NCBI RefSeq assembly: GCF_041429795.1
Contig: NZ_CP163424.1
Location: 1,366,001-1,430,000 of the forward strand
Source of the DNA: Algimonas porphyrae
Lineage (GTDB): Bacteria; Pseudomonadota; Alphaproteobacteria; Caulobacterales; Maricaulaceae
DNA: 64,000 nucleotides
Reading direction: 5' to 3'
Under the pieces are notes generated by a model, which was not told the origin of the DNA, did no database searches, and saw nothing but the letters and a program-made list of their open reading frames with translations. Of the stretch, positions 1 through 64,000 are shown one piece after another. The translations under genes and the position numbers were made by a program. Numbering within the stretch: position 1 is the stretch's first letter; each line of letters opens with the position of its first letter.

Positions 1-385
1 GGTGTAGGCGGATATTCCACAAGATCGTATCTAGATGGGACGCGTTGAAGGCCACCATCTGCAGCACATCTCCGCGCGCGACAGGATCGCTGATCGGGGG
101 AATAAGTTCGGCATGCGGATGCAGATCGGCCAGATGAATGATCATGGCCCCGCTTTCCAGTAATGTCTGTTCCGAGCCGTCCGAATAGCGAAGCTGCAGG
201 ACAGGGACGGCATGGTTCGGGTTGATCGCCATGAAGGCCGGACTCAAGCCTTCGCCTCGCACGACGTCCACGCGTCTCACCTCATGCGGAATGTCGAGCT
301 CGATCAGCAGCATCCGGACCCGCGCGGAACGGGATAGTGGATAGTGATAGAGCGTCGCCTGGTCGATGGGAGATGATTGTGTCAT
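1..385 (-). CDS. Glutathione S-transferase family protein (partial, N-terminal part)
   Basis: The minus-strand reading frame starts with ATG at 385 and runs off the left edge after about 128 residues. The translation shows the thioredoxin-fold half of a glutathione S-transferase: a first strand ending YHYPLSRSARVRMLL, the cis-proline segment NPNHAVPVL around residue 65, and a following LLESGAMIIHLADL that matches the ESxAI glutathione-binding helix. The all-alpha C-terminal domain has only just begun at the edge. GSTs conjugate or reduce electrophiles in the cytosol. The gene is divergent from the next one with only 28 bases between starts, so their promoters must overlap. Family is clear; substrate is unknown. 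Confidence 0.85.
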   Translation of the reverse strand, partial: MTQSSPIDQATLYHYPLSRSARVRMLLIELDIPHEVRRVDVVRGEGLSPAFMAINPNHAVPVLQLRYSDGSEQTLLESGAMIIHLADLHPHAELIPPISDPVARGDVLQMVAFNASHLDTILWNIRLH

Positions 386-413
386 GCTGGGATCATAGGC
401 TAGCAGGACGGCG

Positions 414-752
414 ATGGAACATCTCTTTTCCTATGGCACGCTACAGCTCCCAGCCGTGCAGCGTGACACGTTCGGCGAGACGGTCGCGGGCCGGGCGGAT
501 GCGCTGGTCGGCTATCGTCGCGACATGATCGAAATCACCGACCCTGACGTTCTGGCGCTCAGCGGCGAATGTTTTCACCCCGTCGTGCACAGAACGGATG
601 ACCCTGATGACCGGGTTGCCGGCATGGTGTTCGCGCTTACGGCTGAACAGCTCGCTCGCGCCGACGCCTATGAGGTCGACGATTATGTGCGCGCCCGCGT
701 CACCCTCGCCAGCGGCCAGCAAGCCTGGCTTTATGTAGCGCGTCAGGCTTGA
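414..752 (+). CDS. Gamma-glutamylcyclotransferase (AIG2-like) family protein
   Basis: This 112-residue protein begins MEHLFSYGTLQ, the YGTL motif that forms the substrate loop of the gamma-glutamylcyclotransferase/AIG2 fold, and contains VAGMVFALTAEQLARADAYE, where the conserved Glu of the DxYE-type motif acts as the catalytic acid in characterised members. The length is typical of the small bacterial AIG2-like group. Such enzymes release 5-oxoproline from gamma-glutamyl amines or peptides. An AGGA Shine-Dalgarno sits 6 bases before ATG. It is divergent from the partial glutathione S-transferase, a pairing that would suit glutathione metabolism, but this is an inference. Confidence 0.8.
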   Translation: MEHLFSYGTLQLPAVQRDTFGETVAGRADALVGYRRDMIEITDPDVLALSGECFHPVVHRTDDPDDRVAGMVFALTAEQLARADAYEVDDYVRARVTLASGQQAWLYVARQA

Positions 753-772
753 GTACGGATCGCGGATCGGGG

Positions 773-2512
773 CTAGTGATTCATGCTTCCCATGCCGTGC
801 CCCATATTGACGATGTCCGGTTCTTCCTGAGTTCCGGGCTGTGTGCCTGACAGACGGTAACCATTGGCGAGATTGCCGTCATGGCAGTCTAGTTCGCCCT
901 TGATGCAGACATCCAGAACGGCTTGCAGCGCTTCAGGGTGCCATGCGTTGAACCAGTCCCCATGCAGTGACATTCCACCGGGCGTGGCTTGGTTGACGTC
1001 ATACATGTCCGACGCGATCCGCCATCCCCGACTGGATTGCGTGACGGGATCATAAACGTCGGGTGTCACACCGAATGCATAATGGAAACTGACCCGTATG
1101 ATTGGTTCGGGATGTTCAGTCGGGCACATGGTCATGCCGTCATTGGTCGTGATCGGATAGGCCAGATGACTTTTATGATCATCGGAGTCGAGGTTCACGC
1201 CGTCCCAGCAACTTGGGAAAAACACATCCATACGCAAACGGTCCGGCGCCTGGCACTCAGGGATTGACGTACTCCAGCGGGGATTGGTGGCGTCACTCGA
1301 TTCCCAGGACTGGCAATGCCAGCGAACAATCGATGTATCCTGCTCCATGCCGGGCATGGCAGCGCCATTCCCCGCAATCATCTTCAAGCCTAGCGGGATA
1401 GGTTGAATAGACTCAAGGTCGTCGACACCGGCAGAGTAATAGAAAATCTCATGCGCCACATCATCATTGCCTACGACGGCTGACACGACCTGCCATGCCG
1501 GATCCCCATTATCGTCCAGCAGGCGTGCTTCGGTCTGCTGATTATAGGACGGAGCAAGCAGAGCCGGTATCCAGTATGCGGAGCGGTTGAGTTCATCGCC
1601 CTGACAGCTCGATTGCCCCGTCGTAAATAATGACTCCAGCGTACTCGTTTCATCCAGCAACATGTTGCCGTAGAAACGGTGCAGGTGAGCTGCGTTATCC
1701 TGATCCGGGAAAACGATCGGATCGTCATAGCTGGAATGGGCAAAGTCGCAGTTGATCCGCAAAATTCCGCGCCAGCTGTTCGGCTCCACTCTGTTCGGCT
1801 GCACCGTCGTCCGGATCAGGTTCTCGTCGATCTCGGCGTCATTATGGTCACCGAAAATACTGCTGACGGTCCAATCATGACGGGTAATTTCTCTGACGCT
1901 GCCATCAGCCCCGATCGCCCGGATGGAAAGTTGATGATCGCCAACAGAAATCGGCATGACTGTGTAAGGGCTCTGACAGTTGGCAAACTCGCCGCCATCA
2001 AGGCTACATTCGAAGCCTGTTGCATCCTGTGAGGTGAAGTCAAACCGGGCAAATGGCATCTTTGTGACCGCGTCCGGGGCTGCTGTGAGTTCCACCGGTC
2101 GACCGTCAATGACCTCAATAATAACCGTGTCCGTGGCTGTCGCGCCTTGATTGTCAGTGACCTGAAGGCGAAATTCAAGCGATTGGGTCGTATCGGCTGA
2201 CGGAGCCGTAAAGGTAGCGATTGCAGTCGAGCCGTCCGTGAGTGTGACCGTCGGGCCTGATAGTTGCGACCAAGCCCAGCTTGCCACCGTGCCGTCGCTA
2301 TCGCTGCCTGATCCTGACAGGGTCACGGTTGCGTTTTCCAGAACCTGTTGATCGGCTCCTGCATTGGCCACAGGCGCAATATTGCTGATCACAACAGGGG
2401 ACTGAACGGACGGGGTCGTTGATCCACCACCGCCGCACGCCTGAAGCGCTAAGGCGGTCGTCGCCATCAATAATAGGGTGAAGCGGTTTGTGCCTGCACG
2501 TTGGTGTAGCAT
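773..2512 (-). CDS. DUF1996 lipoprotein with PKD-like domain
   Basis: A 579-residue predicted lipoprotein. The N-terminus has a signal peptide ending in the lipobox LQAC followed by GGGGS, so Cys26 would be lipidated. Residues about 47-134 form a PKD/Ig-like domain (NAGADQQVLENATVTLSGSG through the RLQVTDNQGA strand). The C-terminal two thirds, from about residue 230, match DUF1996: a HSSYDDPIVFP segment, AAHLHRFYGN, a second conserved part ending DVFFPSCWDG and a SHLAYP segment. DUF1996 proteins are secreted and of unknown function, often attached to carbohydrate- or adhesion-type modules. A GGGGA ribosome site lies 6 bases before ATG. It is transcribed away from the TRIC gene upstream on the same strand. 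Confidence 0.85.
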   Translation of the reverse strand: MLHQRAGTNRFTLLLMATTALALQACGGGGSTTPSVQSPVVISNIAPVANAGADQQVLENATVTLSGSGSDSDGTVASWAWSQLSGPTVTLTDGSTAIATFTAPSADTTQSLEFRLQVTDNQGATATDTVIIEVIDGRPVELTAAPDAVTKMPFARFDFTSQDATGFECSLDGGEFANCQSPYTVMPISVGDHQLSIRAIGADGSVREITRHDWTVSSIFGDHNDAEIDENLIRTTVQPNRVEPNSWRGILRINCDFAHSSYDDPIVFPDQDNAAHLHRFYGNMLLDETSTLESLFTTGQSSCQGDELNRSAYWIPALLAPSYNQQTEARLLDDNGDPAWQVVSAVVGNDDVAHEIFYYSAGVDDLESIQPIPLGLKMIAGNGAAMPGMEQDTSIVRWHCQSWESSDATNPRWSTSIPECQAPDRLRMDVFFPSCWDGVNLDSDDHKSHLAYPITTNDGMTMCPTEHPEPIIRVSFHYAFGVTPDVYDPVTQSSRGWRIASDMYDVNQATPGGMSLHGDWFNAWHPEALQAVLDVCIKGELDCHDGNLANGYRLSGTQPGTQEEPDIVNMGHGMGSMNH

Positions 2513-2611
2513 GATTGTCCCCTGGTAAGCTGGTCTATGCTGGGTCCAACGGACGCCTCCGGCCTTTCCTGTGCTGAAAAGTCTTTGCTTACCGAGATTT
2601 CATTCAGCGCA

Positions 2612-3241
2612 TCACTTTGCGCGGGGGAGAGACCAGCCGAAATGGATGGCGCAGGCGCGGATGGCGAAGGCGAGGCTGGAGCCAATCAGCGTCGAGATTT
2701 CGAAGGACAGGCCGGATTGCTGCGCCAGTCCGTAGCCGAGCCCACCGAGCAGCGCGGCAGTGGCGTAAATATCCTGTTTCAGCAGCAGGGGTTCGCGATT
2801 GGCGACGATGTCGCGCAGCAGCCCGCCTGCCGAAGCCGTCACGCCGCCCATGATCACGGCGATCGTGATGCCGTGGCCAAGGTCGATCGCCTTGGCCGCA
2901 CCGGCTACGGCAAACAGGGACAGGCCGACTGCATCAGCCCAGCGTAAGGGTTTGAAATCCTCGACCGAGTTGGCGAACAGATAGGACAGGATGGCCCCGA
3001 TCAGGACCATCAGCAAAGACCAACCATCCGTCAGCCAGAAGACCGGTGCATCCAGAATGAGGTCGCGAAGCGTTCCGCCGCCCAAAGCTGGCAGAAATGA
3101 CAGGACCAGAATGCCGAGCCAGTCCATCTTGGCCCGCACGGCGACGATCCCGCCCGAAATGGCAAAGACCAGCACGCCAACCCGGTCGAGAAGGGTCAGG
3201 ACGAAATCAAGGCTTAGCGGGTCCAGGGTCATGCTTCCCAT
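2612..3241 (-). CDS. TRIC/UPF0126-type cation channel family membrane protein
   Basis: A 209-residue integral membrane protein with about seven hydrophobic helices and an internal duplication: the first half carries FAISGGIVAVRAKMDW and LGGGTLRDLIL, the second FAVAGAAKAIDLGHG and SAGGLLRDIV. These paired GG-rich kinks are the signature of the bacterial trimeric intracellular cation (TRIC/YicG, formerly UPF0126) family, which conducts monovalent cations in the few members studied. ATG at 3241 is preceded by AAGGG with 8 bases spacing, favouring it over the internal ATG at 3232. It is divergent from the transglutaminase-like gene. The physiological role is unknown. Confidence 0.85.
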   Translation of the reverse strand: MGSMTLDPLSLDFVLTLLDRVGVLVFAISGGIVAVRAKMDWLGILVLSFLPALGGGTLRDLILDAPVFWLTDGWSLLMVLIGAILSYLFANSVEDFKPLRWADAVGLSLFAVAGAAKAIDLGHGITIAVIMGGVTASAGGLLRDIVANREPLLLKQDIYATAALLGGLGYGLAQQSGLSFEISTLIGSSLAFAIRACAIHFGWSLPRAK

Positions 3242-3361
3242 TGCCGCGACCCTTCTGCGCGATCAAGCCTGTGCGTAAAGCCCACAGGGCCACTCAACGG
3301 GGCGTTGCACTCGCGTGAGAGCTCGTCTAGCCGGGTGGTTGGGGCCGATGGGGGAGTCTGG

Positions 3362-5458
3362 ATGATGCGTGTGGTCAGAACCTTGCTGCGCGGCCTTACC
3401 CTGTGCCTGCCTCTGATCTGTGTGCCTGTTGCAGCGGCCCAGCAGGTTGAGGATTATATCAATATCCGGCCGCGACCGAATTGGGTCGTGCCTGTACCCA
3501 CGCCCGACTATGACCGGTCCGCCGATAGCGGACGGGACGCGGTGTTCGCGCTGACGGATTTTCAGAACCGTTTCGGGTTGAACACGGATGAATACTCCAC
3601 CCGCTACGTCGTCGATCTGCTTACACCTGCGGCTGTCGAGGAGGAGGGAACGATTAGCCGTGACTTCGATCCGTCCTATCAGACGATGGAGCTGCACCAT
3701 GTCCGCATCATTCGCGATGGTCGCTCGATCAATGCCATCGATCTGTCCGAGGCGATGATTTTCCGTACGGAGACTGACCGCGATCAGATGATCTTCAATG
3801 GGACGCTGACCTTCTCGATGCCAGTCCTGGATCTCCGGGTCGGCGACCGGCTGGATGTGTCCTATACTACGCGCGGGCGTAATCCCGCGATCGGGTCGGG
3901 ATTTTTGACGCGGCGCGTGTTCGGCACGACTGGCGAGGTCAAGCGCCGCTTCATGCGGGTCCTGATCGCCGATGACCAGCCTGTCCATACGCAGGTTCAT
4001 AATGGTGCGCCTGAACCGGAGCGCAGCCAAATTGACGGCTGGACCGTCTTTGAATGGGATGCGCCCGATCCGCAGGCTCCGGATTATGACACGGATACGC
4101 CGGACTGGACCTTCCGCGCCCCGACATACGAGATTTCCAACTTTGCCAGCTGGTCGGAGGTCGGCAATCTGTTTTCAGATTATTACGCACTGACCGCGGA
4201 CGACCGCAAAGCTGTCGCGCCTATTGTGGCGGAGATCGCGTCCGCCCACACTGATCCGAAGGCACGGGCCCGAGCGGCACTGGACTGGGTTCAGAATAAC
4301 ATCCGCTACGTCGCGCTGGCTTACGGCGAGGGCGGTTTCATTCCCCGTCGCACCGAACGGGTGCTGCGGCGTCGGTTCGGCGACTGCAAGGATGTGACGC
4401 TGTTACTGCTCACCCTGCTGGACGGGCTGGGCGTGTCGGCGGACCCCATTCTGGTCAATCTCGATGAGCGTGGCGGCGAATTCAAGGGGCTCGCCAATCC
4501 CTATGCGTTCGATCACATCAAGGTTCTGGCCGAGATCGACGGCAAACTCTATCCGATGGACGCAACCCGCGATCCGCAGTTTGGAACGCTCGACATGATG
4601 GAGCGGGGCGGTGTGGAGTTCGGCCTGCGGCTGGTCGCCGGAAAGGCCGCGATTACGCGGCTGCCGCCCAACGACTATCCCTATCGCGAGCGCGTGACCG
4701 AGCGTTTTGACGCTGTCTCGGAAGAAAACGCCATTCTCTACACGCTGACTGTCGAGGAACGCGGCGGGGAGGCCGATGCCACGGCGAGCTGGTTGGCCAG
4801 CGACGGCGAGGCGAGCGTCATGGACAACTATGTCGATTATCTGGATGACCTGTTTCCCACTCTGGAAGTGGCAGACCCCATGACGGTAACGATCGAACCC
4901 GACCGCGCTTACACGTCGCTTCAGTTCGCGTTTCGTATTCCGTTCGAGCAGGGCGGCGAGTCCGTGACGATCAATACACGCGCTTGGCAGCTCTTATCGC
5001 GTGTGCCGGGCTTTGAAGGCGGCAGCCGGACCTTGCCGTTTGCGCTGAGCCACCCGCGCAATGTGCAGCATATTCGCGACTATGTGTCTGCGAGCAGTAA
5101 CGGTTTCGAAGTGCAATCCCGCACGATCGAAAATGACGCCTTCCGGTTCACACTTAGCGATACGGTGGAGCCCGGCCTGTTCCGGGAGGATTATCGCTGG
5201 GTCACGAAACAGGACTTCATCGCCGCCGACGCCTTTGTGGACACCATGTCGGAGATCGATGACGTGCGGGATGCAAGTTTTTCCAAAATCACCCTCTTAC
5301 TGACGGATGCTGAGGCCACGCCGCCGCCTGAAGGCTCGTCCAGCGGTGCAGGGCGAGTGCTGTTCTGGCTCTATCTGATCCTGTTCCCGGCGGGTGTCGG
5401 CTTCTTGTTATGGCGCGAACGACGGCGGCGGCGCGCGGAGGGTGAGGCCACACGCTGA
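3362..5458 (+). CDS. DUF3857 and transglutaminase-like domain protein
   Basis: The protein is 698 residues if started at ATG 3362, which gives a clean signal peptide ending VPVAAAQQ; an upstream in-frame start at 3305 would add 19 residues that spoil it. Residues about 55-215 are a DUF3857 domain. A transglutaminase core follows with a visible catalytic triad: Cys342 in RRRFGDCKD, His385 in AFDHIKV and Asp400 in YPMDATRD. The C-terminus has one membrane helix and an arginine-rich cytosolic tail (RERRRRRAEG). This anchors a large periplasmic domain to the inner membrane. The family is widespread but biochemically uncharacterised; a peptidase or cross-linking role is a family-level guess. Confidence 0.85.
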   Translation: MMRVVRTLLRGLTLCLPLICVPVAAAQQVEDYINIRPRPNWVVPVPTPDYDRSADSGRDAVFALTDFQNRFGLNTDEYSTRYVVDLLTPAAVEEEGTISRDFDPSYQTMELHHVRIIRDGRSINAIDLSEAMIFRTETDRDQMIFNGTLTFSMPVLDLRVGDRLDVSYTTRGRNPAIGSGFLTRRVFGTTGEVKRRFMRVLIADDQPVHTQVHNGAPEPERSQIDGWTVFEWDAPDPQAPDYDTDTPDWTFRAPTYEISNFASWSEVGNLFSDYYALTADDRKAVAPIVAEIASAHTDPKARARAALDWVQNNIRYVALAYGEGGFIPRRTERVLRRRFGDCKDVTLLLLTLLDGLGVSADPILVNLDERGGEFKGLANPYAFDHIKVLAEIDGKLYPMDATRDPQFGTLDMMERGGVEFGLRLVAGKAAITRLPPNDYPYRERVTERFDAVSEENAILYTLTVEERGGEADATASWLASDGEASVMDNYVDYLDDLFPTLEVADPMTVTIEPDRAYTSLQFAFRIPFEQGGESVTINTRAWQLLSRVPGFEGGSRTLPFALSHPRNVQHIRDYVSASSNGFEVQSRTIENDAFRFTLSDTVEPGLFREDYRWVTKQDFIAADAFVDTMSEIDDVRDASFSKITLLLTDAEATPPPEGSSSGAGRVLFWLYLILFPAGVGFLLWRERRRRRAEGEATR

Positions 5459-5477
5459 TCTGGCGCGCCGGGCCCGG

Positions 5478-6485
5478 CTAGAGGAATGCCGCCATCGCAG
5501 CGGCGGTGTCGAGCATCCGGTTCGAAAAGCCCCATTCATTGTCGTACCAGGACAGGACGCGGATCATGTGCGGGTTTGGCACCATCGTTTCCGTCATCAG
5601 CACGGTCGATGAATGCGGGTCGTGATTGAAATCGGTCGAGACAGTCAGATCGTCCGTCACGGCCAGAATGCCCGCCATGGCCTGCGCACCGTCGCGGAAG
5701 GCCGCATTGACGCGATCGATATCGGTCGGCGTTGCGACATTGACGACCAGGTCCACGGCGGAGACATTGGGTGTCGGCACACGGATCGCCTTTCCGTCCA
5801 GCTTTCCGTCCAGTTCCGGCATGACCAGCCCGATCGCCTTGGCCGCGCCCGTACTGGTCGGGATCATCGACAAGGCGGCCGCGCGCCCGCGATTGAAGTC
5901 CTTGCGATGGACGCCGTCCAGCGTCGGCTGGTCGCCTGTGTAGCTGTGAACCGTCGTCATGAAACCGGACTGGATGGTAAAGCGGTCATGCAGAATGCGG
6001 GCCAGCGGGGCGAGCGCATTGGTCGTGCAGGATCCGTTCGAAACGATGATGTCCGCCGCACTCAGCGTGCCGTCATTCACGCCGTAGACGATGGTCTTGT
6101 CCGCGCCATTACCCGGGGCGGAGATCAGGACGCGTTTCGCGCCGGCCTCGCAATGTTTGAGCGCAGCGTCGCGACTAGTGAACAGGCCCGTACACTCCAT
6201 CACAATGTCGATGTCATGCTCACCCCAGTTCAGATCCGCCAGATCGCGGGTCGCGCTAACGGCGATCGGACCGCCGCCAATATCGATCCCATTATCCGAT
6301 ACGGAGACGGTGCCGGGAAACCGTCCATGCACACTGTCATATTTCAGCAGATGCGCCAGGTTTTCCGGTGAAGACAGATCGTTGATGGCCACGATTTCGA
6401 GATCGTCGCGACCGGATTCATGGAGGGCGCGAAGAACATTCCGTCCGATCCGTCCAAAACCGTTAATAGCGATGCGTGTTGTCAT
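5478..6485 (-). CDS. gap: Type I glyceraldehyde-3-phosphate dehydrogenase
   Basis: A 335-residue enzyme starting RIAINGFGRIGRNVLRAL, the NAD-binding Rossmann motif, with the catalytic SCTTNALAP (nucleophile Cys153) and the C-terminal SWYDNEWGFSNRM. It oxidises glyceraldehyde 3-phosphate to 1,3-bisphosphoglycerate in glycolysis and gluconeogenesis. ATG at 6485 starts exactly at the conserved fold; the open frame extends 15 codons further upstream but that extension is not family-like. A perfect 14-base palindrome of LacI type lies 31-44 bases upstream (6516-6529), suggesting control by a sugar-responsive repressor. The gene stands alone, divergent from the photolyase-like pair and convergent with the transglutaminase gene. 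Confidence 0.97.
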   Translation of the reverse strand: MTTRIAINGFGRIGRNVLRALHESGRDDLEIVAINDLSSPENLAHLLKYDSVHGRFPGTVSVSDNGIDIGGGPIAVSATRDLADLNWGEHDIDIVMECTGLFTSRDAALKHCEAGAKRVLISAPGNGADKTIVYGVNDGTLSAADIIVSNGSCTTNALAPLARILHDRFTIQSGFMTTVHSYTGDQPTLDGVHRKDFNRGRAAALSMIPTSTGAAKAIGLVMPELDGKLDGKAIRVPTPNVSAVDLVVNVATPTDIDRVNAAFRDGAQAMAGILAVTDDLTVSTDFNHDPHSSTVLMTETMVPNPHMIRVLSWYDNEWGFSNRMLDTAAAMAAFL

Positions 6486-6515
6486 GAGGGGTTCGGGCCT
6501 GTCATATTGAGTGTT

Positions 6516-6529
6516 TGACAGCGCTGTCA
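6516..6529. promoter_or_regulatory. LacI-type operator palindrome upstream of gap
   Basis: TGACAGCGCTGTCA is a perfect 14-base palindrome with a central CG step, the usual form of a LacI-family operator. It lies 31-44 bases upstream of the gap start codon, where a repressor would overlap the promoter. The binding protein is not in this window. Confidence 0.55.
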
Positions 6530-6704
6530 TAACCTGATTTCGTCGCGATAGAAAGGGTCATTGTCGTTGCAGCCATTTGGTAGGCAGGGCGCTGATATAC
6601 CCGGCAGGGCTGGCTAGACCCTGTGTGCGTGGGACGCGCTTTGAAAATCTGGTCTTCGAAAAAGACATCCGGGCGGCTTGTCGTGCGTAAGCAAGTCATC
6701 CTGA

Positions 6705-7589
6705 ATGACCGATCCGACCCGCATAAATGTCCCCCGATGCAGAGATGACAGGATCGCGCTGGCTCGCCGACTTAATCCGCACTTGTCCAGCCGGGACCGC
6801 GCAGTCGCCGCAATCGAAGGAGGTCCGGATGCTGCCCGGAAACGGATACGCACGATCGATCCCGTCGCCTATGCCAGAACCCGTAATCATCTCGATGGAG
6901 CGATTACGCGACTATCGCCTTACATCCGGCATGGCGTCGTAAGCTTGGCCGAGGTGCGCGATGCGGTTCTGTCCGCCGCCGCCAATCAGGGCGAAGCCGA
7001 GAAAATGGTGCAGCAACTGGCCTGGCGCGATTACTGGCAGCGTCTCCATGCCGACCTTGGCAACCGGATATGGGATGATCTGGAAGACTATAAGACAGGC
7101 TTTCAACCGTCCGATTACGCGCGTGATCTGCCGGATGATATTGCGCGGGCCGAAACAGGTGTTGCGTCCATGGACCATTGTCTCCGGCAACTGATACAGA
7201 CCGGGTGGCTGCACAATCATGCGCGTCTCTATCTGGCCGCCTATGTCTGCCATTTCCGGCGCGTGCGCTGGCAGGCCGGGGCACAATTCTTTCTGACGCA
7301 TCTGCTGGACGGCGATCCGGCGTCGAATAATCTGTCCTGGCAGTGGGTGGCATCGACCTTTTCGCACAAACCCTATTACTTCAATCTGGATAATATGCGG
7401 CGGTTCTGCGGGCCAGATGTCGATGTGACGGACCGGAACAACCGGGTTTTCGCCGACACCTATGAAGCGCTGCATAGGCGGCTTTTCCCGCGGCTCGATC
7501 CGCCGCAACCGCGTCAGAAGAAATCTGAACGCGCAAACACATCCGCTCATCGCAATGGCGCGCAACAGACGCAGACGGTGCAGTCGTGA
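6705..7589 (+). CDS. Stand-alone FAD-binding domain of the photolyase/cryptochrome family
   Basis: This 294-residue protein corresponds only to the helical C-terminal half of a DNA photolyase. Visible family features include the ITRLSPYIRHGVVSL segment, LAWRDYWQRL, and the FAD/DNA-pocket run LLDGDPASNNLSWQWVAST, where Asp, Asn and WQW are the classic residues, followed by KPYYFNLDNMRRF. The N-terminal antenna-binding alpha/beta domain is missing from this reading frame; a candidate for it is encoded by the next gene, whose GTG start overlaps this stop codon by four bases. The last 40 residues are polar and low in conservation. It may repair cyclobutane dimers together with its partner, or sense light. 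Function beyond FAD binding is inference. Confidence 0.85.
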   Translation: MTDPTRINVPRCRDDRIALARRLNPHLSSRDRAVAAIEGGPDAARKRIRTIDPVAYARTRNHLDGAITRLSPYIRHGVVSLAEVRDAVLSAAANQGEAEKMVQQLAWRDYWQRLHADLGNRIWDDLEDYKTGFQPSDYARDLPDDIARAETGVASMDHCLRQLIQTGWLHNHARLYLAAYVCHFRRVRWQAGAQFFLTHLLDGDPASNNLSWQWVASTFSHKPYYFNLDNMRRFCGPDVDVTDRNNRVFADTYEALHRRLFPRLDPPQPRQKKSERANTSAHRNGAQQTQTVQS

Positions 7590-8011
7590 CGGGATCGCCC
7601 CTCATCTGGGTTCATCTGGACGCGCTGTCCCTGTCACACCCCGTCTTTCAGGCTGCGCCGCCTCACGCAGAGGCGGTCTATATATGGGATGAAAATGATG
7701 TCGCGCGGCGGGGCTGGTCGCTCAAGCGCTGTGTCTTCGTGCTGGATTGTCTGGCGGCTATGGACGTGCCGGTTGTTGCGGGGCAGGCGGAGGCGGTTCT
7801 ATCCGGTCATACGGTCTATGTCGCAAACAGTGTCGATCCGCAGATCCGGCAGATCGTGGTCAGTCTCGGCGACGCTGTCACAGTCGTTCGAGAGCGAGCC
7901 TTTGCGACCCTTCCGGATGATACGGATATGGGCCGGTTCTTTCGCTTCTGGAACACAGTGCGTCGCTCTGCCATGCGTCCGCCAGACCTAGAAACAAAGA
8001 ACCAGATATGA
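7586..8011 (+). CDS. Small photolyase N-terminal-like alpha/beta domain protein
   Basis: A 141-residue protein with a GTG start inside the GTGA overlap with the preceding gene. It resembles a shortened version of the N-terminal antenna domain of photolyases: an opening IWVHLDALSLSHPVFQAAP in the place of the usual WFRRDLRLHDNPAL, then AVYIWDENDVARRGWSLKRC and FVLDCLAAMDVPV, as in the VFVFDE...GWSAKR...LxxLxxxL pattern of that domain. The RRDLR motif itself is lost. The end, TDMGRFFRFWNTVRRSAM, is not from the textbook domain and may form the contact to the flavin subunit. No stand-alone function is known to me; translational coupling argues that it works with the FAD protein. Confidence 0.65.
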   Translation: MTGSPLIWVHLDALSLSHPVFQAAPPHAEAVYIWDENDVARRGWSLKRCVFVLDCLAAMDVPVVAGQAEAVLSGHTVYVANSVDPQIRQIVVSLGDAVTVVRERAFATLPDDTDMGRFFRFWNTVRRSAMRPPDLETKNQI

Positions 8012-8033
8012 CGGCCGTGCAGGGAGATAGAGC

Positions 8034-9047
8034 GTGAAAATTGCCATCATTGGAGCCGGCATGGCGGGTCTTAGCGCAGCGAATGCGCTCTCGGAGCGCC
8101 ATCACGTCCGTCTGTTCGACAAGAGTCGCGGTGTCGGCGGGCGGATGAGCACGCGCTATGCTGGCGATTACGAATTCGATCACGGAGCCCAATATTTCAC
8201 AGTGTCCGACCCGGAGTTTCAGGCTCTGATCGACAGTGTGCGCCGCGACGGGCATGTCGCGCCGTGGCATAGTCGGGGTCTATATGTACGCGACGGGGTG
8301 ATCGAGGCGGATCGGGGACGGCCTCGCTGGGTCGGTACACCGCGCATGAACAGTTTGCCCAAAGCCATGGCACGGGGCCTGTCGATCGATCTGGGACGGC
8401 GCATCGCGTCCGTGACGGGGCAGGCAGACGATCTGCGTCTGACATTCGAGGACGGATCACGCGAAGGGCCGTTCGACCGCGTCATCTGCACTGCGCCCGC
8501 CCCGCAGACTGCACAGATCTTGCCCAATGAGACCCCGCTCCAGTCCGTCCTGGCCCGGGTACGGATGCAGGCCTGTTTCGCTGTCATGGTTGGTTTGGAA
8601 GATCGGTTCGATCCAGGCTGGGACAGCCTGCGCCTGTCGGACCTACCGGTCAGCTGGATGGCGCGCAACAGCGCCAAACCGGGACGCGACTCGCATTTGA
8701 CCAGTCTGGTCATCCACGCGGCGCCGGATTGGTCAGACCGCTATGCTGAGGCGGATCGGGCTGATGTCCTGGCGACCCTGCTGGAAACGGCGTCGACCAT
8801 CTGTGAGCGCCCGCTCCAAGACGCGCCGCATCTGGCTCTGCACCGCTGGCTTTATGCGTTCTCGGATCAGCCGCCTGTTACTGTCGATGGCGTTGCCGCC
8901 CATGAGCAGGACTGTCTGATCGACCGGGATCGTGGCATCATCTGTGCCGGCGACTGGTGCGTGGGCGGCCGGGTCGAAGGCGCGTTCATCAGCGGCCGCG
9001 CAGCCGCCAAGGCAGTCGATTCCGTGGCTACAGAGCGTAATTCTTAA
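8034..9047 (+). CDS. Renalase-like NAD(P)/FAD-dependent oxidoreductase
   Basis: A 337-residue flavoprotein with GTG start 22 bases after the previous stop. It opens with the dinucleotide-binding MKIAIIGAGMAGLSAANAL, has the second FAD motif VGGRMSTRYAG, the DHGAQYF segment typical of renalase-like amine oxidases, and a closing CAGDWCVGGRVEGAFISGRAAA that binds FAD. Characterised relatives oxidise isomeric dihydro-NAD(P)H forms back to NAD(P)+. Members of this family are often encoded beside photolyases, and here the gene follows the split photolyase pair in what looks like one operon. A supporting role in flavin or nicotinamide redox is an inference. Confidence 0.85.
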   Translation: MKIAIIGAGMAGLSAANALSERHHVRLFDKSRGVGGRMSTRYAGDYEFDHGAQYFTVSDPEFQALIDSVRRDGHVAPWHSRGLYVRDGVIEADRGRPRWVGTPRMNSLPKAMARGLSIDLGRRIASVTGQADDLRLTFEDGSREGPFDRVICTAPAPQTAQILPNETPLQSVLARVRMQACFAVMVGLEDRFDPGWDSLRLSDLPVSWMARNSAKPGRDSHLTSLVIHAAPDWSDRYAEADRADVLATLLETASTICERPLQDAPHLALHRWLYAFSDQPPVTVDGVAAHEQDCLIDRDRGIICAGDWCVGGRVEGAFISGRAAAKAVDSVATERNS

Positions 9048-9080
9048 CCCCGGTGAATATTTTCCCCCTGGCCCTGTGAT

Positions 9081-10112
9081 ATGGATTCTGTCTGGAACGC
9101 GATAAGGCAGGGCAGGCTTATTCAGACCGATCAGACAAAAACGCGCATCGATCCGTCCCATATGGTCGCGGACAGCCACGCGCAGCTGCAGGCCGTTCTG
9201 GAGGCGAGCCCGGACTGCACGATGCTGATCGAACGGGACGGCACAGTCTCTTTCATTTCTGAAAATGGTCGTTGTGCCATGTCGCTGGACGCCTTCGAAT
9301 TGATGGCGGGAACGGCTTGGACGTCACTTTATCCGGACACTGCGACGAATGTCCTCTCGGATTTACTGGATCAGGCGATCGCCGGTCAGCGCGCCGAGGC
9401 CGTGATACGGGTCGAAAGTCGTCGCGGACATACGGAAGACTGGCTGTTTCAGCTATGCCCCGTCAAAAGCGATGGCCGTGGCACGGACCGGGTTCTGTGC
9501 GTGTCGCGTCCCATTCAAGACAGAGCGGTGGCTGATCCGATGATCAGAGGCTCGCTCGCAGCGATTTCCAATCTGCTCAGGTTACAGGCCCGGGAAACCG
9601 AGGACCCAGCCGTTCGGGACGCGCTGCAATCTGCGGCGGAGCGCGTTCGCTCGGTCGGTGCGCTTCACGCCCACCTGCACCAGCCCGTCTCCGGTGATGC
9701 CCATCCCATTCCCGTTAAAGCCTATCTCGACCCGCTGGTCACGGCCATCGTTCAACGATTGGGGGGTGGGCAGGTGACGCTGCTGCGTGAAATGGAAGAT
9801 ATCGCTTTGCCACCGACCGAAGCGCGGGGTCTTGGTCTGATCGTGACGGAAGCTATTCTCAATGCGATCCATCACGGCTTTGCCAATCGCGACGATGGTG
9901 GGCTGATCCATGTCAGTCTGCGCGCCCATGAAGGCGCGACCGCCCGGATCGCCGTGACCGATAGCGGGGCCGGGCTGCCGGATCGTTTCGATTGGTCCCG
10001 CGCGCGCGGCCTCGGCGGACAGATCATGGAACTTTACGCTAACCGGATCGGCGGAACCCTGTCCCTCACGAACGCCTCGATGGGAGGCGTCCAGGTCGAA
10101 GTCGTCTGCTAG
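9081..10112 (+). CDS. PAS domain, HisKA_2/HWE-type histidine-kinase-like protein lacking the phosphoacceptor His
   Basis: A 343-residue cytosolic protein. Residues about 30-150 are a PAS sensor domain (LEASPDCTMLIERDGTVSFI). The dimerisation helix reads DPMIRGSLAAISNLLRLQAR, which aligns with the HisKA_2 consensus HHRVKNNLQLISSLLxLQ but has Asp-Pro-Met-Ile-Arg where the phosphorylated His and its partners belong. The ATP domain remains recognisable: N box ILNAIHHGFAN, G1 box VTDSGAGLP and a GLGGQIMELYA lid. No transmembrane segment and no LOV cysteine motif (GRNCRFLQ) is seen. It begins 33 bases after the flavoprotein gene, so co-transcription is likely. It may be a pseudokinase that binds ATP as a regulatory signal; no response regulator is adjacent. 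Confidence 0.8.
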   Translation: MDSVWNAIRQGRLIQTDQTKTRIDPSHMVADSHAQLQAVLEASPDCTMLIERDGTVSFISENGRCAMSLDAFELMAGTAWTSLYPDTATNVLSDLLDQAIAGQRAEAVIRVESRRGHTEDWLFQLCPVKSDGRGTDRVLCVSRPIQDRAVADPMIRGSLAAISNLLRLQARETEDPAVRDALQSAAERVRSVGALHAHLHQPVSGDAHPIPVKAYLDPLVTAIVQRLGGGQVTLLREMEDIALPPTEARGLGLIVTEAILNAIHHGFANRDDGGLIHVSLRAHEGATARIAVTDSGAGLPDRFDWSRARGLGGQIMELYANRIGGTLSLTNASMGGVQVEVVC

Positions 10113-10147
10113 GCGGTCATGTCATGGAAGTCGTGGCCGCGGTCTGA

Positions 10148-13100
10148 CTAGCTCTCACTCGCTGCTGCGATGGCGCGGCTATTGTCGTTGATGTTGCGTT
10201 CGATCAGGTAGCGATGTGGGTCCAGCACGACGTGGGTCGGGCGTTGGTCCAGCGTCACCTTGACGACGCGCGCGGCCTCATCGATCTGCACCGTTTCCAG
10301 CGCCATCGGGTCCGTGCCCAGCGTGTCCTTCGGGTCTTCCATGTAAAAGCCGATCTGAACGAATTCGTTCAGGGACCCGTCGTCCAGCTCTGAGACGGAT
10401 GTTTCGTTGCCGTCCTCTTCGCTCGCATATTTCTTGTCGAGCGTGAGCGGGACAGAGACTTCGAACTTGCCATCCACTTCAGTGACCGTGACATCGCCCT
10501 CATCCTGGAAGCCCAGCTCCCAGAAGGTGATCTTGTTCCAGTAATCGTCGATCAGGTCGTGATAGGCAGGATCGATTTCCTCTTTGAACAGGGCGATCAG
10601 TTCCAGCGTCGTCGGATAGGGCGCGCCATTATCGGCGTGATATTCCGTCAGGAAGCGGCGCACTGCGCGTTGCACATCGTCATTGCCGATCAGGCCGCGC
10701 ATGCCCCACATCACCCAGCTGGTTTTCTGATAGTTCAGATACCCTTGGCTCTCCGCTTCGGCGAGAACCGGTTCGTCGTCACGTTCGAACGTCCGGCTGG
10801 TCAGATACTGAATGGTCGTGCGTTCCTCATGCACCCGGCGCGCCTTGGCGAAGTCGTAATGACGTTCGTAGGCCAGCATGGTCGCATTTTCCGTCAATCC
10901 TTCCGACAGCAGGTTCGAACCCTTGGCATAGGCGCCGATGACCTGGTGCGCGAACCATTGGTGGCCGATTTCGTGCATGGTCACATAGGTCGCGAAGTCG
11001 ACGCGTTCCTGATCCTCGGCATCGCCAGGATCCTGCACGAAGCCGATATTCTCCGAGAAGGGCACCGTTCCGGCAAAGGCCTGCGCAAAGCTCGCATAGG
11101 GGAATTCCATGATGCGAAGCTGGGCATACTGATAGGGGCTGAAGACCTCCGTATAGGTGTCCATGGACGTCCGCATCGCGTCGAACATGATGTCGATGTT
11201 GAAGTCATGCTCGGGGTGGAAATAGATTTCCAGCTCGACCGTCTGCCCATTGCCTTCCCAGACTTCCGTACGGACTTCATAGTCGGCAGAGAGGAAGGAG
11301 AAGAAGTTCAGGATCGGGTTGATCGACCGGTACTGGCGGCAGCGGCGGCCATCTTCGATGGTTTCACCGCGGAACTTGCCGGGTGCGACCGGAATCTGGC
11401 TTTCTTCGGTGCAGACATTGGCTTCGAAGTCGACATAGTCGGCATAGCCCGAAAAGGCCGTCAGCAGGTGTTTGCGCCGCGCCTCCGGATCATCGCGTTC
11501 GGGCCATTCGACCCGTTCGCCCAGATCATATTTCCGACGGGTATCCGGATTGCCGATAAACCCGGCATCCAGATTGCCGAAGGTGATCAGCGCCTGCGTA
11601 TTGTTCACGAAGGTGCCGTTGCGCGCGATGGATGATCCGCTCGTCAGGGTCGGCGCGTTGAATCGCGTCGCGAAGCTCACCGAGCGGCTCTCGCCGGGTG
11701 CGAGGGGCGGATCGAACTCGATCATGATGACCTCATGATCCGCCAGCAGCGTATCGGCCACGGTTTCGCCCGTCACCCGGCTGGCGCCTTCAATGTCCAG
11801 CCGTGTAATGTTGTCCGGGCCGACGCTGGCGAACAGGGTCGTGCGCACGATCGGCTCGTCCCAAGGATTGTCGATGACATAGTCGCCCTCAAACGTCGCC
11901 GTACGAGAAGACGGGAAGAATTGCGCGTCGACCTTCACATCGGTGATGCGCGGCTCGGGATCTTTCCACAGATCGCCGACCAGCTTCTCGAACGCCGCCG
12001 AATTGGCCTCGCGCTGATCCGAATTCATGTAATCGCTGTCATTATAGCTCTGCAGGCCGATGAAACCGAAGCCGGCAAACAGTGCCGTGCCTAGTACGGC
12101 CATGCCGATCGAGGACAGGCTCATGCGGGAGCGCATCGAGGACAAGCGGTCCATCAGACCGACCTGTGTCCCGCGACGCCAGACCCAGATGGACAGTGCG
12201 CCCAGGATCAGGATCAGACCCATCCAGTAGGCCATTTCCCAGCCAAAGCCCTTGGGATTGGCGAAGCCCGCCATTTCGGAATAGGCGCCCGCGCCGACAC
12301 TGCCGAAATTCATCAGCGGATGATAGAAGGGCAACTGTCCGACGAAGAAGATCAGGCCGGCCAGAACGCCAGCCGCGACCAGCATGCCGATGATCCGTCC
12401 CGGCATGAAGTTCTGCAGGAACATGACCAGCATACCCTGGAAGAAGAAACCGACATAGAAGCTGACAATGCCGATGGCCAGGAAGGTCAGCGGCACGACG
12501 GGGACGACGCCCCAGCCTGCGACCAGCTGCCCGATCATGCCTGCGATGAGCATCCCCAGGATCAGCGTCAGCAGGAGCAGCGCCAGCGCGCCCCACTTGG
12601 CGAACAATAGCGAGATGTCGCGCACAGGGGTCGCATCGAGGATTTCGTGCATATTGGCCGTGCGGTCACGCCACATGATGTCCGAGCCGAAGAAGACCAT
12701 GATGATCAGCATCGGGAACAGCAGCGATCCGAGCGCCACCTGCGTCATGAAACTGCTGGTCGGCAGGGTCGTGCTGGCGCCCATGAAGATGGCGACGAGC
12801 AGCGAAATGGCGAAGAAGGTCAGCGCGAGGCCGATCAGAATGATGAAGGCCGTACTGCGGATCGTGCTGAGATATTCGAACTTCAGACGGGTCCAGAACG
12901 TTGCCAGCGAAAAGCCACCACCCAGATTGGGTGTCACGGGCTCGACACGGTTCGGAATGCTCGCCGGTGCGTCGTCGGCCCGGCGTTTCGTGCGCCGGTT
13001 CAGAATGCCGCGTGTGGATAGGATAAAGGACAGACCGAACAGGGCAAGGCCGACCAGACCATAGACCAGACGGTTGATCCCGACCCAGCCTGATATGGGC

Positions 13101-13801
13101 GCCATATTATTGTTCTGTTCTGCGGCGGGCCAGAACTGCGTTTCGACGGCCAGCGATGTCGCACCAAAAGGATCGACCAGTGCGGCGACCCAGTCATCCG
13201 GGCGTTCCCCGGCAACGATACCGGCGATCAGATAGGCGATCAGCAGGCCGACTGCGCTGACATAGACGATGGCCCGGTTGCGCGTCACCACGGCAATCGC
13301 GGTATAGATGCCCGAGACGATCAGCGCATTGATGACGATGAACAGGAAGAAGGGTTGAATATAGTGCAAGGCATTGAAAGCCTTGAAGGTTGCTTCATCG
13401 CCCCAAGGCATGAAGGGACCAAGCGCCGTCCCGAGGACGAGCCCAGAAAGACTGAGGATCGTCGCAAACCAGACGCCCAGCATCCGTGACAGCAGCATGT
13501 GATGGGTCGATACGGGCGTGGCATGAATGACTTCGACGGACTTATGCGTATCGTCCCGCATCACGCCAGTCACAACGAAGACGGCTGCGAAGAATATGGA
13601 TAGCAGGCTGAAGGCCGACAATGTGATGGCAATGGGGATCGCCCCGTTGACCTTGACCCGTTCGCCGCCCGCCACGCCGATGGCGAAATCCTCATGGGAG
13701 GAGAAGAGCAGGCCGAAACCCAGCATGACGACAAACGCGATCCAGAAGCCGATCTGGCGCGTGTGCAGCTTGAATTCGAAAGCGAGCAACTTATGCAACA
13801 T
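10148..13801 (-). CDS. ABC exporter permease fused to M1-family peptidase domain
   Basis: A 1217-residue protein from ATG 13801, chosen because GAGAGG lies just upstream; the open frame continues 9 codons further without a ribosome site. The N-terminal half holds about a dozen membrane helices in two ABC-2-like permease blocks (FEFKLHTRQIGFWIAF; later FEYLSTIRSTAFIILIGLAL). After the last helix (about residue 600) comes a long periplasmic part with the gluzincin zinc motif HEIGHQWF near residue 941 and the downstream ligand in LSEGLTEN near 965. The usual M1 exopeptidase GAMEN box appears as VPFSENIGF. It pairs with the ATPase encoded 75 bases upstream. Such permease-peptidase fusions are common in Bacteroidetes and some proteobacteria but lack an assigned substrate. 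Confidence 0.88.
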   Translation of the reverse strand: MLHKLLAFEFKLHTRQIGFWIAFVVMLGFGLLFSSHEDFAIGVAGGERVKVNGAIPIAITLSAFSLLSIFFAAVFVVTGVMRDDTHKSVEVIHATPVSTHHMLLSRMLGVWFATILSLSGLVLGTALGPFMPWGDEATFKAFNALHYIQPFFLFIVINALIVSGIYTAIAVVTRNRAIVYVSAVGLLIAYLIAGIVAGERPDDWVAALVDPFGATSLAVETQFWPAAEQNNNMAPISGWVGINRLVYGLVGLALFGLSFILSTRGILNRRTKRRADDAPASIPNRVEPVTPNLGGGFSLATFWTRLKFEYLSTIRSTAFIILIGLALTFFAISLLVAIFMGASTTLPTSSFMTQVALGSLLFPMLIIMVFFGSDIMWRDRTANMHEILDATPVRDISLLFAKWGALALLLLTLILGMLIAGMIGQLVAGWGVVPVVPLTFLAIGIVSFYVGFFFQGMLVMFLQNFMPGRIIGMLVAAGVLAGLIFFVGQLPFYHPLMNFGSVGAGAYSEMAGFANPKGFGWEMAYWMGLILILGALSIWVWRRGTQVGLMDRLSSMRSRMSLSSIGMAVLGTALFAGFGFIGLQSYNDSDYMNSDQREANSAAFEKLVGDLWKDPEPRITDVKVDAQFFPSSRTATFEGDYVIDNPWDEPIVRTTLFASVGPDNITRLDIEGASRVTGETVADTLLADHEVIMIEFDPPLAPGESRSVSFATRFNAPTLTSGSSIARNGTFVNNTQALITFGNLDAGFIGNPDTRRKYDLGERVEWPERDDPEARRKHLLTAFSGYADYVDFEANVCTEESQIPVAPGKFRGETIEDGRRCRQYRSINPILNFFSFLSADYEVRTEVWEGNGQTVELEIYFHPEHDFNIDIMFDAMRTSMDTYTEVFSPYQYAQLRIMEFPYASFAQAFAGTVPFSENIGFVQDPGDAEDQERVDFATYVTMHEIGHQWFAHQVIGAYAKGSNLLSEGLTENATMLAYERHYDFAKARRVHEERTTIQYLTSRTFERDDEPVLAEAESQGYLNYQKTSWVMWGMRGLIGNDDVQRAVRRFLTEYHADNGAPYPTTLELIALFKEEIDPAYHDLIDDYWNKITFWELGFQDEGDVTVTEVDGKFEVSVPLTLDKKYASEEDGNETSVSELDDGSLNEFVQIGFYMEDPKDTLGTDPMALETVQIDEAARVVKVTLDQRPTHVVLDPHRYLIERNINDNSRAIAAASES

Positions 13802-13876
13802 GGCGAACCTCTCTATTTGGGGTACCAATGCGTTGAACGCATGTCATGCGGGAGAGCGGGGCGGCGATCGTCGGGA

Positions 13877-14773
13877 TTAGATCTCGCATGCTTCGACCTT
13901 CTCACTCATCAGACCGTTCAGATGCGCGAAGTAGGCGTCTTCCAGCAATGTCGGGCGGGAAGACCACTCATCGCCCGGCATGGTCTCAGACAGAACGGAG
14001 ACAACGGTCGAGCCGCGCAGGCGTCGCGTCGAGAGGACGGGCATAACGTTGCGAAGGCGTTCGACCTCTTCGTCGGAGCTGATCGACATGGTCCAGACAT
14101 GACCTTCGATTTCCTTGACAAGATCTTCCGGAGCGCCGCGAATGATCAGCTTGCCGTCGCCCATCACCCCCATATCGTTGCAGAGATCGCGGACGTCCTC
14201 GATAATGTGCGTGGAGAGAATGATGATTTTTTCGTCACCGGCCCGCGATAGAATGTCGAGGAAACGCTGGCGTTCCAGCGGGTCCAGACCGGCAGTCGGT
14301 TCATCGACGATGATCAACTGCGGATCACCCAGCAGTGCCTGCGCTACGCCGAAACGCTGCCGCATACCGCCGGAATAGGTGGCCACGGAGGCTGTGCGGT
14401 GGGTCCAGAGATTGACCATCTGCAGCAGCGATTCGACCTGATCCTTGCGCTCACCCTTGTCGGTAATGCCTTTCAGGATCGCGATGTGATCAAGCAGCTG
14501 CAACGCGCTCATGCGCGGATAGACGCCGAAATCCTGCGGCAGATAGCCCAGCACGGACCGAACCGTGTCGGGCTTTTCGGCAATGTTCTCGCCATTGAAA
14601 TGGATCGTGCCCGATGTCGGCTGCTGCAGCGTGGCCAGTGTGCGCATCAGGGTCGACTTGCCTGCGCCGTTCGGCCCCAGCAGGCCAAACAGGCCCGGCC
14701 CCAGGGTCAGAGTCACATCGTCCAGCGCTTTCAGATCGCCAAAAGATTTGGTCAGGTTTTTGATTTCGAGCAT
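13877..14773 (-). CDS. ABC transporter ATP-binding protein
   Basis: A 298-residue nucleotide-binding subunit with Walker A GPNGAGKST (about residue 35), Q-loop YLPQDFGVYP, signature YSGGMRQRFGVAQAL, Walker B LIIVDEPTAGLDP and the switch His in ILSTHIIED. The C-terminal 80 residues are a variable regulatory tail. This is the CcmA/DrrA-like class that powers ABC-2-type export. It is the first gene of a two-gene operon with the permease-peptidase fusion. Its leader carries a small GC hairpin followed by Ts at about 14788-14806 and, further upstream, an 11-base inverted repeat, both of which could regulate it. Confidence 0.93.
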   Translation of the reverse strand: MLEIKNLTKSFGDLKALDDVTLTLGPGLFGLLGPNGAGKSTLMRTLATLQQPTSGTIHFNGENIAEKPDTVRSVLGYLPQDFGVYPRMSALQLLDHIAILKGITDKGERKDQVESLLQMVNLWTHRTASVATYSGGMRQRFGVAQALLGDPQLIIVDEPTAGLDPLERQRFLDILSRAGDEKIIILSTHIIEDVRDLCNDMGVMGDGKLIIRGAPEDLVKEIEGHVWTMSISSDEEVERLRNVMPVLSTRRLRGSTVVSVLSETMPGDEWSSRPTLLEDAYFAHLNGLMSEKVEACEI

Positions 14774-14787
14774 GGAATCCTACCAGA

Positions 14788-14806
14788 AAAGAGCCAGTTC
14801 GCGGCT
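14788..14806 (-). promoter_or_regulatory. Leader hairpin upstream of the ABC operon
   Basis: On the minus strand GAGCCGCGAACTGGCTC folds into a 5-base-pair stem with a 7-base loop and is followed by TTTTCT, 15-30 bases before the ATPase start codon. It could act as a weak attenuator or as a translation-affecting structure. The stem is short, so this is tentative. Confidence 0.3.
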
Positions 14807-14819
14807 CTCAAGCATATTC

Positions 14820-14860
14820 CTTATCGAAAAACAACAAGTCACATGCCGATTTTCGATAAG
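14820..14860. promoter_or_regulatory. Perfect 11-base inverted repeat, probable operator of the ABC operon
   Basis: CTTATCGAAAA at 14820-14830 is repeated in inverted form as TTTTCGATAAG at 14850-14860, with 19 bases between. The AT-rich arms stand out from the GC-rich surroundings and lie 47-87 bases upstream of the ATPase start, the expected zone for the promoter and a dimeric regulator. No regulator gene is adjacent, so the binding protein is unknown. Confidence 0.5.
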
Positions 14861-15582
14861 AAATGTCTCTAAGCCCTATGGGGTGAAGCTATAGGCGGTG
14901 GCACACTGGCCGCAGGCCGGGTAATGAAAGGGTATGCGATGAAAGTTGCGCGCGATAGCGCGTCATCCTGTTCGCCAATGAACCCATAGCGGGCGTACTT
15001 TTCTCGCTCTCGCCGACCCTCCGCGCCGATCAATTCCCCGGGCTGGTGATAATCGCTCCGACGGCGCGCTTATCTGCCAACCGTTGCATCCAAGCGAGAC
15101 GGCAGGTGATGGACAGGCCGATCAAGTCGGTCTGATCGGATGTAAAAAGATCCCCGCTTATCGCGTTAGGGACGCCCGATATTTCAATCTTTTGCCAGGA
15201 ATCTCCCAAACCTAATCCCCGGACCCCCATTTCCATGCTTTCTTACCCTCGTCCGTCACGGACACGGGGTGGGGCATAACCCTCGGTGTGGCGGATCGGT
15301 GTGAGGGCTTCGGCCCGTGTTGCGGACGGACATGTCCGCGACCGGTGAAAGCCGGAAAGGTCCGTCAGGTGATGGCGGAGCGACCGGGCCGATAGCGGAT
15401 GTATCGGCGGTTTATGCTGCCGCTGACACCCTTCCTTGTCTCTGCCGCCCCTGAGGCTGGTCCCTGAGGACCGCGCGTGAGCCAAGCATCCGCCGCTGTC
15501 ATGATCCGGCATCGGGGGTTAGGCCGCGGAACCCGCAGGCGATGGATCGCAGGGGTGGCAGGCGAAACGAACCAAGCGCCGC

Positions 15583-15650
15583 GCGCGGGCTCTGTCTTGC
15601 GACGAAACGGTACACTTAAATCTCCCCCGGTCACGGGGCAGAGCCCGCGC
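15583..15650. other. Long perfect hairpin in the non-coding region
   Basis: GCGCGGGCTCTG at 15583-15594 pairs perfectly with CAGAGCCCGCGC at 15639-15650. The 44-base loop contains a second stem (CCCCG with CGGGG, 15625-15638) and an AT-richer segment. The fold is possible on either strand. No T-run follows, so it is not a standard intrinsic terminator. Confidence 0.5.
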
Positions 15651-15754
15651 CTCGTGTCACTTCTGATGATGAGGGTTCAGATCAAGTCTGATGCCGGAGA
15701 CCGCCCCCGGTTGGAGAAGGGCGCCTGCCTGCAGACCGACCCGTCAAAGCCACC

Positions 15755-15780
15755 GTCCCCGGTAATGAATGCCGGGGACA
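15755..15780. repeat. Single arm of a dispersed palindromic repeat
   Basis: GTCCCCGG at 15755-15762 pairs with CCGGGGAC at 15772-15779 around a short AT-rich centre. Read on the minus strand it closely matches the 26-base arms of the repeats found at 20995-21074 and 54970-55048, which are made of the same GTCCCCGGCATT core. It appears to be a solitary or decayed copy. Confidence 0.55.
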
Positions 15781-15887
15781 ATGAGTGGGGCGGGGCGGAG
15801 ACAATGGATTGCGGTCCATCCCGTCAGATCCCGGCTTAGGCACGGCTGATGCCGCTTGGCCCGGATGACAGGTGATGAGAACAGGAG

Positions 15888-17669
15888 CTAGAAGCGGATC
15901 TTGAAGCCTGCATTCACCGCATGCGCCTGAGTCTGGTCATTGGAGACCTGCTGCGGTGCGACGAAGGGGATGAAGCCGCGATTATAGACATATTCGACAC
16001 CGACATCGAGGAAGTCATTGATCGGATATTCGACGCTGACGGCGTGTTGCTCATTATCCTCGAAGCTGGTCGGTTGTCCGCCCATGCCGACATTGCCCGT
16101 ATCGTCGGAAATATTGCCCCAGGATCCGGATGCGGCGATTGCCATGCGGCGACCATTCACCATCGGCTTGAACCGCACCTGCGCAACCAGCGTGGCGAGG
16201 TTTTCGTCGAAATTGATATTGTCGATCGATGTCGTGCTGCCCAGTGGGTCGATCAGGAATTGCGGCAGGGGCGTGCCGTCCGGCGTCTGCGGAATGGCTG
16301 CGCCCCACGGCTCCAGCGTCGTCGTATATTCGACCATCGCATCGAAGACGGGGCTGTTATATTCGGCAAAGGCGTTTACGGCGCTGTTGCGGTAACTGAT
16401 GAAATTGGCCGGGGGTGTGCCGGTCGAGCGCCCCTGGAACGTATGGGCCGTGAAATTGTCGCGATAGATCGTATCGTGCAGATAACCGCCGCCAATGGTG
16501 AAGGCGCCGCGACCGGGCAGCAGGAATTCCTTCTCTGCATTGAAGGCGTAATTGGCGATATTATTCTCTTCATCCGCCAGCGCCACGCGCAGCTGTCGCC
16601 CGCCGGAAAACGCCGTGCCGGTAAATTTCCAGCCGTCGCGATAATAGCCGACTTCCAGAACGGGCTGATCCGAGACGGCCCAGAAATAGTGCTGACCCTC
16701 ATTTTGCGTGAAGGCGTTGTAGCTGTCGAAATTACCGAAATCGATCGTCTTGCGACCGAAGGCGGCATAGAAGGGCGAGCGCTGCAGATTACCGAAGACG
16801 ACGAAGGCCTTGCGCAGCTGGAACTCGTCCTGTTCGCCCGGATATTCGGTCTCGGAATATTCCGGTTGCAGATAAAGGGTGGTCCAGTCACCGAATGTGC
16901 TGGTGAAGCTCAGCGCCGCATTGTTGATGGCGAAGACGCCCGCTTCCTGATCCGTCCGGTTGGAAAAGAATGGAAAGCGCGACAGGATCGGGAATTGTCC
17001 CGGCTGGTCAGTCTTCTGGTACATGAAGGAGCCCTGCAGGCCGCCACCGAGATAAAGCGAATTTGGCTGCAACACGCCATTGGCGCGATTGGCGAGCAGC
17101 GTCATCGTCCGACCCGTCGTGTTTTCCTGCCAATCCAGCATGTCCGCACTGTTGCGTACGGAGGTACGGACATTGACGCCGCCAATGCTGGCATTGCGGT
17201 CCGTGAAGAAACGGCTCGCCGACGCCTGCGAATAGGCCACGGCGTTCGGATTGCTGTAACCGCGCAAGCCGAAGTCGGCACTGGCGATCTGGACCGGCTG
17301 TGCCTGGGGATGGGGGTAGGGCTGAAGCTGCGGACCGGCATACTCATAGTTCGGGCCGACATATTGGGGCACCGCATACTGGGCCCCGGCATAATGTGCG
17401 GTCGCATAGGTCTGCGCGGGTTGCGGCACGGGCCGGGATCCGAAAACCGGGCCATATGCGGCACTCTGGGCTGGGCGAAGCTGCCCGTTCAGGCGCTGCT
17501 GCTGCCAGCTTTGCGGACCGATATAGGCGCCCTGATTATATTGTGTCTGGCTGACACCCGCCGGGAACATGCCGCGCAAACCGTGACCATAGCCATGATT
17601 GGCGAGTACCGGAGCGCCGACAATGCCGATCGCCGCACAGGCCAGAAGGCTCTTCTTCAATGTGATCAT
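15888..17669 (-). CDS. LbtU-like outer-membrane beta-barrel porin
   Basis: A 593-residue exported protein. A signal peptide (LLACAAIGIVGAPVLA) is followed by about 120 residues rich in Tyr, Gln, Pro and Ala that look unstructured. From about residue 150 the sequence alternates in beta-strand fashion and ends HAVNAGFKIRF, with the C-terminal Phe recognised by the Bam complex. Segments such as FYAAFGRKTIDFGNFDS and YFWAVSDQPVLEVGYY fit the LbtU family, named after the Legionella legiobactin receptor, although many members are simply orphan porins. GGGAAAG precedes the ATG. The adjacent upstream gene on the same strand encodes a sigma-54 response regulator. Transport substrate is unknown. Confidence 0.7.
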   Translation of the reverse strand: MITLKKSLLACAAIGIVGAPVLANHGYGHGLRGMFPAGVSQTQYNQGAYIGPQSWQQQRLNGQLRPAQSAAYGPVFGSRPVPQPAQTYATAHYAGAQYAVPQYVGPNYEYAGPQLQPYPHPQAQPVQIASADFGLRGYSNPNAVAYSQASASRFFTDRNASIGGVNVRTSVRNSADMLDWQENTTGRTMTLLANRANGVLQPNSLYLGGGLQGSFMYQKTDQPGQFPILSRFPFFSNRTDQEAGVFAINNAALSFTSTFGDWTTLYLQPEYSETEYPGEQDEFQLRKAFVVFGNLQRSPFYAAFGRKTIDFGNFDSYNAFTQNEGQHYFWAVSDQPVLEVGYYRDGWKFTGTAFSGGRQLRVALADEENNIANYAFNAEKEFLLPGRGAFTIGGGYLHDTIYRDNFTAHTFQGRSTGTPPANFISYRNSAVNAFAEYNSPVFDAMVEYTTTLEPWGAAIPQTPDGTPLPQFLIDPLGSTTSIDNINFDENLATLVAQVRFKPMVNGRRMAIAASGSWGNISDDTGNVGMGGQPTSFEDNEQHAVSVEYPINDFLDVGVEYVYNRGFIPFVAPQQVSNDQTQAHAVNAGFKIRF

Positions 17670-17728
17670 CAGTCTTTCCCAGCCGAATCGCTACTCCGCC
17701 GCCTTGCCCGGAGAGGGTAAGGATTTCG

Positions 17729-19189
17729 TTAGGCCGACCGCATCTGTTCGACATCGAGCGCATGTTCGCGCACCTTGCGATAAAGGGTCGACCGTCCGAT
17801 GCCGAGCCGGCGCGCCACTTCGGACATGTGGCCTGAATAGGTTTCGATGGCGAAGGCGATCAGGTCGCGCTCAATGTCTTCGAGCGTGCGCAGGTGGCCT
17901 TCGCGGTCCATCAAAGCCACGGCACTGTCGAGCGCCGACTCCGTTTCCGGGACCAGTCGGTCCAGCGGCGCCGCGTCTGCGGTCTCGACGGGTTGCGCCA
18001 TGGCCGGTGTCAGACCGGAAATCTGCGGGAAGTCGGACGGACGCAGCAAGTGACCGTCGGAGAGGATCATGGCGCGGAAAACCGTATTTTCCAGCTGCCT
18101 GACATTACCCTTCCAGTCGTGGGCGGCGAGCAGGGACAGTGTCTCGGACGTGGTTCCAGATACGCTCATCTTCTCCTGCGCGTTGAAGCGCGAGATGAAG
18201 TGACTGACGAGGGATGGAATGTCCTCCGTGCGTTCGCGCAAAGGCGGAACCTGGATCGGGAAGACATTCAGGCGGTAAAACAGATCTTCGCGGAAGCTTC
18301 CTTCGGCCACGCATTCCGCCAGATCGCGATTGGTCGCGGAAATGATGCGGACGTCGACGGCTGTGGGGCGCTTGGAGCCGATCGGATCGACTTCGCCTTC
18401 CTGCAGCACGCGCAGCAATTTAACCTGCATGTCGAGCGGCAATTCGCCGATCTCGTCCAGGAACAGGGTCCCGGTATGGGCTTCCTGAAATTTACCCAGA
18501 TGTTTGCTGTCGGCACCGGTGAAGCTGCCCTTCTCGTGACCAAACAGGATGCTCTCGACGAGTGTTTCCGGAATGGCCCCGCAATTGACTGTGATGAAGG
18601 GTTTGTCGGCACGGTCGCTCGCGCCCTGAATGGCGCGTGCAATCACTTCCTTGCCGACGCCGGACTCCCCGCCGATCAGGATCGGGATGGAGGCCTTGGC
18701 CCCGCGTTCGCCCATGGCGACGACGGGCCGCATGGCGGCGGAACTGCCGATCAGATCATCAAAGGTCAGCCCGCCCTGCGTTTCCTTCTTCAGGCGCGTC
18801 ACTTCGCGCGACAGCGTCTTCATTTCCAGAGCATTGCGGATCGAGACGATGATGCGTTCGGGGGCGGCGGGTTTGACGACGAAATCGCGCGCGCCGCTCT
18901 TCATTGCGGTAACGACGGTTTCGATCGAGCCCTTGCCGGTCAGCACAATGACGGGCAGTTCGGGGCGGCTCTTGGCCAGCTCTTCCAGAACGTCCTGTCC
19001 ACTGCGGCCAGGCATGACTAGATCCAGAAGAATGACATCCACCGATGTCGCGCCGGTCCCTGTCGCGATCGCGACTGCCTGATCGCCGTCACCGGCCTGC
19101 AGAACGGAAAAACCGCTTTTTTCGACGACGGCCTGCAACAGGCGACGCTGTGTCGGGTCGTCATCCACGATAAGTACGGTCTTGGACAT
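17729..19189 (-). CDS. Sigma-54-dependent response regulator (NtrC family)
   Basis: A 486-residue three-domain regulator. Residues 1-120 are a receiver with the acidic pair VDDDP, phosphoacceptor in ILLDLVMPG (about Asp57) and Lys in VVKPAAP. Residues about 140-370 are the AAA+ domain with Walker [10 protein letters not shown], sigma-54 contact loop GSFTGA (the common Ser variant of GAFTGA), Walker [12 protein letters not shown] and the arginine-finger region. The C-terminus is a Fis-type helix-turn-helix ([20 protein letters not shown]). It opens sigma-54 promoters after phosphorylation. No cognate kinase is adjacent; the kinase-like protein at 9081 lacks its His and is unlikely to be the partner. 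The porin downstream is a possible target. Confidence 0.93.
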
Positions 19190-19418
19190 GAAACTCCACT
19201 CTTCACCAGTTCAAAGCGCATCGGGGGTGTGCGCCTCAGTTCGGGACGGTGTGTGCCAAAAAGGGATGAAGGTGAGGCCAAGAAATAGGGTAAAGGTCCG
19301 GTGAATTGTCTGTCGGGAAAGGCGTGCAAACAGTTGAACCCGGCCTTCGCCTTTGTTAGTCAGAGCCGACATCTGGCCTGTATTGCAGGCTTCCCGCTTG
19401 TCAGAAGGATACTCCACC

Positions 19419-19712
19419 ATGGCGGATACACATTATACACGCGGTGACATGGATATTGAGGATCATTCCGAGACGTTCGGCGGGTTCATGAAATTTTCTG
19501 TCTATGGCGGCGCGGCGATCATCGTCACTCTGCTGTTTCCGATCCTCGTCTTCGGTGTCAATCTGGCGTGGCCGACAGCCCTGGTCATCAGCGTCGTTCT
19601 TGGCGTGATCATGGGCATTGCCTTGAAATTCAAAGCGCAGTGGTACGCAGTCTTGATCGGTATGGCGGTCTTCCTTGCCCTTGTCATCGGCGTACTGTCG
19701 CTGATTTTCTAG
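19419..19712 (+). CDS. aa3-type cytochrome c oxidase subunit IV family protein
   Basis: A 97-residue membrane protein with the N-terminal DMDIEDHSETFGGFMKF, which is the alphaproteobacterial COX4_pro_2 signature, and, unusually for the family, two further hydrophobic helices (LVISVVLGVIMGIAL and AVLIGMAVFLALVIGVL) in addition to the first. ATG at 19419 is preceded by AGAAGGA. The short single-helix version is the one found in the Paracoccus oxidase structure. It sits directly upstream of the transhydrogenase genes, a frequent alphaproteobacterial arrangement. A perfect 8-base-pair hairpin follows the stop codon. Confidence 0.75.
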   Translation: MADTHYTRGDMDIEDHSETFGGFMKFSVYGGAAIIVTLLFPILVFGVNLAWPTALVISVVLGVIMGIALKFKAQWYAVLIGMAVFLALVIGVLSLIF

Positions 19713-19721
19713 CAGCAGGTT

Positions 19722-19741
19722 TCATTCGCTCTGGCGAATGA
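19722..19741 (+). terminator. Hairpin after the cytochrome oxidase subunit IV gene
   Basis: TCATTCGC and GCGAATGA form a perfect 8-base-pair stem with a TCTG loop 10 bases after the stop codon. There is no clear T-run after it, so termination activity is uncertain. Confidence 0.4.
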
Positions 19742-19795
19742 CTTGAAATAAATCTTCTCTCTCCCTCTTTTTTGAGGGTAATTGTACCCACTCGT

Positions 19796-19811
19796 CTGCA
19801 AACGTTTGCAG
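19796..19811. promoter_or_regulatory. Perfect 16-base palindrome upstream of pntAA, LacI-type operator
   Basis: CTGCAAACGTTTGCAG is fully self-complementary with a central CG, in the style of LacI/PurR-family operators. It ends 49 bases before the pntAA start codon and so would overlap the promoter of the transhydrogenase operon. The regulator is not encoded in the window. Confidence 0.55.
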
Positions 19812-19860
19812 TGACGGGAAAATATTGCTTAGAGGAGGGCGAGTCGCTGAGGGGATCTGA

Positions 19861-20994
19861 ATGCACATTGCCGTTCTGAAGGACGCCGCCGGGGCGGAGG
19901 CCCGCGTTGCGGCGACGCCGGACACGGTAAAGGCCTATGTCGCTGATGGCCATGTGGTCAATGTCGTCAAAGGCGCAGGCAAGGCATCGGATTTCGCCGA
20001 TGCGCTCTATAAGGAAGCGGGGGCGTCGCTATCGGCCTCCAATACCGCCGCCGTCAAATCCGCCGATCTGGTGATGTCCGTGACGGGCGGCACTGTGAAA
20101 CTTCTCGCAGCGATGAAGAAGGGCGCCGCAATCACAGGCCTGCTGTCGCCGACCGATCATCCGAATTACGTTCAGGCCGCTGCCAAGGCTGGCGTCACCG
20201 CGATCGCGCTGGAATGGATCCCGCGCATCAGTCGCGCGCAAAGTATGGACGTGCTATCGAGCCAATCGAATCTGGCGGGATACCGCTCTGTCGTCGAAGG
20301 GGCGGGTATCTATGGCCGCGCCCTGCCGATGATGATGACGGCAGCCGGGACGATCGCGCCAGCCAAGATTTTCATCATGGGTGTCGGTGTGGCGGGCCTG
20401 CAGGCCATCGCCACGGCGCGGCGTCTCGGTGCTGTGACAACGGCGACCGATGTGCGCCCCGCCACTAAGGAACAGGTCGCATCCCTTGGTGCGAAGTTCA
20501 TCGCGGTCGAGAATGATGAGTTCAAGGCCGCAGAAACCGCTGGCGGTTATGCCAAGCAGATGAGCGCGGAGTATCAGGCGCTGCAAGCCGAACTGACCGC
20601 CAGCCATATTGCCAAGCAGGACATCGTTATTACAACCGCCCTGATCCCCGGGCGGGACGCGCCCGTACTGGTCACGAAAGCCATGCTCGACACGATGAAA
20701 CCTGGTTCCGTGCTGGTCGATCTGGCAGTGGAACGTGGCGGCAATGTTGAAGGCTCAAAACCCGGCGAAATCGTCACGACGAAGAATGGCGTGCAGATCG
20801 TGGGCCATCTCAACTGGCCGTCCCGCATGGCGTCGGACGCGTCGAACATGTTTGCCCGCAATCTGAAAGCGTTCCTGCCACTGGTGACCGCGGAGGATGG
20901 TAGCTTCGTCCCGGACTGGGACGATGAGATCGTGCAGGGTAGCGCGCTGACGCGGGACGGCGCTGTGGTGAATGAGCGGTTGAAGGTGAAGTGA
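19861..20994 (+). CDS. pntAA: NAD(P) transhydrogenase alpha subunit, part 1
   Basis: A 377-residue NAD(H)-binding domain I of proton-translocating transhydrogenase. Features include the alanine-dehydrogenase-like start (AVLKDAAGAEARVAATPD), RAQSMDVLSSQSNLAGYR with the conserved RxQxxDxLSSQ, the Rossmann motif MGVGVAGLQAIATARRLGA, and the closing VIDLAxERGGN-type segment (VLVDLAVERGGNVE). It passes hydride from NADH to NADP+ across the interface with PntB, driven by proton flow. GAGGGG lies before the ATG. The alpha subunit is split in this organism, with the membrane helices encoded by the next gene, as in Rhodospirillum. A palindromic repeat is lodged between the two. Confidence 0.95.
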   Translation: MHIAVLKDAAGAEARVAATPDTVKAYVADGHVVNVVKGAGKASDFADALYKEAGASLSASNTAAVKSADLVMSVTGGTVKLLAAMKKGAAITGLLSPTDHPNYVQAAAKAGVTAIALEWIPRISRAQSMDVLSSQSNLAGYRSVVEGAGIYGRALPMMMTAAGTIAPAKIFIMGVGVAGLQAIATARRLGAVTTATDVRPATKEQVASLGAKFIAVENDEFKAAETAGGYAKQMSAEYQALQAELTASHIAKQDIVITTALIPGRDAPVLVTKAMLDTMKPGSVLVDLAVERGGNVEGSKPGEIVTTKNGVQIVGHLNWPSRMASDASNMFARNLKAFLPLVTAEDGSFVPDWDDEIVQGSALTRDGAVVNERLKVK

Positions 20995-21074
20995 TGTCCC
21001 CGGCATTTATTGCCGGGGCCTCCCTCGGCCAGGGACAAGATATCGAAAGGCCCCGGCAATAAATGTCGGGGACA
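20995..21074. repeat. 80-base palindromic repeat between pntAA and pntAB
   Basis: Arms of 26 bases at 20995-21020 and 21049-21074 are inverted copies of one another with one mismatch, around a 28-base loop. The arm core is GTCCCCGGCATTTATTGCC. Each arm is itself nearly palindromic. The element starts right after the pntAA stop codon and its last GGGGA lies 8 bases before the pntAB ATG, where it could serve as the ribosome-binding site. Relatives are at 54970-55048 and 15755-15780. It behaves like a REP or miniature palindromic element. Confidence 0.8.
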
Positions 21075-21080
21075 TGGGTT

Positions 21081-21410
21081 ATGACACTATCACTTATCAT
21101 GGCAGGCGGTGCGGATGTGTCGCCGCTCATCTTCCAGCTTGCCATTTTCGTGCTGGCGATCTTCGTTGGCTATTATGTCGTCTGGTCGGTTACGCCCGCG
21201 CTGCACACGCCGCTTATGGCGGTGACGAATGCGATTTCGTCAGTCATTATCGTGGGCGCATTGATCGCGGTTGCCGCCGGGACGAAAGGCGGCTCTCCTA
21301 TCTCGACTTGGACCGGGGTCATCGCCGTCGCCCTCTGCGCGGTGAATATCTTCGGCGGCTTCCTCGTCACCCAACGCATGCTCGCCATGTACAAGAAGAA
21401 GGAACGCTAG
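21081..21410 (+). CDS. pntAB: NAD(P) transhydrogenase alpha subunit, part 2 (membrane)
   Basis: A 109-residue protein of three membrane helices, corresponding to the C-terminal membrane part of PntA (FVLAIFVGYYVVWSVTPALH, TPLMAVTNAISSVIIVGAL, and a third helix through NIFGGFLVTQRMLAMYKKK). The TPLMAVTNAISS segment is the family signature. ATG at 21081 is chosen over an in-frame ATG at 21063 inside the palindromic repeat because family members begin close to the first helix; the only plausible ribosome site is GGGGA supplied by the repeat. It stands one base before the pntB GTG start. Confidence 0.92.
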   Translation: MTLSLIMAGGADVSPLIFQLAIFVLAIFVGYYVVWSVTPALHTPLMAVTNAISSVIIVGALIAVAAGTKGGSPISTWTGVIAVALCAVNIFGGFLVTQRMLAMYKKKER

Positions 21411-21411
21411 C

Positions 21412-22821
21412 GTGATCCAGCTCTCCGCAGATGTCGCAGCGATTCTCTATACCGTTTCCGCCATCCTCTTTATCCTCGCGCTTCGCGGCCTGTCCTCTCC
21501 GGAGACATCGAGGCGAGGCAATTATTTCGGCATGATCGGGATCGCCATTGCGATCGTCACGACTGTGCTGGTCGCGGGTCTGGGCGGGCAGGGGCTTCTG
21601 CTGGCAGGCGGCGGGCTGGCCGTCGGGGGCGTGATCGGGGCGATCATTGCGCGCAAAATCCCGATGACGGACATGCCGCAGCTTGTAGCGGCTTTTCACA
21701 GCCTGGTCGGGCTCGCTGCCGTGCTGGTGGCGCTGGCGGCCTTCTTCTCGCCGCACAGTTTCGGCATTCTGGGGGCTGACGGCCTGATGAAGGCGGGCAG
21801 CCTGCTGGAACTATCACTCGGCGCCGGCATCGGCGCGATCACCTTTACGGGTTCGCTGATCGCCTTTGCGAAGCTCAACGGCAATATGTCGGGCTCGCCG
21901 ATCCTCTTGCCCGCGCGACATCTGATCAATATCGCGCTTGGCGTCGCCTTCTTCTTCCTCGTCGGCATGATGATGAGCACGGGCGGCGCGGAGCCCTGGA
22001 TGATGTGGGCGCTGATCGGCGTGACTCTGATCCTTGGGTTTACCCTCATCATCCCCATCGGCGGCGCGGATATGCCGGTCGTTGTCTCCATGCTGAATAG
22101 CTATTCCGGCTGGGCGGCGGCGGCGCTGGGCTTCACACTCGGCAATCTGGCGCTGATCATCGTCGGCGCTTTGGTCGGTAGCTCTGGCGCGATCCTGTCC
22201 TACATCATGTGCAAGGGCATGAACCGCAGCTTCATCTCCGTCATTCTTGGCGGCTTTGGTGGCGATACGGCGGCGGCACAGGGCGACCGGGTCGAGCGGC
22301 CTTTCAAACGAGGCTCCGCCGAAGACGCCGCCTTCATCATGAAGAACGCGTCCAAGGTCATCATTGTCCCGGGCTACGGCCTGGCCGTGGCGCAGGCGCA
22401 GCACGCGACGCGCGAGATGGCCGATACGCTCAAGGAAGCGGGCGTCGACGTGGCCTACGCCATCCACCCGGTGGCGGGCCGGATGCCGGGCCACATGAAC
22501 GTGCTGCTGGCCGAAGCCAATGTCCCCTATGACGAGGTGTTCGAGCTGGAAGACATCAATAGCGAATTTGCGAATGCCGATGTGGCCTTCGTGATCGGTG
22601 CCAACGATGTCACCAATCCGGCAGCCAAGACCGACCCGCAAAGTCCCATCGCCGGTATGCCGATCCTCGATGTCGACAAGGCCGCGACGGTCCTGTTCGT
22701 CAAGCGTTCGCTCTCGCCGGGCTATGCCGGGATCGACAATGACCTGTTCTATGAAGACAATACGATGATGCTGCTGTCCGACGCCAAGAAGATGGTCGAG
22801 GAGATCATCAAGGCGCTTTAG
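21412..22821 (+). CDS. pntB: NAD(P) transhydrogenase beta subunit
   Basis: A 469-residue protein starting with GTG one base after the pntAB stop. About nine membrane helices form the proton channel (including the MxQLVAAFHSLVGLAAV helix with the conserved His), and the C-terminal NADP-binding domain carries VIIVPGYGLAVAQAQH and AIHPVAGRMPGHMNVLLAEA, both diagnostic, ending with the LFYEDNTMMLLSDAKK segment. It completes the PntAA-PntAB-PntB complex in the inner membrane, which supplies NADPH for biosynthesis and redox defence. The length matches the family (about 460). Confidence 0.97.
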   Translation: MIQLSADVAAILYTVSAILFILALRGLSSPETSRRGNYFGMIGIAIAIVTTVLVAGLGGQGLLLAGGGLAVGGVIGAIIARKIPMTDMPQLVAAFHSLVGLAAVLVALAAFFSPHSFGILGADGLMKAGSLLELSLGAGIGAITFTGSLIAFAKLNGNMSGSPILLPARHLINIALGVAFFFLVGMMMSTGGAEPWMMWALIGVTLILGFTLIIPIGGADMPVVVSMLNSYSGWAAAALGFTLGNLALIIVGALVGSSGAILSYIMCKGMNRSFISVILGGFGGDTAAAQGDRVERPFKRGSAEDAAFIMKNASKVIIVPGYGLAVAQAQHATREMADTLKEAGVDVAYAIHPVAGRMPGHMNVLLAEANVPYDEVFELEDINSEFANADVAFVIGANDVTNPAAKTDPQSPIAGMPILDVDKAATVLFVKRSLSPGYAGIDNDLFYEDNTMMLLSDAKKMVEEIIKAL

Positions 22822-22838
22822 TGCTCCGGCGCAGAGGG

Positions 22839-22861
22839 AAAATCGATTGATAACCGATTTT
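22839..22861 (+). terminator. Possible intrinsic terminator after pntB
   Basis: AAAATCG and CGATTTT form a 7-base-pair stem around a 9-base loop, 17 bases after the pntB stop, with Ts in the 3' arm. The stem is AT-rich and weak, so the call is tentative. Confidence 0.4.
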
Positions 22862-22960
22862 AGCAAAAGCGCCGCGAGCGCTGCGAGCGGATCGTCGCCT
22901 CTATGGCGCATGTCGTGCCGGGTCGCTCTGAACACGGTGATTTCAATGCGTTTGAGTCGA

Positions 22961-23500
22961 TCAGCGCATCCCGAACGCGATAACGCCGGAGGTGCAGGCT
23001 TTCACGATCGCGACCAACAGCTTTTCCAACCTGCTATCCCCCATCCCGGCTTGGCCAGAATCATGATGTGACAGCTCGTCTTCATAGATAGCAGCAACGC
23101 ATTTCCGCGCCTTCGCATCCGCTGTGCCGAGGTGATCGAGCTGATGTCGCAAGTGCTCCAATACAACACTTTCCACAGCATAAGTGGTCGCGTGAATGTC
23201 CCGCGAACCCATCAGCCCGGTTATCAGGCCCAGCGTCCAACCACCCAACCCGCAAAGATGATAGCTCACACATCTCCGCACGCCTGCCTCTTTGAGATAT
23301 TGGGCGAAGATGGCGCGGTGTTCTTCTTCATGCTCCTGAAAGTGGGCCAGATGAGACCGTAGGTTTTCCCGTCCGAACAAGGCGTGAAAGGCGGCACCGA
23401 CCCTCTGGGCCCGATAGATGTTCACGGCTCCATTCTCGCCGGCATGGTCGACCTTGATCATTTTCTCGGAAGGAGTTCTGGCAGGGCGCAACATGATCAC
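22961..23500 (-). CDS. coq7: COQ7-type demethoxyubiquinone hydroxylase
   Basis: A 179-residue diiron carboxylate enzyme. The six metal ligands are visible in order: Glu in DHAGENGAVNIY, Glu and His in QEHEEEHRAIF, Glu in AVESVVLEHL, and Glu and His in YEDELSHHDSG. It hydroxylates demethoxyubiquinone in one of the last steps of ubiquinone synthesis; alphaproteobacteria use this protein in place of the flavoprotein UbiF. The length agrees with bacterial COQ7. It is a single gene, convergent with pntB and 48 bases downstream of the start... of no other gene on its strand than the glutathione transferase that lies upstream of it. Confidence 0.93.
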   Translation of the reverse strand: MIMLRPARTPSEKMIKVDHAGENGAVNIYRAQRVGAAFHALFGRENLRSHLAHFQEHEEEHRAIFAQYLKEAGVRRCVSYHLCGLGGWTLGLITGLMGSRDIHATTYAVESVVLEHLRHQLDHLGTADAKARKCVAAIYEDELSHHDSGQAGMGDSRLEKLLVAIVKACTSGVIAFGMR

Positions 23501-23548
23501 CCGACTACACGTTCAGGACTAGCGTCACAAACTCGTGGGCGTTGCGAT

Positions 23549-24178
23549 CTAACCGCCTGCCCCTTTCATCCCCTGCCGCTCCAGTGCCAACTTTACGCCG
23601 TCATCCTGTTCCATCGCGCGCTGATGGGCGGCGAGGTTCGGATAGTCTTTCAGCTTGAGCGGCGTCCGCTCTATCCAGCGCATGACGATATAGAGATAGG
23701 CGTCGGCGAAGCTACGCTGCGACAACAGCCAAGGGCCGTCACTCTCTGCGATCCAGTCGTTCAGCCGCTGGAAATAGCCGTCCAGGCGGGCGTAGGTCTT
23801 GTGGCGGACGATCTTTTCCGTTTGCGGCGTATCGGCATAGGTGCCGGGCGAGAAGTGACCTTTGAAGGCCGCATGGACTTCGGATGAGAGGTAGGAGAGG
23901 GCTTCGGCCTCCTTGCGGCCCAGGGGGTGATCGCGTCCGAAGGCCGGATCATTGCCGTAAGTCGTGCCGATATAGTCGAGGATTGCCGTCGCCTCAGTCA
24001 GCACATCGCCGTCATCGAACACCAGCGCCGGCACCTGTCCGCGCGGATTGATGGAAAGATAGGCCTCACCCTTATGCTCGCCACGTTCCAGATTGACGAT
24101 CTCGATGGGCGCATCCTTCCACGCCACCGCAATGTTTGGTGCCAGCGCGCAGGTGCCAGCCATGGTGTAGAGTTTCAT
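23549..24178 (-). CDS. Glutathione S-transferase family protein
   Basis: A 209-residue full-length glutathione S-transferase. The thioredoxin-fold half begins KLYTMAGTCALAPNIAVAW and includes the cis-proline loop NPRGQVPALVFDDGDVLTEATAILDYI, and the helical half contains YLYIVMRWIERTPLKL. The beta-class Cys in the GTCALAP segment (about residue 9) is the likely glutathione-binding residue. ATG at 24178 is preferred to an in-frame GTG one codon earlier since AAGGA then has a 6-base spacing. It is divergent from the EamA exporter gene. The substrate is unknown. Confidence 0.9.
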   Translation of the reverse strand: MKLYTMAGTCALAPNIAVAWKDAPIEIVNLERGEHKGEAYLSINPRGQVPALVFDDGDVLTEATAILDYIGTTYGNDPAFGRDHPLGRKEAEALSYLSSEVHAAFKGHFSPGTYADTPQTEKIVRHKTYARLDGYFQRLNDWIAESDGPWLLSQRSFADAYLYIVMRWIERTPLKLKDYPNLAAHQRAMEQDDGVKLALERQGMKGAGG

Positions 24179-24314
24179 CACGGATCCTTCAGTCGTTTCA
24201 TGACTTACGTTGCGTGAAACGAGCGTGACCGCAAGCCTTGCGATAGCGGGTGGCTCGCATGGCGATCACTGAAAGCTGAGAAGACGGCGCGTCCAAACGC
24301 GCCTAAGGGCGCGC

Positions 24315-25175
24315 ATGATTTCGCTGCGACAGACCATCTGGCTGACAGGGTTCGCCCTGATCGCCTTTGCGGGAAATTCCGTGCTTGCACGTCTCGCTCT
24401 GGTCGGCGGCAGTATTGATGTCGTCTCGTTTACGGCAATCCGCATCCTGTCTGGTGCGTTGGTTCTGGCGGCCCTTGTCGGCATTGGCCGGACGGTCCGG
24501 ACCGGACGCTGGAGCGGGGCGCTGTCCCTGCTGGCATATGCCGCGCTCTTTTCACTCGCTTATCTCCGGCTGGATACGGGCATGGGCGCGTTGATCCTGT
24601 TCGCCAGCGTACAGATCACCATGATTGGCTGGGGGTTTCGGTCAGGTGAACGGATGGGTCCGGCGCAGTTGGTCGGCGTCGGTCTCGCCCTGTGCGGTCT
24701 GGTCTGGCTGTTGCTGCCGGGATTGTCCCGACCTGATCCGCTTGCGGCTGTCGCCATGATTTTGTCGGGTGTCGGTTGGGGCATCTATTCCCTGCTGGGA
24801 CGCGCAGCGGGACGGCCGACGGAGGTGACCGCCGGGAATTTTGCTCGTGCTGCCCTTCTCGGTGTGCCGGTTTACGCGCTTGCCGTTCTGGTCCCTGTCG
24901 AGATGCATCTGTCGACGTCCGGCGTGATTCTAGCCATTGCCTCGGGCGCGCTGACGTCGGGTCTGGGCTATGCTGTCTGGTACCGCGCACTGAAAGGTTT
25001 GAGTGCGACGCGGGGGGGCATCGTTCAGCTCGCCGTGCCGCCACTGTCCGCGCTGGGCGGTGTTGTTCTGTTGAGCGAACCACTGACGATCCGTTTCGTG
25101 CTGGCGAGCGCGATCATCCTTATCGGAATCGCGCTCGCCATTCTGGGTCGGTCTGCTTACGCAAACTCGAAATAG
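24315..25175 (+). CDS. EamA/DMT-family transporter
   Basis: A 286-residue membrane protein with ten hydrophobic helices made of two five-helix EamA repeats (first opening LTGFALIAFAGNSVLARLAL, second GVGWGIYSLLGRAAG). The second repeat ends with a PPLSALGGVVLLSEPL motif typical of the drug/metabolite transporter superfamily. Such proteins export amino acids or metabolites. The gene overlaps the 3' end of the pirin gene by 19 bases in convergent orientation. The start ATG at 24315 lacks a strong ribosome site. Confidence 0.88.
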   Translation: MISLRQTIWLTGFALIAFAGNSVLARLALVGGSIDVVSFTAIRILSGALVLAALVGIGRTVRTGRWSGALSLLAYAALFSLAYLRLDTGMGALILFASVQITMIGWGFRSGERMGPAQLVGVGLALCGLVWLLLPGLSRPDPLAAVAMILSGVGWGIYSLLGRAAGRPTEVTAGNFARAALLGVPVYALAVLVPVEMHLSTSGVILAIASGALTSGLGYAVWYRALKGLSATRGGIVQLAVPPLSALGGVVLLSEPLTIRFVLASAIILIGIALAILGRSAYANSK

Positions 25176-25990
25176 AGTAGTTCGGCGTCTTCGCCGTCGC
25201 GGAATTCGAGGCGACCGGCCTCGCGTATGGCCAACCCGTCGCCCCGGCGTAGCGCTGCGCCGTTAACCGTGACAGAACCCTCTGCGATTTGGATCCAACC
25301 GCGCGTCCCATCACCCATCATGTGATCGATGGTCTGATCACCTTGGAGCGTTGCCGCATAGATGTCGGCGTCTGCGCGCATTGCCATGGAGCCGTCCCGC
25401 CCGTCGGGCGACAGGAAAAGGGACAGCTTGCCGTCCTTGTCCTTCGAGCTGATGTCCATGGTATCGTAGCGTGGTTCCGCGCCTTGCACATTGGGCAGAA
25501 GCCAGACCTGCAGGAACTGCATCGGCGCGTCCTGCGACGGGTTGAACTCACTATGGGTCACGCCAGAGCCTGCGCTCATATATTGCACGCCGCCTGCCTG
25601 CACGGTCGACCCGTTGCCCATGGAGTCACGGTGCTGCAGCCCGCCTTTCAGCACGTAGGAGAAGATCTCCGCGTCCCGATGCGGATGCATGGGAAAGCCA
25701 CCGCCGCCCGCAACCCAGTCATCATTGATAACGCGCAGGGCCTCGAAACCCATATGCTCGGGATCGAAATAATTGGCGAAGGAAAAGCTGTGCGCAGAGC
25801 GCAGCCAGCCATGATCGGCTTTGCCGCGGGCTTCTGCAGGCCGCAGGGTCAGTCCGGACGCCAAAGCGCCTCGGGCGGGTATCCGGTCGTTGGGGTTTGC
25901 CACGGCTGATGTTGCCTGGGCTAGATTGGCCTGGGCCGATGCTGCGCTTGCAGCTGCGGCTGTGGCGATGGCTGTTCTTCGGGTCATCAT
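25157..25990 (-). CDS. Pirin family protein with a twin-arginine-like leader
   Basis: A 277-residue bicupin. The pirin signature is clear: GFPMHPHRDAEIFSYVLKGG and HRDSMGNGSTVQAGGVQYMSAGSGVTHSE supply the three His and one Glu that hold the metal, and FLQVWLLP follows. Relatives act as quercetinase-like dioxygenases or as redox-sensitive regulators. Unusually, the protein starts MMTRRTAIATAAAASAASAQ, an Arg-Arg stretch followed by an alanine-rich segment that could be a signal for Tat export, whereas most pirins are cytosolic. GAGAGGA precedes ATG. It is followed on its strand by no gene but overlaps the convergent EamA gene; the azoreductase gene lies upstream on the same strand. Confidence 0.88.
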   Translation of the reverse strand: MMTRRTAIATAAAASAASAQANLAQATSAVANPNDRIPARGALASGLTLRPAEARGKADHGWLRSAHSFSFANYFDPEHMGFEALRVINDDWVAGGGGFPMHPHRDAEIFSYVLKGGLQHRDSMGNGSTVQAGGVQYMSAGSGVTHSEFNPSQDAPMQFLQVWLLPNVQGAEPRYDTMDISSKDKDGKLSLFLSPDGRDGSMAMRADADIYAATLQGDQTIDHMMGDGTRGWIQIAEGSVTVNGAALRRGDGLAIREAGRLEFRDGEDAELLYFEFA

Positions 25991-26032
25991 GAAATCCTCT
26001 CTAAGTCTATATAAGGGTCGTCTGGACTGGCG

Positions 26033-26629
26033 TCAGGCTGCGAGTGTGCGAACCTGCGTCCGGGTCTTTTCGACCTTGTCTGCGCCGTTCATCATGAGCT
26101 GGTCTGCGACTAAGATTTCGACATCCGTGATTCCGATGAAGCCCATCACATGACGCAGATAGGGTGTGGCGAAATCGATCTCGCTGCCGACCTTTGTGCC
26201 GCCTGACGCGACCAGAATGACGGCGCGCTTACCGGAGAGCAGGCCGACCGGGCCGTTTTCCGTATAGCGGAAGGTTTTTCCTGCCCGCGCAATCTGATCG
26301 ATCCAGAGCTTCAGCGAAGCCGGGACCCCGAAATTATAGATCGGAAGGCTGATGACGAGCAGATCGGCTTGGTCGATTTCATCGATCAGACTGTCCGATC
26401 CATTGAGAGTGGATGTCTGCGCGTTTGTCCGCTCAGCCTCCGGCGTGAAATTGGCGTTGACCCAATCGGCTGTGACGACGGGTAGGCCGGTGCTCACATC
26501 TCTTGTGCGGACATGAACGGGGCGGGTTTCGGCAATCTGGTCGATGAATAGATCGGCGAGGTCCCGGCTGACGGATCCTTCTTGGCGGGCCGAGGAGTCA
26601 ACGCGAAGGATGGATAGGGGATGTGACAT
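26033..26629 (-). CDS. azoR: FMN-dependent NADH-azoreductase
   Basis: A 198-residue flavodoxin-fold protein: LRVDSSARQEGSVSRDLAD binds the FMN phosphate, LLVISLPIYNFGVPASLKLWIDQIAR is the family hallmark, and VASGGTKVGSEIDFATPYLRHVMGFIG closes the domain. It reduces azo compounds and quinones with NADH in the cytosol. The gene is divergent from a LysR regulator whose operator-like sequences lie in the shared 104-base interval, the standard layout for quinone-responsive azoreductase control. The palindrome CCTAATTAGG lies 34-43 bases upstream of its start. Confidence 0.92.
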   Translation of the reverse strand: MSHPLSILRVDSSARQEGSVSRDLADLFIDQIAETRPVHVRTRDVSTGLPVVTADWVNANFTPEAERTNAQTSTLNGSDSLIDEIDQADLLVISLPIYNFGVPASLKLWIDQIARAGKTFRYTENGPVGLLSGKRAVILVASGGTKVGSEIDFATPYLRHVMGFIGITDVEILVADQLMMNGADKVEKTRTQVRTLAA

Positions 26630-26662
26630 GGAAGGCTCCTGACAAGCTGCGTTTGTATGAAC

Positions 26663-26672
26663 CCTAATTAGG
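26663..26672. promoter_or_regulatory. Palindrome upstream of the azoreductase gene
   Basis: CCTAATTAGG is a perfect 10-base palindrome, AT-rich in its centre, 34-43 bases before the azoreductase start. It could be part of a promoter or an operator. Confidence 0.3.
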
Positions 26673-26714
26673 TGTTGTCGTTAATCTTATAAGTCTGCTT
26701 GTTTGCAAGTCATT

Positions 26715-26731
26715 GTTGCAATATGTGCAAC
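26715..26731. promoter_or_regulatory. LysR-type operator before the regulator's own start codon
   Basis: GTTGCA and TGCAAC flank ATATG to form a perfect inverted repeat, which includes the T-N11-A arrangement of LysR-type boxes. A further half-site TTGCAA lies at 26703-26708. The site ends 2 bases before the LysR gene start, so binding would repress its own synthesis while allowing control of the divergent azoreductase gene. Confidence 0.6.
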
Positions 26732-26733
26732 GT

Positions 26734-27657
26734 ATGGACCGGTTCATTGAAGCACAGATTCTCGTTGCCACAGTGGAAGCCGGGAGCATCACAGGCGCGG
26801 CGGATACATTGTCTCTGGACAAGTCGGTCGTCTCGCGCCGGATCAAGGCATTGGAAGCACGGCTGGGTACAAAGCTGCTGAATCGGTCGACGCGGACTCT
26901 GTCGCTGACAGATGCCGGGCGCAGCTATTATGGCCGTGCGCAGTCTCTGATCCGCGATTGGCGTGACATGGAGGATGAGGTTAGCGGAGCGGACTGCGCC
27001 TTGGCTGGCCCCATTCGGATTGCCGCGCCCCTCTCATTCGGGCTCACGCAGCTGGGACCGGCCCTGATCGACTTTCAGCGTGATCATCCGGATATAAGGC
27101 TTGATGTCGATTTTTCAGACCGCAAAATTGATCTTATCGCCGATGGCTTCGACATCGCCATCCGGATTGGCAGACTTGATGACAGCGCGCTCGTGGCGCG
27201 AAAGCTAGGCGATGTTCGCATGGTCTGCGCCGCCTCGCCAGACTGGCTGAAAAACCATGCCTCCATCGAGACGCCTGACGATCTGCGTGGAGCGGCCGAG
27301 CTGCGTTATGGATTGCGACAGGGAAAAAGCTGGTCATTCCTCGCGCCTGACGGATCTCGCCACTCCGTCAGTCTGGACCCGGTGATGCGAGCCAGTAATG
27401 GTGACTTTTTGCGCGACGCAGCAAAGGCCGGACTGGGTCTGGTGATCGAGCCCGACTTCATTCTGTGCGACGATGTCCGCGCTGGGCATCTGGTGCAGCT
27501 TCTGCCCGGATATGTTTTCGACGCGCCGAGTGTCTATGCCGTCTGGCCACCGCAACGCCACCTTGCGCGGCGAGTCCGGGTGCTTGTCGACTCGCTGGTC
27601 GCGCGGTTCGAGGGGCGTCCGCCTTGGTCCCTCGAAGGCCTCAAGCGCAGCAACTAG
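26734..27657 (+). CDS. LysR-family transcriptional regulator
   Basis: A 307-residue regulator. Residues 5-64 are the winged helix-turn-helix (AQILVATVEAGSITGAADTLSLDKSVVSRRIKALE split over the recognition helix), and from residue 90 a periplasmic-binding-protein-like effector domain begins (GPIRIAAPLSFGLTQLGPAL, VDFSDRKIDLIADGFDIAIRIG). The ATG at 26734 is chosen rather than the upstream TTG at 26713 because the fold begins there. It is divergent from the azoreductase gene and probably controls it in response to a quinone or related compound. Confidence 0.92.
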   Translation: MDRFIEAQILVATVEAGSITGAADTLSLDKSVVSRRIKALEARLGTKLLNRSTRTLSLTDAGRSYYGRAQSLIRDWRDMEDEVSGADCALAGPIRIAAPLSFGLTQLGPALIDFQRDHPDIRLDVDFSDRKIDLIADGFDIAIRIGRLDDSALVARKLGDVRMVCAASPDWLKNHASIETPDDLRGAAELRYGLRQGKSWSFLAPDGSRHSVSLDPVMRASNGDFLRDAAKAGLGLVIEPDFILCDDVRAGHLVQLLPGYVFDAPSVYAVWPPQRHLARRVRVLVDSLVARFEGRPPWSLEGLKRSN

Positions 27658-27700
27658 CAGCCCGTCCCACAACCAGAAGGCGCAGCGAGACTCAATTACT

Positions 27701-27718
27701 GTCTCGTCGCGACGAAAC
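27701..27718. promoter_or_regulatory. Near-perfect 18-base palindrome upstream of the first TonB receptor
   Basis: GTCTCGTCGCGACGAAAC is palindromic apart from one position and lies about 130-146 bases upstream of the receptor start. The half GCGACGAAAC also occurs in the loop of the hairpin at 15583-15650. A second, looser inverted repeat (GTCGGTC at 27760-27766 with GACCGAC at 27799-27805) lies between it and the gene. Confidence 0.45.
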
Positions 27719-27846
27719 TGTGACCTTGTTGCTACAGTTGCGCGCCTTTTGCCCCTCAAGTCGGTCGACATGATTTACGTCAAATGGCGTGCGCCAAGGA
27801 CCGACATAGGTTTGTCACAAATGGACTGTGAAAGGGGACCTAAACA

Positions 27847-30396
27847 GTGACTACAAAAATACGTCGTAAGAACAAAAGCATCCGCGCCGGGCTCACGGGG
27901 GGCGCCTCAGCCGTGGCACTGGCACTGCTGACTGTCTCGCCCGCCATGGCGCAACTGGTCGATGATGAGATCATCGTGACAGCCCGTCGGGTCTCAGAGA
28001 CATTACTGGAAGCCCCTGTGGCGGTGACGGCTCTGTCGGAAGCCCAGATCGAAAATCTGGGGATCCAGAGCGTTGACGATATTGCCCGCCATACGGCTGG
28101 CTTCTCCTTCTCCAACGCTTTCGGCCGGACAACAGAACGCCCCGTTATTCGCGGCGCTGCCAATATCCTGGCGGGCGTGCAATTCGGCGTTGAAGCGGGT
28201 GCAGCCTACTTCGTTGACGGGGTCTATTATTCGGGTGATCTGCAAGCGCTGGACATCCGCAATGTCGAGCGCGTCGAAGTCGTGAAAGGTCCGCAATCGG
28301 CGCTTTATGGCCGGAATACCTATTCCGGGGCGATCAACTTCATCACCAAGCGGCCCAGCAGTTCAGGGACGGAAGGTTCATTCGAAGCCATTGTGGCCGA
28401 GGATGACGAGTATCAGGTCTATGGCCGGATTTCACAGTCGCTGATTGAAGATGTGTGGGGCTTCTCGCTCTCAGGCCGCTATTACGAATATGGCGGTGAC
28501 AGTGCCTGGAAAAACGCCGCCGACAATGGGCGGCAGATGGGCGAGGAACAGTCTCTCAATCTGAACGCGACGATGGACGTGAATTTCAGCGAATCGACCA
28601 CGGCGATCTTCCGCCTTGGCTATGCCGATGATGAAGACAGTGCGCGCCCATTCCGTCTGATCGGGGCTGAGCAGAACAACTGTTCTCCGGGTTACCGCTC
28701 GGGTGCCTACTACGACCCCAATCTCAATCCGCTGCCGCCATTTTTGCCCCCGCCCCCATTTGCGGGAATTTTCCCGAATACGGTGACGACGGACAGCAAC
28801 TTCCAGTATTTCTGTGGTGAACTCTCCCAATTTGAAGATCTCGATCCGGCACAGGATATCAATGGAACGCCGTTCCTCGGTGTGGAACGGCAAATGGTCT
28901 TCGGCACGGCGCTGTTCGAGCATCAGTTCGACAGCGGATGGGATCTGACGATGTCGGCAGGTTACCGCAAACAGGATCTGCTGACGGGCTCCGATTCAGA
29001 TCATCAGGTCGGCGGTATCAACTTCGTCGCGATCAGTCCTTTCTTCTCGATCCCGACGGATAATGCGTTTCTGAACACGACAGATACGGGCGAGGTCGAG
29101 GATATTTCCCTCGAAGCACGCCTGAGTACGGATCCAGCCAAGCGTGTCCGCGCATCGGTTGGCGGTTATTATTACGACCAGACAAATGAGGGCCAGTCCG
29201 GCGCTCTGTCTCGCCGCACCGCGGATGACCGTCTGGGCCTGGCACCGAGCAATACGCTGACGATCGAGAACAAGGCCGTCTTCGGCACGCTCGACTTCGA
29301 CATGTCAGACGCGCTGACCGTCTCGCTGGAAGGTCGTTATCAGGAAGAAACCAAAGGCCGTCAGGAATTTGGCGGGGCGACAACGGCAGCTTACGATCAG
29401 AGCGTCACCTTTGATGATTTCGTCTATAAGGCCATTCTGTCCTACGACATTAGCGATGATTTCTCGACCTATGGTTCCTATGCGCGCGGCGTGAAGCCGG
29501 GTGGGGTCAACGGATCGATCGGTGTCGCTTCAGGCGATGAATTCTATGAACCAGAAAATGTCGATGCTTTCGAACTGGGTCTGAAAGGCCGATTCCTCGA
29601 TAATGGCCGTTTCACCCTGTCGGGCTATCTCAACGATATTTCGCAATATCAGCTGACAACGCCTGTGGCGGCTATCGCGGGTGGCAATGTCAACTCCGTG
29701 GCCACGAACCAGGGTAATGCCGAAATCATGGGCCTGGAATTCGAAGGCAGCTATGATCTGAGCGATTATCTGCGCGTCGGCGGTTCCTATGCCTGGACGG
29801 ATGCAGAATTCACCTCGGGCTGTGACGACTTCCAGTTCACGCTGAATTCTGGCGGTTATCTGATTGCCGCGTTCGACCGGACCAACCCGCCGACAACGGG
29901 AACGATCCGCGGGTCAGCCAATCCGACGGTCCCGACATATGATCCTGACGGTCTGTTCACGGGGAACCTGTCATGCGATATTTCGGGGAATAAAGTGCCG
30001 CTGACGTCGGAGCATCAGGTCTCGCTCTACACGCAGGCCAACTTCCCGATCACCGACTCGATGAATGGCTTCATCAATGCGGACTTCACGCATGAAAGTT
30101 CCAAATTCATCCAGGTTCACAATCTGATGGAAACGGGCGCGACGAACATCCTGTCGGGTCAGATCGGTGTCACCTATGACAATATCCGGCTCGAAATCTT
30201 CGGTCGTAATCTTACGGATGAGCGGACGCCACCGGCTGCGACCCGTTGGTTTGATCTGCTCGAGGGCTTCAATACGATCAGCTCGCAGATCCCGGGCGCG
30301 ACCTCCATTGACCGGAATGTCACGGGCCCACGCTCAACCTTCCTGTCCTATCGCCGGGGTCGCCAGATCGGCGCCCGCATTCAGGTCGATTTCTAG
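27847..30396 (+). CDS. TonB-dependent receptor
   Basis: An 849-residue outer-membrane receptor with a GTG start after AAGGGGA. The signal peptide ends VSPAMAQ, and the TonB box-like DDEIIVTARR follows at once. The plug domain (VERVEVVKGPQSALYGRNT, GAINFITKRP) and the 22-strand barrel ending GARIQVDF are clear. It takes up a large or scarce substrate with energy from TonB. A VOC-domain lipoprotein follows, after a terminator. The receptor is not of the siderophore or cobalamin subfamily in any way I can recognise; it belongs to the large group of alphaproteobacterial receptors for organic nutrients. Confidence 0.93.
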   Translation: MTTKIRRKNKSIRAGLTGGASAVALALLTVSPAMAQLVDDEIIVTARRVSETLLEAPVAVTALSEAQIENLGIQSVDDIARHTAGFSFSNAFGRTTERPVIRGAANILAGVQFGVEAGAAYFVDGVYYSGDLQALDIRNVERVEVVKGPQSALYGRNTYSGAINFITKRPSSSGTEGSFEAIVAEDDEYQVYGRISQSLIEDVWGFSLSGRYYEYGGDSAWKNAADNGRQMGEEQSLNLNATMDVNFSESTTAIFRLGYADDEDSARPFRLIGAEQNNCSPGYRSGAYYDPNLNPLPPFLPPPPFAGIFPNTVTTDSNFQYFCGELSQFEDLDPAQDINGTPFLGVERQMVFGTALFEHQFDSGWDLTMSAGYRKQDLLTGSDSDHQVGGINFVAISPFFSIPTDNAFLNTTDTGEVEDISLEARLSTDPAKRVRASVGGYYYDQTNEGQSGALSRRTADDRLGLAPSNTLTIENKAVFGTLDFDMSDALTVSLEGRYQEETKGRQEFGGATTAAYDQSVTFDDFVYKAILSYDISDDFSTYGSYARGVKPGGVNGSIGVASGDEFYEPENVDAFELGLKGRFLDNGRFTLSGYLNDISQYQLTTPVAAIAGGNVNSVATNQGNAEIMGLEFEGSYDLSDYLRVGGSYAWTDAEFTSGCDDFQFTLNSGGYLIAAFDRTNPPTTGTIRGSANPTVPTYDPDGLFTGNLSCDISGNKVPLTSEHQVSLYTQANFPITDSMNGFINADFTHESSKFIQVHNLMETGATNILSGQIGVTYDNIRLEIFGRNLTDERTPPAATRWFDLLEGFNTISSQIPGATSIDRNVTGPRSTFLSYRRGRQIGARIQVDF

Positions 30397-30421
30397 GACC
30401 GACCTGCACACCATATAAGGA

Positions 30422-30453
30422 AGAAAGCCCGGCACACGCGTTCCGGGCTTTCT
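30422..30453 (+). terminator. Intrinsic terminator after the first TonB receptor
   Basis: AGAAAGCCCGG and CCGGGCTTTCT form a perfect 11-base-pair stem around a 10-base loop and are followed by CATTTC; the T-rich 3' arm makes it a good terminator candidate. It separates the receptor gene from the VOC lipoprotein gene, whose GGGGAAGAAG ribosome site follows. Confidence 0.75.
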
Positions 30454-30473
30454 CATTTCAGGGGAAGAAGACG

Positions 30474-31103
30474 ATGAAACAGTTCATAATCGCGTCGGCA
30501 CTGGTGATGGCGACGGCCTGTTCCCAGGCAACGCAGACCATTACGGAAAATGAAGTTGAGCGCGCGACCAAGGTCGCGGCCCCGGATGCGGGGGCGCAGG
30601 CTTTCCCCACCGATCTGCGCCGCACCTCGCTGATCGTTTCGGATATGGACGAAAGTCTGAAGCTCTATCGGGACGTGCTGGGGTTTGAGGTCAATTACGA
30701 CACGGAGGTCACGATGAGCGGCGTTGCATTGCCTGCCGGGGAACCGGGAGCGACGGCGCGTCTGGTTCTGCTGTCATCCAATGATAGCTGGGTCGGCTGG
30801 ATCGGTCTTCTGCAATGGCTTGACCCGGTGCTACCGACGCCTGAACCCCGACGGCGCATGGGCGTGGGCGATGCCATTCTGGTTTTTAACACGGAAAATG
30901 TCGACGAACATTGCGATGCGGCGGCTGCGTTGCCGGGCATCTACATGACCATGCCCGCTTCCAACACAACCTATCCGGCGCGCGCAGGGGGAGATCCGAT
31001 CGTTGTGCGAACATGCTATTTGTTCGACCGGGACGGCTATTTCATGGAACTGAACAAGGTGCTGGACCGCGACAATTATAACCGCGATGGCAGTGCCGAA
31101 TAA
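30474..31103 (+). CDS. VOC-domain (glyoxalase/dioxygenase fold) lipoprotein
   Basis: A 209-residue protein with a lipoprotein signal peptide (ASALVMATAC, Cys16 being lipidated) and a linker to about residue 45. The rest is a VOC domain: LRRTSLIVSDMDESLKLYRDVLGFEV opens it and CYLFDRDGYFMELNKV closes it with the metal-ligand Glu. VOC proteins usually work in the cytosol as glyoxalases, dioxygenases or epimerases, so a lipid-anchored copy beside a TonB receptor is notable. A role in binding or converting the imported compound in the periplasm is an inference. Confidence 0.85.
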   Translation: MKQFIIASALVMATACSQATQTITENEVERATKVAAPDAGAQAFPTDLRRTSLIVSDMDESLKLYRDVLGFEVNYDTEVTMSGVALPAGEPGATARLVLLSSNDSWVGWIGLLQWLDPVLPTPEPRRRMGVGDAILVFNTENVDEHCDAAAALPGIYMTMPASNTTYPARAGGDPIVVRTCYLFDRDGYFMELNKVLDRDNYNRDGSAE

Positions 31104-31130
31104 ACAGTCGGGGCGATCAGAGCGGATTGG

Positions 31131-31490
31131 TTAGCCCAGAAGCGTAGCAACGTCCTTGACAACCCGTTCGATCTGAACGGGTTTGGAGCGGATCAGCGGA
31201 TCATATTCTGGCAGGGTTTCCCGGACATCGTCTGCATTGCCCGTGACAAACATGAAGGGAACGCCTATCCGGGCCAGTTCCCGCGCAACGAATTCCGTGG
31301 TCCCGCCCGTGACGTTGAAATCCAGAAGAGCGCAATCCGGCCGCTTGTCCGGTTCGTCCCGGATCAGTTTCAGAGCTTCGGGAACTGTGGCGACGGGACC
31401 GGCGATATCGTAGCCCGCATCTTCCATGACATTTTCCATGTCGAGCGCGATGAATGGATCGTCCTCCAATATCATCACGCGATACGCCAT
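31131..31490 (-). CDS. Single-domain response regulator (receiver only)
   Basis: A 119-residue receiver with the acidic pair in LEDDPF, phosphoacceptor Asp in ALLDFNVTGG (about residue 52), Thr in FVTGNADD and Lys in RSKPVQI. No output domain is present. The start at 31490 is chosen over 31505 because the fold begins with MAYRVMILEDD. Such stand-alone receivers in alphaproteobacteria serve as phosphate sinks or as shuttles in HWE/HisKA_2 kinase pathways. No kinase is adjacent. It is convergent with the VOC lipoprotein gene. Confidence 0.9.
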   Translation of the reverse strand: MAYRVMILEDDPFIALDMENVMEDAGYDIAGPVATVPEALKLIRDEPDKRPDCALLDFNVTGGTTEFVARELARIGVPFMFVTGNADDVRETLPEYDPLIRSKPVQIERVVKDVATLLG

Positions 31491-31613
31491 CGTCACCGTT
31501 CCCATTCACATGCAGCGATATTTCGCCGTCTATACCCAAACAAAATACATGCGACTGCGATTCTGTTCCGGTCGATTTGAAACAATTCAACATGAGTTAG
31601 GTTAAATTTCAGT

Positions 31614-32285
31614 TCAGAGGAACTTCGTCGTTCCCACGAATCCGATGATCACGAGTAAAAGATAGGTCACGCGCACCCAGAAACGGGACCGGTCCATCAA
31701 TGCGCGCAGGGGTAATTCGGTTTCATCGGACGAGCCTTTTTCGATCAGGCTCATCAAGGCCGGTCCGACAGGTTTGAACCGCACGTCGATCAGAATGGCG
31801 GCGATAAAAATCAGGCCGAACAGTAGCGCCTTCCAAGCCAGCCAGTCCGGAACGATCGGATCGTCGAGCACGAGGCTGACAAATCCCAGATAGAGATATC
31901 CAGCCGATAGCGCCCATTTCAGCACCATTTCCACCTTACGGAGTTTCGCTGCCTTCGGCGTCTGTCCGGCTTTATAAGCGGCCCAGACAAGGTAGAGCCA
32001 GAGTCCGGATATAGCCCATGCGAGGCTTAGCGCCCAGAGTGGCAACGGCCAGTATCCGCCGAGATGGGCCAGGGAGATCGAACTGCCGACCATGAGCGCC
32101 CAAGCCGTTCGCGGTCCCATATCGACCATGACCAGTACCTTCAGCAGAGCAAGGCGCTGGTCCATCGTATAGGCATCGCGCTTGCGGAACTGCCCGCCCA
32201 GCACGGCGACACCGAGATCGCCTCCAAGCCAGAAAACATAGAGCAGGATGTGGAAGAAGAGGGCGAGGGCGTAAAGGTCGATCAT
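31614..32285 (-). CDS. Six- to seven-helix membrane protein of unknown function
   Basis: A 223-residue integral membrane protein with helices such as ALALFFHILLYVFWLGGDLG, VDMGPRTAWALMVGSSISLA and LLFGLIFIAAILIDV. The intramembrane His (FHILLYVFWLGG) recalls CopD/DUF2269-like proteins that may bind haem or metal, but no firm family match can be made. ATG at 32285 overlaps the stop of the upstream gene as ATGA; the open frame is 32 codons longer but that part duplicates the neighbour's end in another frame. It is the last gene of the minus-strand operon. Confidence 0.75.
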   Translation of the reverse strand: MIDLYALALFFHILLYVFWLGGDLGVAVLGGQFRKRDAYTMDQRLALLKVLVMVDMGPRTAWALMVGSSISLAHLGGYWPLPLWALSLAWAISGLWLYLVWAAYKAGQTPKAAKLRKVEMVLKWALSAGYLYLGFVSLVLDDPIVPDWLAWKALLFGLIFIAAILIDVRFKPVGPALMSLIEKGSSDETELPLRALMDRSRFWVRVTYLLLVIIGFVGTTKFL

Positions 32286-33007
32286 GGCAGCCGGTCCAGC
32301 TCGACCAATTCGTACCAAGTCATCATGTAGCCGGCGACGCCGCCCTGCAGGAAAAAGCCCTGCGGAGTTTTGGCGCACCACATCTCGTAAGGCGGATGTT
32401 CCTCCGGGAGTCCTTCGGCCGTGTCGACGATGGAGAATTTCCGTGCTTCGAATGTGCCGGCTCCGACTCTCACGGTTTCGTCGCCTTCATAGACAATGCC
32501 GAAATCGAGCGGGAACAGTTCTGGTCCCGTCGCACCGCGATGGTCGGGCGAACTCATCATCACTTGTTTCAGGCTGATCTTGCCGGGTTTGGCATCCATG
32601 GGGAAAAGGCGACCCAGAAATCCGTCATTGATGATGGCATGATGGCCGAACCAGGGTGTTCGAGACGTCAGCGCGATCTCCCTGCTGTTCGGACCGAGCT
32701 TGGAGTTATGCCCCTTGAACCGGGCATGGCCTGCATCGAACTGGAACCAGCCGCATCCTTCATAGACGCCGCCAACGGAGAGGCGGGAAAAGCCGTCAAT
32801 TGGGGCCAGCGTATCGGTTTCGAAGCTCGCCACCACGTCGCGCAGTACGTCCGGCGCGTCGTCGATTTCGGTATGAGCATGCAGGACCGATGTGCCGTCG
32901 GTCTGTTCGTGTAGCGTAAAAGTTTCACGACCGCGATCTTCATCCATCCGGTCGGGTTTTTTCGATGTGTAGGCGATGCGTCCGCGCCAGGTCTGATGCG
33001 TTCTCAT
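32282..33007 (-). CDS. Conserved hypothetical protein, soluble, 241 residues
   Basis: I do not recognise this family. The protein has no signal peptide, is rich in beta-strand patterns and polar loops, and contains VGAGTFEARKFSIVDTAEG and PPYEMWCAKTPQGFFLQG, which resemble a lipid- or ligand-binding beta-barrel of the DUF3108 sort seen in other proteobacteria. It lies between a membrane protein and a medium-chain reductase gene, overlapping both by four bases, so it is translated together with them. A binding or processing role for the same substrate is an inference. Confidence 0.7.
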   Translation of the reverse strand: MRTHQTWRGRIAYTSKKPDRMDEDRGRETFTLHEQTDGTSVLHAHTEIDDAPDVLRDVVASFETDTLAPIDGFSRLSVGGVYEGCGWFQFDAGHARFKGHNSKLGPNSREIALTSRTPWFGHHAIINDGFLGRLFPMDAKPGKISLKQVMMSSPDHRGATGPELFPLDFGIVYEGDETVRVGAGTFEARKFSIVDTAEGLPEEHPPYEMWCAKTPQGFFLQGGVAGYMMTWYELVELDRLP

Positions 33008-33996
33008 AATTTCACGACTGCCTTTCCGACATTCTGGCCGCGCACGAGCCGTTCCATCAGACCGCCTGCTCCTGCCAGCCCGTCGACCTGATCGTGGATA
33101 TAGGCAATGGCTCCGGATTTGACGTGCGGTGCGACCTCAGCGCGAAATTCATCCCAGCGGTTGTAAAAGTCATAGACGACGAGACCCGAAACCTGCGCGC
33201 GTTTGCCGATAATAATGCCGACCGACGTCATGGCAGCCGGCCCGCCATGATAATGGGCGGCGAGACCGCACAGAACCACTCGTCCATAGAGATTGAGATG
33301 CTGCATGGCGATGCCGAGCATCTGGTCGCCGACATTCTCGAAATGGACATCCAGGCCGTCGGGCAGGGCGTCGGCGAGCTGATCCGTCCAGCCATCGGAC
33401 TTGTAATCCAGACAGCGATCGAACCCGAACCGTGTTACGGCCAGGCTGCATTTCTCAGGTCCGCCGGCAATGCCGATGGTCCTCCCGGCCCCGCGTGTTC
33501 TGGCGATCTGTGCCGCAGTCGCGCCGACCGGGCCGGAGGCCGCGTCGACCATGAATGTATCGCCGGACTTGATCCTGGCCAGCTGCGTCACGCCTGCCCA
33601 CGCTGTCAGGCCGGGCATGCCCAGCACCCCCACATAGGATTCCAGTGGCGCGGCATCCGGATCGACGACTTGAAACTGCGCATTGCTCAGGGCGACGGCT
33701 TCGACCCAGCCGCCATCCATGGCGTGAATGAACTGACCGGGCTTCGCCTTGTCGGAACGGCTCTCGATCACTTCTGCGACGACAGCGCCCGGGATCAATC
33801 CGGCACCGGGCTCAGGCGCAGCCTCGCCCATATGCTGTCCCCGCAGACGCGTCCCGACATAAGGATCCAGAGAAATGTAGCGGACCTGAGCCAAGATACC
33901 GCCGTCCGGGCATTCCGGCGCAGCGACATCGATCAGGGCGAAGTCCGCCGCTGTGGGTTTGTCGGTCAGTGCGTATCTGAGAACGGCCTGCTTCAT
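33004..33996 (-). CDS. NADP-dependent medium-chain oxidoreductase (CurA-like)
   Basis: A 330-residue zinc-free MDR-superfamily enzyme. It begins with the leukotriene B4 dehydrogenase/CurA-type N-domain (ISLDPYVGTRLRG), carries the cofactor motif AASGPVGATAAQIARTRGAGRTIGIAGGPEKC and the conserved GLDVHFENVGDQML, and ends with the substrate lid. Such enzymes reduce the double bond of alpha,beta-unsaturated ketones with NADPH. A second, distinct member is encoded at 56968-57999. It overlaps both neighbours by four bases. Confidence 0.92.
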   Translation of the reverse strand: MKQAVLRYALTDKPTAADFALIDVAAPECPDGGILAQVRYISLDPYVGTRLRGQHMGEAAPEPGAGLIPGAVVAEVIESRSDKAKPGQFIHAMDGGWVEAVALSNAQFQVVDPDAAPLESYVGVLGMPGLTAWAGVTQLARIKSGDTFMVDAASGPVGATAAQIARTRGAGRTIGIAGGPEKCSLAVTRFGFDRCLDYKSDGWTDQLADALPDGLDVHFENVGDQMLGIAMQHLNLYGRVVLCGLAAHYHGGPAAMTSVGIIIGKRAQVSGLVVYDFYNRWDEFRAEVAPHVKSGAIAYIHDQVDGLAGAGGLMERLVRGQNVGKAVVKL

Positions 33997-34874
33997 GGTT
34001 CGACAATCTCGTAAAGGGTCCCGTTGGGGGATGTGAGGGTGAAGGCACGCTTTCCGGCATAGACAATGCCCGACAGCGTATATGCGACCGCGCCCGTGCG
34101 GTTCAGCACGGCATCGAAGTCGGGATGCTGCAAGGTGGCGAGCGCGATACCGGGATAAAGTTCGCCGTCACGACGCGGGCGGTCTGTCGCCCCGTCCGGA
34201 TATTGATCGACCTCCAGAAAGCAATCGCGCTCATGCTTCACAGTGGCCAATTCATGCTGGGTTCCGTCGGGCAGGCCATGGGCCTTGTTGATCATTGTAT
34301 AGTTGATCGCCATCGACCGGCCTGGCGACAGACCGACACTGTCGCGCAACCAGTCGAGTTCGCGCTGCATGTCATTCGATCCTGTGACGAGGATAAACAG
34401 ACTATCGATCAGGCTTTGCGCTCGCGGCAGATCATATTCGGGCAGGTCGCCATTGATCTGTGTAAGATAGACGACTTCCCGGTCAGGTCCCATGACCTGC
34501 ATCGGATAGATCGAATCCAGCCCAGCGATCTTCTTGGGCGGGCCGATGATCGTGAACGGGCTGTCAATCATGCGGGCATTGACCGCGTCAGTGTCCTGGG
34601 TGCAGATCTCGACAGCATTCCAGCCATAGCTTTTCAGCGGTTCGTAATCCGGATGCGCGGATTGTGCGACGAAACGCAGATAGACCGGGCGACCGGATGC
34701 CGGTCGCAATGTCACCTGACGTCTTCCGACAAGCTTGGCAACGTGCCAGCTCTCTGCGTGATCCGCGTCGAGCACGTCATCCTCGACCAGCTCATAGTCC
34801 AGCCAGGTCCGGTACCAGTCGATGGATCGGTCAAGGTCCGATGACGTCAGTGTGGCTGCGCGGATCAGATGCAT
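33993..34874 (-). CDS. Two-domain VOC family protein
   Basis: A 293-residue protein of two VOC modules, the arrangement of extradiol dioxygenases and related enzymes: the first opens LIRAATLTSSDLDRSIDWYRTWLDYELVE, the second FILVTGSNDMQRELDWLRDSVGLS, ending GTLYEIVEP with the C-terminal metal-binding Glu position. Neither half shows the strict His/His/Glu pattern of true extradiol dioxygenases with certainty, so the reaction is open. It is translationally coupled to the reductase and follows the flavoenzyme gene by 2 bases. Confidence 0.85.
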   Translation of the reverse strand: MHLIRAATLTSSDLDRSIDWYRTWLDYELVEDDVLDADHAESWHVAKLVGRRQVTLRPASGRPVYLRFVAQSAHPDYEPLKSYGWNAVEICTQDTDAVNARMIDSPFTIIGPPKKIAGLDSIYPMQVMGPDREVVYLTQINGDLPEYDLPRAQSLIDSLFILVTGSNDMQRELDWLRDSVGLSPGRSMAINYTMINKAHGLPDGTQHELATVKHERDCFLEVDQYPDGATDRPRRDGELYPGIALATLQHPDFDAVLNRTGAVAYTLSGIVYAGKRAFTLTSPNGTLYEIVEP

Positions 34875-34876
34875 GC

Positions 34877-36454
34877 TCAGGCCCTGTTCAATCCGAGAGC
34901 CCCGGCATTGACGAGGCCGTCAGGGTCCAGCAGCGCCTTGATGCCTTCCAGCACGGACTTCGCCTCCTCGGACATATTGTCGTGGTAGGGATAGGTCCGC
35001 CCGATCTGGAAGTGGGCAGCACCGAAGTCGGTGAAAATGTCCATCACATTCTGGCGCGCCTGGGTCACCAGTGCAGTCGCCTCCGGATTGGCTTCGAACC
35101 GTTTCGCGCGTTTGAGGACGCCGGGTTCGACCGTCTGTTCATGGATCGGATGGATTTCCTCGGGCCAGATGAAGACAGGCTCCACCAGAAAGCCGTTGGT
35201 CGATAATGTGGTGAGCAGATAGCCGGTAACAATGTCATGCTTGTCGAGCTCCGGCTTCATCGTCGCGAACATGGCGTCCATCGCAGCAACGCAGGCTGGG
35301 CCGTCGCCCATCGGGACGATGCCGTGAATGGGAACCCAGCGCTCGCCCTGCGGACCCAGAATGGAATTGAGCGGGCCGAACGGATTGGTGCGCATGATTT
35401 TCGGGATCGAATTTTCGATTTCGCGTCCCGCGTGACGAGACACGATTTCCTTCAGGCGGCGCATCTTGCCGGCGACTTCGCCCTCACTATAGCCTTCGAC
35501 CATCCAGTGAAGGCTGTAGGCAGCGTCGTCCATGAAGCTGCGGCCTGACAGAACGACCTTGGCACCGTCCTTGATTCCCCTGAGCAGTCCGCCCTTGGCC
35601 TTGGTCACGACATTCCCTAGCGTCTTGAAATCGGAGGCTAGGCTAGCACGCGTCATGCGTACGACCTGCAGGTTCGGGTCGAAGCCGAACAGTTCGCAGG
35701 CAAAGCCAAGGCGGCCCATTTCGGCCATGGCTTTCGACCAGCTGGACGCGTCGTCGAATTCGAAACTAGCGTGATCTTCATGCGTGGGCAGGGGTATCAG
35801 ACGCAGGGTCGCTTCGGCCTTGTAGCCGAAACTCCCGGCATCAGACAAAAACAAACCCGTCAGATCCGGGCCATATTGCCGCCAGAACGGCTTGCCTTTT
35901 TCGCTGGCCGCTGTGCCGGTTCTGACAATCGTGCCGTCCGCGAGTACGACGGTCAGCGATGTAACAGAATCAGTCGATGGGCCGTGCGCGCCCGCTCCGA
36001 AAAAAGCATTATTCTGCGACAGGCCGCCACCAATGGTCGACGTCAGGCCGGATAGCGGGCCCCAGAACGGTGTGCGCAGGCCTTTTGCCGATAGCGCGTC
36101 GTAAAGCTGCGCCCATGTCACCCCGGCCTGCACTGTGACAGTCATGTCGGCTTCGTTGATCTCGATAATATCCGTCATCTGCGACAGGTCGAGCATCGCC
36201 ACGCCGTCACGATCCGGTGTGTAACCCTTGGTATAGCTCATGCCACCGCCACGTGGGTTGAGGCGTATTTTCGCCCGGTGCGCCACACGCACGGCTTCCG
36301 CAAGCTGCTCCGTCGTGCGAGGCGATATGACGAAGTCTGCCAGTTCACCCTTGGCCCAGATATCCTCTGAAAACAAAGCGCGGTCGGCCTCCCGGTCGGA
36401 CAGCCCGTCCGCTCCGAGAAGTTGTGTCAGGCTGTCGATAAGGGGCTTGTTCAT
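34877..36454 (-). CDS. FAD-linked oxidase, vanillyl-alcohol oxidase/4-cresol dehydrogenase type
   Basis: A 525-residue enzyme of the PCMH-type FAD family. The FAD-binding half carries RLNPRGGGMSYTKGYT and GGLSQNNAFFGAGAHGPSTDSV. The C-terminal half has the FAD-linked oxidase cap (GFLVEPVFIWPEEIHPIHEQTVE), found in vanillyl-alcohol oxidase, 4-cresol dehydrogenase and eugenol hydroxylase, and ends with DPDGLVNAGALGL. These oxidise para-substituted phenols. An aromatic substrate is therefore plausible for the operon, but related glycolate- or lactate-type oxidases share much of the fold. The start at 36454 is preferred to 36502 on family length. Confidence 0.85.
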   Translation of the reverse strand: MNKPLIDSLTQLLGADGLSDREADRALFSEDIWAKGELADFVISPRTTEQLAEAVRVAHRAKIRLNPRGGGMSYTKGYTPDRDGVAMLDLSQMTDIIEINEADMTVTVQAGVTWAQLYDALSAKGLRTPFWGPLSGLTSTIGGGLSQNNAFFGAGAHGPSTDSVTSLTVVLADGTIVRTGTAASEKGKPFWRQYGPDLTGLFLSDAGSFGYKAEATLRLIPLPTHEDHASFEFDDASSWSKAMAEMGRLGFACELFGFDPNLQVVRMTRASLASDFKTLGNVVTKAKGGLLRGIKDGAKVVLSGRSFMDDAAYSLHWMVEGYSEGEVAGKMRRLKEIVSRHAGREIENSIPKIMRTNPFGPLNSILGPQGERWVPIHGIVPMGDGPACVAAMDAMFATMKPELDKHDIVTGYLLTTLSTNGFLVEPVFIWPEEIHPIHEQTVEPGVLKRAKRFEANPEATALVTQARQNVMDIFTDFGAAHFQIGRTYPYHDNMSEEAKSVLEGIKALLDPDGLVNAGALGLNRA

Positions 36455-36532
36455 GGCAGTGTTTCTATCCGTGATCGGACGGGGTGTCTTGGCGTGCGTC
36501 AATCGCTACGGGAACGCAAATCACTCTCTTTC

Positions 36533-36982
36533 TCAGATCCGGCGTTCCTCGCAGAGCGTGCGACGGATCAGCGCTCCTTCCTTGACGAAGTGCCAGGTTC
36601 GAGAACGGATATTGTTGACGGGGGGAAGAATGATTTCCCAGAATTTCACCCCGACAAGATCTTTCCGGTCCAGGTGCAGCAGGATCACACCGTCCTTCGT
36701 CTCCCAGGCCGATCCTGAAAATGTCGGCGTATCCCACCAGAGCCGACCGTCTCTGAAGGTGCCGTCCAGTCGGGCTTTGTCGATACGTCCGTCCGCATGG
36801 GTGAATATATTGTGCTGGATGTAGGCGAACGGTCCATCATCCGGAAATTCGCAGGTCACGTGACTGTCGTGCCGCTCCAGCTCGACCGCATTCGTGTCAA
36901 GATGGATGTATTGCCCGGTCCAGCACCCTTCATGGGCCCGCATGGCTGGCATGGCATCGTGGAAAGCGGCGTGCTGAGACAT
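36533..36982 (-). CDS. Small hypothetical protein, lipocalin-like
   Basis: A 149-residue soluble protein that I cannot assign firmly. The pattern HEGCWTGQYIHLD, then ARLDGTFRDGRLWWDTPTFSGSAWE and FWEIILPPVNNIRSRTWHF, resembles DUF3598 or related lipocalin-fold proteins: a Gly-Cys-Trp opening strand and alternating beta strands. It is the first gene of the minus-strand operon, 78 bases before the flavoenzyme, and divergent from a TonB receptor. A carrier role for a hydrophobic substrate is an inference only. Confidence 0.65.
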   Translation of the reverse strand: MSQHAAFHDAMPAMRAHEGCWTGQYIHLDTNAVELERHDSHVTCEFPDDGPFAYIQHNIFTHADGRIDKARLDGTFRDGRLWWDTPTFSGSAWETKDGVILLHLDRKDLVGVKFWEIILPPVNNIRSRTWHFVKEGALIRRTLCEERRI

Positions 36983-37023
36983 GTTTGCAACAGTTCGCGC
37001 GAAAACAGGTCAGGATTTTGTTC

Positions 37024-37042
37024 CATGTCAAGAACGCGACAT
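37024..37042. promoter_or_regulatory. Weak inverted repeat in the divergent promoter region
   Basis: CATGTC and GACAT are inverted around 8 bases in the 198-base interval between the lipocalin-like gene and the second TonB receptor. The site could serve a dimeric regulator of both operons, but the match is short. Confidence 0.25.
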
Positions 37043-37180
37043 ATCGACCGACCTTAGGCGAGGGTGTCTGAGGCAATCAGGCGCAGGGGAGACGGGTCGC
37101 AGAAAACCCGCTCCGGGGACCGCAAACATTATTTGACGTGCAACCGGAACGGACTGCGCGACGGTTTTTAGGAGCACCAC

Positions 37181-39364
37181 ATGACCAACTCTTTCCTCAT
37201 CCGCACAGCGTCAGCCGCAGCCCTGGCTGGGGCGATGCTGTTGCCGACACATGCGTTCGGACAGATCGACGAAGTAATCACGACTGCCCAGCGGCGGGCC
37301 GAAACGGCGCAGGACGTTCCTGTGTCCCTGACGGTGCTCAGCGCCGAGGATCTGGAAGTGCGTCAGATCGAGGACACGCTCGATCTTCAGGCTTACGTTC
37401 CGAACCTCAATCTCGGCACCAATACGGGCACGTCCAACGCAGCGCGGATTTTTCTGCGCGGCATTGGTGAGGACGAATCCCGCGGTCTCGTCGAACCGGC
37501 GGTCGGCACCTATGTGGACGGCGTCTATATGGGCCGTCTTGTCGGTTCCCTGTTCGACCTGGTCGATCTGGAGCAAATCGAGGTTCTGCGCGGACCGCAG
37601 GGCACGCTTTACGGTCGCAACAGCAATGGCGGTGCGATCAAGATTACGTCCAAGCGTCCGGACACGGAAGGTTTTGCCGCCAATGGCAAGCTGACCATCG
37701 GCAATAATGAACGCCTGGACCTCAAGGGCGTAGTCAATATGCCGATCTCTGACAGTACGGCTATTCGCGTTTCGGGACTTTACCGAACGCGCGACGGATT
37801 TTTCGATATTGCGCCGGGTCCCAGCTTTGGAAATGCTGTTTATGAGAATATTGGTCAGCTTGATACGATGGCTGTTCGCGCCTCTCTGAGTCAGGATTTT
37901 GGGAACTGGAACCTGCTGATCACCGGCGATTATACGGATGATGATAGCGACCCTATCCCGTCCTCCATTGTCGACACGCTCGACGCTGATGGTGATCTGT
38001 TCACAATTGAACCCGCACCGGGAACGGCCTGTTTCAACGATGGGGCGACACAACCGACCGCACCGGCCGGCCCGTTCCAGTTCACCCGTCCGGTTGGCTG
38101 CTTTGCCGGTTTCACCAATGAAACCAAGAGCCGCGGTCTGTCGGCGCAGCTGACTGGCGATATCGGCATGTTCACGATCCAGTCGACTTCGGCCTTCCGC
38201 CGTCTGGATGACAGCCTGTCATCACATATTGGCTTTCCCTATCTGGAGGATACGGATCAGGAGCAGTTGAGCCAGGAAGTCACGGCCTCGTCCAACTTCG
38301 ACGGTCCGTTCAATTTTGTCTCTGGTGTCTATTACTTCAAGGAAGACCTGAATCTGGATACAGCCTTCGTCTTCCCGTTCCGGGTGGCAGCGGATGTGGA
38401 AAGCTTCGCGATCTTCGGTCAGGGGGAGTATCGGGCCGGCGATTTCACGCTGACGGGCGGCCTGCGCTATACGGATGAAAACCGTGACTTCGAAGGCATC
38501 GCTTTCAGCTCGGGCCTGACCAATGCCGTTGATGTCGGTGGCAGTAATGTCAGCTATACGGCGAAGGTCGACTATGACGTCAATGAGGATATTCTGCTGT
38601 TCGCGTCCTATGCCACGGGGTTCAAGGGCGCTGCGGTTTCTCCCGATTGCTTCAGCCCGGTGGCCTGCTTCCTGCCGGTCACGGAGGAAGAGGTCGGGAC
38701 GATCGAACTGGGCTTCAAGTCGCGTCTGGCTGACGACCGCGTTCGTCTGAACGGTACCTATTTCAACAGCCAGTATGACGATCTGCAGATTGCGGCGACC
38801 GTGCCAGGGCTTGGTTTCACACGCTTCAATGTCGACGAAACCAAGATTTCAGGGTTCGAGTTCGATTTCACCTTCGCGCCGAACGAACGGTTCGAACTGA
38901 ACGCCAATCTGGGTTTGCTGGACGGCGAATATGAGCAACTCTCGCTGTTACAGGCACAAAGCCTGCTCGGCGCGCTTGGCGCAGCCAATTGTCCGGGCGG
39001 GGTCGCCACAGTCGATTGCGCGCAGGATCTGGAGCTGAAAAATGCGCCGTCCTTCAAGGCCAATATCGGTGCCATCTACAATCAGCCTTTCGCTAATGGC
39101 ATACTCACATTCTCGGGCGATATCAGCTTCGAGTCGGACAGTTTCAATCTGGTTGCCAATGCCCCGTTCAGCGCCGCTACGGACGCACCGGACCTGCTCA
39201 ATGGCCGCATCGCCTACAAGCCTGACGATGCATTCTGGAATGTCGCCGTCTGGGCGCGTAATCTGACCGACCGGGAATATTTCCGGGCTGGTACGGCGAC
39301 CGGAAACGCTGTCTATGCGGCTGAACCGATGACCTACGGGATCGACTTCGGTTTTGAATTCTAG
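37181..39364 (+). CDS. TonB-dependent receptor
   Basis: A 727-residue outer-membrane receptor with AGGAG before the ATG. The signal peptide ends THAFGQ and the TonB-box-like DEVITTAQRRAE follows. The plug (IEVLRGPQGTLYGRNSNGGAI, KITSKRP) and barrel are complete, ending GIDFGFEF. It is divergent from the VAO-type operon and is followed by a terminator and then the LeuC-like operon, so it may import the substrate of either. The large receptor group to which it belongs is common in sphingomonads and Hyphomonadaceae. Confidence 0.93.
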   Translation: MTNSFLIRTASAAALAGAMLLPTHAFGQIDEVITTAQRRAETAQDVPVSLTVLSAEDLEVRQIEDTLDLQAYVPNLNLGTNTGTSNAARIFLRGIGEDESRGLVEPAVGTYVDGVYMGRLVGSLFDLVDLEQIEVLRGPQGTLYGRNSNGGAIKITSKRPDTEGFAANGKLTIGNNERLDLKGVVNMPISDSTAIRVSGLYRTRDGFFDIAPGPSFGNAVYENIGQLDTMAVRASLSQDFGNWNLLITGDYTDDDSDPIPSSIVDTLDADGDLFTIEPAPGTACFNDGATQPTAPAGPFQFTRPVGCFAGFTNETKSRGLSAQLTGDIGMFTIQSTSAFRRLDDSLSSHIGFPYLEDTDQEQLSQEVTASSNFDGPFNFVSGVYYFKEDLNLDTAFVFPFRVAADVESFAIFGQGEYRAGDFTLTGGLRYTDENRDFEGIAFSSGLTNAVDVGGSNVSYTAKVDYDVNEDILLFASYATGFKGAAVSPDCFSPVACFLPVTEEEVGTIELGFKSRLADDRVRLNGTYFNSQYDDLQIAATVPGLGFTRFNVDETKISGFEFDFTFAPNERFELNANLGLLDGEYEQLSLLQAQSLLGALGAANCPGGVATVDCAQDLELKNAPSFKANIGAIYNQPFANGILTFSGDISFESDSFNLVANAPFSAATDAPDLLNGRIAYKPDDAFWNVAVWARNLTDREYFRAGTATGNAVYAAEPMTYGIDFGFEF

Positions 39365-39389
39365 GGGTCCGGCATCGCCCGATTGATAC

Positions 39390-39421
39390 AAGGCAGTCGC
39401 GTTTTGGCGCGGCTGCCTTAT
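39390..39421 (+). terminator. Intrinsic terminator after the second TonB receptor
   Basis: AAGGCAGTCGCG and CGCGGCTGCCTT pair as a 12-base stem with one mismatch, loop TTTTGG, and TATCTAT follows. It lies 26 bases after the stop codon and just before the LeuC-like gene. Confidence 0.6.
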
Positions 39422-39430
39422 CTATAGCGT

Positions 39431-40777
39431 ATGGCGAAGACGCTTTTCGATAAAATCTGGGACGCGCACCGCGTCACCACTTTGCCATCTGGCGAGGACC
39501 TGATCGCGGTCGATCGCGTCTTTCTGCATGAACGTACGGGCTCGGTTGCGTTGGAAAGCCTGCTCGCATCAGGGCGCATGCCGATCGATCCCGATCGTGT
39601 TTTCTGCACCATGGACCATATCGTCAGTACGGAAGAGGGGCGAGGGCGGAATGATGCGCGCACACCGGGCGGCGACGTCTTCATCACTGCGACGCGTTCG
39701 GCTGCGGCCAAGACCGGGATCCAGCTGATCGATGTGGACAGTGCGGATCAGGGTATCGTTCACGTCATTTCGCCGGAGCTCGGCATTGCTCAGCCTGGCC
39801 TCACGCTGGTCTGTCCGGATAGTCACACCTGCAGTCAGGGCGCGCTCGGTGCAGCGGCCTGGGGCATCGGATCGACCGACGCCGAACATGCGATGGCGAC
39901 AGGGACGCTGCGCCTCAAGCAACCGCCGCAAACGCGCATCCGCGTCGACGGCAGGTTGGCGGATGGCATAACGGCCAAGGACCTCATCCTGCATATTATT
40001 GGCACGCTGGGCGCGGACGGGGCGAAGCGCTGCGCCGTCGAATTTTGTGGCGATGCGATCGAAGCCCTCGACGTTGAAGCGCGTCTGACGCTCTGCAATA
40101 TGGCTGTCGAAATGGCGGCGTTTACGGCGATCATCGCGCCGGATGATGTGACATTCGCCTATCTGAAGGGTCGCCGCTATGCCCCAGAGGACGATCAGTG
40201 GGACCGGGCCGTGTCGATCTGGCGGACTCTGATGACCGACAAGGACGCCAGCTTCGATCATGAGCATGTGTTCGATGCCCGTTTGATCGGACATACGCTC
40301 ACATGGGGAACGTCGCCGGGTCAGGCCGGGCGGCTAGACGGCACAACGGGTCATTCGGACTATATGAATGTGGAGTCCGGGACGCCGCTTCTCGGTTTGC
40401 CAATTGGCGGGGCCTTTATCGGCTCCTGCACCAATGCGCGGATCAGCGACCTGCGGGCTGCGGCTGACATATTGCGCGGGCAACGTGTGGCAGACGGGGT
40501 CACGGCGATCTGTGTGCCGGGTTCGATGGCCGTGCGGCGACAGGCCGAGATGGAAGGGATCGACCGCATTTTCCGGGCTGCCGGATTTGAGTGGGGCGAA
40601 GCGGGCTGCGCCTTCTGTTTTTATGCCGGGGGGCGGACCTTTGCGCCGGGCACGCGGGTCATCAGTTCCACCAACCGGAACTTCGAAGGGCGGCAGGGGC
40701 CCGGAGTCAGGACGCATCTGGCCAGCCCAGCCGTGGTTGCGGCCAGTGCCATTGCCGGACGGATCGCCGCGCCATGA
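39431..40777 (+). CDS. Aconitase-family hydro-lyase large subunit (LeuC-like paralogue)
   Basis: A 448-residue protein close to 3-isopropylmalate dehydratase large subunits. Cluster Cys positions are visible in AFIGSCTNARISDLRAA and in GEAGCAFCFYAGGRTF. In leucine-synthesis LeuC the second site reads GCSMCLAMN, so the neighbourhood of the cluster (FCFYAGG) is different here. That and the catabolic neighbours suggest a substrate other than isopropylmalate, for example a methyl- or alkyl-substituted malate or maleate. It overlaps the small subunit gene as ATGA. It stands directly behind a terminator, so it should have its own promoter. Confidence 0.85.
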   Translation: MAKTLFDKIWDAHRVTTLPSGEDLIAVDRVFLHERTGSVALESLLASGRMPIDPDRVFCTMDHIVSTEEGRGRNDARTPGGDVFITATRSAAAKTGIQLIDVDSADQGIVHVISPELGIAQPGLTLVCPDSHTCSQGALGAAAWGIGSTDAEHAMATGTLRLKQPPQTRIRVDGRLADGITAKDLILHIIGTLGADGAKRCAVEFCGDAIEALDVEARLTLCNMAVEMAAFTAIIAPDDVTFAYLKGRRYAPEDDQWDRAVSIWRTLMTDKDASFDHEHVFDARLIGHTLTWGTSPGQAGRLDGTTGHSDYMNVESGTPLLGLPIGGAFIGSCTNARISDLRAAADILRGQRVADGVTAICVPGSMAVRRQAEMEGIDRIFRAAGFEWGEAGCAFCFYAGGRTFAPGTRVISSTNRNFEGRQGPGVRTHLASPAVVAASAIAGRIAAP

Positions 40778-41346
40778 ATACGCCCTTCATCACCCATGAC
40801 GGCATTGCTGCGCCACTGCGCCGGGACAATATCGACACGGACCAGATCATTCCGTCGCGTGAAATGAAATCCGTCTCCAAGACCGGACTGGCCAAGGGTC
40901 TGTTTGCTGGGCAGCGTTATCTGGACGGTCGGACACCCAATCCGGACTTTGTCCTGAACCAACCTGACTTTGCCGAGGCGACAATCCTGCTGGGCGGTTC
41001 GAATTTCGGATGCGGAAGTTCCCGAGAACATGCCGTCTGGGCGCTGAAGGAATATGGCATACGTGCCGTCATCGCCCCCAGCTTCGGTGAGATTTTCTGG
41101 GGCAATATGATCGGCAACGGTCTTCTGCCGATCATGTTAGAGGAACCTGTGATCGATCAGCTGCCGCACCGCATCCATATCGATCTGCCCGCGCAAACGG
41201 TCAGTGGTCACCCGTTCGCGATCGATGCGGCAGCCAAGCGGCGTCTTGTCGAAGGACTCGACGCGATCGCGCAAACACTCCAACATCAGCCAGCCATCGA
41301 GGCGTTTCTGACAAGAGACCGGAAGGACAGGCCATGGGTCTACTGA
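40774..41346 (+). CDS. Aconitase-family hydro-lyase small subunit (LeuD-like paralogue)
   Basis: A 190-residue swivel domain: RDNIDTDQIIPSREMKSV at the start carries the substrate-site residues, and LLGGSNFGCGSSREHAVWAL is the classic LeuD loop, followed by APSFGEIFWGNMIGNGLLPI. ATG at 40774 lies within the stop codon of the large subunit gene; a longer open frame begins upstream but overlaps that gene. It forms a heterodimer with the preceding product. It overlaps the VOC lipoprotein start by 13 bases. Confidence 0.88.
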   Translation: MNTPFITHDGIAAPLRRDNIDTDQIIPSREMKSVSKTGLAKGLFAGQRYLDGRTPNPDFVLNQPDFAEATILLGGSNFGCGSSREHAVWALKEYGIRAVIAPSFGEIFWGNMIGNGLLPIMLEEPVIDQLPHRIHIDLPAQTVSGHPFAIDAAAKRRLVEGLDAIAQTLQHQPAIEAFLTRDRKDRPWVY

Positions 41347-42356
41347 CACGCTTATTGCTGACGAGCATGGCAGGCTTGGTGGCGCTCGGTGGCTGCACAA
41401 CAGACCCTGAACCCGTCCAGAATGTCCTTCCGGACCTGGAGGCGGTGCAAGCGCCCCCGGAGAGTGGACCCGTCGTATCCCAGCCTTGGGATGCCGTCCG
41501 GATCGGAACCTATGATCCTGCAGATTTTGCCCGTCTGTTCACGGACATTGGCGGATACACCGTCATCGATCGGGACGGGACAAAGCTCACCTTGCGAAAG
41601 GACGGGGTTGGTCCCCGCATCGTTCTGGACAAGATGCCGGCGAGCGCTCCGATGGCGCGAGCGGCGGATGCAAAGAGCTGGGAGCCGGGCTGCTACTGGT
41701 CCCTCATGATGCGAGCGAAAAATGTTCCGTCGATTGTTGCAGATGCGGAGGCCTTGGGGTGGTTGCCGAAAACCCCTGTCGCTTATCTCGAGTTTGGCCC
41801 GTCCAAGCTCAATGTCGTTGTTCTGACCCATCAGAAAACAGGCATGCAGGTGCAACTTTACGAACGTCTGACGACGCCATTGCCCGACGGTTATCCCGAC
41901 TTTGACCGTATCGGAATACCGTTCAACATCATGCAGATGGCCAGTGATCGCGATGCGACCTTCGCCATGTTTACGCAGCAGTTGAACTTCGCAACATTCT
42001 ATCACGGCGAGCCATATCTGTCGCCGGAACCCGAACTGATGCCGCTGGGCATTCCGGTCGCGTTGACAACGACCGTTCCCTATCGCGCCTCGATCGTCTC
42101 ACCGCTAGATGGCATGGAGACGGGACGGTTCGAGATGATCGAAATCATGGGACAGGAGGCGGGGCTGAAAGGTCGCGACTTCACAAAGAGCTGCACGAAT
42201 GACGCGGTCGGTCTTACGGAGGTCATTTATGATGTCCCGCATACGCGCCCGATTTTCGATCGCCTCGAAAGCGCCGGGGCGACCGTGATCCCGGATAAGG
42301 GTCTGGTGCTGGTCGCGCCGGATGGCGCGCGCATTCGTTTCGACCACGCGGACTAG
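41334..42356 (+). CDS. VOC-domain lipoprotein, two modules
   Basis: A 340-residue predicted lipoprotein (LLTSMAGLVALGGC, lipidated Cys21), followed by a linker of Pro and Glu and two VOC-like modules (WDAVRIGTYDPADFARLFTDIGGYTV; then FDRIGIPFNIMQMASDRDATFAMFTQQLNF). Like the lipoprotein at 30474 it takes a normally cytosolic fold to the periplasm or outer membrane. The start lies within the end of the LeuD-like gene, so it is co-translated with the hydro-lyase. A substrate-binding or isomerising role is a guess. Confidence 0.8.
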   Translation: MGLLTRLLLTSMAGLVALGGCTTDPEPVQNVLPDLEAVQAPPESGPVVSQPWDAVRIGTYDPADFARLFTDIGGYTVIDRDGTKLTLRKDGVGPRIVLDKMPASAPMARAADAKSWEPGCYWSLMMRAKNVPSIVADAEALGWLPKTPVAYLEFGPSKLNVVVLTHQKTGMQVQLYERLTTPLPDGYPDFDRIGIPFNIMQMASDRDATFAMFTQQLNFATFYHGEPYLSPEPELMPLGIPVALTTTVPYRASIVSPLDGMETGRFEMIEIMGQEAGLKGRDFTKSCTNDAVGLTEVIYDVPHTRPIFDRLESAGATVIPDKGLVLVAPDGARIRFDHAD

Positions 42357-42361
42357 CCGAT

Positions 42362-43630
42362 ATGAAGACCGTGACCCAGTCGCTGGCGACATTGCTCGCG
42401 CGCCCGATTGGCCAAGAGGATCGCGCACGTGCGGCCTTGTTGCTGCTTGACTGGACAGGATGCGCGGTGGCTGGGCGTTCGGAGCCAGCCGGACAAAAAA
42501 TCGCGGCGGCATTCCCTGACGAAATCGGGCGCTGTACGCGTATCGGCGCAAACCCGGCCTCACCGCAAATGGCTGCCCTGCATAATGGCTGCCTCGGCAA
42601 TGTTCTGGAGATGGACGATGTCGACAAGCGCGCTGTTCTACACGCCGCGCCGACCGTCATCCCTGCGGCCTTGGCGATGGCGGAGCATGTTGGTGCATCG
42701 ATGGACGATTGTCTGGACGCGATTGTGGTGGGCTACGAGGCGGCGATCCGCATCGGTCGCGCGGTCGGGCCGGGGCATTATGCGTTCTGGCACAATACGG
42801 CGACTTGCGGGCCGTTCGGCGCAGCTGCATCGGCGTGCTATCTGTTGAAGGGCAGCGACCTGGTCAGCGCGCTGGGCCTTGCCGGGACCCAATCTGCGGG
42901 TCTCTGGCAGACCCGTCACGAAACCGATTCCATGGCCAAACAGCTGCACGCCGGCCATGCGGCGCAAGTCGGTGTGCAGTCCGCATTATTGTCGGCGCAG
43001 GGCTTTCAGGGTCCCCGGACTATTCTGGAAGGGGAACAAGGTTTCTTCGCTGCACTTTGCCCGGGCGCAGACCCCAAAGATGTCATGTTCGCGCATGAAG
43101 GCTGGCTGCTGCATGAAACCTCGCTGAAACCTTATCCAGCTTGCCGTCACGCTCATCCAGCCATTGATGCGGCGCTCAAAGCCGACGATGATGGCGGGGA
43201 GGTGCTGCTGCGGACCTATGCCGACGCGATCAAGTTTTGCGACCGCCCTGAGCCCAGTAGCGTGATCGAAGCCAAGTTCAGTCTGCAACAGAGTGTCGCC
43301 GTGGCCCTGACGGGTCGTTCGCCGACATTGAATGATTTCGAACCGGACGCGATCGCCAGCCATGCCGCGACACGAACCCGTGTTAGGGTTGAGGAGAGTC
43401 GCAATTTCAACGAGGCCTATCCGGCCCACTATGGTGCAAGTATTGAAATCGGGGGACAGGTCTGGATCGCGACGGACGCATTAGGAGATCCCGAAGTGCC
43501 GATGCGATACGACCAGATCCGGCAGAAGGCCTTTGGCTTAATGCGCCATGGCGGCATGGATGATCCAGACCCGTTGATCGATGCGGCGCTCGACCGGATT
43601 TTGGCAACCTATTGCGCCCGGCTTCCATAA
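42362..43630 (+). CDS. MmgE/PrpD family protein (first copy)
   Basis: A 422-residue member of the MmgE/PrpD superfamily, which contains 2-methylcitrate dehydratase, cis-aconitate decarboxylase and iminodisuccinate epimerase. The N-terminal helical domain has LLLLDWTGCAVAG, HNGCLGNVLEMDDVDKRAV and AIVVGYEAAIRIGRAVG, and the lid domain begins LKPYPACRHAHPAIDA, where Lys and His line the active site. It is shorter than PrpD (about 480). The gene is followed at 19 bases by a second, only distantly related copy. A pair suggests two consecutive steps, or a heteromer. Confidence 0.9.
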   Translation: MKTVTQSLATLLARPIGQEDRARAALLLLDWTGCAVAGRSEPAGQKIAAAFPDEIGRCTRIGANPASPQMAALHNGCLGNVLEMDDVDKRAVLHAAPTVIPAALAMAEHVGASMDDCLDAIVVGYEAAIRIGRAVGPGHYAFWHNTATCGPFGAAASACYLLKGSDLVSALGLAGTQSAGLWQTRHETDSMAKQLHAGHAAQVGVQSALLSAQGFQGPRTILEGEQGFFAALCPGADPKDVMFAHEGWLLHETSLKPYPACRHAHPAIDAALKADDDGGEVLLRTYADAIKFCDRPEPSSVIEAKFSLQQSVAVALTGRSPTLNDFEPDAIASHAATRTRVRVEESRNFNEAYPAHYGASIEIGGQVWIATDALGDPEVPMRYDQIRQKAFGLMRHGGMDDPDPLIDAALDRILATYCARLP

Positions 43631-43649
43631 GATCGGATAGAAGGACGAC

Positions 43650-45014
43650 ATGACCTCAATCTCACCGATCTTCGCGCGATATGCGCTCAATCAGTCCGTC
43701 TTCTCGGATTCGGCTTATGATGCGGCTAAAACTTTTCTTCTCGATAGTCTGGGAGTCGGGATTGCCGGCGCGAAAGCGCCTTTCCAGTCGAGCGTTCACG
43801 CGGTGGTGCGAAGCTGGGGTGAGGGCGGTCCGGTTCACCTTTGGGGGCACGAAACGACAGCTCCGCAAGCCAGCGCAGCCTATCTGAACGGCTTTCAGAT
43901 TCACTCCATGGAGTATGATTGCGTCCACGAACCGGCGGTTGTCCACCCGATGGCGACTATCCTTGCCGCGATCGGCTCCGAGGTCGAAGCCCGCGGTCAG
44001 ACATCCGGCTTCGAACTGATGGAAGCCCTGATCGTGGCTGTCGATGTGGCGGCGGAACTGGGTGTTGCGGTGAAAAGTCCGCTGAAATTTTTCCGCCCGG
44101 CCACGGCGGGTCTGTTCGGGGCGACACTGGGAATCGCCCGTCTGCGCGGGTTCGACGAAGCCACGTCCCTGTCTGCCATGGGTTGCGCCCTCGCGCAGTG
44201 TGCCGGCGTGATGCAGGCCCATGTCGAAGGTAAACCGACTTTGCCGGTGCAGATTGCGGGCGCAGCGCGCGCAGCGGTTGTCGCATGCGATCTGGCACAA
44301 TCGGGACTGCATGGCCCCGAACAGTCTCTGGAAGGCCCGTTTGGTTATTTTGCCATGTTCGAAGACGAAGTCGACCTGGCATCCGCCGCCGAAGCGCTGG
44401 GTAAATTGCACCGGATCACGGAGGTCAGTTGGAAACCGTTTCCAACAGGCCGGGCGGCGCAGGGCGGCATTCCCCTGGTCCAGCGACTGATGGAACAGGG
44501 CGTAACCCCGGACACGCTCGAAACCCTGGAATTACAGGCTCCGCCCATTATTCCGCGACTGGTGGCTCGTCCTGCGCATGCCGGAATGAGCCCGAATTAT
44601 GCGCGTCTGTGCTTTCCCTATCTGGCGGCTGTGACGCTAAATCGTGGGACCGTAGGCCTGTCTGATTTCACGACTGAAAGCCTGAATGATCCTGAGCTCC
44701 TGGCGCTGGCAGGGCGTGTCTCTGTGACGACCAATCATATTGAGGACCCGGCGGAATTCGTCCCGCAGACCGCGGTCGCACAGCTGAAAGATGGCTCTGA
44801 GCGCATTGCGCTGACGGCGAAACTGTTCGGGTCGCCGGCAGATCCGCTGTCGCGAGAGCAGCACATCGCAAAATTTCGGAACTGTGTTCGCTTCGGCTTG
44901 AGCGATGACAAGGCAGATGAGGTGGCTGACAGGCTTATCGCGAGTGTGGACGATCTGGAACGGTTCGACGATGTGCGCGAGCTTTTCAGCTTGGCGGGAG
45001 GGATAATCACGTGA
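43650..45014 (+). CDS. MmgE/PrpD family protein (second copy)
   Basis: A 454-residue MmgE/PrpD protein from a different subgroup to its neighbour: it has FLLDSLGVGIAGAKAPF and AYLNGFQIHSMEYDCVHE in the helical domain, and WKPFPTGRAAQG in the lid where the first copy has KPYPACRHAH, so the active-site His is replaced here. Ribosome site AAGGA precedes ATG. Its stop overlaps the GTG start of the CoA-ligase-like gene as GTGA. The two copies are not recent duplicates. Confidence 0.9.
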   Translation: MTSISPIFARYALNQSVFSDSAYDAAKTFLLDSLGVGIAGAKAPFQSSVHAVVRSWGEGGPVHLWGHETTAPQASAAYLNGFQIHSMEYDCVHEPAVVHPMATILAAIGSEVEARGQTSGFELMEALIVAVDVAAELGVAVKSPLKFFRPATAGLFGATLGIARLRGFDEATSLSAMGCALAQCAGVMQAHVEGKPTLPVQIAGAARAAVVACDLAQSGLHGPEQSLEGPFGYFAMFEDEVDLASAAEALGKLHRITEVSWKPFPTGRAAQGGIPLVQRLMEQGVTPDTLETLELQAPPIIPRLVARPAHAGMSPNYARLCFPYLAAVTLNRGTVGLSDFTTESLNDPELLALAGRVSVTTNHIEDPAEFVPQTAVAQLKDGSERIALTAKLFGSPADPLSREQHIAKFRNCVRFGLSDDKADEVADRLIASVDDLERFDDVRELFSLAGGIIT

Positions 45015-46402
45015 GTGCGACCTATTTCGACTATGTCGATCCCGATGCCATTCGGGCGGATCACCCGATCGGTGAGGGCTTCATCGATTTTGCCAGGAAT
45101 ACGAGCCGTGACGCGCTGTTCGCGCATCAGGACCGATTGTTTCGGCGGATGCTGGTCCTGGCCTGGAAAACGCCGTTTTACCAGAAACTCTGGGGCGATC
45201 AGGGGATCGAACCCGGCGACATTGACGGGCTGAAGGACATTGAAAAGCTGCCAATGTTCGACAAGTCGGACATCATGGCCAGTATTGAGCGCGATCCACC
45301 GTTGGGGGACTTGACCGGGCTTGAAACCTATGCGGCGGATAAACGTCCCCCGGTCAAGGTTCATACGACGTCCGGGACGACTGGTAAGCCGCAAGTCCTT
45401 GTTTTCGGACCGAAATCCCGCGAAGTGCAAAATCTTTTGCTGGCCCGTCTCTATACGCTGCAGGGTATCGGGCAGGGCGATATCGTCCATTCCGTCTATG
45501 GCCACGGTCCGATCAATGGCGGGCATTATGTCCGCGAAGCGGTGACGCACTGGACGCAGGCGATTTTCTTGTCCGCAGGGACCGGGGTCGAGACGCGCTC
45601 GGTCAAGCAGGTTCAAATGATGGCAGATTTCCGCTCGACCGCAGTCGTCGGGTTCGCCGACTACATCAAGAAACTGGCCAAGGTTGCCCGTGAGCAGGGA
45701 TTGGAACCAGGCAAGGACATCCCGATCCGGACGATTTCAGGGCATATGGGCCGCGAGGATAAGAACAGCGTCTCCGAAATGTGGGGCGGGGCTGAATGCT
45801 ATGACTGGTACGGCGTCGGCGATACGGGCGCGATTGCGGGCGAGGGGCCTGATCAGGACGGACTCTATGTTCTGGAAGACGCACATTATCTCGAAGTCTG
45901 CGACATCGATACGGGTGCGCCGGTCAGGGACGGGCAAACGGGCGATATGGTCGTGACCTGCCTGTTCAAGGACGATGTCTATCCGATTATCCGCTTCAAT
46001 ACCCATGACGTCACAGCCGTACGTCCGGGTAAGAGTTCGCTGGGGTTTGAGCTGACCCGGATCGAAGGGTTTCTGGGGCGATCAGATAATATGGTGAAGC
46101 TACGCGGCATTAATATCTTCCCGCAGGCGATTGGTCCCCTGATGGAAGAGATCGAGGCGTTTGGCGGTGAGTTCTATTGCAAGGCGGAGCGGGATGCGAC
46201 CGGGCGCGACGAGATGATCGTCGTGGCGGAAACGAAAATTCCCGTGACACCTGATCTGGAGCAGCGCTTCGAAGCGCTGTTGAAGAGCAAGCTGGGTCTC
46301 GGCATGGGCGTGAAGCTTGTCCCCATGGGGACAACCAGCGACGTGACCCAGGTCGATGTCCGGCAAAAGCCGATCCGGCTTGTGGACACGCGGTTTGACT
46401 GA
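45011..46402 (+). CDS. Phenylacetate-CoA-ligase-like adenylate-forming enzyme
   Basis: A 463-residue member of the PaaK branch of the AMP-binding family. The phosphate loop is VHTTSGTTGKP, the A5 position reads WYGVGDTG in place of the usual YGxTE, the A7 motif is PIIRFNTHDVT, and A8 is GRSDNMVKLRGINIFP. The C-terminal lid ends with RQKPIRLVD, supplying the catalytic Lys. Such enzymes make acyl- or aryl-CoA from an acid, ATP and coenzyme A. It would activate an acid made or released by the other enzymes of this operon. GTG start, overlapping the previous stop. Confidence 0.87.
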   Translation: MSATYFDYVDPDAIRADHPIGEGFIDFARNTSRDALFAHQDRLFRRMLVLAWKTPFYQKLWGDQGIEPGDIDGLKDIEKLPMFDKSDIMASIERDPPLGDLTGLETYAADKRPPVKVHTTSGTTGKPQVLVFGPKSREVQNLLLARLYTLQGIGQGDIVHSVYGHGPINGGHYVREAVTHWTQAIFLSAGTGVETRSVKQVQMMADFRSTAVVGFADYIKKLAKVAREQGLEPGKDIPIRTISGHMGREDKNSVSEMWGGAECYDWYGVGDTGAIAGEGPDQDGLYVLEDAHYLEVCDIDTGAPVRDGQTGDMVVTCLFKDDVYPIIRFNTHDVTAVRPGKSSLGFELTRIEGFLGRSDNMVKLRGINIFPQAIGPLMEEIEAFGGEFYCKAERDATGRDEMIVVAETKIPVTPDLEQRFEALLKSKLGLGMGVKLVPMGTTSDVTQVDVRQKPIRLVDTRFD

Positions 46403-46406
46403 TCAC

Positions 46407-47612
46407 GTGACCGCCCAGTCCCGTCTGGAGTCATGCTACGAAGCGATGAAGGCGGAAAATGATCGCATCAATGCGGTCATCGATGCCTATAATGACCTCG
46501 CCATACCTGAAATGGCCGACAGCGATATGCGGGCCGAAGAGGGTCGGCCTCTATCTCAAATCGACGGCATGCCTATTGGCGTTAAGGCCAATATCGCCGT
46601 TGAAGGTAAGTTCTGGCATGCAGGCATCAAGGCTTACGCGTCCCGAAAAGCGGATGACGATGCCCGTGTGGTGAAGCGATTGAAGGCTGCTGGTGCCTTG
46701 CTGGTCGGAACCCTGAATATGGAAGAAGGCGCGCTCGGCGCGCAGACGGATAATCCCTGGTTCGGCAAGACGATCAATCCGCTCAAGGATGGTTACACAC
46801 CCGGCGGAAGCTCCGGCGGCAGTTCTGCGGCTGTGGCGGCGGGCTTCGTCGAAGCTGCGCTCGGTACGGACACGATGGGCAGTGTGCGCATTCCGTCAGC
46901 CTATTGCGGATTATGGGGCTTCAAGCCGAGCCATTCTGACGCGATGATGGAAGGCGTCGTCCCGCTGTCTCATACGCTCGACACGGTCGGGGTTCATGCC
47001 GCCTCACTACAAACCTGTGTGGACGTGATGCAGGTCATCGTGGAGGCGGATCTGTCGGGTGGAACCGCGGGAGACATCGTGGCGCTGGACTGGGGCGATG
47101 CGGTGGAGGTGGAGCCGTTCATTGCGGAGTCATTTGCAAAAGTCGCGACAGGACTCCCGTCGACGGACATCGCGCCTTACGCCTATGGCCGGTCTCGCCG
47201 GGCTGGTCTGATCCTGTCCGAAGTCGAAGGTTACGCGGCGCATCGGTCCCGGCTGCAGACCAAGCCCGACGGGTTCTCGGACTTTTTCCGGGGCATGCTC
47301 GAATATGGGCGGGACCTTCCACAAGACCGTATCGAGGCGGCCTATGCGCATGTCGACGCGCTGCGTTCCGCTGACTATCCTGATTTCATTCTGATGCCGA
47401 CAGCCCCGCAGACAGCGTTCCGGTTCGGTGATCCCGTGCCGGCCAATCAGGCCGATTTCACAGCCTTCGCCAATCTCTCCGACCGCCCGGCCATCGCCTT
47501 TCCGATTGGCAGGGACCGACGCGGCCTGCCTGTCAGTGCGCAGATCGTCGGGCCGAGGGGTCGCGAAGCGGATCTCGTCGCGACAGTCAGACGGTTTTAC
47601 GACGCGCTCTAG
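46407..47612 (+). CDS. Amidase signature family hydrolase
   Basis: A 401-residue amidase. Catalytic Lys lies in GVKANIAVEG, the cis-Ser in GGSSGGSSAAVAAG and the nucleophile in LGTDTMGSVRIPSAYCG; the family form is TDTGGSxRxPA, so the first Gly of the oxyanion loop is Met here. It hydrolyses an amide to an acid and ammonia, or, in some relatives, ligates. GTG at 46407, four bases after the previous stop, is chosen; an upstream in-frame ATG at 46356 would overlap the ligase gene deeply. Together with the ligase it would turn an amide to an acyl-CoA. Confidence 0.85.
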   Translation: MTAQSRLESCYEAMKAENDRINAVIDAYNDLAIPEMADSDMRAEEGRPLSQIDGMPIGVKANIAVEGKFWHAGIKAYASRKADDDARVVKRLKAAGALLVGTLNMEEGALGAQTDNPWFGKTINPLKDGYTPGGSSGGSSAAVAAGFVEAALGTDTMGSVRIPSAYCGLWGFKPSHSDAMMEGVVPLSHTLDTVGVHAASLQTCVDVMQVIVEADLSGGTAGDIVALDWGDAVEVEPFIAESFAKVATGLPSTDIAPYAYGRSRRAGLILSEVEGYAAHRSRLQTKPDGFSDFFRGMLEYGRDLPQDRIEAAYAHVDALRSADYPDFILMPTAPQTAFRFGDPVPANQADFTAFANLSDRPAIAFPIGRDRRGLPVSAQIVGPRGREADLVATVRRFYDAL

Positions 47613-47654
47613 ACCGGACTTGTCGCCGTCGGCGAAAGCTGGTTTTCTGCCTGC

Positions 47655-48587
47655 ATGTCGAGAACCAAAGACCGGGCCTTGGCCGCTGCCGAACGCGCCT
47701 ACATGCTTGTGCGCAAGGACCCCCGTCGCCTGATCACATTGGAGGCCGTGGCGAAGGAAGCCGGCTATTCCGCATCCCGTCTGCACACGCTTTTTCTGCA
47801 CAGATACGGCGAAACTTTCGGCGCATTCGTCAGGCGTGTCCGGCTCGAAAAGGCCTGCGGTCTGATGCGCGCTCATCAGAACTGGACCCTGACGCAGATC
47901 GCTCTGGAGGCGGGCTATTCGGAAAGTTCTGATTTCAGCCGCTCATTCCGCCGCGCTTTTGGCACAGCGCCGCGGGAATGGGACCGGGTCGCACCGCTGA
48001 ACGGCCTCGGCGATAATGAGAGGAATCGTCAAGCGGAACAGGATCCGGCGTGCGACAATGCGGTCATGAAAGCTGCTCCCGATCTATTAGCGCCGCCCGG
48101 CTCCGTTCGGATCGAACATCGGCCCAGACAGACCGTTGCCATATATGCCGTGCCTCAGGCCGATCAGGCCCAGAATTTGCGCACTGGCTGGGATCGGTTC
48201 GAGCGCTGGCTGTGCGACCGGGACCAGCGACGGCCTGAGCGCATGATGATGGGCTTAAGCTATGACAGCCATTACGACTCGCCCGGAGACGTGTTCCGCT
48301 TTGAGCTGGCTCACCCTGTTGACCCTGAGATCCACGGTCATGCCGGGGTCGTGATCCGCGACCTACCAGAAACACAGGCCGCCGTATTGTCGTGTCAGGG
48401 TGGCCTGGCGGAATTCTCATCGGCCTGGGACTATCTGGGCCGCGTCTTTCTGCCGGACAGCCCATGGGAACCGGCGTCCGGTCCCGCCATGGAGATCTAT
48501 TTCGACGATCCAAGACCGTCCGACATGGCCCACTGGAATATGGATTGCGTTTTGCCCGTACAGTGCTGCGAAGGAGAAGCATCATGA
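47655..48587 (+). CDS. AraC-family regulator with GyrI-like effector domain
   Basis: A 310-residue regulator. The double helix-turn-helix is N-terminal (ITLEAVAKEAGYSASRLHTLFLHRYGETFGAF; IALEAGYSESSDFSRSFRRAFG), and the C-terminal half from about residue 150 is a GyrI-like small-molecule-binding domain (VRIEHRPRQTVAIYAVP and GGLAEFSSAWDYLGRVFLP). This is the MarA/Rob-type order. It is probably the regulator of the operon before it or of the fused gene after it, with which it overlaps as ATGA. The inducer is not predictable. Confidence 0.9.
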   Translation: MSRTKDRALAAAERAYMLVRKDPRRLITLEAVAKEAGYSASRLHTLFLHRYGETFGAFVRRVRLEKACGLMRAHQNWTLTQIALEAGYSESSDFSRSFRRAFGTAPREWDRVAPLNGLGDNERNRQAEQDPACDNAVMKAAPDLLAPPGSVRIEHRPRQTVAIYAVPQADQAQNLRTGWDRFERWLCDRDQRRPERMMMGLSYDSHYDSPGDVFRFELAHPVDPEIHGHAGVVIRDLPETQAAVLSCQGGLAEFSSAWDYLGRVFLPDSPWEPASGPAMEIYFDDPRPSDMAHWNMDCVLPVQCCEGEAS

Positions 48588-49387
48588 CACAGGAACAGCT
48601 GATTGCCGCGATGACAGGCCGCTGGTCCGGACCGGAAACGATCACGATGGACCCGGCGGCCGGGACGAGCCTTGCTGCGACGGGGCGGTTTGATGCCGAA
48701 CCGGTTCTGGCGGGTGCCGGGCTACGATCCAGCTACTCTCAGGACATGTCGGAAGCGGTCGGAATGCAGTGTGAAACCGTCTACCGGTTCGGACCGGATG
48801 GGGCTGTGACGATGGTCTGGATCCCGTTAAACGGCTCCTTTCAGACATTTCACGGCACGCAAGACGGCGCCGTCTTGACCCTGTCGCGAACGGACGGCGA
48901 CGGCATGATACAGACGCAGATCGCCGATTATTCCACAGCGGATCGGCTGATCAGTCGCATGGTGATCACCATCCCCAAAGGCCCGGACATGACCGTCTTC
49001 GAAGGGCACTATGAGCGACAACCGATCAGCGATGCGCGGCCAACTTGGCATGATCTGACCATCGCCGAGCCGGACCGAAATCTTGCATTCTACGAGGCGA
49101 TCTTTGGCGGAAAGCCTGTTCCTGTCAGTATGGGCGACTATTCCGACTATAATTTGACCAATGGGTCCGGCGAAACGCTCGGTGGGCTCTGTCATGCGCG
49201 TGGTGGCAATGCCGATCTGCCGCCTGTCTGGCTGACCTATTTCCCGGTCCCGTCGCTGGATGCCGCGTTGGCCGAAGCGAAAGCGGAAGGCGGTACGATT
49301 ATTTCCGGGCCTCACAAGGCCGGAACCCTGCGCTACGCCGTACTGTCCGACCCAAGTGGAGCGTCCTTTGCCCTATCGGAAGGTTAG
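48584..49387 (+). CDS. DUF1579-like and VOC domain fusion protein
   Basis: A 267-residue two-part protein. Residues 1-140 are a beta-barrel domain of the DUF1579 kind (MTGRWSGPETITMDP, ending with VFEGHYERQ), and residues 148-267 form one VOC module (WHDLTIAEPDRNLAFYEAIFGG; closing VLSDPSGASFAL). The start lies in the stop codon of the AraC gene with a GAAGGAGAAG ribosome site. I do not know of a function for this fusion. It may bind a small molecule or act in resistance or isomerisation. Confidence 0.82.
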   Translation: MTQEQLIAAMTGRWSGPETITMDPAAGTSLAATGRFDAEPVLAGAGLRSSYSQDMSEAVGMQCETVYRFGPDGAVTMVWIPLNGSFQTFHGTQDGAVLTLSRTDGDGMIQTQIADYSTADRLISRMVITIPKGPDMTVFEGHYERQPISDARPTWHDLTIAEPDRNLAFYEAIFGGKPVPVSMGDYSDYNLTNGSGETLGGLCHARGGNADLPPVWLTYFPVPSLDAALAEAKAEGGTIISGPHKAGTLRYAVLSDPSGASFALSEG

Positions 49388-49439
49388 CGAAGCTTCAGAA
49401 TTTTCCAGACTCAATCAGTCCTAGGAATTCTCCGCGACT

Positions 49440-50534
49440 CTAGTCCAGCAGGATGTCAGCAGCGTCGAAAATCATGATCTTTTCGTCATTCCAGCATCCG
49501 GCGGCGATCTCGGCTCGTGCGTCGCCATTTAGGTCGGCGACGGCGAGCGCGGCTGGTCTGTAGCAGGCACGGACGGCCCCCAGTGACGTGCCCTCGGAAG
49601 ACAGGATGTGAATGCGGTCATCGTCCCACAGGCCGACAACCACTTCGTCTCGGCCGTCGCCATCAATGTCGCCCGCAGCAATTTCGGTCGGCGTGTCGAA
49701 TGGCACGGGCATGTCAGGAAGGACCGAAAAGCCGCTGTCTTCCGCTGCCCACATGATGACCGCACCATTCATGACTGCAACCACGTCGGCTCTGTCGTCG
49801 CCGTTCAAATTCGCAGATATGACCATCATGGCACCCTCGGCGTCACCGATAAGGGCGGGTTGTTGTGCGGTCACCTGTCGCGGAGCAATCCTGCTGACGC
49901 GGTGTGCCCGTGGGCTGGGAACCAGGATGTCGGATCCACTTGCGGTTGGCAGGCTATCGATACGGTAATAGGGAAAGCGACCTGCGACCAGCGGATCGAC
50001 CAGCGTGAAGCCTTCCGAACTGCCGCGCAGCATCACCACCGCATCCGTGTCGGAACTATCGGCGGCGATGTCGAGCCATCCGTCGTCATCGAAATCGCCG
50101 ACGGCAAGACCGTGCAGATGCGGCTCCGCCTCCGTTTCATAGGGTGATCCGGGGGCGGGCGAGAAACGACCGACGCCATCATTGAGCAGGACCGTCACGG
50201 AGGACGTTTCGTGATTGGCGATGGCGGCGTCCATGTCCCCGTCCCGGTCGAAGTCACCCGTCTCAATGTCCGAAGGTTCATTGCCGGCGTCATAGTCCTG
50301 GCGGATGAACTGTCCGCTATCATCGCCTTGCAGCAGGATCGTGACTGTATCGCTGTCGGCATTGGCGACCGCGATGTCCATGCGGCCATCATTGTTGAAG
50401 TCGTCGATGGATATGCCGCGTGGTCGCTCGCCGACAGGCAGGTTCTGAATCCCGCCAGGCTCGGCAAGGACGGGATCGCCCATGCAGGCTCCCAAGCTCG
50501 TCGCGACAAGGATCAGGCTTCCTGTACGGATCAT
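49440..50534 (-). CDS. FG-GAP/VCBS repeat lipoprotein
   Basis: A 364-residue predicted lipoprotein (signal ending ATSLGAC, Cys16) built from about seven FG-GAP-type repeats with calcium-binding DxDxDG loops: DFNNDGRMDIAVAN, DFDRDGDMDAAIAN, DFDDDGWLDIAAD, DIDGDGRDEVVVG and DLNGDARAEIAAG. These fold as a seven-bladed propeller as in integrin alpha chains. The start at 50534 has GGGGA upstream; the open frame is 18 codons longer. It is probably an outer-membrane-attached adhesion or binding protein. It is convergent with the fusion gene. Confidence 0.88.
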   Translation of the reverse strand: MIRTGSLILVATSLGACMGDPVLAEPGGIQNLPVGERPRGISIDDFNNDGRMDIAVANADSDTVTILLQGDDSGQFIRQDYDAGNEPSDIETGDFDRDGDMDAAIANHETSSVTVLLNDGVGRFSPAPGSPYETEAEPHLHGLAVGDFDDDGWLDIAADSSDTDAVVMLRGSSEGFTLVDPLVAGRFPYYRIDSLPTASGSDILVPSPRAHRVSRIAPRQVTAQQPALIGDAEGAMMVISANLNGDDRADVVAVMNGAVIMWAAEDSGFSVLPDMPVPFDTPTEIAAGDIDGDGRDEVVVGLWDDDRIHILSSEGTSLGAVRACYRPAALAVADLNGDARAEIAAGCWNDEKIMIFDAADILLD

Positions 50535-50608
50535 GATATGTCCCCATTCGTGAGTGCTGAACGCGTGACCGGAGTGTCGATGAGACACAAGTCAACAGCC
50601 GCAGTCAT

Positions 50609-50635
50609 TGGTATGTTATACTGTAATATATACCA
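50609..50635. promoter_or_regulatory. AT-rich imperfect palindrome upstream of the FG-GAP gene
   Basis: TGGTAT at 50609-50614 and ATACCA at 50630-50635 are the ends of a 27-base imperfect palindrome that is far more AT-rich than its surroundings. It lies 75-101 bases upstream of the lipoprotein start and could be the promoter together with an operator. Confidence 0.35.
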
Positions 50636-50726
50636 GAGGTGGGTCTTCGTCCCAATGTCCAGACGATTAACTTCCGTCCATGAAGTTCTGATGCTGCCCA
50701 TTCAACTGGTGTTTCCGAGATATCTG

Positions 50727-50771
50727 GGGCTGAGAACTCTCGGGATGAGAACTCTGGGGCCTAGAACTCAG
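50727..50771. repeat. Three 15-base tandem repeats at the end of the enoyl-CoA hydratase gene
   Basis: GGGCTGAGAACTCTC, GGGATGAGAACTCTG and GGGCCTAGAACTCAG follow one another without gaps. The third copy contains the stop codon of the enoyl-CoA hydratase gene (minus strand) and its last few codons, so the array may have grown from the gene end. Confidence 0.7.
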
Positions 50772-51525
50772 GACGTCTTTTTTGCAGGAAGGCGCGGAAA
50801 CCTTCGCCAAAATCGTCACTGCTGAAGCCTGCGAGGAATTGCGCGCGTGTTGTGTCGGAGTCCGTACGTTGACCGTCCTGATAGGCGGCAATCATCGATT
50901 TGGTCACGCGCAGGCTTTCGGGCGACAGACGTGTCAGCCCTTGCGCATAGGCCATGACTTCGGTTTCGAGCGTGTCGACACTATGGACCTGGTGGATCAG
51001 GCCCATTTTGCGGGCCGGTTTGGCCATGATGATCCGTGCGGACAGCAACATGTCCTTGGCGTTGGCCACGCCGACGGCATCGATCAGGCGCGCAATGTCG
51101 CCAAAGGGATAGACGAGGCCGAGTTTGGCCGGGGTGATAGCAAATTTGGCTGTGCTGTCGGCCATTCGAATGTCGCAACACAGCGCCATGCCGGCACCGC
51201 CTCCGACGCAGGCCCCACGAATGGACGCGATCGTGGGACTCGGAAACGCGGCCAACGTATCAAAGGCGGCCTGAATGTCGGCACTGATTTTGGCGGCTGA
51301 CTCCGCTGTCGCATAGAGCGTTTCGAATTCGCTAATGTCCGCCCCGGCGGCGAAGTGATCACCGTCGCCTTGCACGATCAGGACGCGCGGACTTGCCTCT
51401 TCCAGCTTCGCAAGAACGTCCGGCAGCGCAGCCCACATGGCGGCCGTCAGCGCATTACGACGCGCCGGTTGCGACAAAGTCAGCCGGGCAATCCCGTCAT
51501 CAATCTCTGTTTTCAGATTATCCAT
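50761..51525 (-). CDS. Enoyl-CoA hydratase/isomerase family protein
   Basis: A 254-residue crotonase. The oxyanion-hole motifs are present: HFAAGADISEFETL (first CoA loop) and IRGACVGGGAGMALCCDIRMA (second). The typical catalytic Glu region reads PAKLGLVYPFGD, where the Glu of the hydratases (usually in the PExxLG position) is replaced, so the reaction may be isomerisation or hydrolysis, not hydration. It overlaps the aldehyde dehydrogenase gene by 8 bases and is likely co-transcribed. Confidence 0.88.
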   Translation of the reverse strand: MDNLKTEIDDGIARLTLSQPARRNALTAAMWAALPDVLAKLEEASPRVLIVQGDGDHFAAGADISEFETLYATAESAAKISADIQAAFDTLAAFPSPTIASIRGACVGGGAGMALCCDIRMADSTAKFAITPAKLGLVYPFGDIARLIDAVGVANAKDMLLSARIIMAKPARKMGLIHQVHSVDTLETEVMAYAQGLTRLSPESLRVTKSMIAAYQDGQRTDSDTTRAQFLAGFSSDDFGEGFRAFLQKRRPEF

Positions 51526-52948
51526 CTTCCGAGAAGTCCTTGATCGTCAGCGGGCAGGTCGTGTTAGCGATATAGGCCTTCTGCCGAAAGAAGCGACGAA
51601 AACCGTCCGCCCCCATGCGCGACCCGCCCAGGCCGGACGCCTTGAAGCTCTGTTTCGGCGCTTCGAAATATTGCCCGGTCAGTGCGCCGTCCATCAGGCT
51701 GATCGCACCAGCGTCGATCTGTCGGCCGATCGTGTGGGCCTCTTCGATGGACCCGGCAAAGACCGCCCCGGACAGGCCGAAAGCCGTGTCGTTGGCGAGG
51801 GCAATAGCGTCCTTGATCGTGTCATAGGCCATGACCGGAATGACCGGACCGAACGTCTCCTCGCGCATGATATCCATGTCGTGGGTGACGTCCCGAATGA
51901 CCGTCGGGGCCATCCAGTAGCCACCGCCATGGCGTTCGACGACGCCGCCACTCAACACAGTCGCGCCCTTGGATTTCGCGTCCTCGATCTGGGCAGAGGC
52001 GATGGCGGCTTGCTTATAAAAGATGAAAGGACCGATATCACCGAAACTTATATCGGGATAATTGAAACTAATATCATGAGCTTTATCAGAGATTTGTTTA
52101 ACAAAGCTCTCGTAATCGTTTGTCGGAACATAAACGCGTTCAATACTCTGACAGGCCTGCCCTGTCGCCAGAACAGAGGCACGCAAAGCCAGGCTGGTTG
52201 CCCTGTCCATGTCGGCGGATGGCGTGATAATCAGCGGATCTTTCCCACCGAGTTCGAGGTTGGCCGGGATCAGATTCTCGGCGGCTGCCAAGGCCACTTT
52301 CCGTCCCGTGGCAACGCTGCCCGTGAAGCAGACACAGTCCACATTGGGGATGAGTGCAGCCCCGGTCGCACCGTCGCCCTGAACGAAAGCGATGATATCG
52401 GACAGTCCGGCTTGAGCGATGATGGGCAGCAGCGCATCAGCAAAGCGCGGCGTCACTTCGGACGGTTTGATCAGCACACAGGACCCGGCCATCAAGGCCT
52501 GCACCGCGTCGATGAAGGACAGGGTGATCGGGAAGTTCCACGGGCTGATGACGCCCGTCAGCTGATAGGGGACATAGTCGGTCTGATGTTTGAAATTAGG
52601 TTTGGCGCGTCCCTGCACCCAGTCCGGCTCCGGCAGAAGCGTGGGGGCCAGCGCCGCCCAGCCGCGCAGCATACCGATGACGCCTTGCACTTCGGACTGA
52701 GCCAGACGCCGTCGCCCCGTATCGATTTCCAGTGCGTCCATGACGGACTTGGCTCCATCGTCCAGTGCATCCGCAAGGGATCGAAGCGCATCGCCGCGCG
52801 CATCGATCCCTTGCGCGCGCCAATCGGGCTGTGCGGCCCGCAGGCGGTCTGCGACCTTGGCAACACCCTGCGCATCAACCGCCGTGATTTTATAGTCGGT
52901 CTCCCCCGTTCGCGGGTTGATGACAGACAGGGTACGGGACATGCTCAT
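51518..52948 (-). CDS. Aldehyde dehydrogenase family protein
   Basis: A 476-residue NAD(P)-dependent aldehyde dehydrogenase. Visible are SPWNFPITLSF, the cofactor motif CFTGSVATGRKVALAAA, the general base in NLELGGKDPLII, the nucleophile Cys in TGQACQSIERVYVP, and REETFGPVIPVM. An AGGA ribosome site favours ATG 52948 over the internal one at 52942. It oxidises an aldehyde to the acid. It is divergent from the nitrilase-like gene with an inverted repeat between them that probably controls both. Confidence 0.94.
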   Translation of the reverse strand: MSMSRTLSVINPRTGETDYKITAVDAQGVAKVADRLRAAQPDWRAQGIDARGDALRSLADALDDGAKSVMDALEIDTGRRRLAQSEVQGVIGMLRGWAALAPTLLPEPDWVQGRAKPNFKHQTDYVPYQLTGVISPWNFPITLSFIDAVQALMAGSCVLIKPSEVTPRFADALLPIIAQAGLSDIIAFVQGDGATGAALIPNVDCVCFTGSVATGRKVALAAAENLIPANLELGGKDPLIITPSADMDRATSLALRASVLATGQACQSIERVYVPTNDYESFVKQISDKAHDISFNYPDISFGDIGPFIFYKQAAIASAQIEDAKSKGATVLSGGVVERHGGGYWMAPTVIRDVTHDMDIMREETFGPVIPVMAYDTIKDAIALANDTAFGLSGAVFAGSIEEAHTIGRQIDAGAISLMDGALTGQYFEAPKQSFKASGLGGSRMGADGFRRFFRQKAYIANTTCPLTIKDFSEDG

Positions 52949-52960
52949 GCGGGAATCCTA

Positions 52961-52990
52961 TTGCGTCAGCGCGTTTGCTGTATGACGCAA
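52961..52990. promoter_or_regulatory. Inverted repeat between the aldehyde dehydrogenase and nitrilase-like genes
   Basis: TTGCGTCA at 52961-52968 and TGACGCAA at 52983-52990 are perfect inverted copies 14 bases apart in an 81-base divergent interval. This is a likely operator for a dimeric regulator that controls both transcription units. Confidence 0.55.
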
Positions 52991-53029
52991 CGCAAATCGA
53001 GACAAACCCGCAAGGATAGGTGAGCCTTC

Positions 53030-54058
53030 ATGGAACTCTATAAAGCTCTCGCTCTGCAAACCGAATGCGCCGCCGTGAACCGGGCGAGCGACAGGGCGGA
53101 GGCCCGCGCTATCATGAAAGCCAGCCTTGGCCGGATGACGGGACAGGTAATGAGTGCCCGCGCTTTCCATGGCGAAAGCCTGAAACTGGTCTGCATGCCG
53201 GAATATTTCCTGACCAGTTTCCCGGCTGGCGAAAGCGCAGCGGAATGGCGCGACAAAGCCTGTGTCGAGATGGACGGGGCCACCTATGAAGCGATCGGAA
53301 CGCTGGCGCAAAAGAGCGGCATGCATATCGGGGCGAACCTCTATGAACGCGACCCGAATTTCCCCGAACTCTATTTTCAGGCCAGCACCATTACCGCCCC
53401 ATCGGGTGACATCATCCTGCGCTATCGCCGTCTGATCAGCATGTACGCGCCGTCGCCCTATGATGTGATGGAGGCCTATCTGGAGCATTATCCGCTGCAG
53501 GACTGGTTTCCCGTGGTCGATACGCCGCTGGGACGGCTGGCCGCGCTGGCCAGCGAAGAAATCCGTTATCCGGAGATTTCGCGCATTCTGGCTGCGAATG
53601 GGGCCGAAGTCATTCTGCATCCGACGAGCGAGGCCGCATCGACGCAGATGACGTACAAGAACGTCGCCAAGCTCGCCCGGGCGCAGGAAAATCAATGCTA
53701 TGTCATCTCCGCCAATAGCGCGGCCATCACCGGGACGGCGCTAACGCCTGAGTCGACGGATGGCCGCAGTCAGATCGTGGATGATCGCGGCATCATCCTG
53801 GCTGAAGTGCCGACAGGCGAAACCATCACCGCCTGCGCCGACGTCGATATCCGCGCGCTTCGCGATCGCCGCCGCCGCAATGGGATGGACAATATGCTCG
53901 CCCGCCAGCCCATGGCGCTCTACGCGCAGATGTTCACCGGAATGGCTATGCACCCGAGCGGATCACTCGGCGATGGAGACGAAGCACCCGGCAAGGATTT
54001 CTACAAGAGGCGACAGGATGCGGTGATCGAGCGGCTAGCGAAAAATGGCGTGATCTGA
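53030..54058 (+). CDS. Nitrilase-superfamily protein with altered catalytic residues
   Basis: A 342-residue member of the carbon-nitrogen hydrolase fold. The Glu of the catalytic triad is in VCMPEYFLTSF (about residue 63). The Lys position reads ILRYRRLIS, with Arg, and the nucleophile segment reads GRLAALASEEIRYPEI, with Ser in the place of Cys (family form GxIxxLICYEIRFPE). All other fold landmarks (GAEVILHPTSE, ENQCYVISANS) are kept. It is therefore probably not a thiol nitrilase; it may bind an amide or nitrile, or use Ser. Divergent from the aldehyde dehydrogenase gene. Confidence 0.85.
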   Translation: MELYKALALQTECAAVNRASDRAEARAIMKASLGRMTGQVMSARAFHGESLKLVCMPEYFLTSFPAGESAAEWRDKACVEMDGATYEAIGTLAQKSGMHIGANLYERDPNFPELYFQASTITAPSGDIILRYRRLISMYAPSPYDVMEAYLEHYPLQDWFPVVDTPLGRLAALASEEIRYPEISRILAANGAEVILHPTSEAASTQMTYKNVAKLARAQENQCYVISANSAAITGTALTPESTDGRSQIVDDRGIILAEVPTGETITACADVDIRALRDRRRRNGMDNMLARQPMALYAQMFTGMAMHPSGSLGDGDEAPGKDFYKRRQDAVIERLAKNGVI

Positions 54059-54066
54059 ATCAGCCG

Positions 54067-54498
54067 TTAGCTCATCGCTGGCGTGCAGCGGTGTCTGGGC
54101 GATGTGTGGTTGGCGATTCGTCCGTCCTCGATCCAGTCCTGCCGAACCCAGACAAAGCTGTCCGCATTGGCCATGAAGAGCGTCCAGATTTGGGGCTCGC
54201 CATTAGACATGGTCCGCTCTTCCCCATCATATTTCAAGGTTAGCCAGTTTTCGCCATGGGCGATGATATCCGCGTGGGTTTTTTCCGATACGTTGCGATA
54301 GCTCGTCAGGCGCTTCGCCGAAGAGTCGATTTCGATGCGGATCGGCTCACCGTCGCAGACATAATCCTCGGTCACCACGTCGCCTGTTTCATTGATGACG
54401 ATTGTTCCCCATGTGCCTTCTGCATCGACGAGAACATTTGCCAAAAAACTCGCCGGGCTGAAGGCTATCAGAGCCGTGATGAACGCAAACCATTTCAT
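54067..54498 (-). CDS. Secreted hypothetical protein
   Basis: A 143-residue protein with a signal peptide (AFITALIAFSPASFLA) and no further membrane segment. The mature part is a small beta-rich domain (GTWGTIVINETGDVVTEDYVCDGEPIRIEI broken by turns; ENWLTLKYDGEERTM). Two Cys could form a disulfide. I do not recognise the family. It is convergent with the nitrilase-like gene and lies downstream of the YciI-like gene on the same strand, 84 bases away. Confidence 0.65.
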   Translation of the reverse strand: MKWFAFITALIAFSPASFLANVLVDAEGTWGTIVINETGDVVTEDYVCDGEPIRIEIDSSAKRLTSYRNVSEKTHADIIAHGENWLTLKYDGEERTMSNGEPQIWTLFMANADSFVWVRQDWIEDGRIANHTSPRHRCTPAMS

Positions 54499-54582
54499 GT
54501 CGTGACGGTCGGCCTTTTCACGATGTTTGTCAAAGACTGCTAGGGGCGGCGAGAGATACTTTGGAAGGTAGAAACGGCCTAT

Positions 54583-54960
54583 TTAAGTATACTTCGCCAT
54601 ATTCGCACGGATCTCATCCTGATCCCAGATGACTCCGCCCATCCAGTCGCCGCAAGCCGGGGCGAAGTGGACGGCCGTGATCGAGGCATACATGCCGGAG
54701 CTGATATAGGGGTCGCCTTCCATCTTACTGATCGCCGCGTCCGCGCTGTCGGCGGGAATGAGGAAGATACTGCCGATGATCGGCCCGTCGGGCGTTTCAC
54801 GGATCGGTCCGGCGACCCGGTAATCGGCATTGTTGGCTTCGATATGGTCCAGATGGCCGAACAGATGTTCGTTACGTAGCGGCGGGGTTTCTGGTCCATC
54901 CAGGCAGGTGACGAGCCATGTGTGCTGATCGAGACGCGGAACGCGTTTGGCTTTGGACAT
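54583..54960 (-). CDS. YciI-like protein
   Basis: A 125-residue ferredoxin-fold protein of the YciI group: HTWLVTCLDGPETPPLRNEHLFGHLDHIEANNADYRVAG carries the conserved His and the Asp partner, and GSIFLIPADSADAAISKMEGDPYISSGMYAS matches the second strand-helix unit. Some relatives act in chloride-dependent or dehalogenation steps, but most are unassigned. The start at 54960 follows the family; the open frame extends 58 codons further through a palindromic repeat. The repeat's GGGGA lies 11 bases before the ATG. Confidence 0.85.
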   Translation of the reverse strand: MSKAKRVPRLDQHTWLVTCLDGPETPPLRNEHLFGHLDHIEANNADYRVAGPIRETPDGPIIGSIFLIPADSADAAISKMEGDPYISSGMYASITAVHFAPACGDWMGGVIWDQDEIRANMAKYT

Positions 54961-54969
54961 AAAAGGTTT

Positions 54970-55048
54970 TGTCCCCGGCATTTCTTGCCGGGGCCTCCAT
55001 CGGTATCGGACAAGGCCTCGCAAGGCTCCGGAAGTAAATGCCCGGGAC
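54970..55048. repeat. Second copy of the palindromic repeat, upstream of the YciI-like gene
   Basis: The left arm at 54970-54995 matches the pnt-region repeat at nearly all positions (core GTCCCCGGCATTTCTTGCC), and the right arm at 55024-55048 is a degenerate inverted copy. The loop shares TCC, ATCGG and GGACAAG with the pnt copy. It lies immediately in front of the start of the YciI-like gene and 63 bases before the symporter gene. Confidence 0.75.
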
Positions 55049-55111
55049 GGGCATATGCGGGCCTGACTTTGATCAAATGACGCGCTACCCGTCCGCCTAG
55101 GAGGACAGGTT

Positions 55112-56515
55112 ATGGAGGGGAATTCCATCATCATTGCGACGCTGGTCGCCTATAAGCTTTTGTTGCTGGGCATCGGCTTCTGGGCCAGCCGTCGGGTCGA
55201 CAGCGAGGGCGATTTTTTCCTTGCGGGGCAGGGACTCGGGGCGTGGACGGCGGGCTTGTCCTATGCGGCGTCGACGTCGAGCGCCTGGGTGCTGCTGGGT
55301 TTTACGGGCATGGTGTTCACGCAAGGCCTCGTTGCCCTCTGGCTCGTCCCGGGGATTTTCGGCGGATATGTCCTGACCTGGTTGGTGATGGGCCCGCGCC
55401 TGAATGCGGAAACGCGTGAACGCGGCCACATAACCGTCATCGACTTCCTCGTCACCGATGCAGACCGATGGGCCCGTCTGATCGGGCTCCTCGCGGCGGG
55501 GCTGATCCTGTTCTGTTTCGTCTTCTACATTGCGGCTCAGTTCCAAGCCGCCGGGAACGCCTTGACCGAAGTGTTCGGGATGAGCGCGACGGAAGCGATC
55601 TTGCTCGGTGCCGCTGTGATCCTGATATACTGCCTGCTGGGTGGTTTTCTGGCGGCGTCGATTACGGATGCGCTGCAGGCGGGCGTCATGGTGCTGGCCT
55701 GTATCATCGTGCCGATCGCGGCTCTCAGCGCGGCAGGCGGTCTCGGCGCTGTAATGGACGCGCTCCGGGCCAACGAGCCTCAGTCCTACTTCAGCCTGAC
55801 CGGCTCTGCCTTCGGCATGGCCGGAATCGGCATGGCGATGGGTCTGCTTGGCACGGGACTCGGCGCGCTGGGACAGCCGCAGCTGCTTAACCGGATCATG
55901 GCCGTGCGGTCGCAGACGGAACGCGTTCGCGGCGCAGCAATCACGATTGGCTGGGGCGTTCTCATCTATAGTGGTCTGGTTGTGCTGGCGCTGTCCGGGC
56001 GGGCCATGTCTCTCGATACGGGTGGGGAGAGCTTGTTCTTCGCCGCTGCCAGCGCCTATCTGCCTGCCGCCATAGCCGGGGTGGTGATCGCAGCCGTTCT
56101 GTCCGCCGTCATGTCTACAGTCGATAGTCTGCTGCTCGCGGCGGCGTCGGCGGTCAGTCACGATAGCGGTCTGCGCTGGGGCACGCCGAAGCGCGCGCTG
56201 CTGATGGGGCGGCTGGCCATGGTGGCGGTCGCACTCTTCGCGGTCGGGCTTACGCTCTTCGCGCCGAAAGATATTTTCACCCGCGTACTGTTCAGCTGGG
56301 TTGCACTGGGTGCCGCTTTCGGGCCCGCCATTCTGACGCGCTGTCTGGGCTGGCGCGTGCGGGGCGGCGCCGTGTTCTGCGCCGTAATCGTGGGCTTTGT
56401 CGCGGCTGTCATCGCCTACAACATTCCGGGCCCGGGTGCGGATGTGGTCGAAAAATGGGGCAGCTGGGCGCTCGGGTTGATCATACTTGCCATAGGAAGG
56501 GTCAAACATGGGTAG
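55112..56515 (+). CDS. Sodium/solute symporter (PutP-like, SSS family)
   Basis: A 467-residue transporter of about 13 helices. The family elements are FLAGQGLGAWTAGLSYAASTSSAWVLLGFTG with the sodium-site Ser residues, LVMGPRLNAETRERGHITVIDFL, GGFLAASITDALQAGVMVLA and ALGQPQLLNRIMAVRS. PutP takes up proline; the SSS family also moves sugars and acids, and the cluster suggests an organic acid. TAGGAGGACAGG precedes ATG, a strong ribosome site. It starts the long plus-strand operon and overlaps the VOC gene start by eight bases. Confidence 0.92.
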   Translation: MEGNSIIIATLVAYKLLLLGIGFWASRRVDSEGDFFLAGQGLGAWTAGLSYAASTSSAWVLLGFTGMVFTQGLVALWLVPGIFGGYVLTWLVMGPRLNAETRERGHITVIDFLVTDADRWARLIGLLAAGLILFCFVFYIAAQFQAAGNALTEVFGMSATEAILLGAAVILIYCLLGGFLAASITDALQAGVMVLACIIVPIAALSAAGGLGAVMDALRANEPQSYFSLTGSAFGMAGIGMAMGLLGTGLGALGQPQLLNRIMAVRSQTERVRGAAITIGWGVLIYSGLVVLALSGRAMSLDTGGESLFFAAASAYLPAAIAGVVIAAVLSAVMSTVDSLLLAAASAVSHDSGLRWGTPKRALLMGRLAMVAVALFAVGLTLFAPKDIFTRVLFSWVALGAAFGPAILTRCLGWRVRGGAVFCAVIVGFVAAVIAYNIPGPGADVVEKWGSWALGLIILAIGRVKHG

Positions 56516-56981
56516 TTACGTCAAGCGCACCACGCTGATGGTGCGCAATATGGAGCGCGCGCTTACCTTTTACCGGGATGTGCTGAAGGCCGACATCTGG
56601 TTCGACACGCCCTTTACCCTGTCGGGCGAAGGGCTGCCCATCGGCAAGAAAGGTGATGAACTCCGTCTTTGCATCGTCAAGTTCCAGCATGACGAAATCG
56701 GTATGATTGGCCTGATGGAATTTGCGGAGCCACCCGTCGCGGTGCCGGAGGTGAATTTCGATCTGGGATATGGCAAACCCGTCTTCGTCGTCGTCGCTGA
56801 TGATGCGCAGGGGATTTACGACCGTGCGGTCGAACACGGCTTCAAGCTGCGCGGCGAACCGCGCGAATGGTCGACGAAAGGTGCCAGGGGGGAAACCAAG
56901 CACTTCCTCTCGACCAATCTCTGGGACGATGACGGCCATTTCTTCGAATGCAATCAGGTGACGCGCATTGACCCGGCCTAG
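56508..56981 (+). CDS. VOC family protein
   Basis: A 157-residue single-chain VOC protein: VKRTTLMVRNMERALTFYRDVLKADI opens it and the C-terminal half ends FLSTNLWDDDGHFFECNQV with the ligand Glu. The ATG is inside the symporter gene end. The residues fit the glyoxalase I/bleomycin-resistance type but I cannot assign a substrate. Its closest neighbour in this window is the VOC protein at 57996. Confidence 0.88.
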   Translation: MGSYVKRTTLMVRNMERALTFYRDVLKADIWFDTPFTLSGEGLPIGKKGDELRLCIVKFQHDEIGMIGLMEFAEPPVAVPEVNFDLGYGKPVFVVVADDAQGIYDRAVEHGFKLRGEPREWSTKGARGETKHFLSTNLWDDDGHFFECNQVTRIDPA

Positions 56982-57999
56982 TCGAAGGCAGGCCTGGGGC
57001 GTTGCGCAACGCCCGGTCGGCAAGCCCAAGCCGGACGATTTTCTGTTCAAGGAAGAGCCGATCCGGGCGATCGAGGCAGGTGAGGTGCTGCTGGAAACGC
57101 TCTATCTCGGCATCGCACCGGTGATGCGAATGTATATGATGGATGCGGCCAAGGCAGGCATCGTCACTGGCGAAGCGCCGCTCGACATTGGCGATACAAT
57201 TCATGGTCGCGGCGTCGCGCGTGTGCTGGAAAGTCGCCACCCCGACTATGCCGTGGGCGATGTCGTGCAGGGCCAACTCGGCTGGCAGACCCACAAGATT
57301 TCGGCCATGACGGCGGGAGAGCGGTTCCTGCGCGTCACGGAGCATGATCTGTCCTACGCGCTCGCCGTCCGTATCCTCTCCATGACGGGGCTGACGGCCT
57401 ATACTTCCTATCGTTATCGTTGTGACCCGAAACCGGGCGAAACTCTGCTCGTCAGCGGTGCTGCAGGCGGCGTCGGTCATATGATCGTACAACTGGCCAA
57501 GGCGGACGGGTTGTGCGTGATCGGCTTGGCCGGCGGGCCGGAAAAATGCGCCATCGTCAGAGGTCTCGGCGCCGATGCAGTAATCGATTACAAGAATGAG
57601 GATGTCGGCGTCGCCATCGATAGCCACGCTCCTGACGGGCTGGATATCTACTACGATAATGTCGGCGGAGAAATCCTGATGGCGGCGCTCGACCGGCTCG
57701 CCATGGGCGCGCGGGTCCTGCTCTGCGGCTCGATCAGCGAATATGGCCGGGCGGAAAGTTTCGGGCTGACCAACTATACGCGACTGCGCCGGGCCGAAGC
57801 CGATATGCGGGGCTATTTCGTCTATAATCATCTGCACCGCTTCGACGAGACGGTTTGCACCCTGTCCAGCATGATCCGCGCGGGAACGCTAAAACCGCTG
57901 GTCGACGAACTGATCGGGTTCGACAAAATGCCAGAAGCGCTGATTGGCGTCTATGATGGCAAGAATGTCGGGACACGCTGTGTGAGGGTGACGGCATGA
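56968..57999 (+). CDS. NADP-dependent medium-chain oxidoreductase (CurA-like), TTG start
   Basis: A 343-residue zinc-free MDR enzyme. The frame opens with TTG at 56968, overlapping the VOC gene end by 14 bases; the translated start RQAWGVAQRPVGKPKPDDF matches CurA-type N-termini, so the TTG start is credible. The core has SGAAGGVGHMIVQLAKADGLCVIGLAGGPEK, and GLDIYYDNVGGEILMAAL. Reduces enones with NADPH. It is only distantly related to the copy at 33004. Confidence 0.9.
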   Translation: MTRPSRRQAWGVAQRPVGKPKPDDFLFKEEPIRAIEAGEVLLETLYLGIAPVMRMYMMDAAKAGIVTGEAPLDIGDTIHGRGVARVLESRHPDYAVGDVVQGQLGWQTHKISAMTAGERFLRVTEHDLSYALAVRILSMTGLTAYTSYRYRCDPKPGETLLVSGAAGGVGHMIVQLAKADGLCVIGLAGGPEKCAIVRGLGADAVIDYKNEDVGVAIDSHAPDGLDIYYDNVGGEILMAALDRLAMGARVLLCGSISEYGRAESFGLTNYTRLRRAEADMRGYFVYNHLHRFDETVCTLSSMIRAGTLKPLVDELIGFDKMPEALIGVYDGKNVGTRCVRVTA

Positions 58000-58445
58000 C
58001 TAAACCCAGAATCCGGTTTCAGCGTGCCAACTTCCTCGTCGCAGATATTGATCGCGCACTGACTTTCTATCGCGACGTGCTCGGCTTCGAGGTCGTGTTC
58101 GTCAAGGACAGTGATCCTGACAGCTATAGTTACGATGTGTTCGAAATCGCGCGCGGTCCGGCGATGCGTTTCTGCGTGCTTCGGACGGCGGATCAGCCCA
58201 ACGTCATGGCCCTGACCGAAGTGCCGGGACTATCGCCATCAGGCGTGACGCCGCGCCGTGCCGGCATCGTGCTGGAAGCACGCGACATCGATCAGGCCGT
58301 CGCCGCGTCCAGGCAACTTGGTTTGCGCGTCTACCGGGAAGATCATCTGATCACCAAGGACGGACGCGAAGGCGTCGAATACGGCATTGTCGATTTCGAC
58401 GGGAACCTCGTCGTGCTCTATCTCATCAGGAAGGATGCGCCATGA
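57996..58445 (+). CDS. VOC family protein
   Basis: A 149-residue VOC protein: FQRANFLVADIDRALTFYRDVLGFEVVF in front, and VEYGIVDFDGNLVVLYLI at the end; the final metal-ligand Glu position is Val-Leu-Tyr here, so catalytic metal binding is uncertain. It overlaps the reductase and transporter genes by four bases on either side. Confidence 0.88.
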   Translation: MTKPRIRFQRANFLVADIDRALTFYRDVLGFEVVFVKDSDPDSYSYDVFEIARGPAMRFCVLRTADQPNVMALTEVPGLSPSGVTPRRAGIVLEARDIDQAVAASRQLGLRVYREDHLITKDGREGVEYGIVDFDGNLVVLYLIRKDAP

Positions 58446-59770
58446 GCGTGACGATTCCGGCCAAGCCCGACGATGGCTACCCGACGCCGCGCTATGCCTG
58501 GACGCTCATCGCTTTCCTGACGATCGCTTATATTTCCAGCTTTCTCGACCGCTATATTCTCGGCCTGCTGATCGATCCGATCAAGGACAGCACGGGCGCA
58601 ACGGACACGCAGATGGGCTTTCTCGCCTCAGCCTTTACATGGATCTATGCTTTGGCGGCTGTACCTCTGGGTTTTCTGGTCGACCGGGCCAACCGGACGA
58701 AGCTGGTCGCAATCGGCATTGCCGTCTGGTCGGCGGCAACGGTCTGGACCGGGACGGCCAAGTCGTTTCTGACCCTGTTTGCGGCGCGTGCCACAGTGGG
58801 CGTGGGGGAAGCCGTGCTCAGCCCGGCCGCCTTTTCCATGATCGGCGACAGTTTCCCCAAGGAACGGCGCGGTTTGCCAATTGCCGTCTATTCCATGGCG
58901 CTGGTCATCGGGGCGGCATTGGCCAATTTGCTGTCTGCCGGTGTGTTGCGCTGGGCCCGCACTGTCGGCGATGTGACGCTGCCGCTGATCGGCTCGGTCG
59001 AAACTTGGCAGTTCATCTTCATCGTGGTCGGCGCGCCGGGCTTTCTGATCGCGATTGTCTTCCTGTTTCTGCGCGAACCCCGCCGGATTGAGAGTAGCCC
59101 GCGCGAGGGTGCATCACTGGGCGATGCCTTTCGCTGGATTGGCGCCAATGCTGCCGCGTTTTTTACCTTCGTCCCGATCTTCATGTGCATGGTCGCGATT
59201 GCCTATGGGCAGTTTTTCAACGCTGCCATGTTCAGCCGGACCTGGGGCTGGGATACGTCCACCTATGCGCTGTTCAACGGGCTTTCCATCTTGGCGATCA
59301 GCCCCGTCACCTATGTCATTGCCGGGCGTCTGTCGGATAAGCGCGTTTCGGCTGGCGATCGGACAGCCCCGTTGAAACTGGCGATATTGGGCCTTTTCAT
59401 TATGATCCCGTCCGCTGCGATCGCGCCCATCCTGCCAACGGGCATTCTGGCGTTTCTGATGTTCTGCACTACCACGGTCGGGATCGGCCTGGTCAGTGCG
59501 ACAGGCGTTAATGCGTTGCTGGCCATCGTGCCGGGCGACGTTCGCGGCGTGGTCGTGGCGATCTATTATTTTTTCATCAGCTTCATCGGCGGCGCGCTCA
59601 GCCCGCCTTTTATCGGCTGGCTGAACGATGCGTTCTTTGCCGGGGACGGGCTTCGCTACGCGATGGCAATATATCCGCTGGCCTTCGGTCTGCCCGTCAT
59701 TGTCCTGTCGGCCTTCACCCTGCGCCATTACAGGGCCGCGCTGTTGCGTCAGGACGCATCCCATGCGTAG
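58442..59770 (+). CDS. MFS transporter, spinster-like
   Basis: A 442-residue transporter of 12 helices. ISSFLDRYILGLLIDPIKDS lies in helix 1, and GFLVDRANRTKLVAIGIAVW is the MFS A motif between helices 2 and 3; GVGEAVLSPAAFSMIGDSFPKERRG is the hallmark of the spinster-like group, often found in catabolic clusters of sphingomonads. It imports or exports an organic acid or lipid-like compound. ATGA overlap with the VOC gene; the hydrolase gene starts eight bases before its end. Confidence 0.92.
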   Translation: MSVTIPAKPDDGYPTPRYAWTLIAFLTIAYISSFLDRYILGLLIDPIKDSTGATDTQMGFLASAFTWIYALAAVPLGFLVDRANRTKLVAIGIAVWSAATVWTGTAKSFLTLFAARATVGVGEAVLSPAAFSMIGDSFPKERRGLPIAVYSMALVIGAALANLLSAGVLRWARTVGDVTLPLIGSVETWQFIFIVVGAPGFLIAIVFLFLREPRRIESSPREGASLGDAFRWIGANAAAFFTFVPIFMCMVAIAYGQFFNAAMFSRTWGWDTSTYALFNGLSILAISPVTYVIAGRLSDKRVSAGDRTAPLKLAILGLFIMIPSAAIAPILPTGILAFLMFCTTTVGIGLVSATGVNALLAIVPGDVRGVVVAIYYFFISFIGGALSPPFIGWLNDAFFAGDGLRYAMAIYPLAFGLPVIVLSAFTLRHYRAALLRQDASHA

Positions 59771-60515
59771 CTATTTCGGTCCATCCGGCGCGCAAATCCA
59801 CGCCCGCATCCACGGCACGGGTCAACCGTGCCTGTTCCTGCCGCCCGCTCCCCATAGCGGGGCCTATTTCGAAGCGCTGATCCCGCATCTGCATGATCTG
59901 AAAATGATCGCGGTCGATTATCCGGGATATGGCGGTTCGGACCGGCAGGGCGAGCCGGCGATCGAGGCCTATGCGGCGGCGATCGCTCCACATGTGCCGA
60001 ACGACGCTGTGCTGGTCGGCTTCCATACTGGCAATCTTGTCGCTGCGGAAATTGCCAGGCGGTCGGACGTATCGGGCATCGTCATGATCGATATTCCTTG
60101 GTTCGACGCGCAGACGCGTGCGGCCTACGCCCGGAAGCTGCCGGGAACGCGGCTGCCGACACCTGTCCGGGGGAGTTACGTCAAGGCAGTGGACGGACGC
60201 CATGAAAGCGTCAGCGAGCTCCGGGCGTTTCATCTATGGGTTGAAACGCTGCGATCCGGCGCGCATCAGTCCGACGCCTTCCGGGCTGCATTTGCTTATG
60301 ATCCGCATGCCGGTCTGGCGAACCTGCCTTGCCCTGTGCGTATCATCGCGACCCGGTCCGGTCTGCTTGAGCCCAGTCGGGCGGCAGCTTCGGCAATCGA
60401 CGTGTCTTTGACAGAACGCATGGACGTGAGCGCGCCCGTGTTCGAAGCTCATGCCAGAGAGATGGCCGCCGCAATCGGTGAAGCTGTCCAGATGATCTGT
60501 TCGGGGACTGAATGA
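59763..60515 (+). CDS. Alpha/beta hydrolase-fold protein with His at the nucleophile position
   Basis: A 250-residue protein of the alpha/beta hydrolase fold. The oxyanion strand is PCLFLPPAPHSGAYF, then MIAVDYPGYGGSD. The nucleophile elbow reads LVGFHTGNLVAAE, with His where Ser is expected in GxSxG. The acid strand (IIATRSGLLEPS) has no clear Asp, and the final His is probably in FEAHAREM. Related proteins with a GYHTG elbow exist in proteobacteria and are not known to be active esterases. It may work as a binding or non-hydrolytic enzyme. Confidence 0.8.
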   Translation: MRSYFGPSGAQIHARIHGTGQPCLFLPPAPHSGAYFEALIPHLHDLKMIAVDYPGYGGSDRQGEPAIEAYAAAIAPHVPNDAVLVGFHTGNLVAAEIARRSDVSGIVMIDIPWFDAQTRAAYARKLPGTRLPTPVRGSYVKAVDGRHESVSELRAFHLWVETLRSGAHQSDAFRAAFAYDPHAGLANLPCPVRIIATRSGLLEPSRAAASAIDVSLTERMDVSAPVFEAHAREMAAAIGEAVQMICSGTE

Positions 60516-60820
60516 GCGATACGCGCTGCTATATGATCGTGACCTGTCACATCCATGACAGAGACCGATTTCTGTCGGGATATGGCGCGCGCGCGCGTGA
60601 ATTGGTGGGCCAGTTTGGCGGGCGATATATCCTCATGGCGCAAGGCGCGGAAGCGCTGGAAGGCGATTTCGGTGACGGAGCCAGCATGGTGATCTCCGAA
60701 TGGCCGGACCGCGAGACAGCCAAGCGCTTCTGGAACAGCCCGGACTATGCAGACGCGAAGAAACTGCGTGACGATATCGCCGATGTTCAGGTCGTGATCG
60801 TGGAGGCTCCGAAATTATGA
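60512..60820 (+). CDS. DUF1330 family protein
   Basis: A 102-residue dimeric alpha/beta-barrel protein of the DUF1330 family. The pattern YMIVTCHIHDRDRFLSGYGARARELVGQFGGRYI and MVISEWPDRETAKRFWNSPDYADAKKLR is complete. These ferredoxin-like proteins are related to antibiotic monooxygenases and occur in many catabolic clusters with no proven reaction. It overlaps both neighbouring genes by four bases. Confidence 0.92.
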   Translation: MSDTRCYMIVTCHIHDRDRFLSGYGARARELVGQFGGRYILMAQGAEALEGDFGDGASMVISEWPDRETAKRFWNSPDYADAKKLRDDIADVQVVIVEAPKL

Positions 60821-61635
60821 ACCGCTTGATTCCCGTTGTTTTGACGCTCCTCATGAGCGCGCCCGTGGCTGCGCAAGACAAGGATGCCGACACCCGCATC
60901 GCCGAGCGCGATCTGCGTGAGATGAAGCAGATCCTGCCCGGTTTCTATACGAACGAAGAACAGGTCTATTTTCAGAGCAATCTGGACATGGCCGAAGACA
61001 GGCGCCTGCCGCGTCTGACTCTCAAGATCGAAAAGGATGGCGACGGCTTCAAGGCCACGACGACATCCAGCACGGGCCGCCAGACCGAAGCGCGGCTGGA
61101 ATATCGCGTCGAGGACGGTCAAATTCTCTCCCGTGAATATCGGGACGGCGAAGTGGATTGCGAGCGCATATTTTCGCGCGAATTCAACAGCTTTCGTGGA
61201 GAGGGTTGTGGCGGCATGGTCGTGGCGGACGCCCAGGGTTTTCAGTTCGGCATGCCGGACAATCCGTTTCACATGCTGCGAGCGCGCGCCTTCAAATGCT
61301 GGGCCAGCCCGCGCAAGGCGGACGGCACCTACGCCTTCTATAATGATCTTGTCCTGCATGATCAGGGCGGGCGTGTCTGGATCGACGCGACCGATGAGCA
61401 TGAACGGGTCGGTTTCCGGATCCGAAATGTGCAATGGCCGACCGGTATCAACCGGGACTCGCTGGTTCTCTACACCTATCGCGGCGACGATGCGGATTAT
61501 GCACCCAGCTATACCTGGACGGACCCATCCGCAGAACGGCTCGCTATCAATACGCGCTGGCTGCAAGTGTCCTGCACGGCTGGCGATGCCACCATCATCC
61601 CCAATATCAACCTGAAGACCGGAAGTGGAAACTGA
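60817..61635 (+). CDS. Secreted CpeT-like protein
   Basis: A 272-residue exported protein (signal ending SAPVAAQ). The segment REMKQILPGFYTNEEQVYFQ resembles the start of the CpcT/CpeT chromophore-lyase family (a GxFxNxEQ motif), and the remaining beta-rich fold with YTYRGDD is compatible; the family is known from phycobilin attachment but also occurs without phycobilins. The match is by eye only. Cys residues near 107, 123 and 163 might be paired. It precedes the DUF1838 gene by one base beyond its stop. Confidence 0.6.
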   Translation: MNRLIPVVLTLLMSAPVAAQDKDADTRIAERDLREMKQILPGFYTNEEQVYFQSNLDMAEDRRLPRLTLKIEKDGDGFKATTTSSTGRQTEARLEYRVEDGQILSREYRDGEVDCERIFSREFNSFRGEGCGGMVVADAQGFQFGMPDNPFHMLRARAFKCWASPRKADGTYAFYNDLVLHDQGGRVWIDATDEHERVGFRIRNVQWPTGINRDSLVLYTYRGDDADYAPSYTWTDPSAERLAINTRWLQVSCTAGDATIIPNINLKTGSGN

Positions 61636-61636
61636 C

Positions 61637-62557
61637 ATGAAAACATTATTGCTCGGCGCTGCGATTGCAGTGGCTTTTGGGGGCATGGCCTCCGCTCAAA
61701 CGATGACCTTCCCGCAAGGCGCGTTGAAGGACGGACGGATCGATCTGGAATCTCCGCAAGGTGTCATGATGGCGAACCGGAAGGTTCAGTGTTCAGTGAT
61801 CGATGAACAGCCAGTCACCTATTACTGGCATGGCCAGGCCTATTCCCGCCGGATGGGCGAACGCGATGTGCATCTGTTCGATGTCGAGGGCATGAACATC
61901 CGTCAGTGCGGCACGGTCAACGATGCCGATCGCGGCATGGGCTACAAGCTCGTGAGCCGTGAAATTCTGCTCTATAAGGACAAGGATACGGGCGAAGTTC
62001 TCAAGACCTGGACCAATCCATGGACCGACGAAGAGCTCGAGGTCATGCATGTCGCCAACGATCCGGTGAACTTCACCAGCTACATGATGGGCCGCGACGG
62101 AAGTCCGGGCGCTTTCCGCGGCGACATTTACGGCAATCATTTCCAGATGAATTCGACCTTCCCGCTCTGGTATCCGAACCCGCTGGCGTCCGATTATCAG
62201 CCGGAAATCGGTGGCACATATCACGCTACGGAAATGTTCAACTTCCTGGGCCGCGTCGATGAGCTGACAGATCCGTCAACACATACGGCACCGATCGCCG
62301 TCGGTTGGGCGCGGATGAGCGACTGGCTGCCATGGATGAAGATGAATGGCCGCGAAGGCATTATCTACATGCATACGGCTGGACTCAAACTCGACAGCTT
62401 CGATGATCTGTCGGACACGATGAAGGCCGAAATCGACATGCATTATCCGGACTATGTCGCTCCGCCACCTGTGTCCGATCCGCGTGACAATATGACAAGC
62501 TGGAAATATTACAAAGCGGTTCGCGAAGGCGAGGAAACACTGCCTGATCGCGGGTAG
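61637..62557 (+). CDS. Secreted DUF1838 family protein
   Basis: A 306-residue exported protein with a signal peptide ending GGMASAQ. The DUF1838 pattern is clear: GRIDLESPQGVMMANRKVQ, then VEGMNIRQCGTV and YKDKDTGEVLKTWTNPWTDEELEVMHVANDPVNF, then TYHATEMFNFLGRVDELTD and MSDWLPWMKMNGREGIIYMHTAG. The function of this family is not known; it is found in marine and soil proteobacteria with TonB receptors and CpeT-like genes. GGAAGTGG precedes the ATG at 61637. It is the last gene of the nine-gene operon. Confidence 0.88.
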   Translation: MKTLLLGAAIAVAFGGMASAQTMTFPQGALKDGRIDLESPQGVMMANRKVQCSVIDEQPVTYYWHGQAYSRRMGERDVHLFDVEGMNIRQCGTVNDADRGMGYKLVSREILLYKDKDTGEVLKTWTNPWTDEELEVMHVANDPVNFTSYMMGRDGSPGAFRGDIYGNHFQMNSTFPLWYPNPLASDYQPEIGGTYHATEMFNFLGRVDELTDPSTHTAPIAVGWARMSDWLPWMKMNGREGIIYMHTAGLKLDSFDDLSDTMKAEIDMHYPDYVAPPPVSDPRDNMTSWKYYKAVREGEETLPDRG

Positions 62558-62570
62558 AGGAGGTATTGGG

Positions 62571-62587
62571 TGAGCGCTTCGCGCTCA
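62571..62587. terminator. Hairpin between the DUF1838 and nadC genes (first)
   Basis: TGAGCGC and GCGCTCA form a perfect 7-base-pair stem with a TTC loop 13 bases after the DUF1838 stop codon. No T-run follows. Confidence 0.4.
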
Positions 62588-62616
62588 TCCGCTCACTGCA
62601 TTCGCGGCACAGCCAT

Positions 62617-62639
62617 TGATCGGTCCGCTGGACCGATCA
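62617..62639. terminator. Hairpin between the DUF1838 and nadC genes (second)
   Basis: TGATCGGTCC and GGACCGATCA form a perfect 10-base-pair stem with a 3-base loop, 16 bases beyond the nadC stop on its strand. It may help to end transcription from both sides; no T-run is present. Confidence 0.45.
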
Positions 62640-62654
62640 TCGGGCAAAGGCCGA

Positions 62655-63518
62655 TCAGGCTGCGTCCATTCCGATATCGAAATTGGGTGCGCTGTGGGTC
62701 AGCGCGCCGACACTGATGATGTCGACGCCCGTTTCGGCGATGCCGCGGACCGTATCGAGATTGACGCCCCCTGAAGCCTCGACGGTCAGGCGGTTCGTAT
62801 CGAAGCTATGAATGATGTTCTGCGCCTCGCGGAGCGTGACGGGGTCCATATTGTCGAGCAGCACGACGTCCGGCTGATAGGGCAGGACGATTTTCAACTG
62901 CGCGATTGTGTCCACTTCCACGCTGACGGTCGTCATATGATCGCGCGCTTCCATGACCGTGCTCAGCGCGGCGTGAATGCCGCCCGCCAGGGCGATATGA
63001 TTATCCTTGATCATGATCGCCGCAGCCAGGCTTTCGCGGTGCGCATAGCCTCCGCCCGCCAGAACGGCCTGCTTTTCCAGCGCGCGCAGCCCGGGCGTCG
63101 TCTTTCGGGTCGCGGCGATGCGCGTGCCTGTCCCGGCCACGGCCTCGACATAGGCGGCGGTCAGGGTCGCGATCCCGCTCATCCGACCGAGGAAATTCAA
63201 CGCCACACGTTCGGCAGACAGGAGCGAGCGGCTCGGCCCCTCGACGCGCGCGACGACCGTTCCCGGTACGACCAGCGTTCCGTCACCGGCCTCGATGATG
63301 AAATCTATGTCAGGGTCGACGCAGCGATAGGTCAGTTGGGCAGCCTGCATTCCGGCGATTACACCGGCGTCGCGGGCCCGCATAAGCAGTGAACCACTGG
63401 CCGACGCCGGGACAAGCAGGTTGGCGGACAGATCACCTGACTGTCCGAAATCCTCTTCCAGCGCTCGCCGGACGATGGGTTCGATGATGACGGAGGGCAG
63501 GGGTGGCAAATGCGACAT
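62655..63518 (-). CDS. nadC: Nicotinate-nucleotide pyrophosphorylase (carboxylating)
   Basis: A 287-residue quinolinate phosphoribosyltransferase. It opens with RRALEEDFGQSGDLSANLL (the family D-x-x-x-D-x-T/S motif), then ERVALNFLGRMSGIATLTAAYVEAVAGTGTRIAATRKTTPGLRALEK broken by the active-site loop, ending with IMIKDNHIALAGG, and the barrel strands VLLDNMDP and EASGGVN. It converts quinolinate and PRPP to nicotinate mononucleotide in NAD synthesis. The upstream TetR-type gene on the same strand ends 9 bases before it. nadA and nadB are not in the window. Confidence 0.97.
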   Translation of the reverse strand: MSHLPPLPSVIIEPIVRRALEEDFGQSGDLSANLLVPASASGSLLMRARDAGVIAGMQAAQLTYRCVDPDIDFIIEAGDGTLVVPGTVVARVEGPSRSLLSAERVALNFLGRMSGIATLTAAYVEAVAGTGTRIAATRKTTPGLRALEKQAVLAGGGYAHRESLAAAIMIKDNHIALAGGIHAALSTVMEARDHMTTVSVEVDTIAQLKIVLPYQPDVVLLDNMDPVTLREAQNIIHSFDTNRLTVEASGGVNLDTVRGIAETGVDIISVGALTHSAPNFDIGMDAA

Positions 63519-63527
63519 GGCGCGCTC

Positions 63528-64000
63528 CTATCCGCTCGGAAATGGCACGTCGAGGCCTAGCCCGTTGAGCATGCCCCAGCCTTCTACGGCCGCCAGCAGC
63601 TCTGGGGCCCGTTCGGGCTCTGTCAGGCGCACTCGGGTCCAGTCGAGAAAATGTGTCGCCACGGCATGTCCGATGGACTTGGCACTTTCATCACCGCGCA
63701 GCGCCAAAGCGGCCAATTCGAAAAACACGGCATAGACCGGATCGAATTGACCGGACTGGGCGACCATGCCGAGAACAGCCATCAGATCTTTCGCCGGTAG
63801 AGGCTTCGGCGGCAGGGCGGCTTCCAGGTCCTGCATGTTGCGTGTCGCTATTTCCCTCAGCGCCGCCTCGATCACACCCGCCTTGGACCCGTAATGATAG
63901 ACCAGCATCCGGTCAGACGTTCCCGCCGCTTTCGCCATGGGACGCAGGCTCGCTGCACTGACCCCATGGGCGAGCACAAAGTCGGCCAGCGCGTCCGTAT
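63528..64000 (-). CDS. TetR-type transcriptional regulator (partial, 5' end beyond window)
   Basis: The frame extends past the right edge without a start codon; the visible part is about 157 residues. The helix-turn-helix reads DFVLAHGVSAASLRPMAKAAGTSDRMLVYHYGSKAGVIEAAL, the typical form for TetR (turn Gly and Tyr-His-Tyr-Gly-Ser-Lys end). The ligand-binding domain ends PFPSG. The regulated gene is not in view; nadC downstream is close but is usually not controlled by TetR proteins. Confidence 0.85.
   Translation of the reverse strand, partial: TDALADFVLAHGVSAASLRPMAKAAGTSDRMLVYHYGSKAGVIEAALREIATRNMQDLEAALPPKPLPAKDLMAVLGMVAQSGQFDPVYAVFFELAALALRGDESAKSIGHAVATHFLDWTRVRLTEPERAPELLAAVEGWGMLNGLGLDVPFPSG

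Follow-up and report, generated by a model that had tools for sequence, protein, structure and literature searches.

What do the genes at positions 39431–47612 of this Algimonas porphyrae window (the whole 64,000-nucleotide stretch of DNA that was analyzed) degrade, and how much of the surrounding DNA belongs with them? A sequence-only reading had described six tightly coupled genes of a possible uncharacterized catabolic operon, and the reading frames have been confirmed. All on the plus strand, the set runs from a LeuC-like hydro-lyase large subunit (39431–40777) and its LeuD-like small subunit (40774–41346) through a lipoprotein (41334–42356), two MmgE/PrpD family proteins, PrpD1 (42362–43630) and PrpD2 (43650–45014), and a PaaK-like acyl-CoA ligase (lig, 45011–46402) to an amidase (ami, 46356–47612). 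In reading-frame coordinates the overlaps are 4, 13, 4, and 47 bases and the gaps 5 and 19. Translation of leuD starts at the ATG at 40774, whereas the GTG listed as its start (40591) lies upstream, within leuC. Pfam agrees with the Aconitase, Aconitase_C, AMP-binding_C_2, and Amidase families, assigns the two MmgE/PrpD proteins, which had been called unlike, to two different members, and places a TonB-dependent receptor before the set (37181–39364, plus strand) and an AraC regulator with a GyrI-like ligand domain after it (47655–48587, plus strand), as had been read.

A conserved core of four genes

With the ligase as query, 292 loci were confirmed, of which the best 80 were compared (several end at contig ends); gene presence was counted by tblastn, because the ORF caller overlooks some genes and misreads others. 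PrpD2 is encoded in 79 of these 80 best loci and PrpD1 in 53, prpD2 and lig are adjacent in 79, and an amidase gene lies directly 3′ of lig in 76. The trio prpD2-lig-ami is found in 75 of the best 80, and the full prpD1-prpD2-lig-ami order in 51. The operon and its conserved neighborhood are thus supported by a four-gene core that is kept across loci. That all six families travel as one unit did not hold, since 4 of the best 80 of 292 loci have LeuC of the window's type, and 2 have the lipoprotein. Within the order of the window, 28 of 150 genomes encode a PrpD2 of at least 45% identity (G053 and G087, with matches of 27–29%, are excluded), and the ligase adjoins it in 26 of the 28. Genomes G060 and G110, which have PrpD2 without an adjoining ligase, fall inside the set of 28 and outside the 26 core genomes; genus-level counts and the LeuC-prpD2 distance count below use the former set, and core-genome counts the latter. 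In several loci outside the order, the core occurs with few of the window's neighbors.

PrpD1 was aligned to the Bacillus IRG1 structure 7bra and PrpD2 to cis-aconitate decarboxylase. Both share the fold family and several catalytic residues with the MmgE/PrpD enzymes cis-aconitate decarboxylase, IDS epimerase, and 2-methylcitrate dehydratase; E83, H94, K193, and K256 of PrpD1 and H85, E88, H99, and K262 of PrpD2 are kept at 97% or more. They differ from 2-methylcitrate dehydratase PrpD in scoring 18.5 (PrpD1) and 18.9 bits (PrpD2) against TIGR02330, far under its cut-off of 458. The decarboxylation step first suggested for the route is not specifically supported, as PMC12290011, in the portions that treat the family, counts a methylsuccinate isomerase and an epimerase among its characterized members as well.

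The ligase resembles PaaK-like ligases in the PDB and scores 151.7 bits against the PaaK model TIGR02155, under the cut-off of 646.3. The amidase exceeds the PF01425 cut-off with 260.6 bits, and its Lys, cis-Ser, and Ser, which we take to be the catalytic triad, all align to GatA. Its oxyanion loop is indeed altered, reading GTDTMGS where GatA has GSDTGGS. The lipoprotein had been called a lipid-anchored VOC protein. An N-terminal signal-like stretch and a Cys21 invariant in four sequences fit the anchor. The VOC label is not confirmed: neither Pfam (E ≤ 5) nor NCBIfam (E ≤ 0.001) yields a match for the protein. Homologues of this protein occur in loci L062 and L094, where the gene directly precedes prpD1, and more weakly in L070.

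A hydro-lyase outside leucine synthesis

The window LeuC matches NF009116, a model named 3-isopropylmalate dehydratase, with 600 bits, and reaches 474.4 bits against the equivalog TIGR00170 (cut-off 560.25), which the other LeuC of the genome passes with 603.9. In a tree, the two fall in separate clades. The LeuCD pair is therefore not biosynthetic, given a genuine leuC elsewhere in the genome and a window LeuC in another clade, and the phylogenetic test on which the sequence-only reading had staked this claim came out in its favor. The departure of the GCAFCFY segment from leucine-synthesis LeuC is also real. The pattern GC[AGS][MFY]CF[YF] is common to 14 distinct relatives in the clade (with member L199 as the exception), and GCxxCF[YF]AGG is found in 14 of 15, whereas the other LeuC group has GCSMC[IL][AG]MN. 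Membership in the aconitase superfamily and the Fe-S cysteines are shared with LeuCD isopropylmalate isomerase: three cluster cysteines are kept in the window LeuC, the Cys of GSCTN and both Cys of GCxxC, presumably the Fe-S ligand positions. Dimethylmaleate and citraconate hydratases are likewise LeuCD-like enzymes of this superfamily.

A spare isopropylmalate isomerase that lies beside the core by chance would account for the NF009116 match and for the absence of the prpD2-lig core from 5 of the 16 genomes that encode LeuC of this type. The missed TIGR00170 cut-off, the true leuC, and the separate clade argue against it, as does linkage: in 10 of the 13 genomes with both, LeuC of this clade is encoded no more than 40 kb from prpD2 (8 of 11 when only ligase-bearing genomes are counted). 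We regard a spare isomerase as very improbable.

A CoA module and a proposed route to pyruvate

The unit is larger than the six genes described and also takes in the flanking genes between about 27.8 and 62.6 kb. Several genes that make its chemistry easier to read had been overlooked: amidohydrolases and a CoA module elsewhere in the genome, an FAD oxidase with an aldehyde dehydrogenase, and phycobilin-lyase-like proteins. Upstream lie a TonB-dependent receptor (27847–30396) and a VOC-family protein with a Glyoxalase domain (30474–31103), both on the plus strand and assigned by Pfam. On the minus strand follow the K22 protein (32282–33007; no Pfam match over cut-off), an ADH_N_2-type oxidoreductase (33004–33996, Pfam), a weakly VOC-like protein (33993–34874; Pfam Glyoxalase at 19.7 bits, just under the cut-off of 20.6), and an FAD-linked oxidase (34877–36502, Pfam FAD_binding_4), which is fused to an aldehyde dehydrogenase in the relative L161. 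Downstream, Pfam assigns an enoyl-CoA hydratase family protein (50761–51525, ECH_1) and an aldehyde dehydrogenase (51518–52948) on the minus strand, and a carbon-nitrogen hydrolase of the nitrilase family (53030–54058) on the plus strand. Among the best 80 of 292 loci, K22 occurs in 12, the FAD oxidase and the aldehyde dehydrogenase in 20 each, the carbon-nitrogen hydrolase in 21, and the enoyl-CoA hydratase in 39. Further along the plus strand, VOC, ADH_N_2 oxidoreductase, VOC, and MFS transporter genes (56508–59770; oxidoreductase and transporter by Pfam, both VOCs by sight) keep the same order in L157, as judged by sight, and are followed by an alpha/beta hydrolase (59766–60515, Pfam) and a DUF1330-like protein (60512–60820, by sight; same position in L157).

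Outside the window, the genome encodes a CoA module of MaoC, acyl-CoA dehydrogenase, and CoA-transferases at 2.365–2.371 Mb. Together with a CitE lyase (the four lie at 2.365–2.373 Mb) and the MmgE/PrpD genes at window positions 42362–45014, it completes the set of families known from itaconate/methylsuccinate degradation clusters. The passages of PMC12290011 on this subject describe an operon of the same families that degrades methylsuccinate and itaconate, the ict-ich-mcd-mmgE-ccl cluster of pseudomonads and Cupriavidus, with a CoA-transferase, acyl-CoA dehydrogenase, MaoC hydratase, CitE-type lyase, and MmgE/PrpD; the P. aeruginosa version has a glyoxalase-family gene too. The island of the window differs in that two MmgE/PrpD genes are tied to those for a PaaK-like ligase and an amidase and are surrounded by genes for amidohydrolases, FAD oxidase-aldehyde dehydrogenase, LeuCD, and calycin proteins, and in that its five itaconate/methylsuccinate-type genes do not form one cluster, the CoA module lying 0.95 Mb off. 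We take ich to be of the MaoC type and ccl of the CitE type. In L062 and L094, the CoA-transferases, acyl-CoA dehydrogenase, MaoC, and both PrpD genes lie together, and two Hellea-like relatives carry MaoC, acyl-CoA dehydrogenase, and two CoA-transferases followed by lipoprotein-prpD1-prpD2-lig-ami on one strand. The MaoC of the Hellea-like relatives is 90% identical to that of the window's genome and matches the mesaconyl-CoA hydratase Pfam family. The top NCBIfam match of CitE is RipC, the itaconate C-C lyase (185.9 bits, under the cut-off of 375), and succinyl-CoA:mesaconate transferase is the best or second-best NCBIfam match of the CoA-transferases, below cut-off.

PuuE-like amidohydrolases are encoded at 2.566 and 2.374 Mb. 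The genome's own isochorismatase-like and PuuE-like proteins are 75 and 76% identical, respectively, to island homologues, and the PuuE-like protein at 2566012 scores 118.6 bits against the PuuE allantoinase model TIGR03212, under the cut-off of 424.6. The PuuE-like proteins are putative imide hydrolases. The enzymes of the route proposed next lie at three separate places in the window's genome, an arrangement that counts against it, as do the two PrpD2 genomes without an adjoining ligase and the loci outside the order in which the core has few of these neighbors.

We propose, with a probability of roughly 0.55, that this conserved catabolic island takes cyclic imides, lactams, or amides to C2/C3-substituted 1,4-dicarboxylic acids and on to pyruvate and an acyl-CoA. 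TonB receptors and transporters would import the substrate, and the FAD oxidase and aldehyde dehydrogenase would oxidize a side group, either an alcohol or a methyl, to the acid. PuuE-like amidohydrolases would open the cyclic imide, and the amidase or isochorismatase-like enzyme would strip the remaining amide. The two MmgE/PrpD proteins would take a proton from C2 or C3 of the substituted dicarboxylate and put one back, in the manner of an isomerase or epimerase; the characterized substrates of the family, in the part of PMC12290011 that covers them, are 1,4-dicarboxylates substituted at C2/C3. Saturated acids would pass to class III CoA-transferases or the PaaK-like ligase, then to acyl-CoA dehydrogenase and MaoC hydratase, and unsaturated, maleate-type acids would be hydrated by the LeuCD-like enzyme. 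A citramalyl-CoA-lyase-like (RipC/CitE) or HMG-CoA-lyase-like enzyme would release pyruvate and an acyl-CoA. The CoA-transferases could do the job of the PaaK-like ligase, which leaves the ligase step less clear. What the sequences establish is the assignment to families, the conserved linkage, a LeuC clade apart from the biosynthetic one, and the presence in the genome of relatives of every pathway enzyme named; enzyme specificity is assigned conditionally because the tested enzymes miss NCBIfam cut-offs, broad subfamily models aside.

Degradation of an N-heterocycle (nicotinate- or hydantoin-like) via substituted maleates would also draw on several C-N hydrolases. The anaerobic nicotinate route uses dimethylmaleate hydratase and then dimethylmalate lyase, and LeuCD-type hydratases occur together with a methylisocitrate-lyase-like protein in Caulobacter loci. 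Yet the latter gene is present in only 7 of the best 80 of 292 loci, and no nicotinate-type ring hydroxylase was noticed by eye in the loci inspected, so such a route seems improbable. A steroid or lignin route was set aside, as no diagnostic genes were noticed by eye, and a quinone-ring route was dropped because it would leave the C-N hydrolases unexplained.

Probable phycobilin lyase relatives and a candidate substrate

Two window proteins show an apparent kinship with phycobilin lyases, seen in the sequence of the first and in the predicted fold of the second. The first (60817–61635, plus strand) is a probable diverged CpeT/CpcT-family protein, with no match to PF06206 at E ≤ 1 (cut-off 21 bits) or to any other Pfam family. 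With phmmer it matches an L157 relative (11053–12087) at 208 bits, which itself matches PF06206 at 103 bits, and the only matches of profile A4 among PDB sequences at E ≤ 1 are the CpcT phycobilin lyase structures 4o4o/4o4s (E = 1.4e-11). The island relatives are longer than these lyases, with a conserved C-terminal part. The second, the K12 protein (36533–36982, minus strand), is predicted to form a 10-strand calycin-like barrel (model pLDDT 96.1), whose fold lies near those of DUF3598, nitrobindin, and phycobiliprotein lyases. It matches no Pfam family at E ≤ 5, and thus has no CpcS/CpeS or DUF3598 sequence match. The island also encodes a DUF1838 protein (61625–62557, plus strand; PF08894, 232 bits).

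Within the order, the core is present in 18 of 25 genomes with CpeT, 20 of 24 with K12, and 19 of 20 with DUF1838. By genus, the 28 PrpD2 genomes span 12 genera, which take in 8 of the 10 genera with CpeT, all 9 with K12, and all 10 with DUF1838. Genome-level Fisher values for such co-occurrence ignore shared ancestry. CpeT was rejected as a general core marker: it is absent from 8 of 26 core genomes, and it is not enriched in other orders, being found in 5 of 21 core genomes there vs. 31 of 200 comparison genomes (a set drawn from the order of one of the 21 that contains three of them). The Caulobacter-type core genomes G066, G091, G101, and G141 are without CpeT, K12, and DUF1838. Heme oxygenase, present in 9 of 26 core genomes and 8 of 124 others, was rejected as an obligatory partner, and the K19 membrane protein, checked for a heme link, has no Pfam match at E ≤ 5.

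Monopyrrolic tetrapyrrole fragments are the substrate that would account for most of the flanking genes, and we tentatively suggest that the island mineralizes open-chain tetrapyrroles (phycobilins, heme bilins, or chlorophyll catabolites). The CpeT-like and CpcS/nitrobindin-like barrels might hold the bilin or its pieces, and oxidation would yield monopyrrolic maleimides or succinimides, each bearing a methyl group and a second side chain, R. The imide hydrolase and the amidase would convert these to a 2-methyl-3-R-maleate or -succinate, LeuCD, or acyl-CoA dehydrogenase plus MaoC, would hydroxylate the methyl-bearing carbon, and a citramalyl- or HMG-CoA-type lyase would always give pyruvate and R-CH2-CO-CoA. 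Propionate rings (hematinic acid) would thus end as glutaryl-CoA, ethyl rings as butyryl-CoA, and vinyl rings as a butenoyl-CoA. In the passages of PMC7318184 that treat such compounds, chlorophyll synthesis and degradation are put at a 10^12 kg scale yearly, hematinic acid was found in leaves, and earlier reports are cited of both maleimides and hematinic acid from senescent leaves and from lake sediments. Among the matches listed from the open-licence literature, no bacterial gene set consuming tetrapyrrole fragments was found.

The island might instead serve solely to degrade branched dicarboxylic acids that come from fungi, algae, or the gut (methylsuccinate, itaconate, their larger alkyl homologues, or the amides of these), with the CpeT- and CpcS-like proteins as general ligand-binding barrels. 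The calycin fold is also used by fatty-acid-binding proteins and spirocyclases, the CoA module closely parallels the methylsuccinate/itaconate cluster in the passages describing it (PMC12290011), and the CpeT counts in other orders fit as well. However, the presence of CpeT, DUF1838, and K12-family proteins follows that of the core across the window's order, and the word "amidase" is absent from the main text of PMC12290011, whereas the core described here includes an amidase and further C-N hydrolases turn up repeatedly. We consider a role confined to branched acids less likely than not.

If the tetrapyrrole proposal is true, a single logic would serve all rings, and the long-open question of tetrapyrrole degradation would become testable in ordinary isolates. 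Even without a pigment link, four co-traveling core genes (two MmgE/PrpD genes, a ligase, and an amidase), for which no assigned function was found and which record titles place in alpha-, beta-, and gammaproteobacteria, have now been named, and DUF1838 gains a pathway context.

Core operon and its neighbours

The six genes described in the sequence-only reading are confirmed at the locus by sequence and Pfam, as are the TonB receptor that precedes them and the AraC regulator that follows. The reading frames are leuC (39431-40777), leuD (start at 40774), a lipoprotein gene (41334-42356), prpD1 (42362-43630) and prpD2 (43650-45014) for two MmgE/PrpD proteins, lig for a PaaK-like ligase (45011-46402), and ami for an amidase (46356-47612). 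The name "VOC" given to the lipoprotein has no profile match behind it. The 64-kb window has a G+C content of 0.56-0.61 in 4-kb steps and holds no tRNAs and no Rfam matches at gathering score. PrpD1 and PrpD2 are the two MmgE/PrpD_N matches (E<=0.001) in the organism's own genome (3.17 Mb, one contig).

The island is real and conserved. A ligase profile scan of named genomes gave 292 encoding loci, and all locus counts refer to the best 80 of these 292. By tblastn, prpD2 is found at 79, ami at 78, and prpD1 at 53 of the 80 loci; prpD2-lig-ami is contiguous on the same strand at 75, as are all four core genes at 51, which bears out the proposed conserved neighbourhood. The six families do not travel as one unit, since LeuC of the window type occurs at four of the 80 loci (L066, L067, L116, and L118) and the lipoprotein at two. 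Going by their titles, the hosts include Hyphomonas, Henriciella, Hirschia, Parvularcula, Brevundimonas, Phenylobacterium, Caulobacter, Niveispirillum, Stenotrophomonas, Lysobacter, Betaproteobacteria, and bloom or pond MAGs. Some hosts, such as Phycosocius and the UKL13 pair, live with algae or cyanobacteria. The nearest ligases to that of the window belong to Hellea MAGs, at 81 and 77%, which marks the window as Hellea-like. Among 150 genomes of the same order, PrpD2 relatives of at least 45% identity are present in 28, two matches at 27-29% being excluded; lig adjoins prpD2 in 26 (exceptions G060 and G110), referred to here as core genomes.

Among the same 80 loci, the core is accompanied by GntR (49, by sight), two class III CoA-transferases (46 each), acyl-CoA dehydrogenase and acetyl-CoA hydrolase/transferase (40 each), enoyl-CoA hydratase (39), MaoC (37), a CitE-type lyase (33), three PuuE-like families (24, 18, and 17), the K12 family of the window protein at 36533-36982 (24), nitrilase (21), and ALDH and FAD oxidase (20 each). 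Some relatives also carry methylisocitrate-lyase-like and glutaryl-CoA-dehydrogenase-like genes. In relative L161, FAD oxidase and ALDH form a single 1023-residue protein by Pfam (11380-14448), which ties the window genes at 34877-36502 and 51518-52948 together; L164 10572-13598 also appears to be such a fusion, judged by size and start. An FG-GAP repeat protein (49440-50588), between the AraC side and the enoyl-CoA hydratase, lies outside the recurrent set. A methyltransferase of ~400 residues (K26) is near the island at nine of the 80 loci; it is seen in L128 (191-1393), L156, L162, L165, and the own genome (2.377 Mb, L183), and in several relatives a small partner protein (K47) follows it. 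In Stenotrophomonas/Lysobacter (L129, L131, L136, and L137), the core has upstream of it a LysR-like gene, identified by sight, along with a flavocytochrome-c-type FAD protein (K52).

LeuCD as a member of the island

The suggestion that LeuCD is not biosynthetic holds. The window LeuC scores 474.4 bits, below the TIGR00170 cut-off of 560.25, while the second LeuC of the genome (3061787-3063145) passes with 603.9. In a tree of 32 rows, rooted for drawing only, the window sequence groups with 16 other rows (a single gene accounts for two of these) at support 99/95; the group holding the genome's other LeuC is separate and has itself a support of only 83/65. The GCAFCFY segment singled out earlier proves to be the window's version of a signature that marks the clade, L199 being the one exception; the cysteines are kept in the alignment. 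LeuC of the window type (at least 53% match) is present in 16 of the 150 genomes. Of these, 13 also carry PrpD2 (Fisher p 8e-9), and the prpD2-lig core is found in 11 (p 1.3e-6). Because of this co-occurrence, and because 10 of the 13 genomes with both genes have leuC no more than 40 kb from prpD2, LeuCD is a member of the island; its position inside the core operon is seen in the window's genome only.

Proposed chemistry

The island is probably a variant of branched-dicarboxylate catabolic clusters. Passages of PMC12290011 describe an ict-ich-mcd-mmgE-ccl cluster that breaks down methylsuccinate and itaconate, with its MmgE/PrpD protein as methylsuccinate isomerase; characterised substrates of the family are given there as 1,4-dicarboxylates that carry substituents at C2 and C3, and larger groups at C3 might fit the site. 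Equated with residues in those passages through spacing and sequence alignments rather than structure, H85, E88, H99, and K262 of PrpD2 (72 rows of relatives) and E83, H94, K193, and K256 of PrpD1 (51 rows) are kept at 97% or more; of the residues described there, the first histidine lacks a clear equivalent in PrpD1, and in PrpD2 neither the later histidine nor the first lysine has one.

The amidase, isochorismatase-like, and PuuE-like proteins point to an amide or imide upstream, and PMC3084791 describes what PuuE acts on as a small cyclic imide. Degradation of amides or imides via substituted dicarboxylates is the favoured reading, at a probability of roughly 0.55. An imide would be opened to a half-amide and converted to the diacid, which would be isomerised and then either activated to a CoA ester or hydrated directly, before a retro-aldol cut to pyruvate and an acyl-CoA. 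Candidate genes for further steps are found in L062 and L094, where MaoC, ACAD, and two CoA-transferases precede lipoprotein-prpD1-prpD2-lig-ami on one strand. The own genome has the same module at 2.365-2.371 Mb, where MaoC is 90% identical, and one CitE-type and one PuuE-like gene continue it up to 2.375 Mb; HMG-CoA-lyase-like, isochorismatase-like (75% identity to relatives' homologues), two PuuE-like (best 76%), and CoA-transferase genes lie at 2.564-2.569 Mb.

Tetrapyrrole fragments as candidate substrates

As a special case of dicarboxylate degradation, the substrates may be tetrapyrrole fragments. The window protein at 60817-61635 matches a relative's protein at 208 bits, which in turn matches CpeT at 103 bits, and a profile of 13 such proteins has phycocyanobilin lyase CpcT as its sole PDB match at E<=1 (1.4e-11). 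The K12 protein, which might resemble CpcS as suspected ahead of structure prediction, is predicted to form a barrel (pLDDT 96.1); the model's best fold matches are BFA1, spirocyclase OssO, nitrobindin, a Nostoc DUF3598 protein, and two phycobiliprotein lyases, CpeS (4tq2) and Ycf58 (3bdr), the latter being CpcS, with UnaG and many fatty-acid-binding proteins lower. A VOC-ADH-VOC-MFS-...-DUF1330-CpeT-DUF1838 order is common to the window and L157 (partly by sight). PMC7318184 reports hematinic acid in leaves, with maleimides undetectable in that study itself and cited from earlier work.

Of the 150 genomes, 25 carry CpeT, and 18 of these have the core; so do 20 of 24 K12 and 19 of 20 DUF1838 carriers, with the same counts for the 28 PrpD2 genomes. 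The uncharacterised family DUF1838 (window copy 61625-62557) is nearly restricted to core genomes within this order. Its gene is no more than 40 kb from prpD2 in 10 of 19 genomes, that of K12 in 13 of 20, and that of CpeT in 4 of 18, many of these assemblies being in many contigs; the CpeT distance was computed for seven of the 18 and read off coordinates for the remainder, leaving out the window's diverged copy, which is 16 kb from prpD2. The own genome has a second cluster with CpeT and DUF1838 (1163987-1175000, L169), in which inspection by eye also shows a flavin-oxidase-like protein, VOC, MFS, and a TonB receptor; a second K12 copy (2216379-2216822, L170) has an MFS transporter and a flavin-oxidase-like protein nearby, both by sight. 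A genome of another order (G186) has eight CpeT-family matches; non-cyanobacterial genomes can thus hold many CpeT relatives.

Against a pigment link, CpeT is not enriched in core genomes of other orders (5/21 vs 31/200 in one comparison order), it is absent from eight of the 26 core genomes, and seven genomes of the order have CpeT but no core. The barrel fold, too, accommodates many ligands. Four Caulobacter-type core genomes lack CpeT, K12, and DUF1838, and all four have heme oxygenase, which is found in 9/26 core genomes vs 8/124 others of the order. It is because of this counter-evidence that tetrapyrrole fragments are held to be a tentative proposal, somewhat short of even odds, and the broader dicarboxylate reading only a little better than even. 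The candidate substrate of the island is testable and possibly important.
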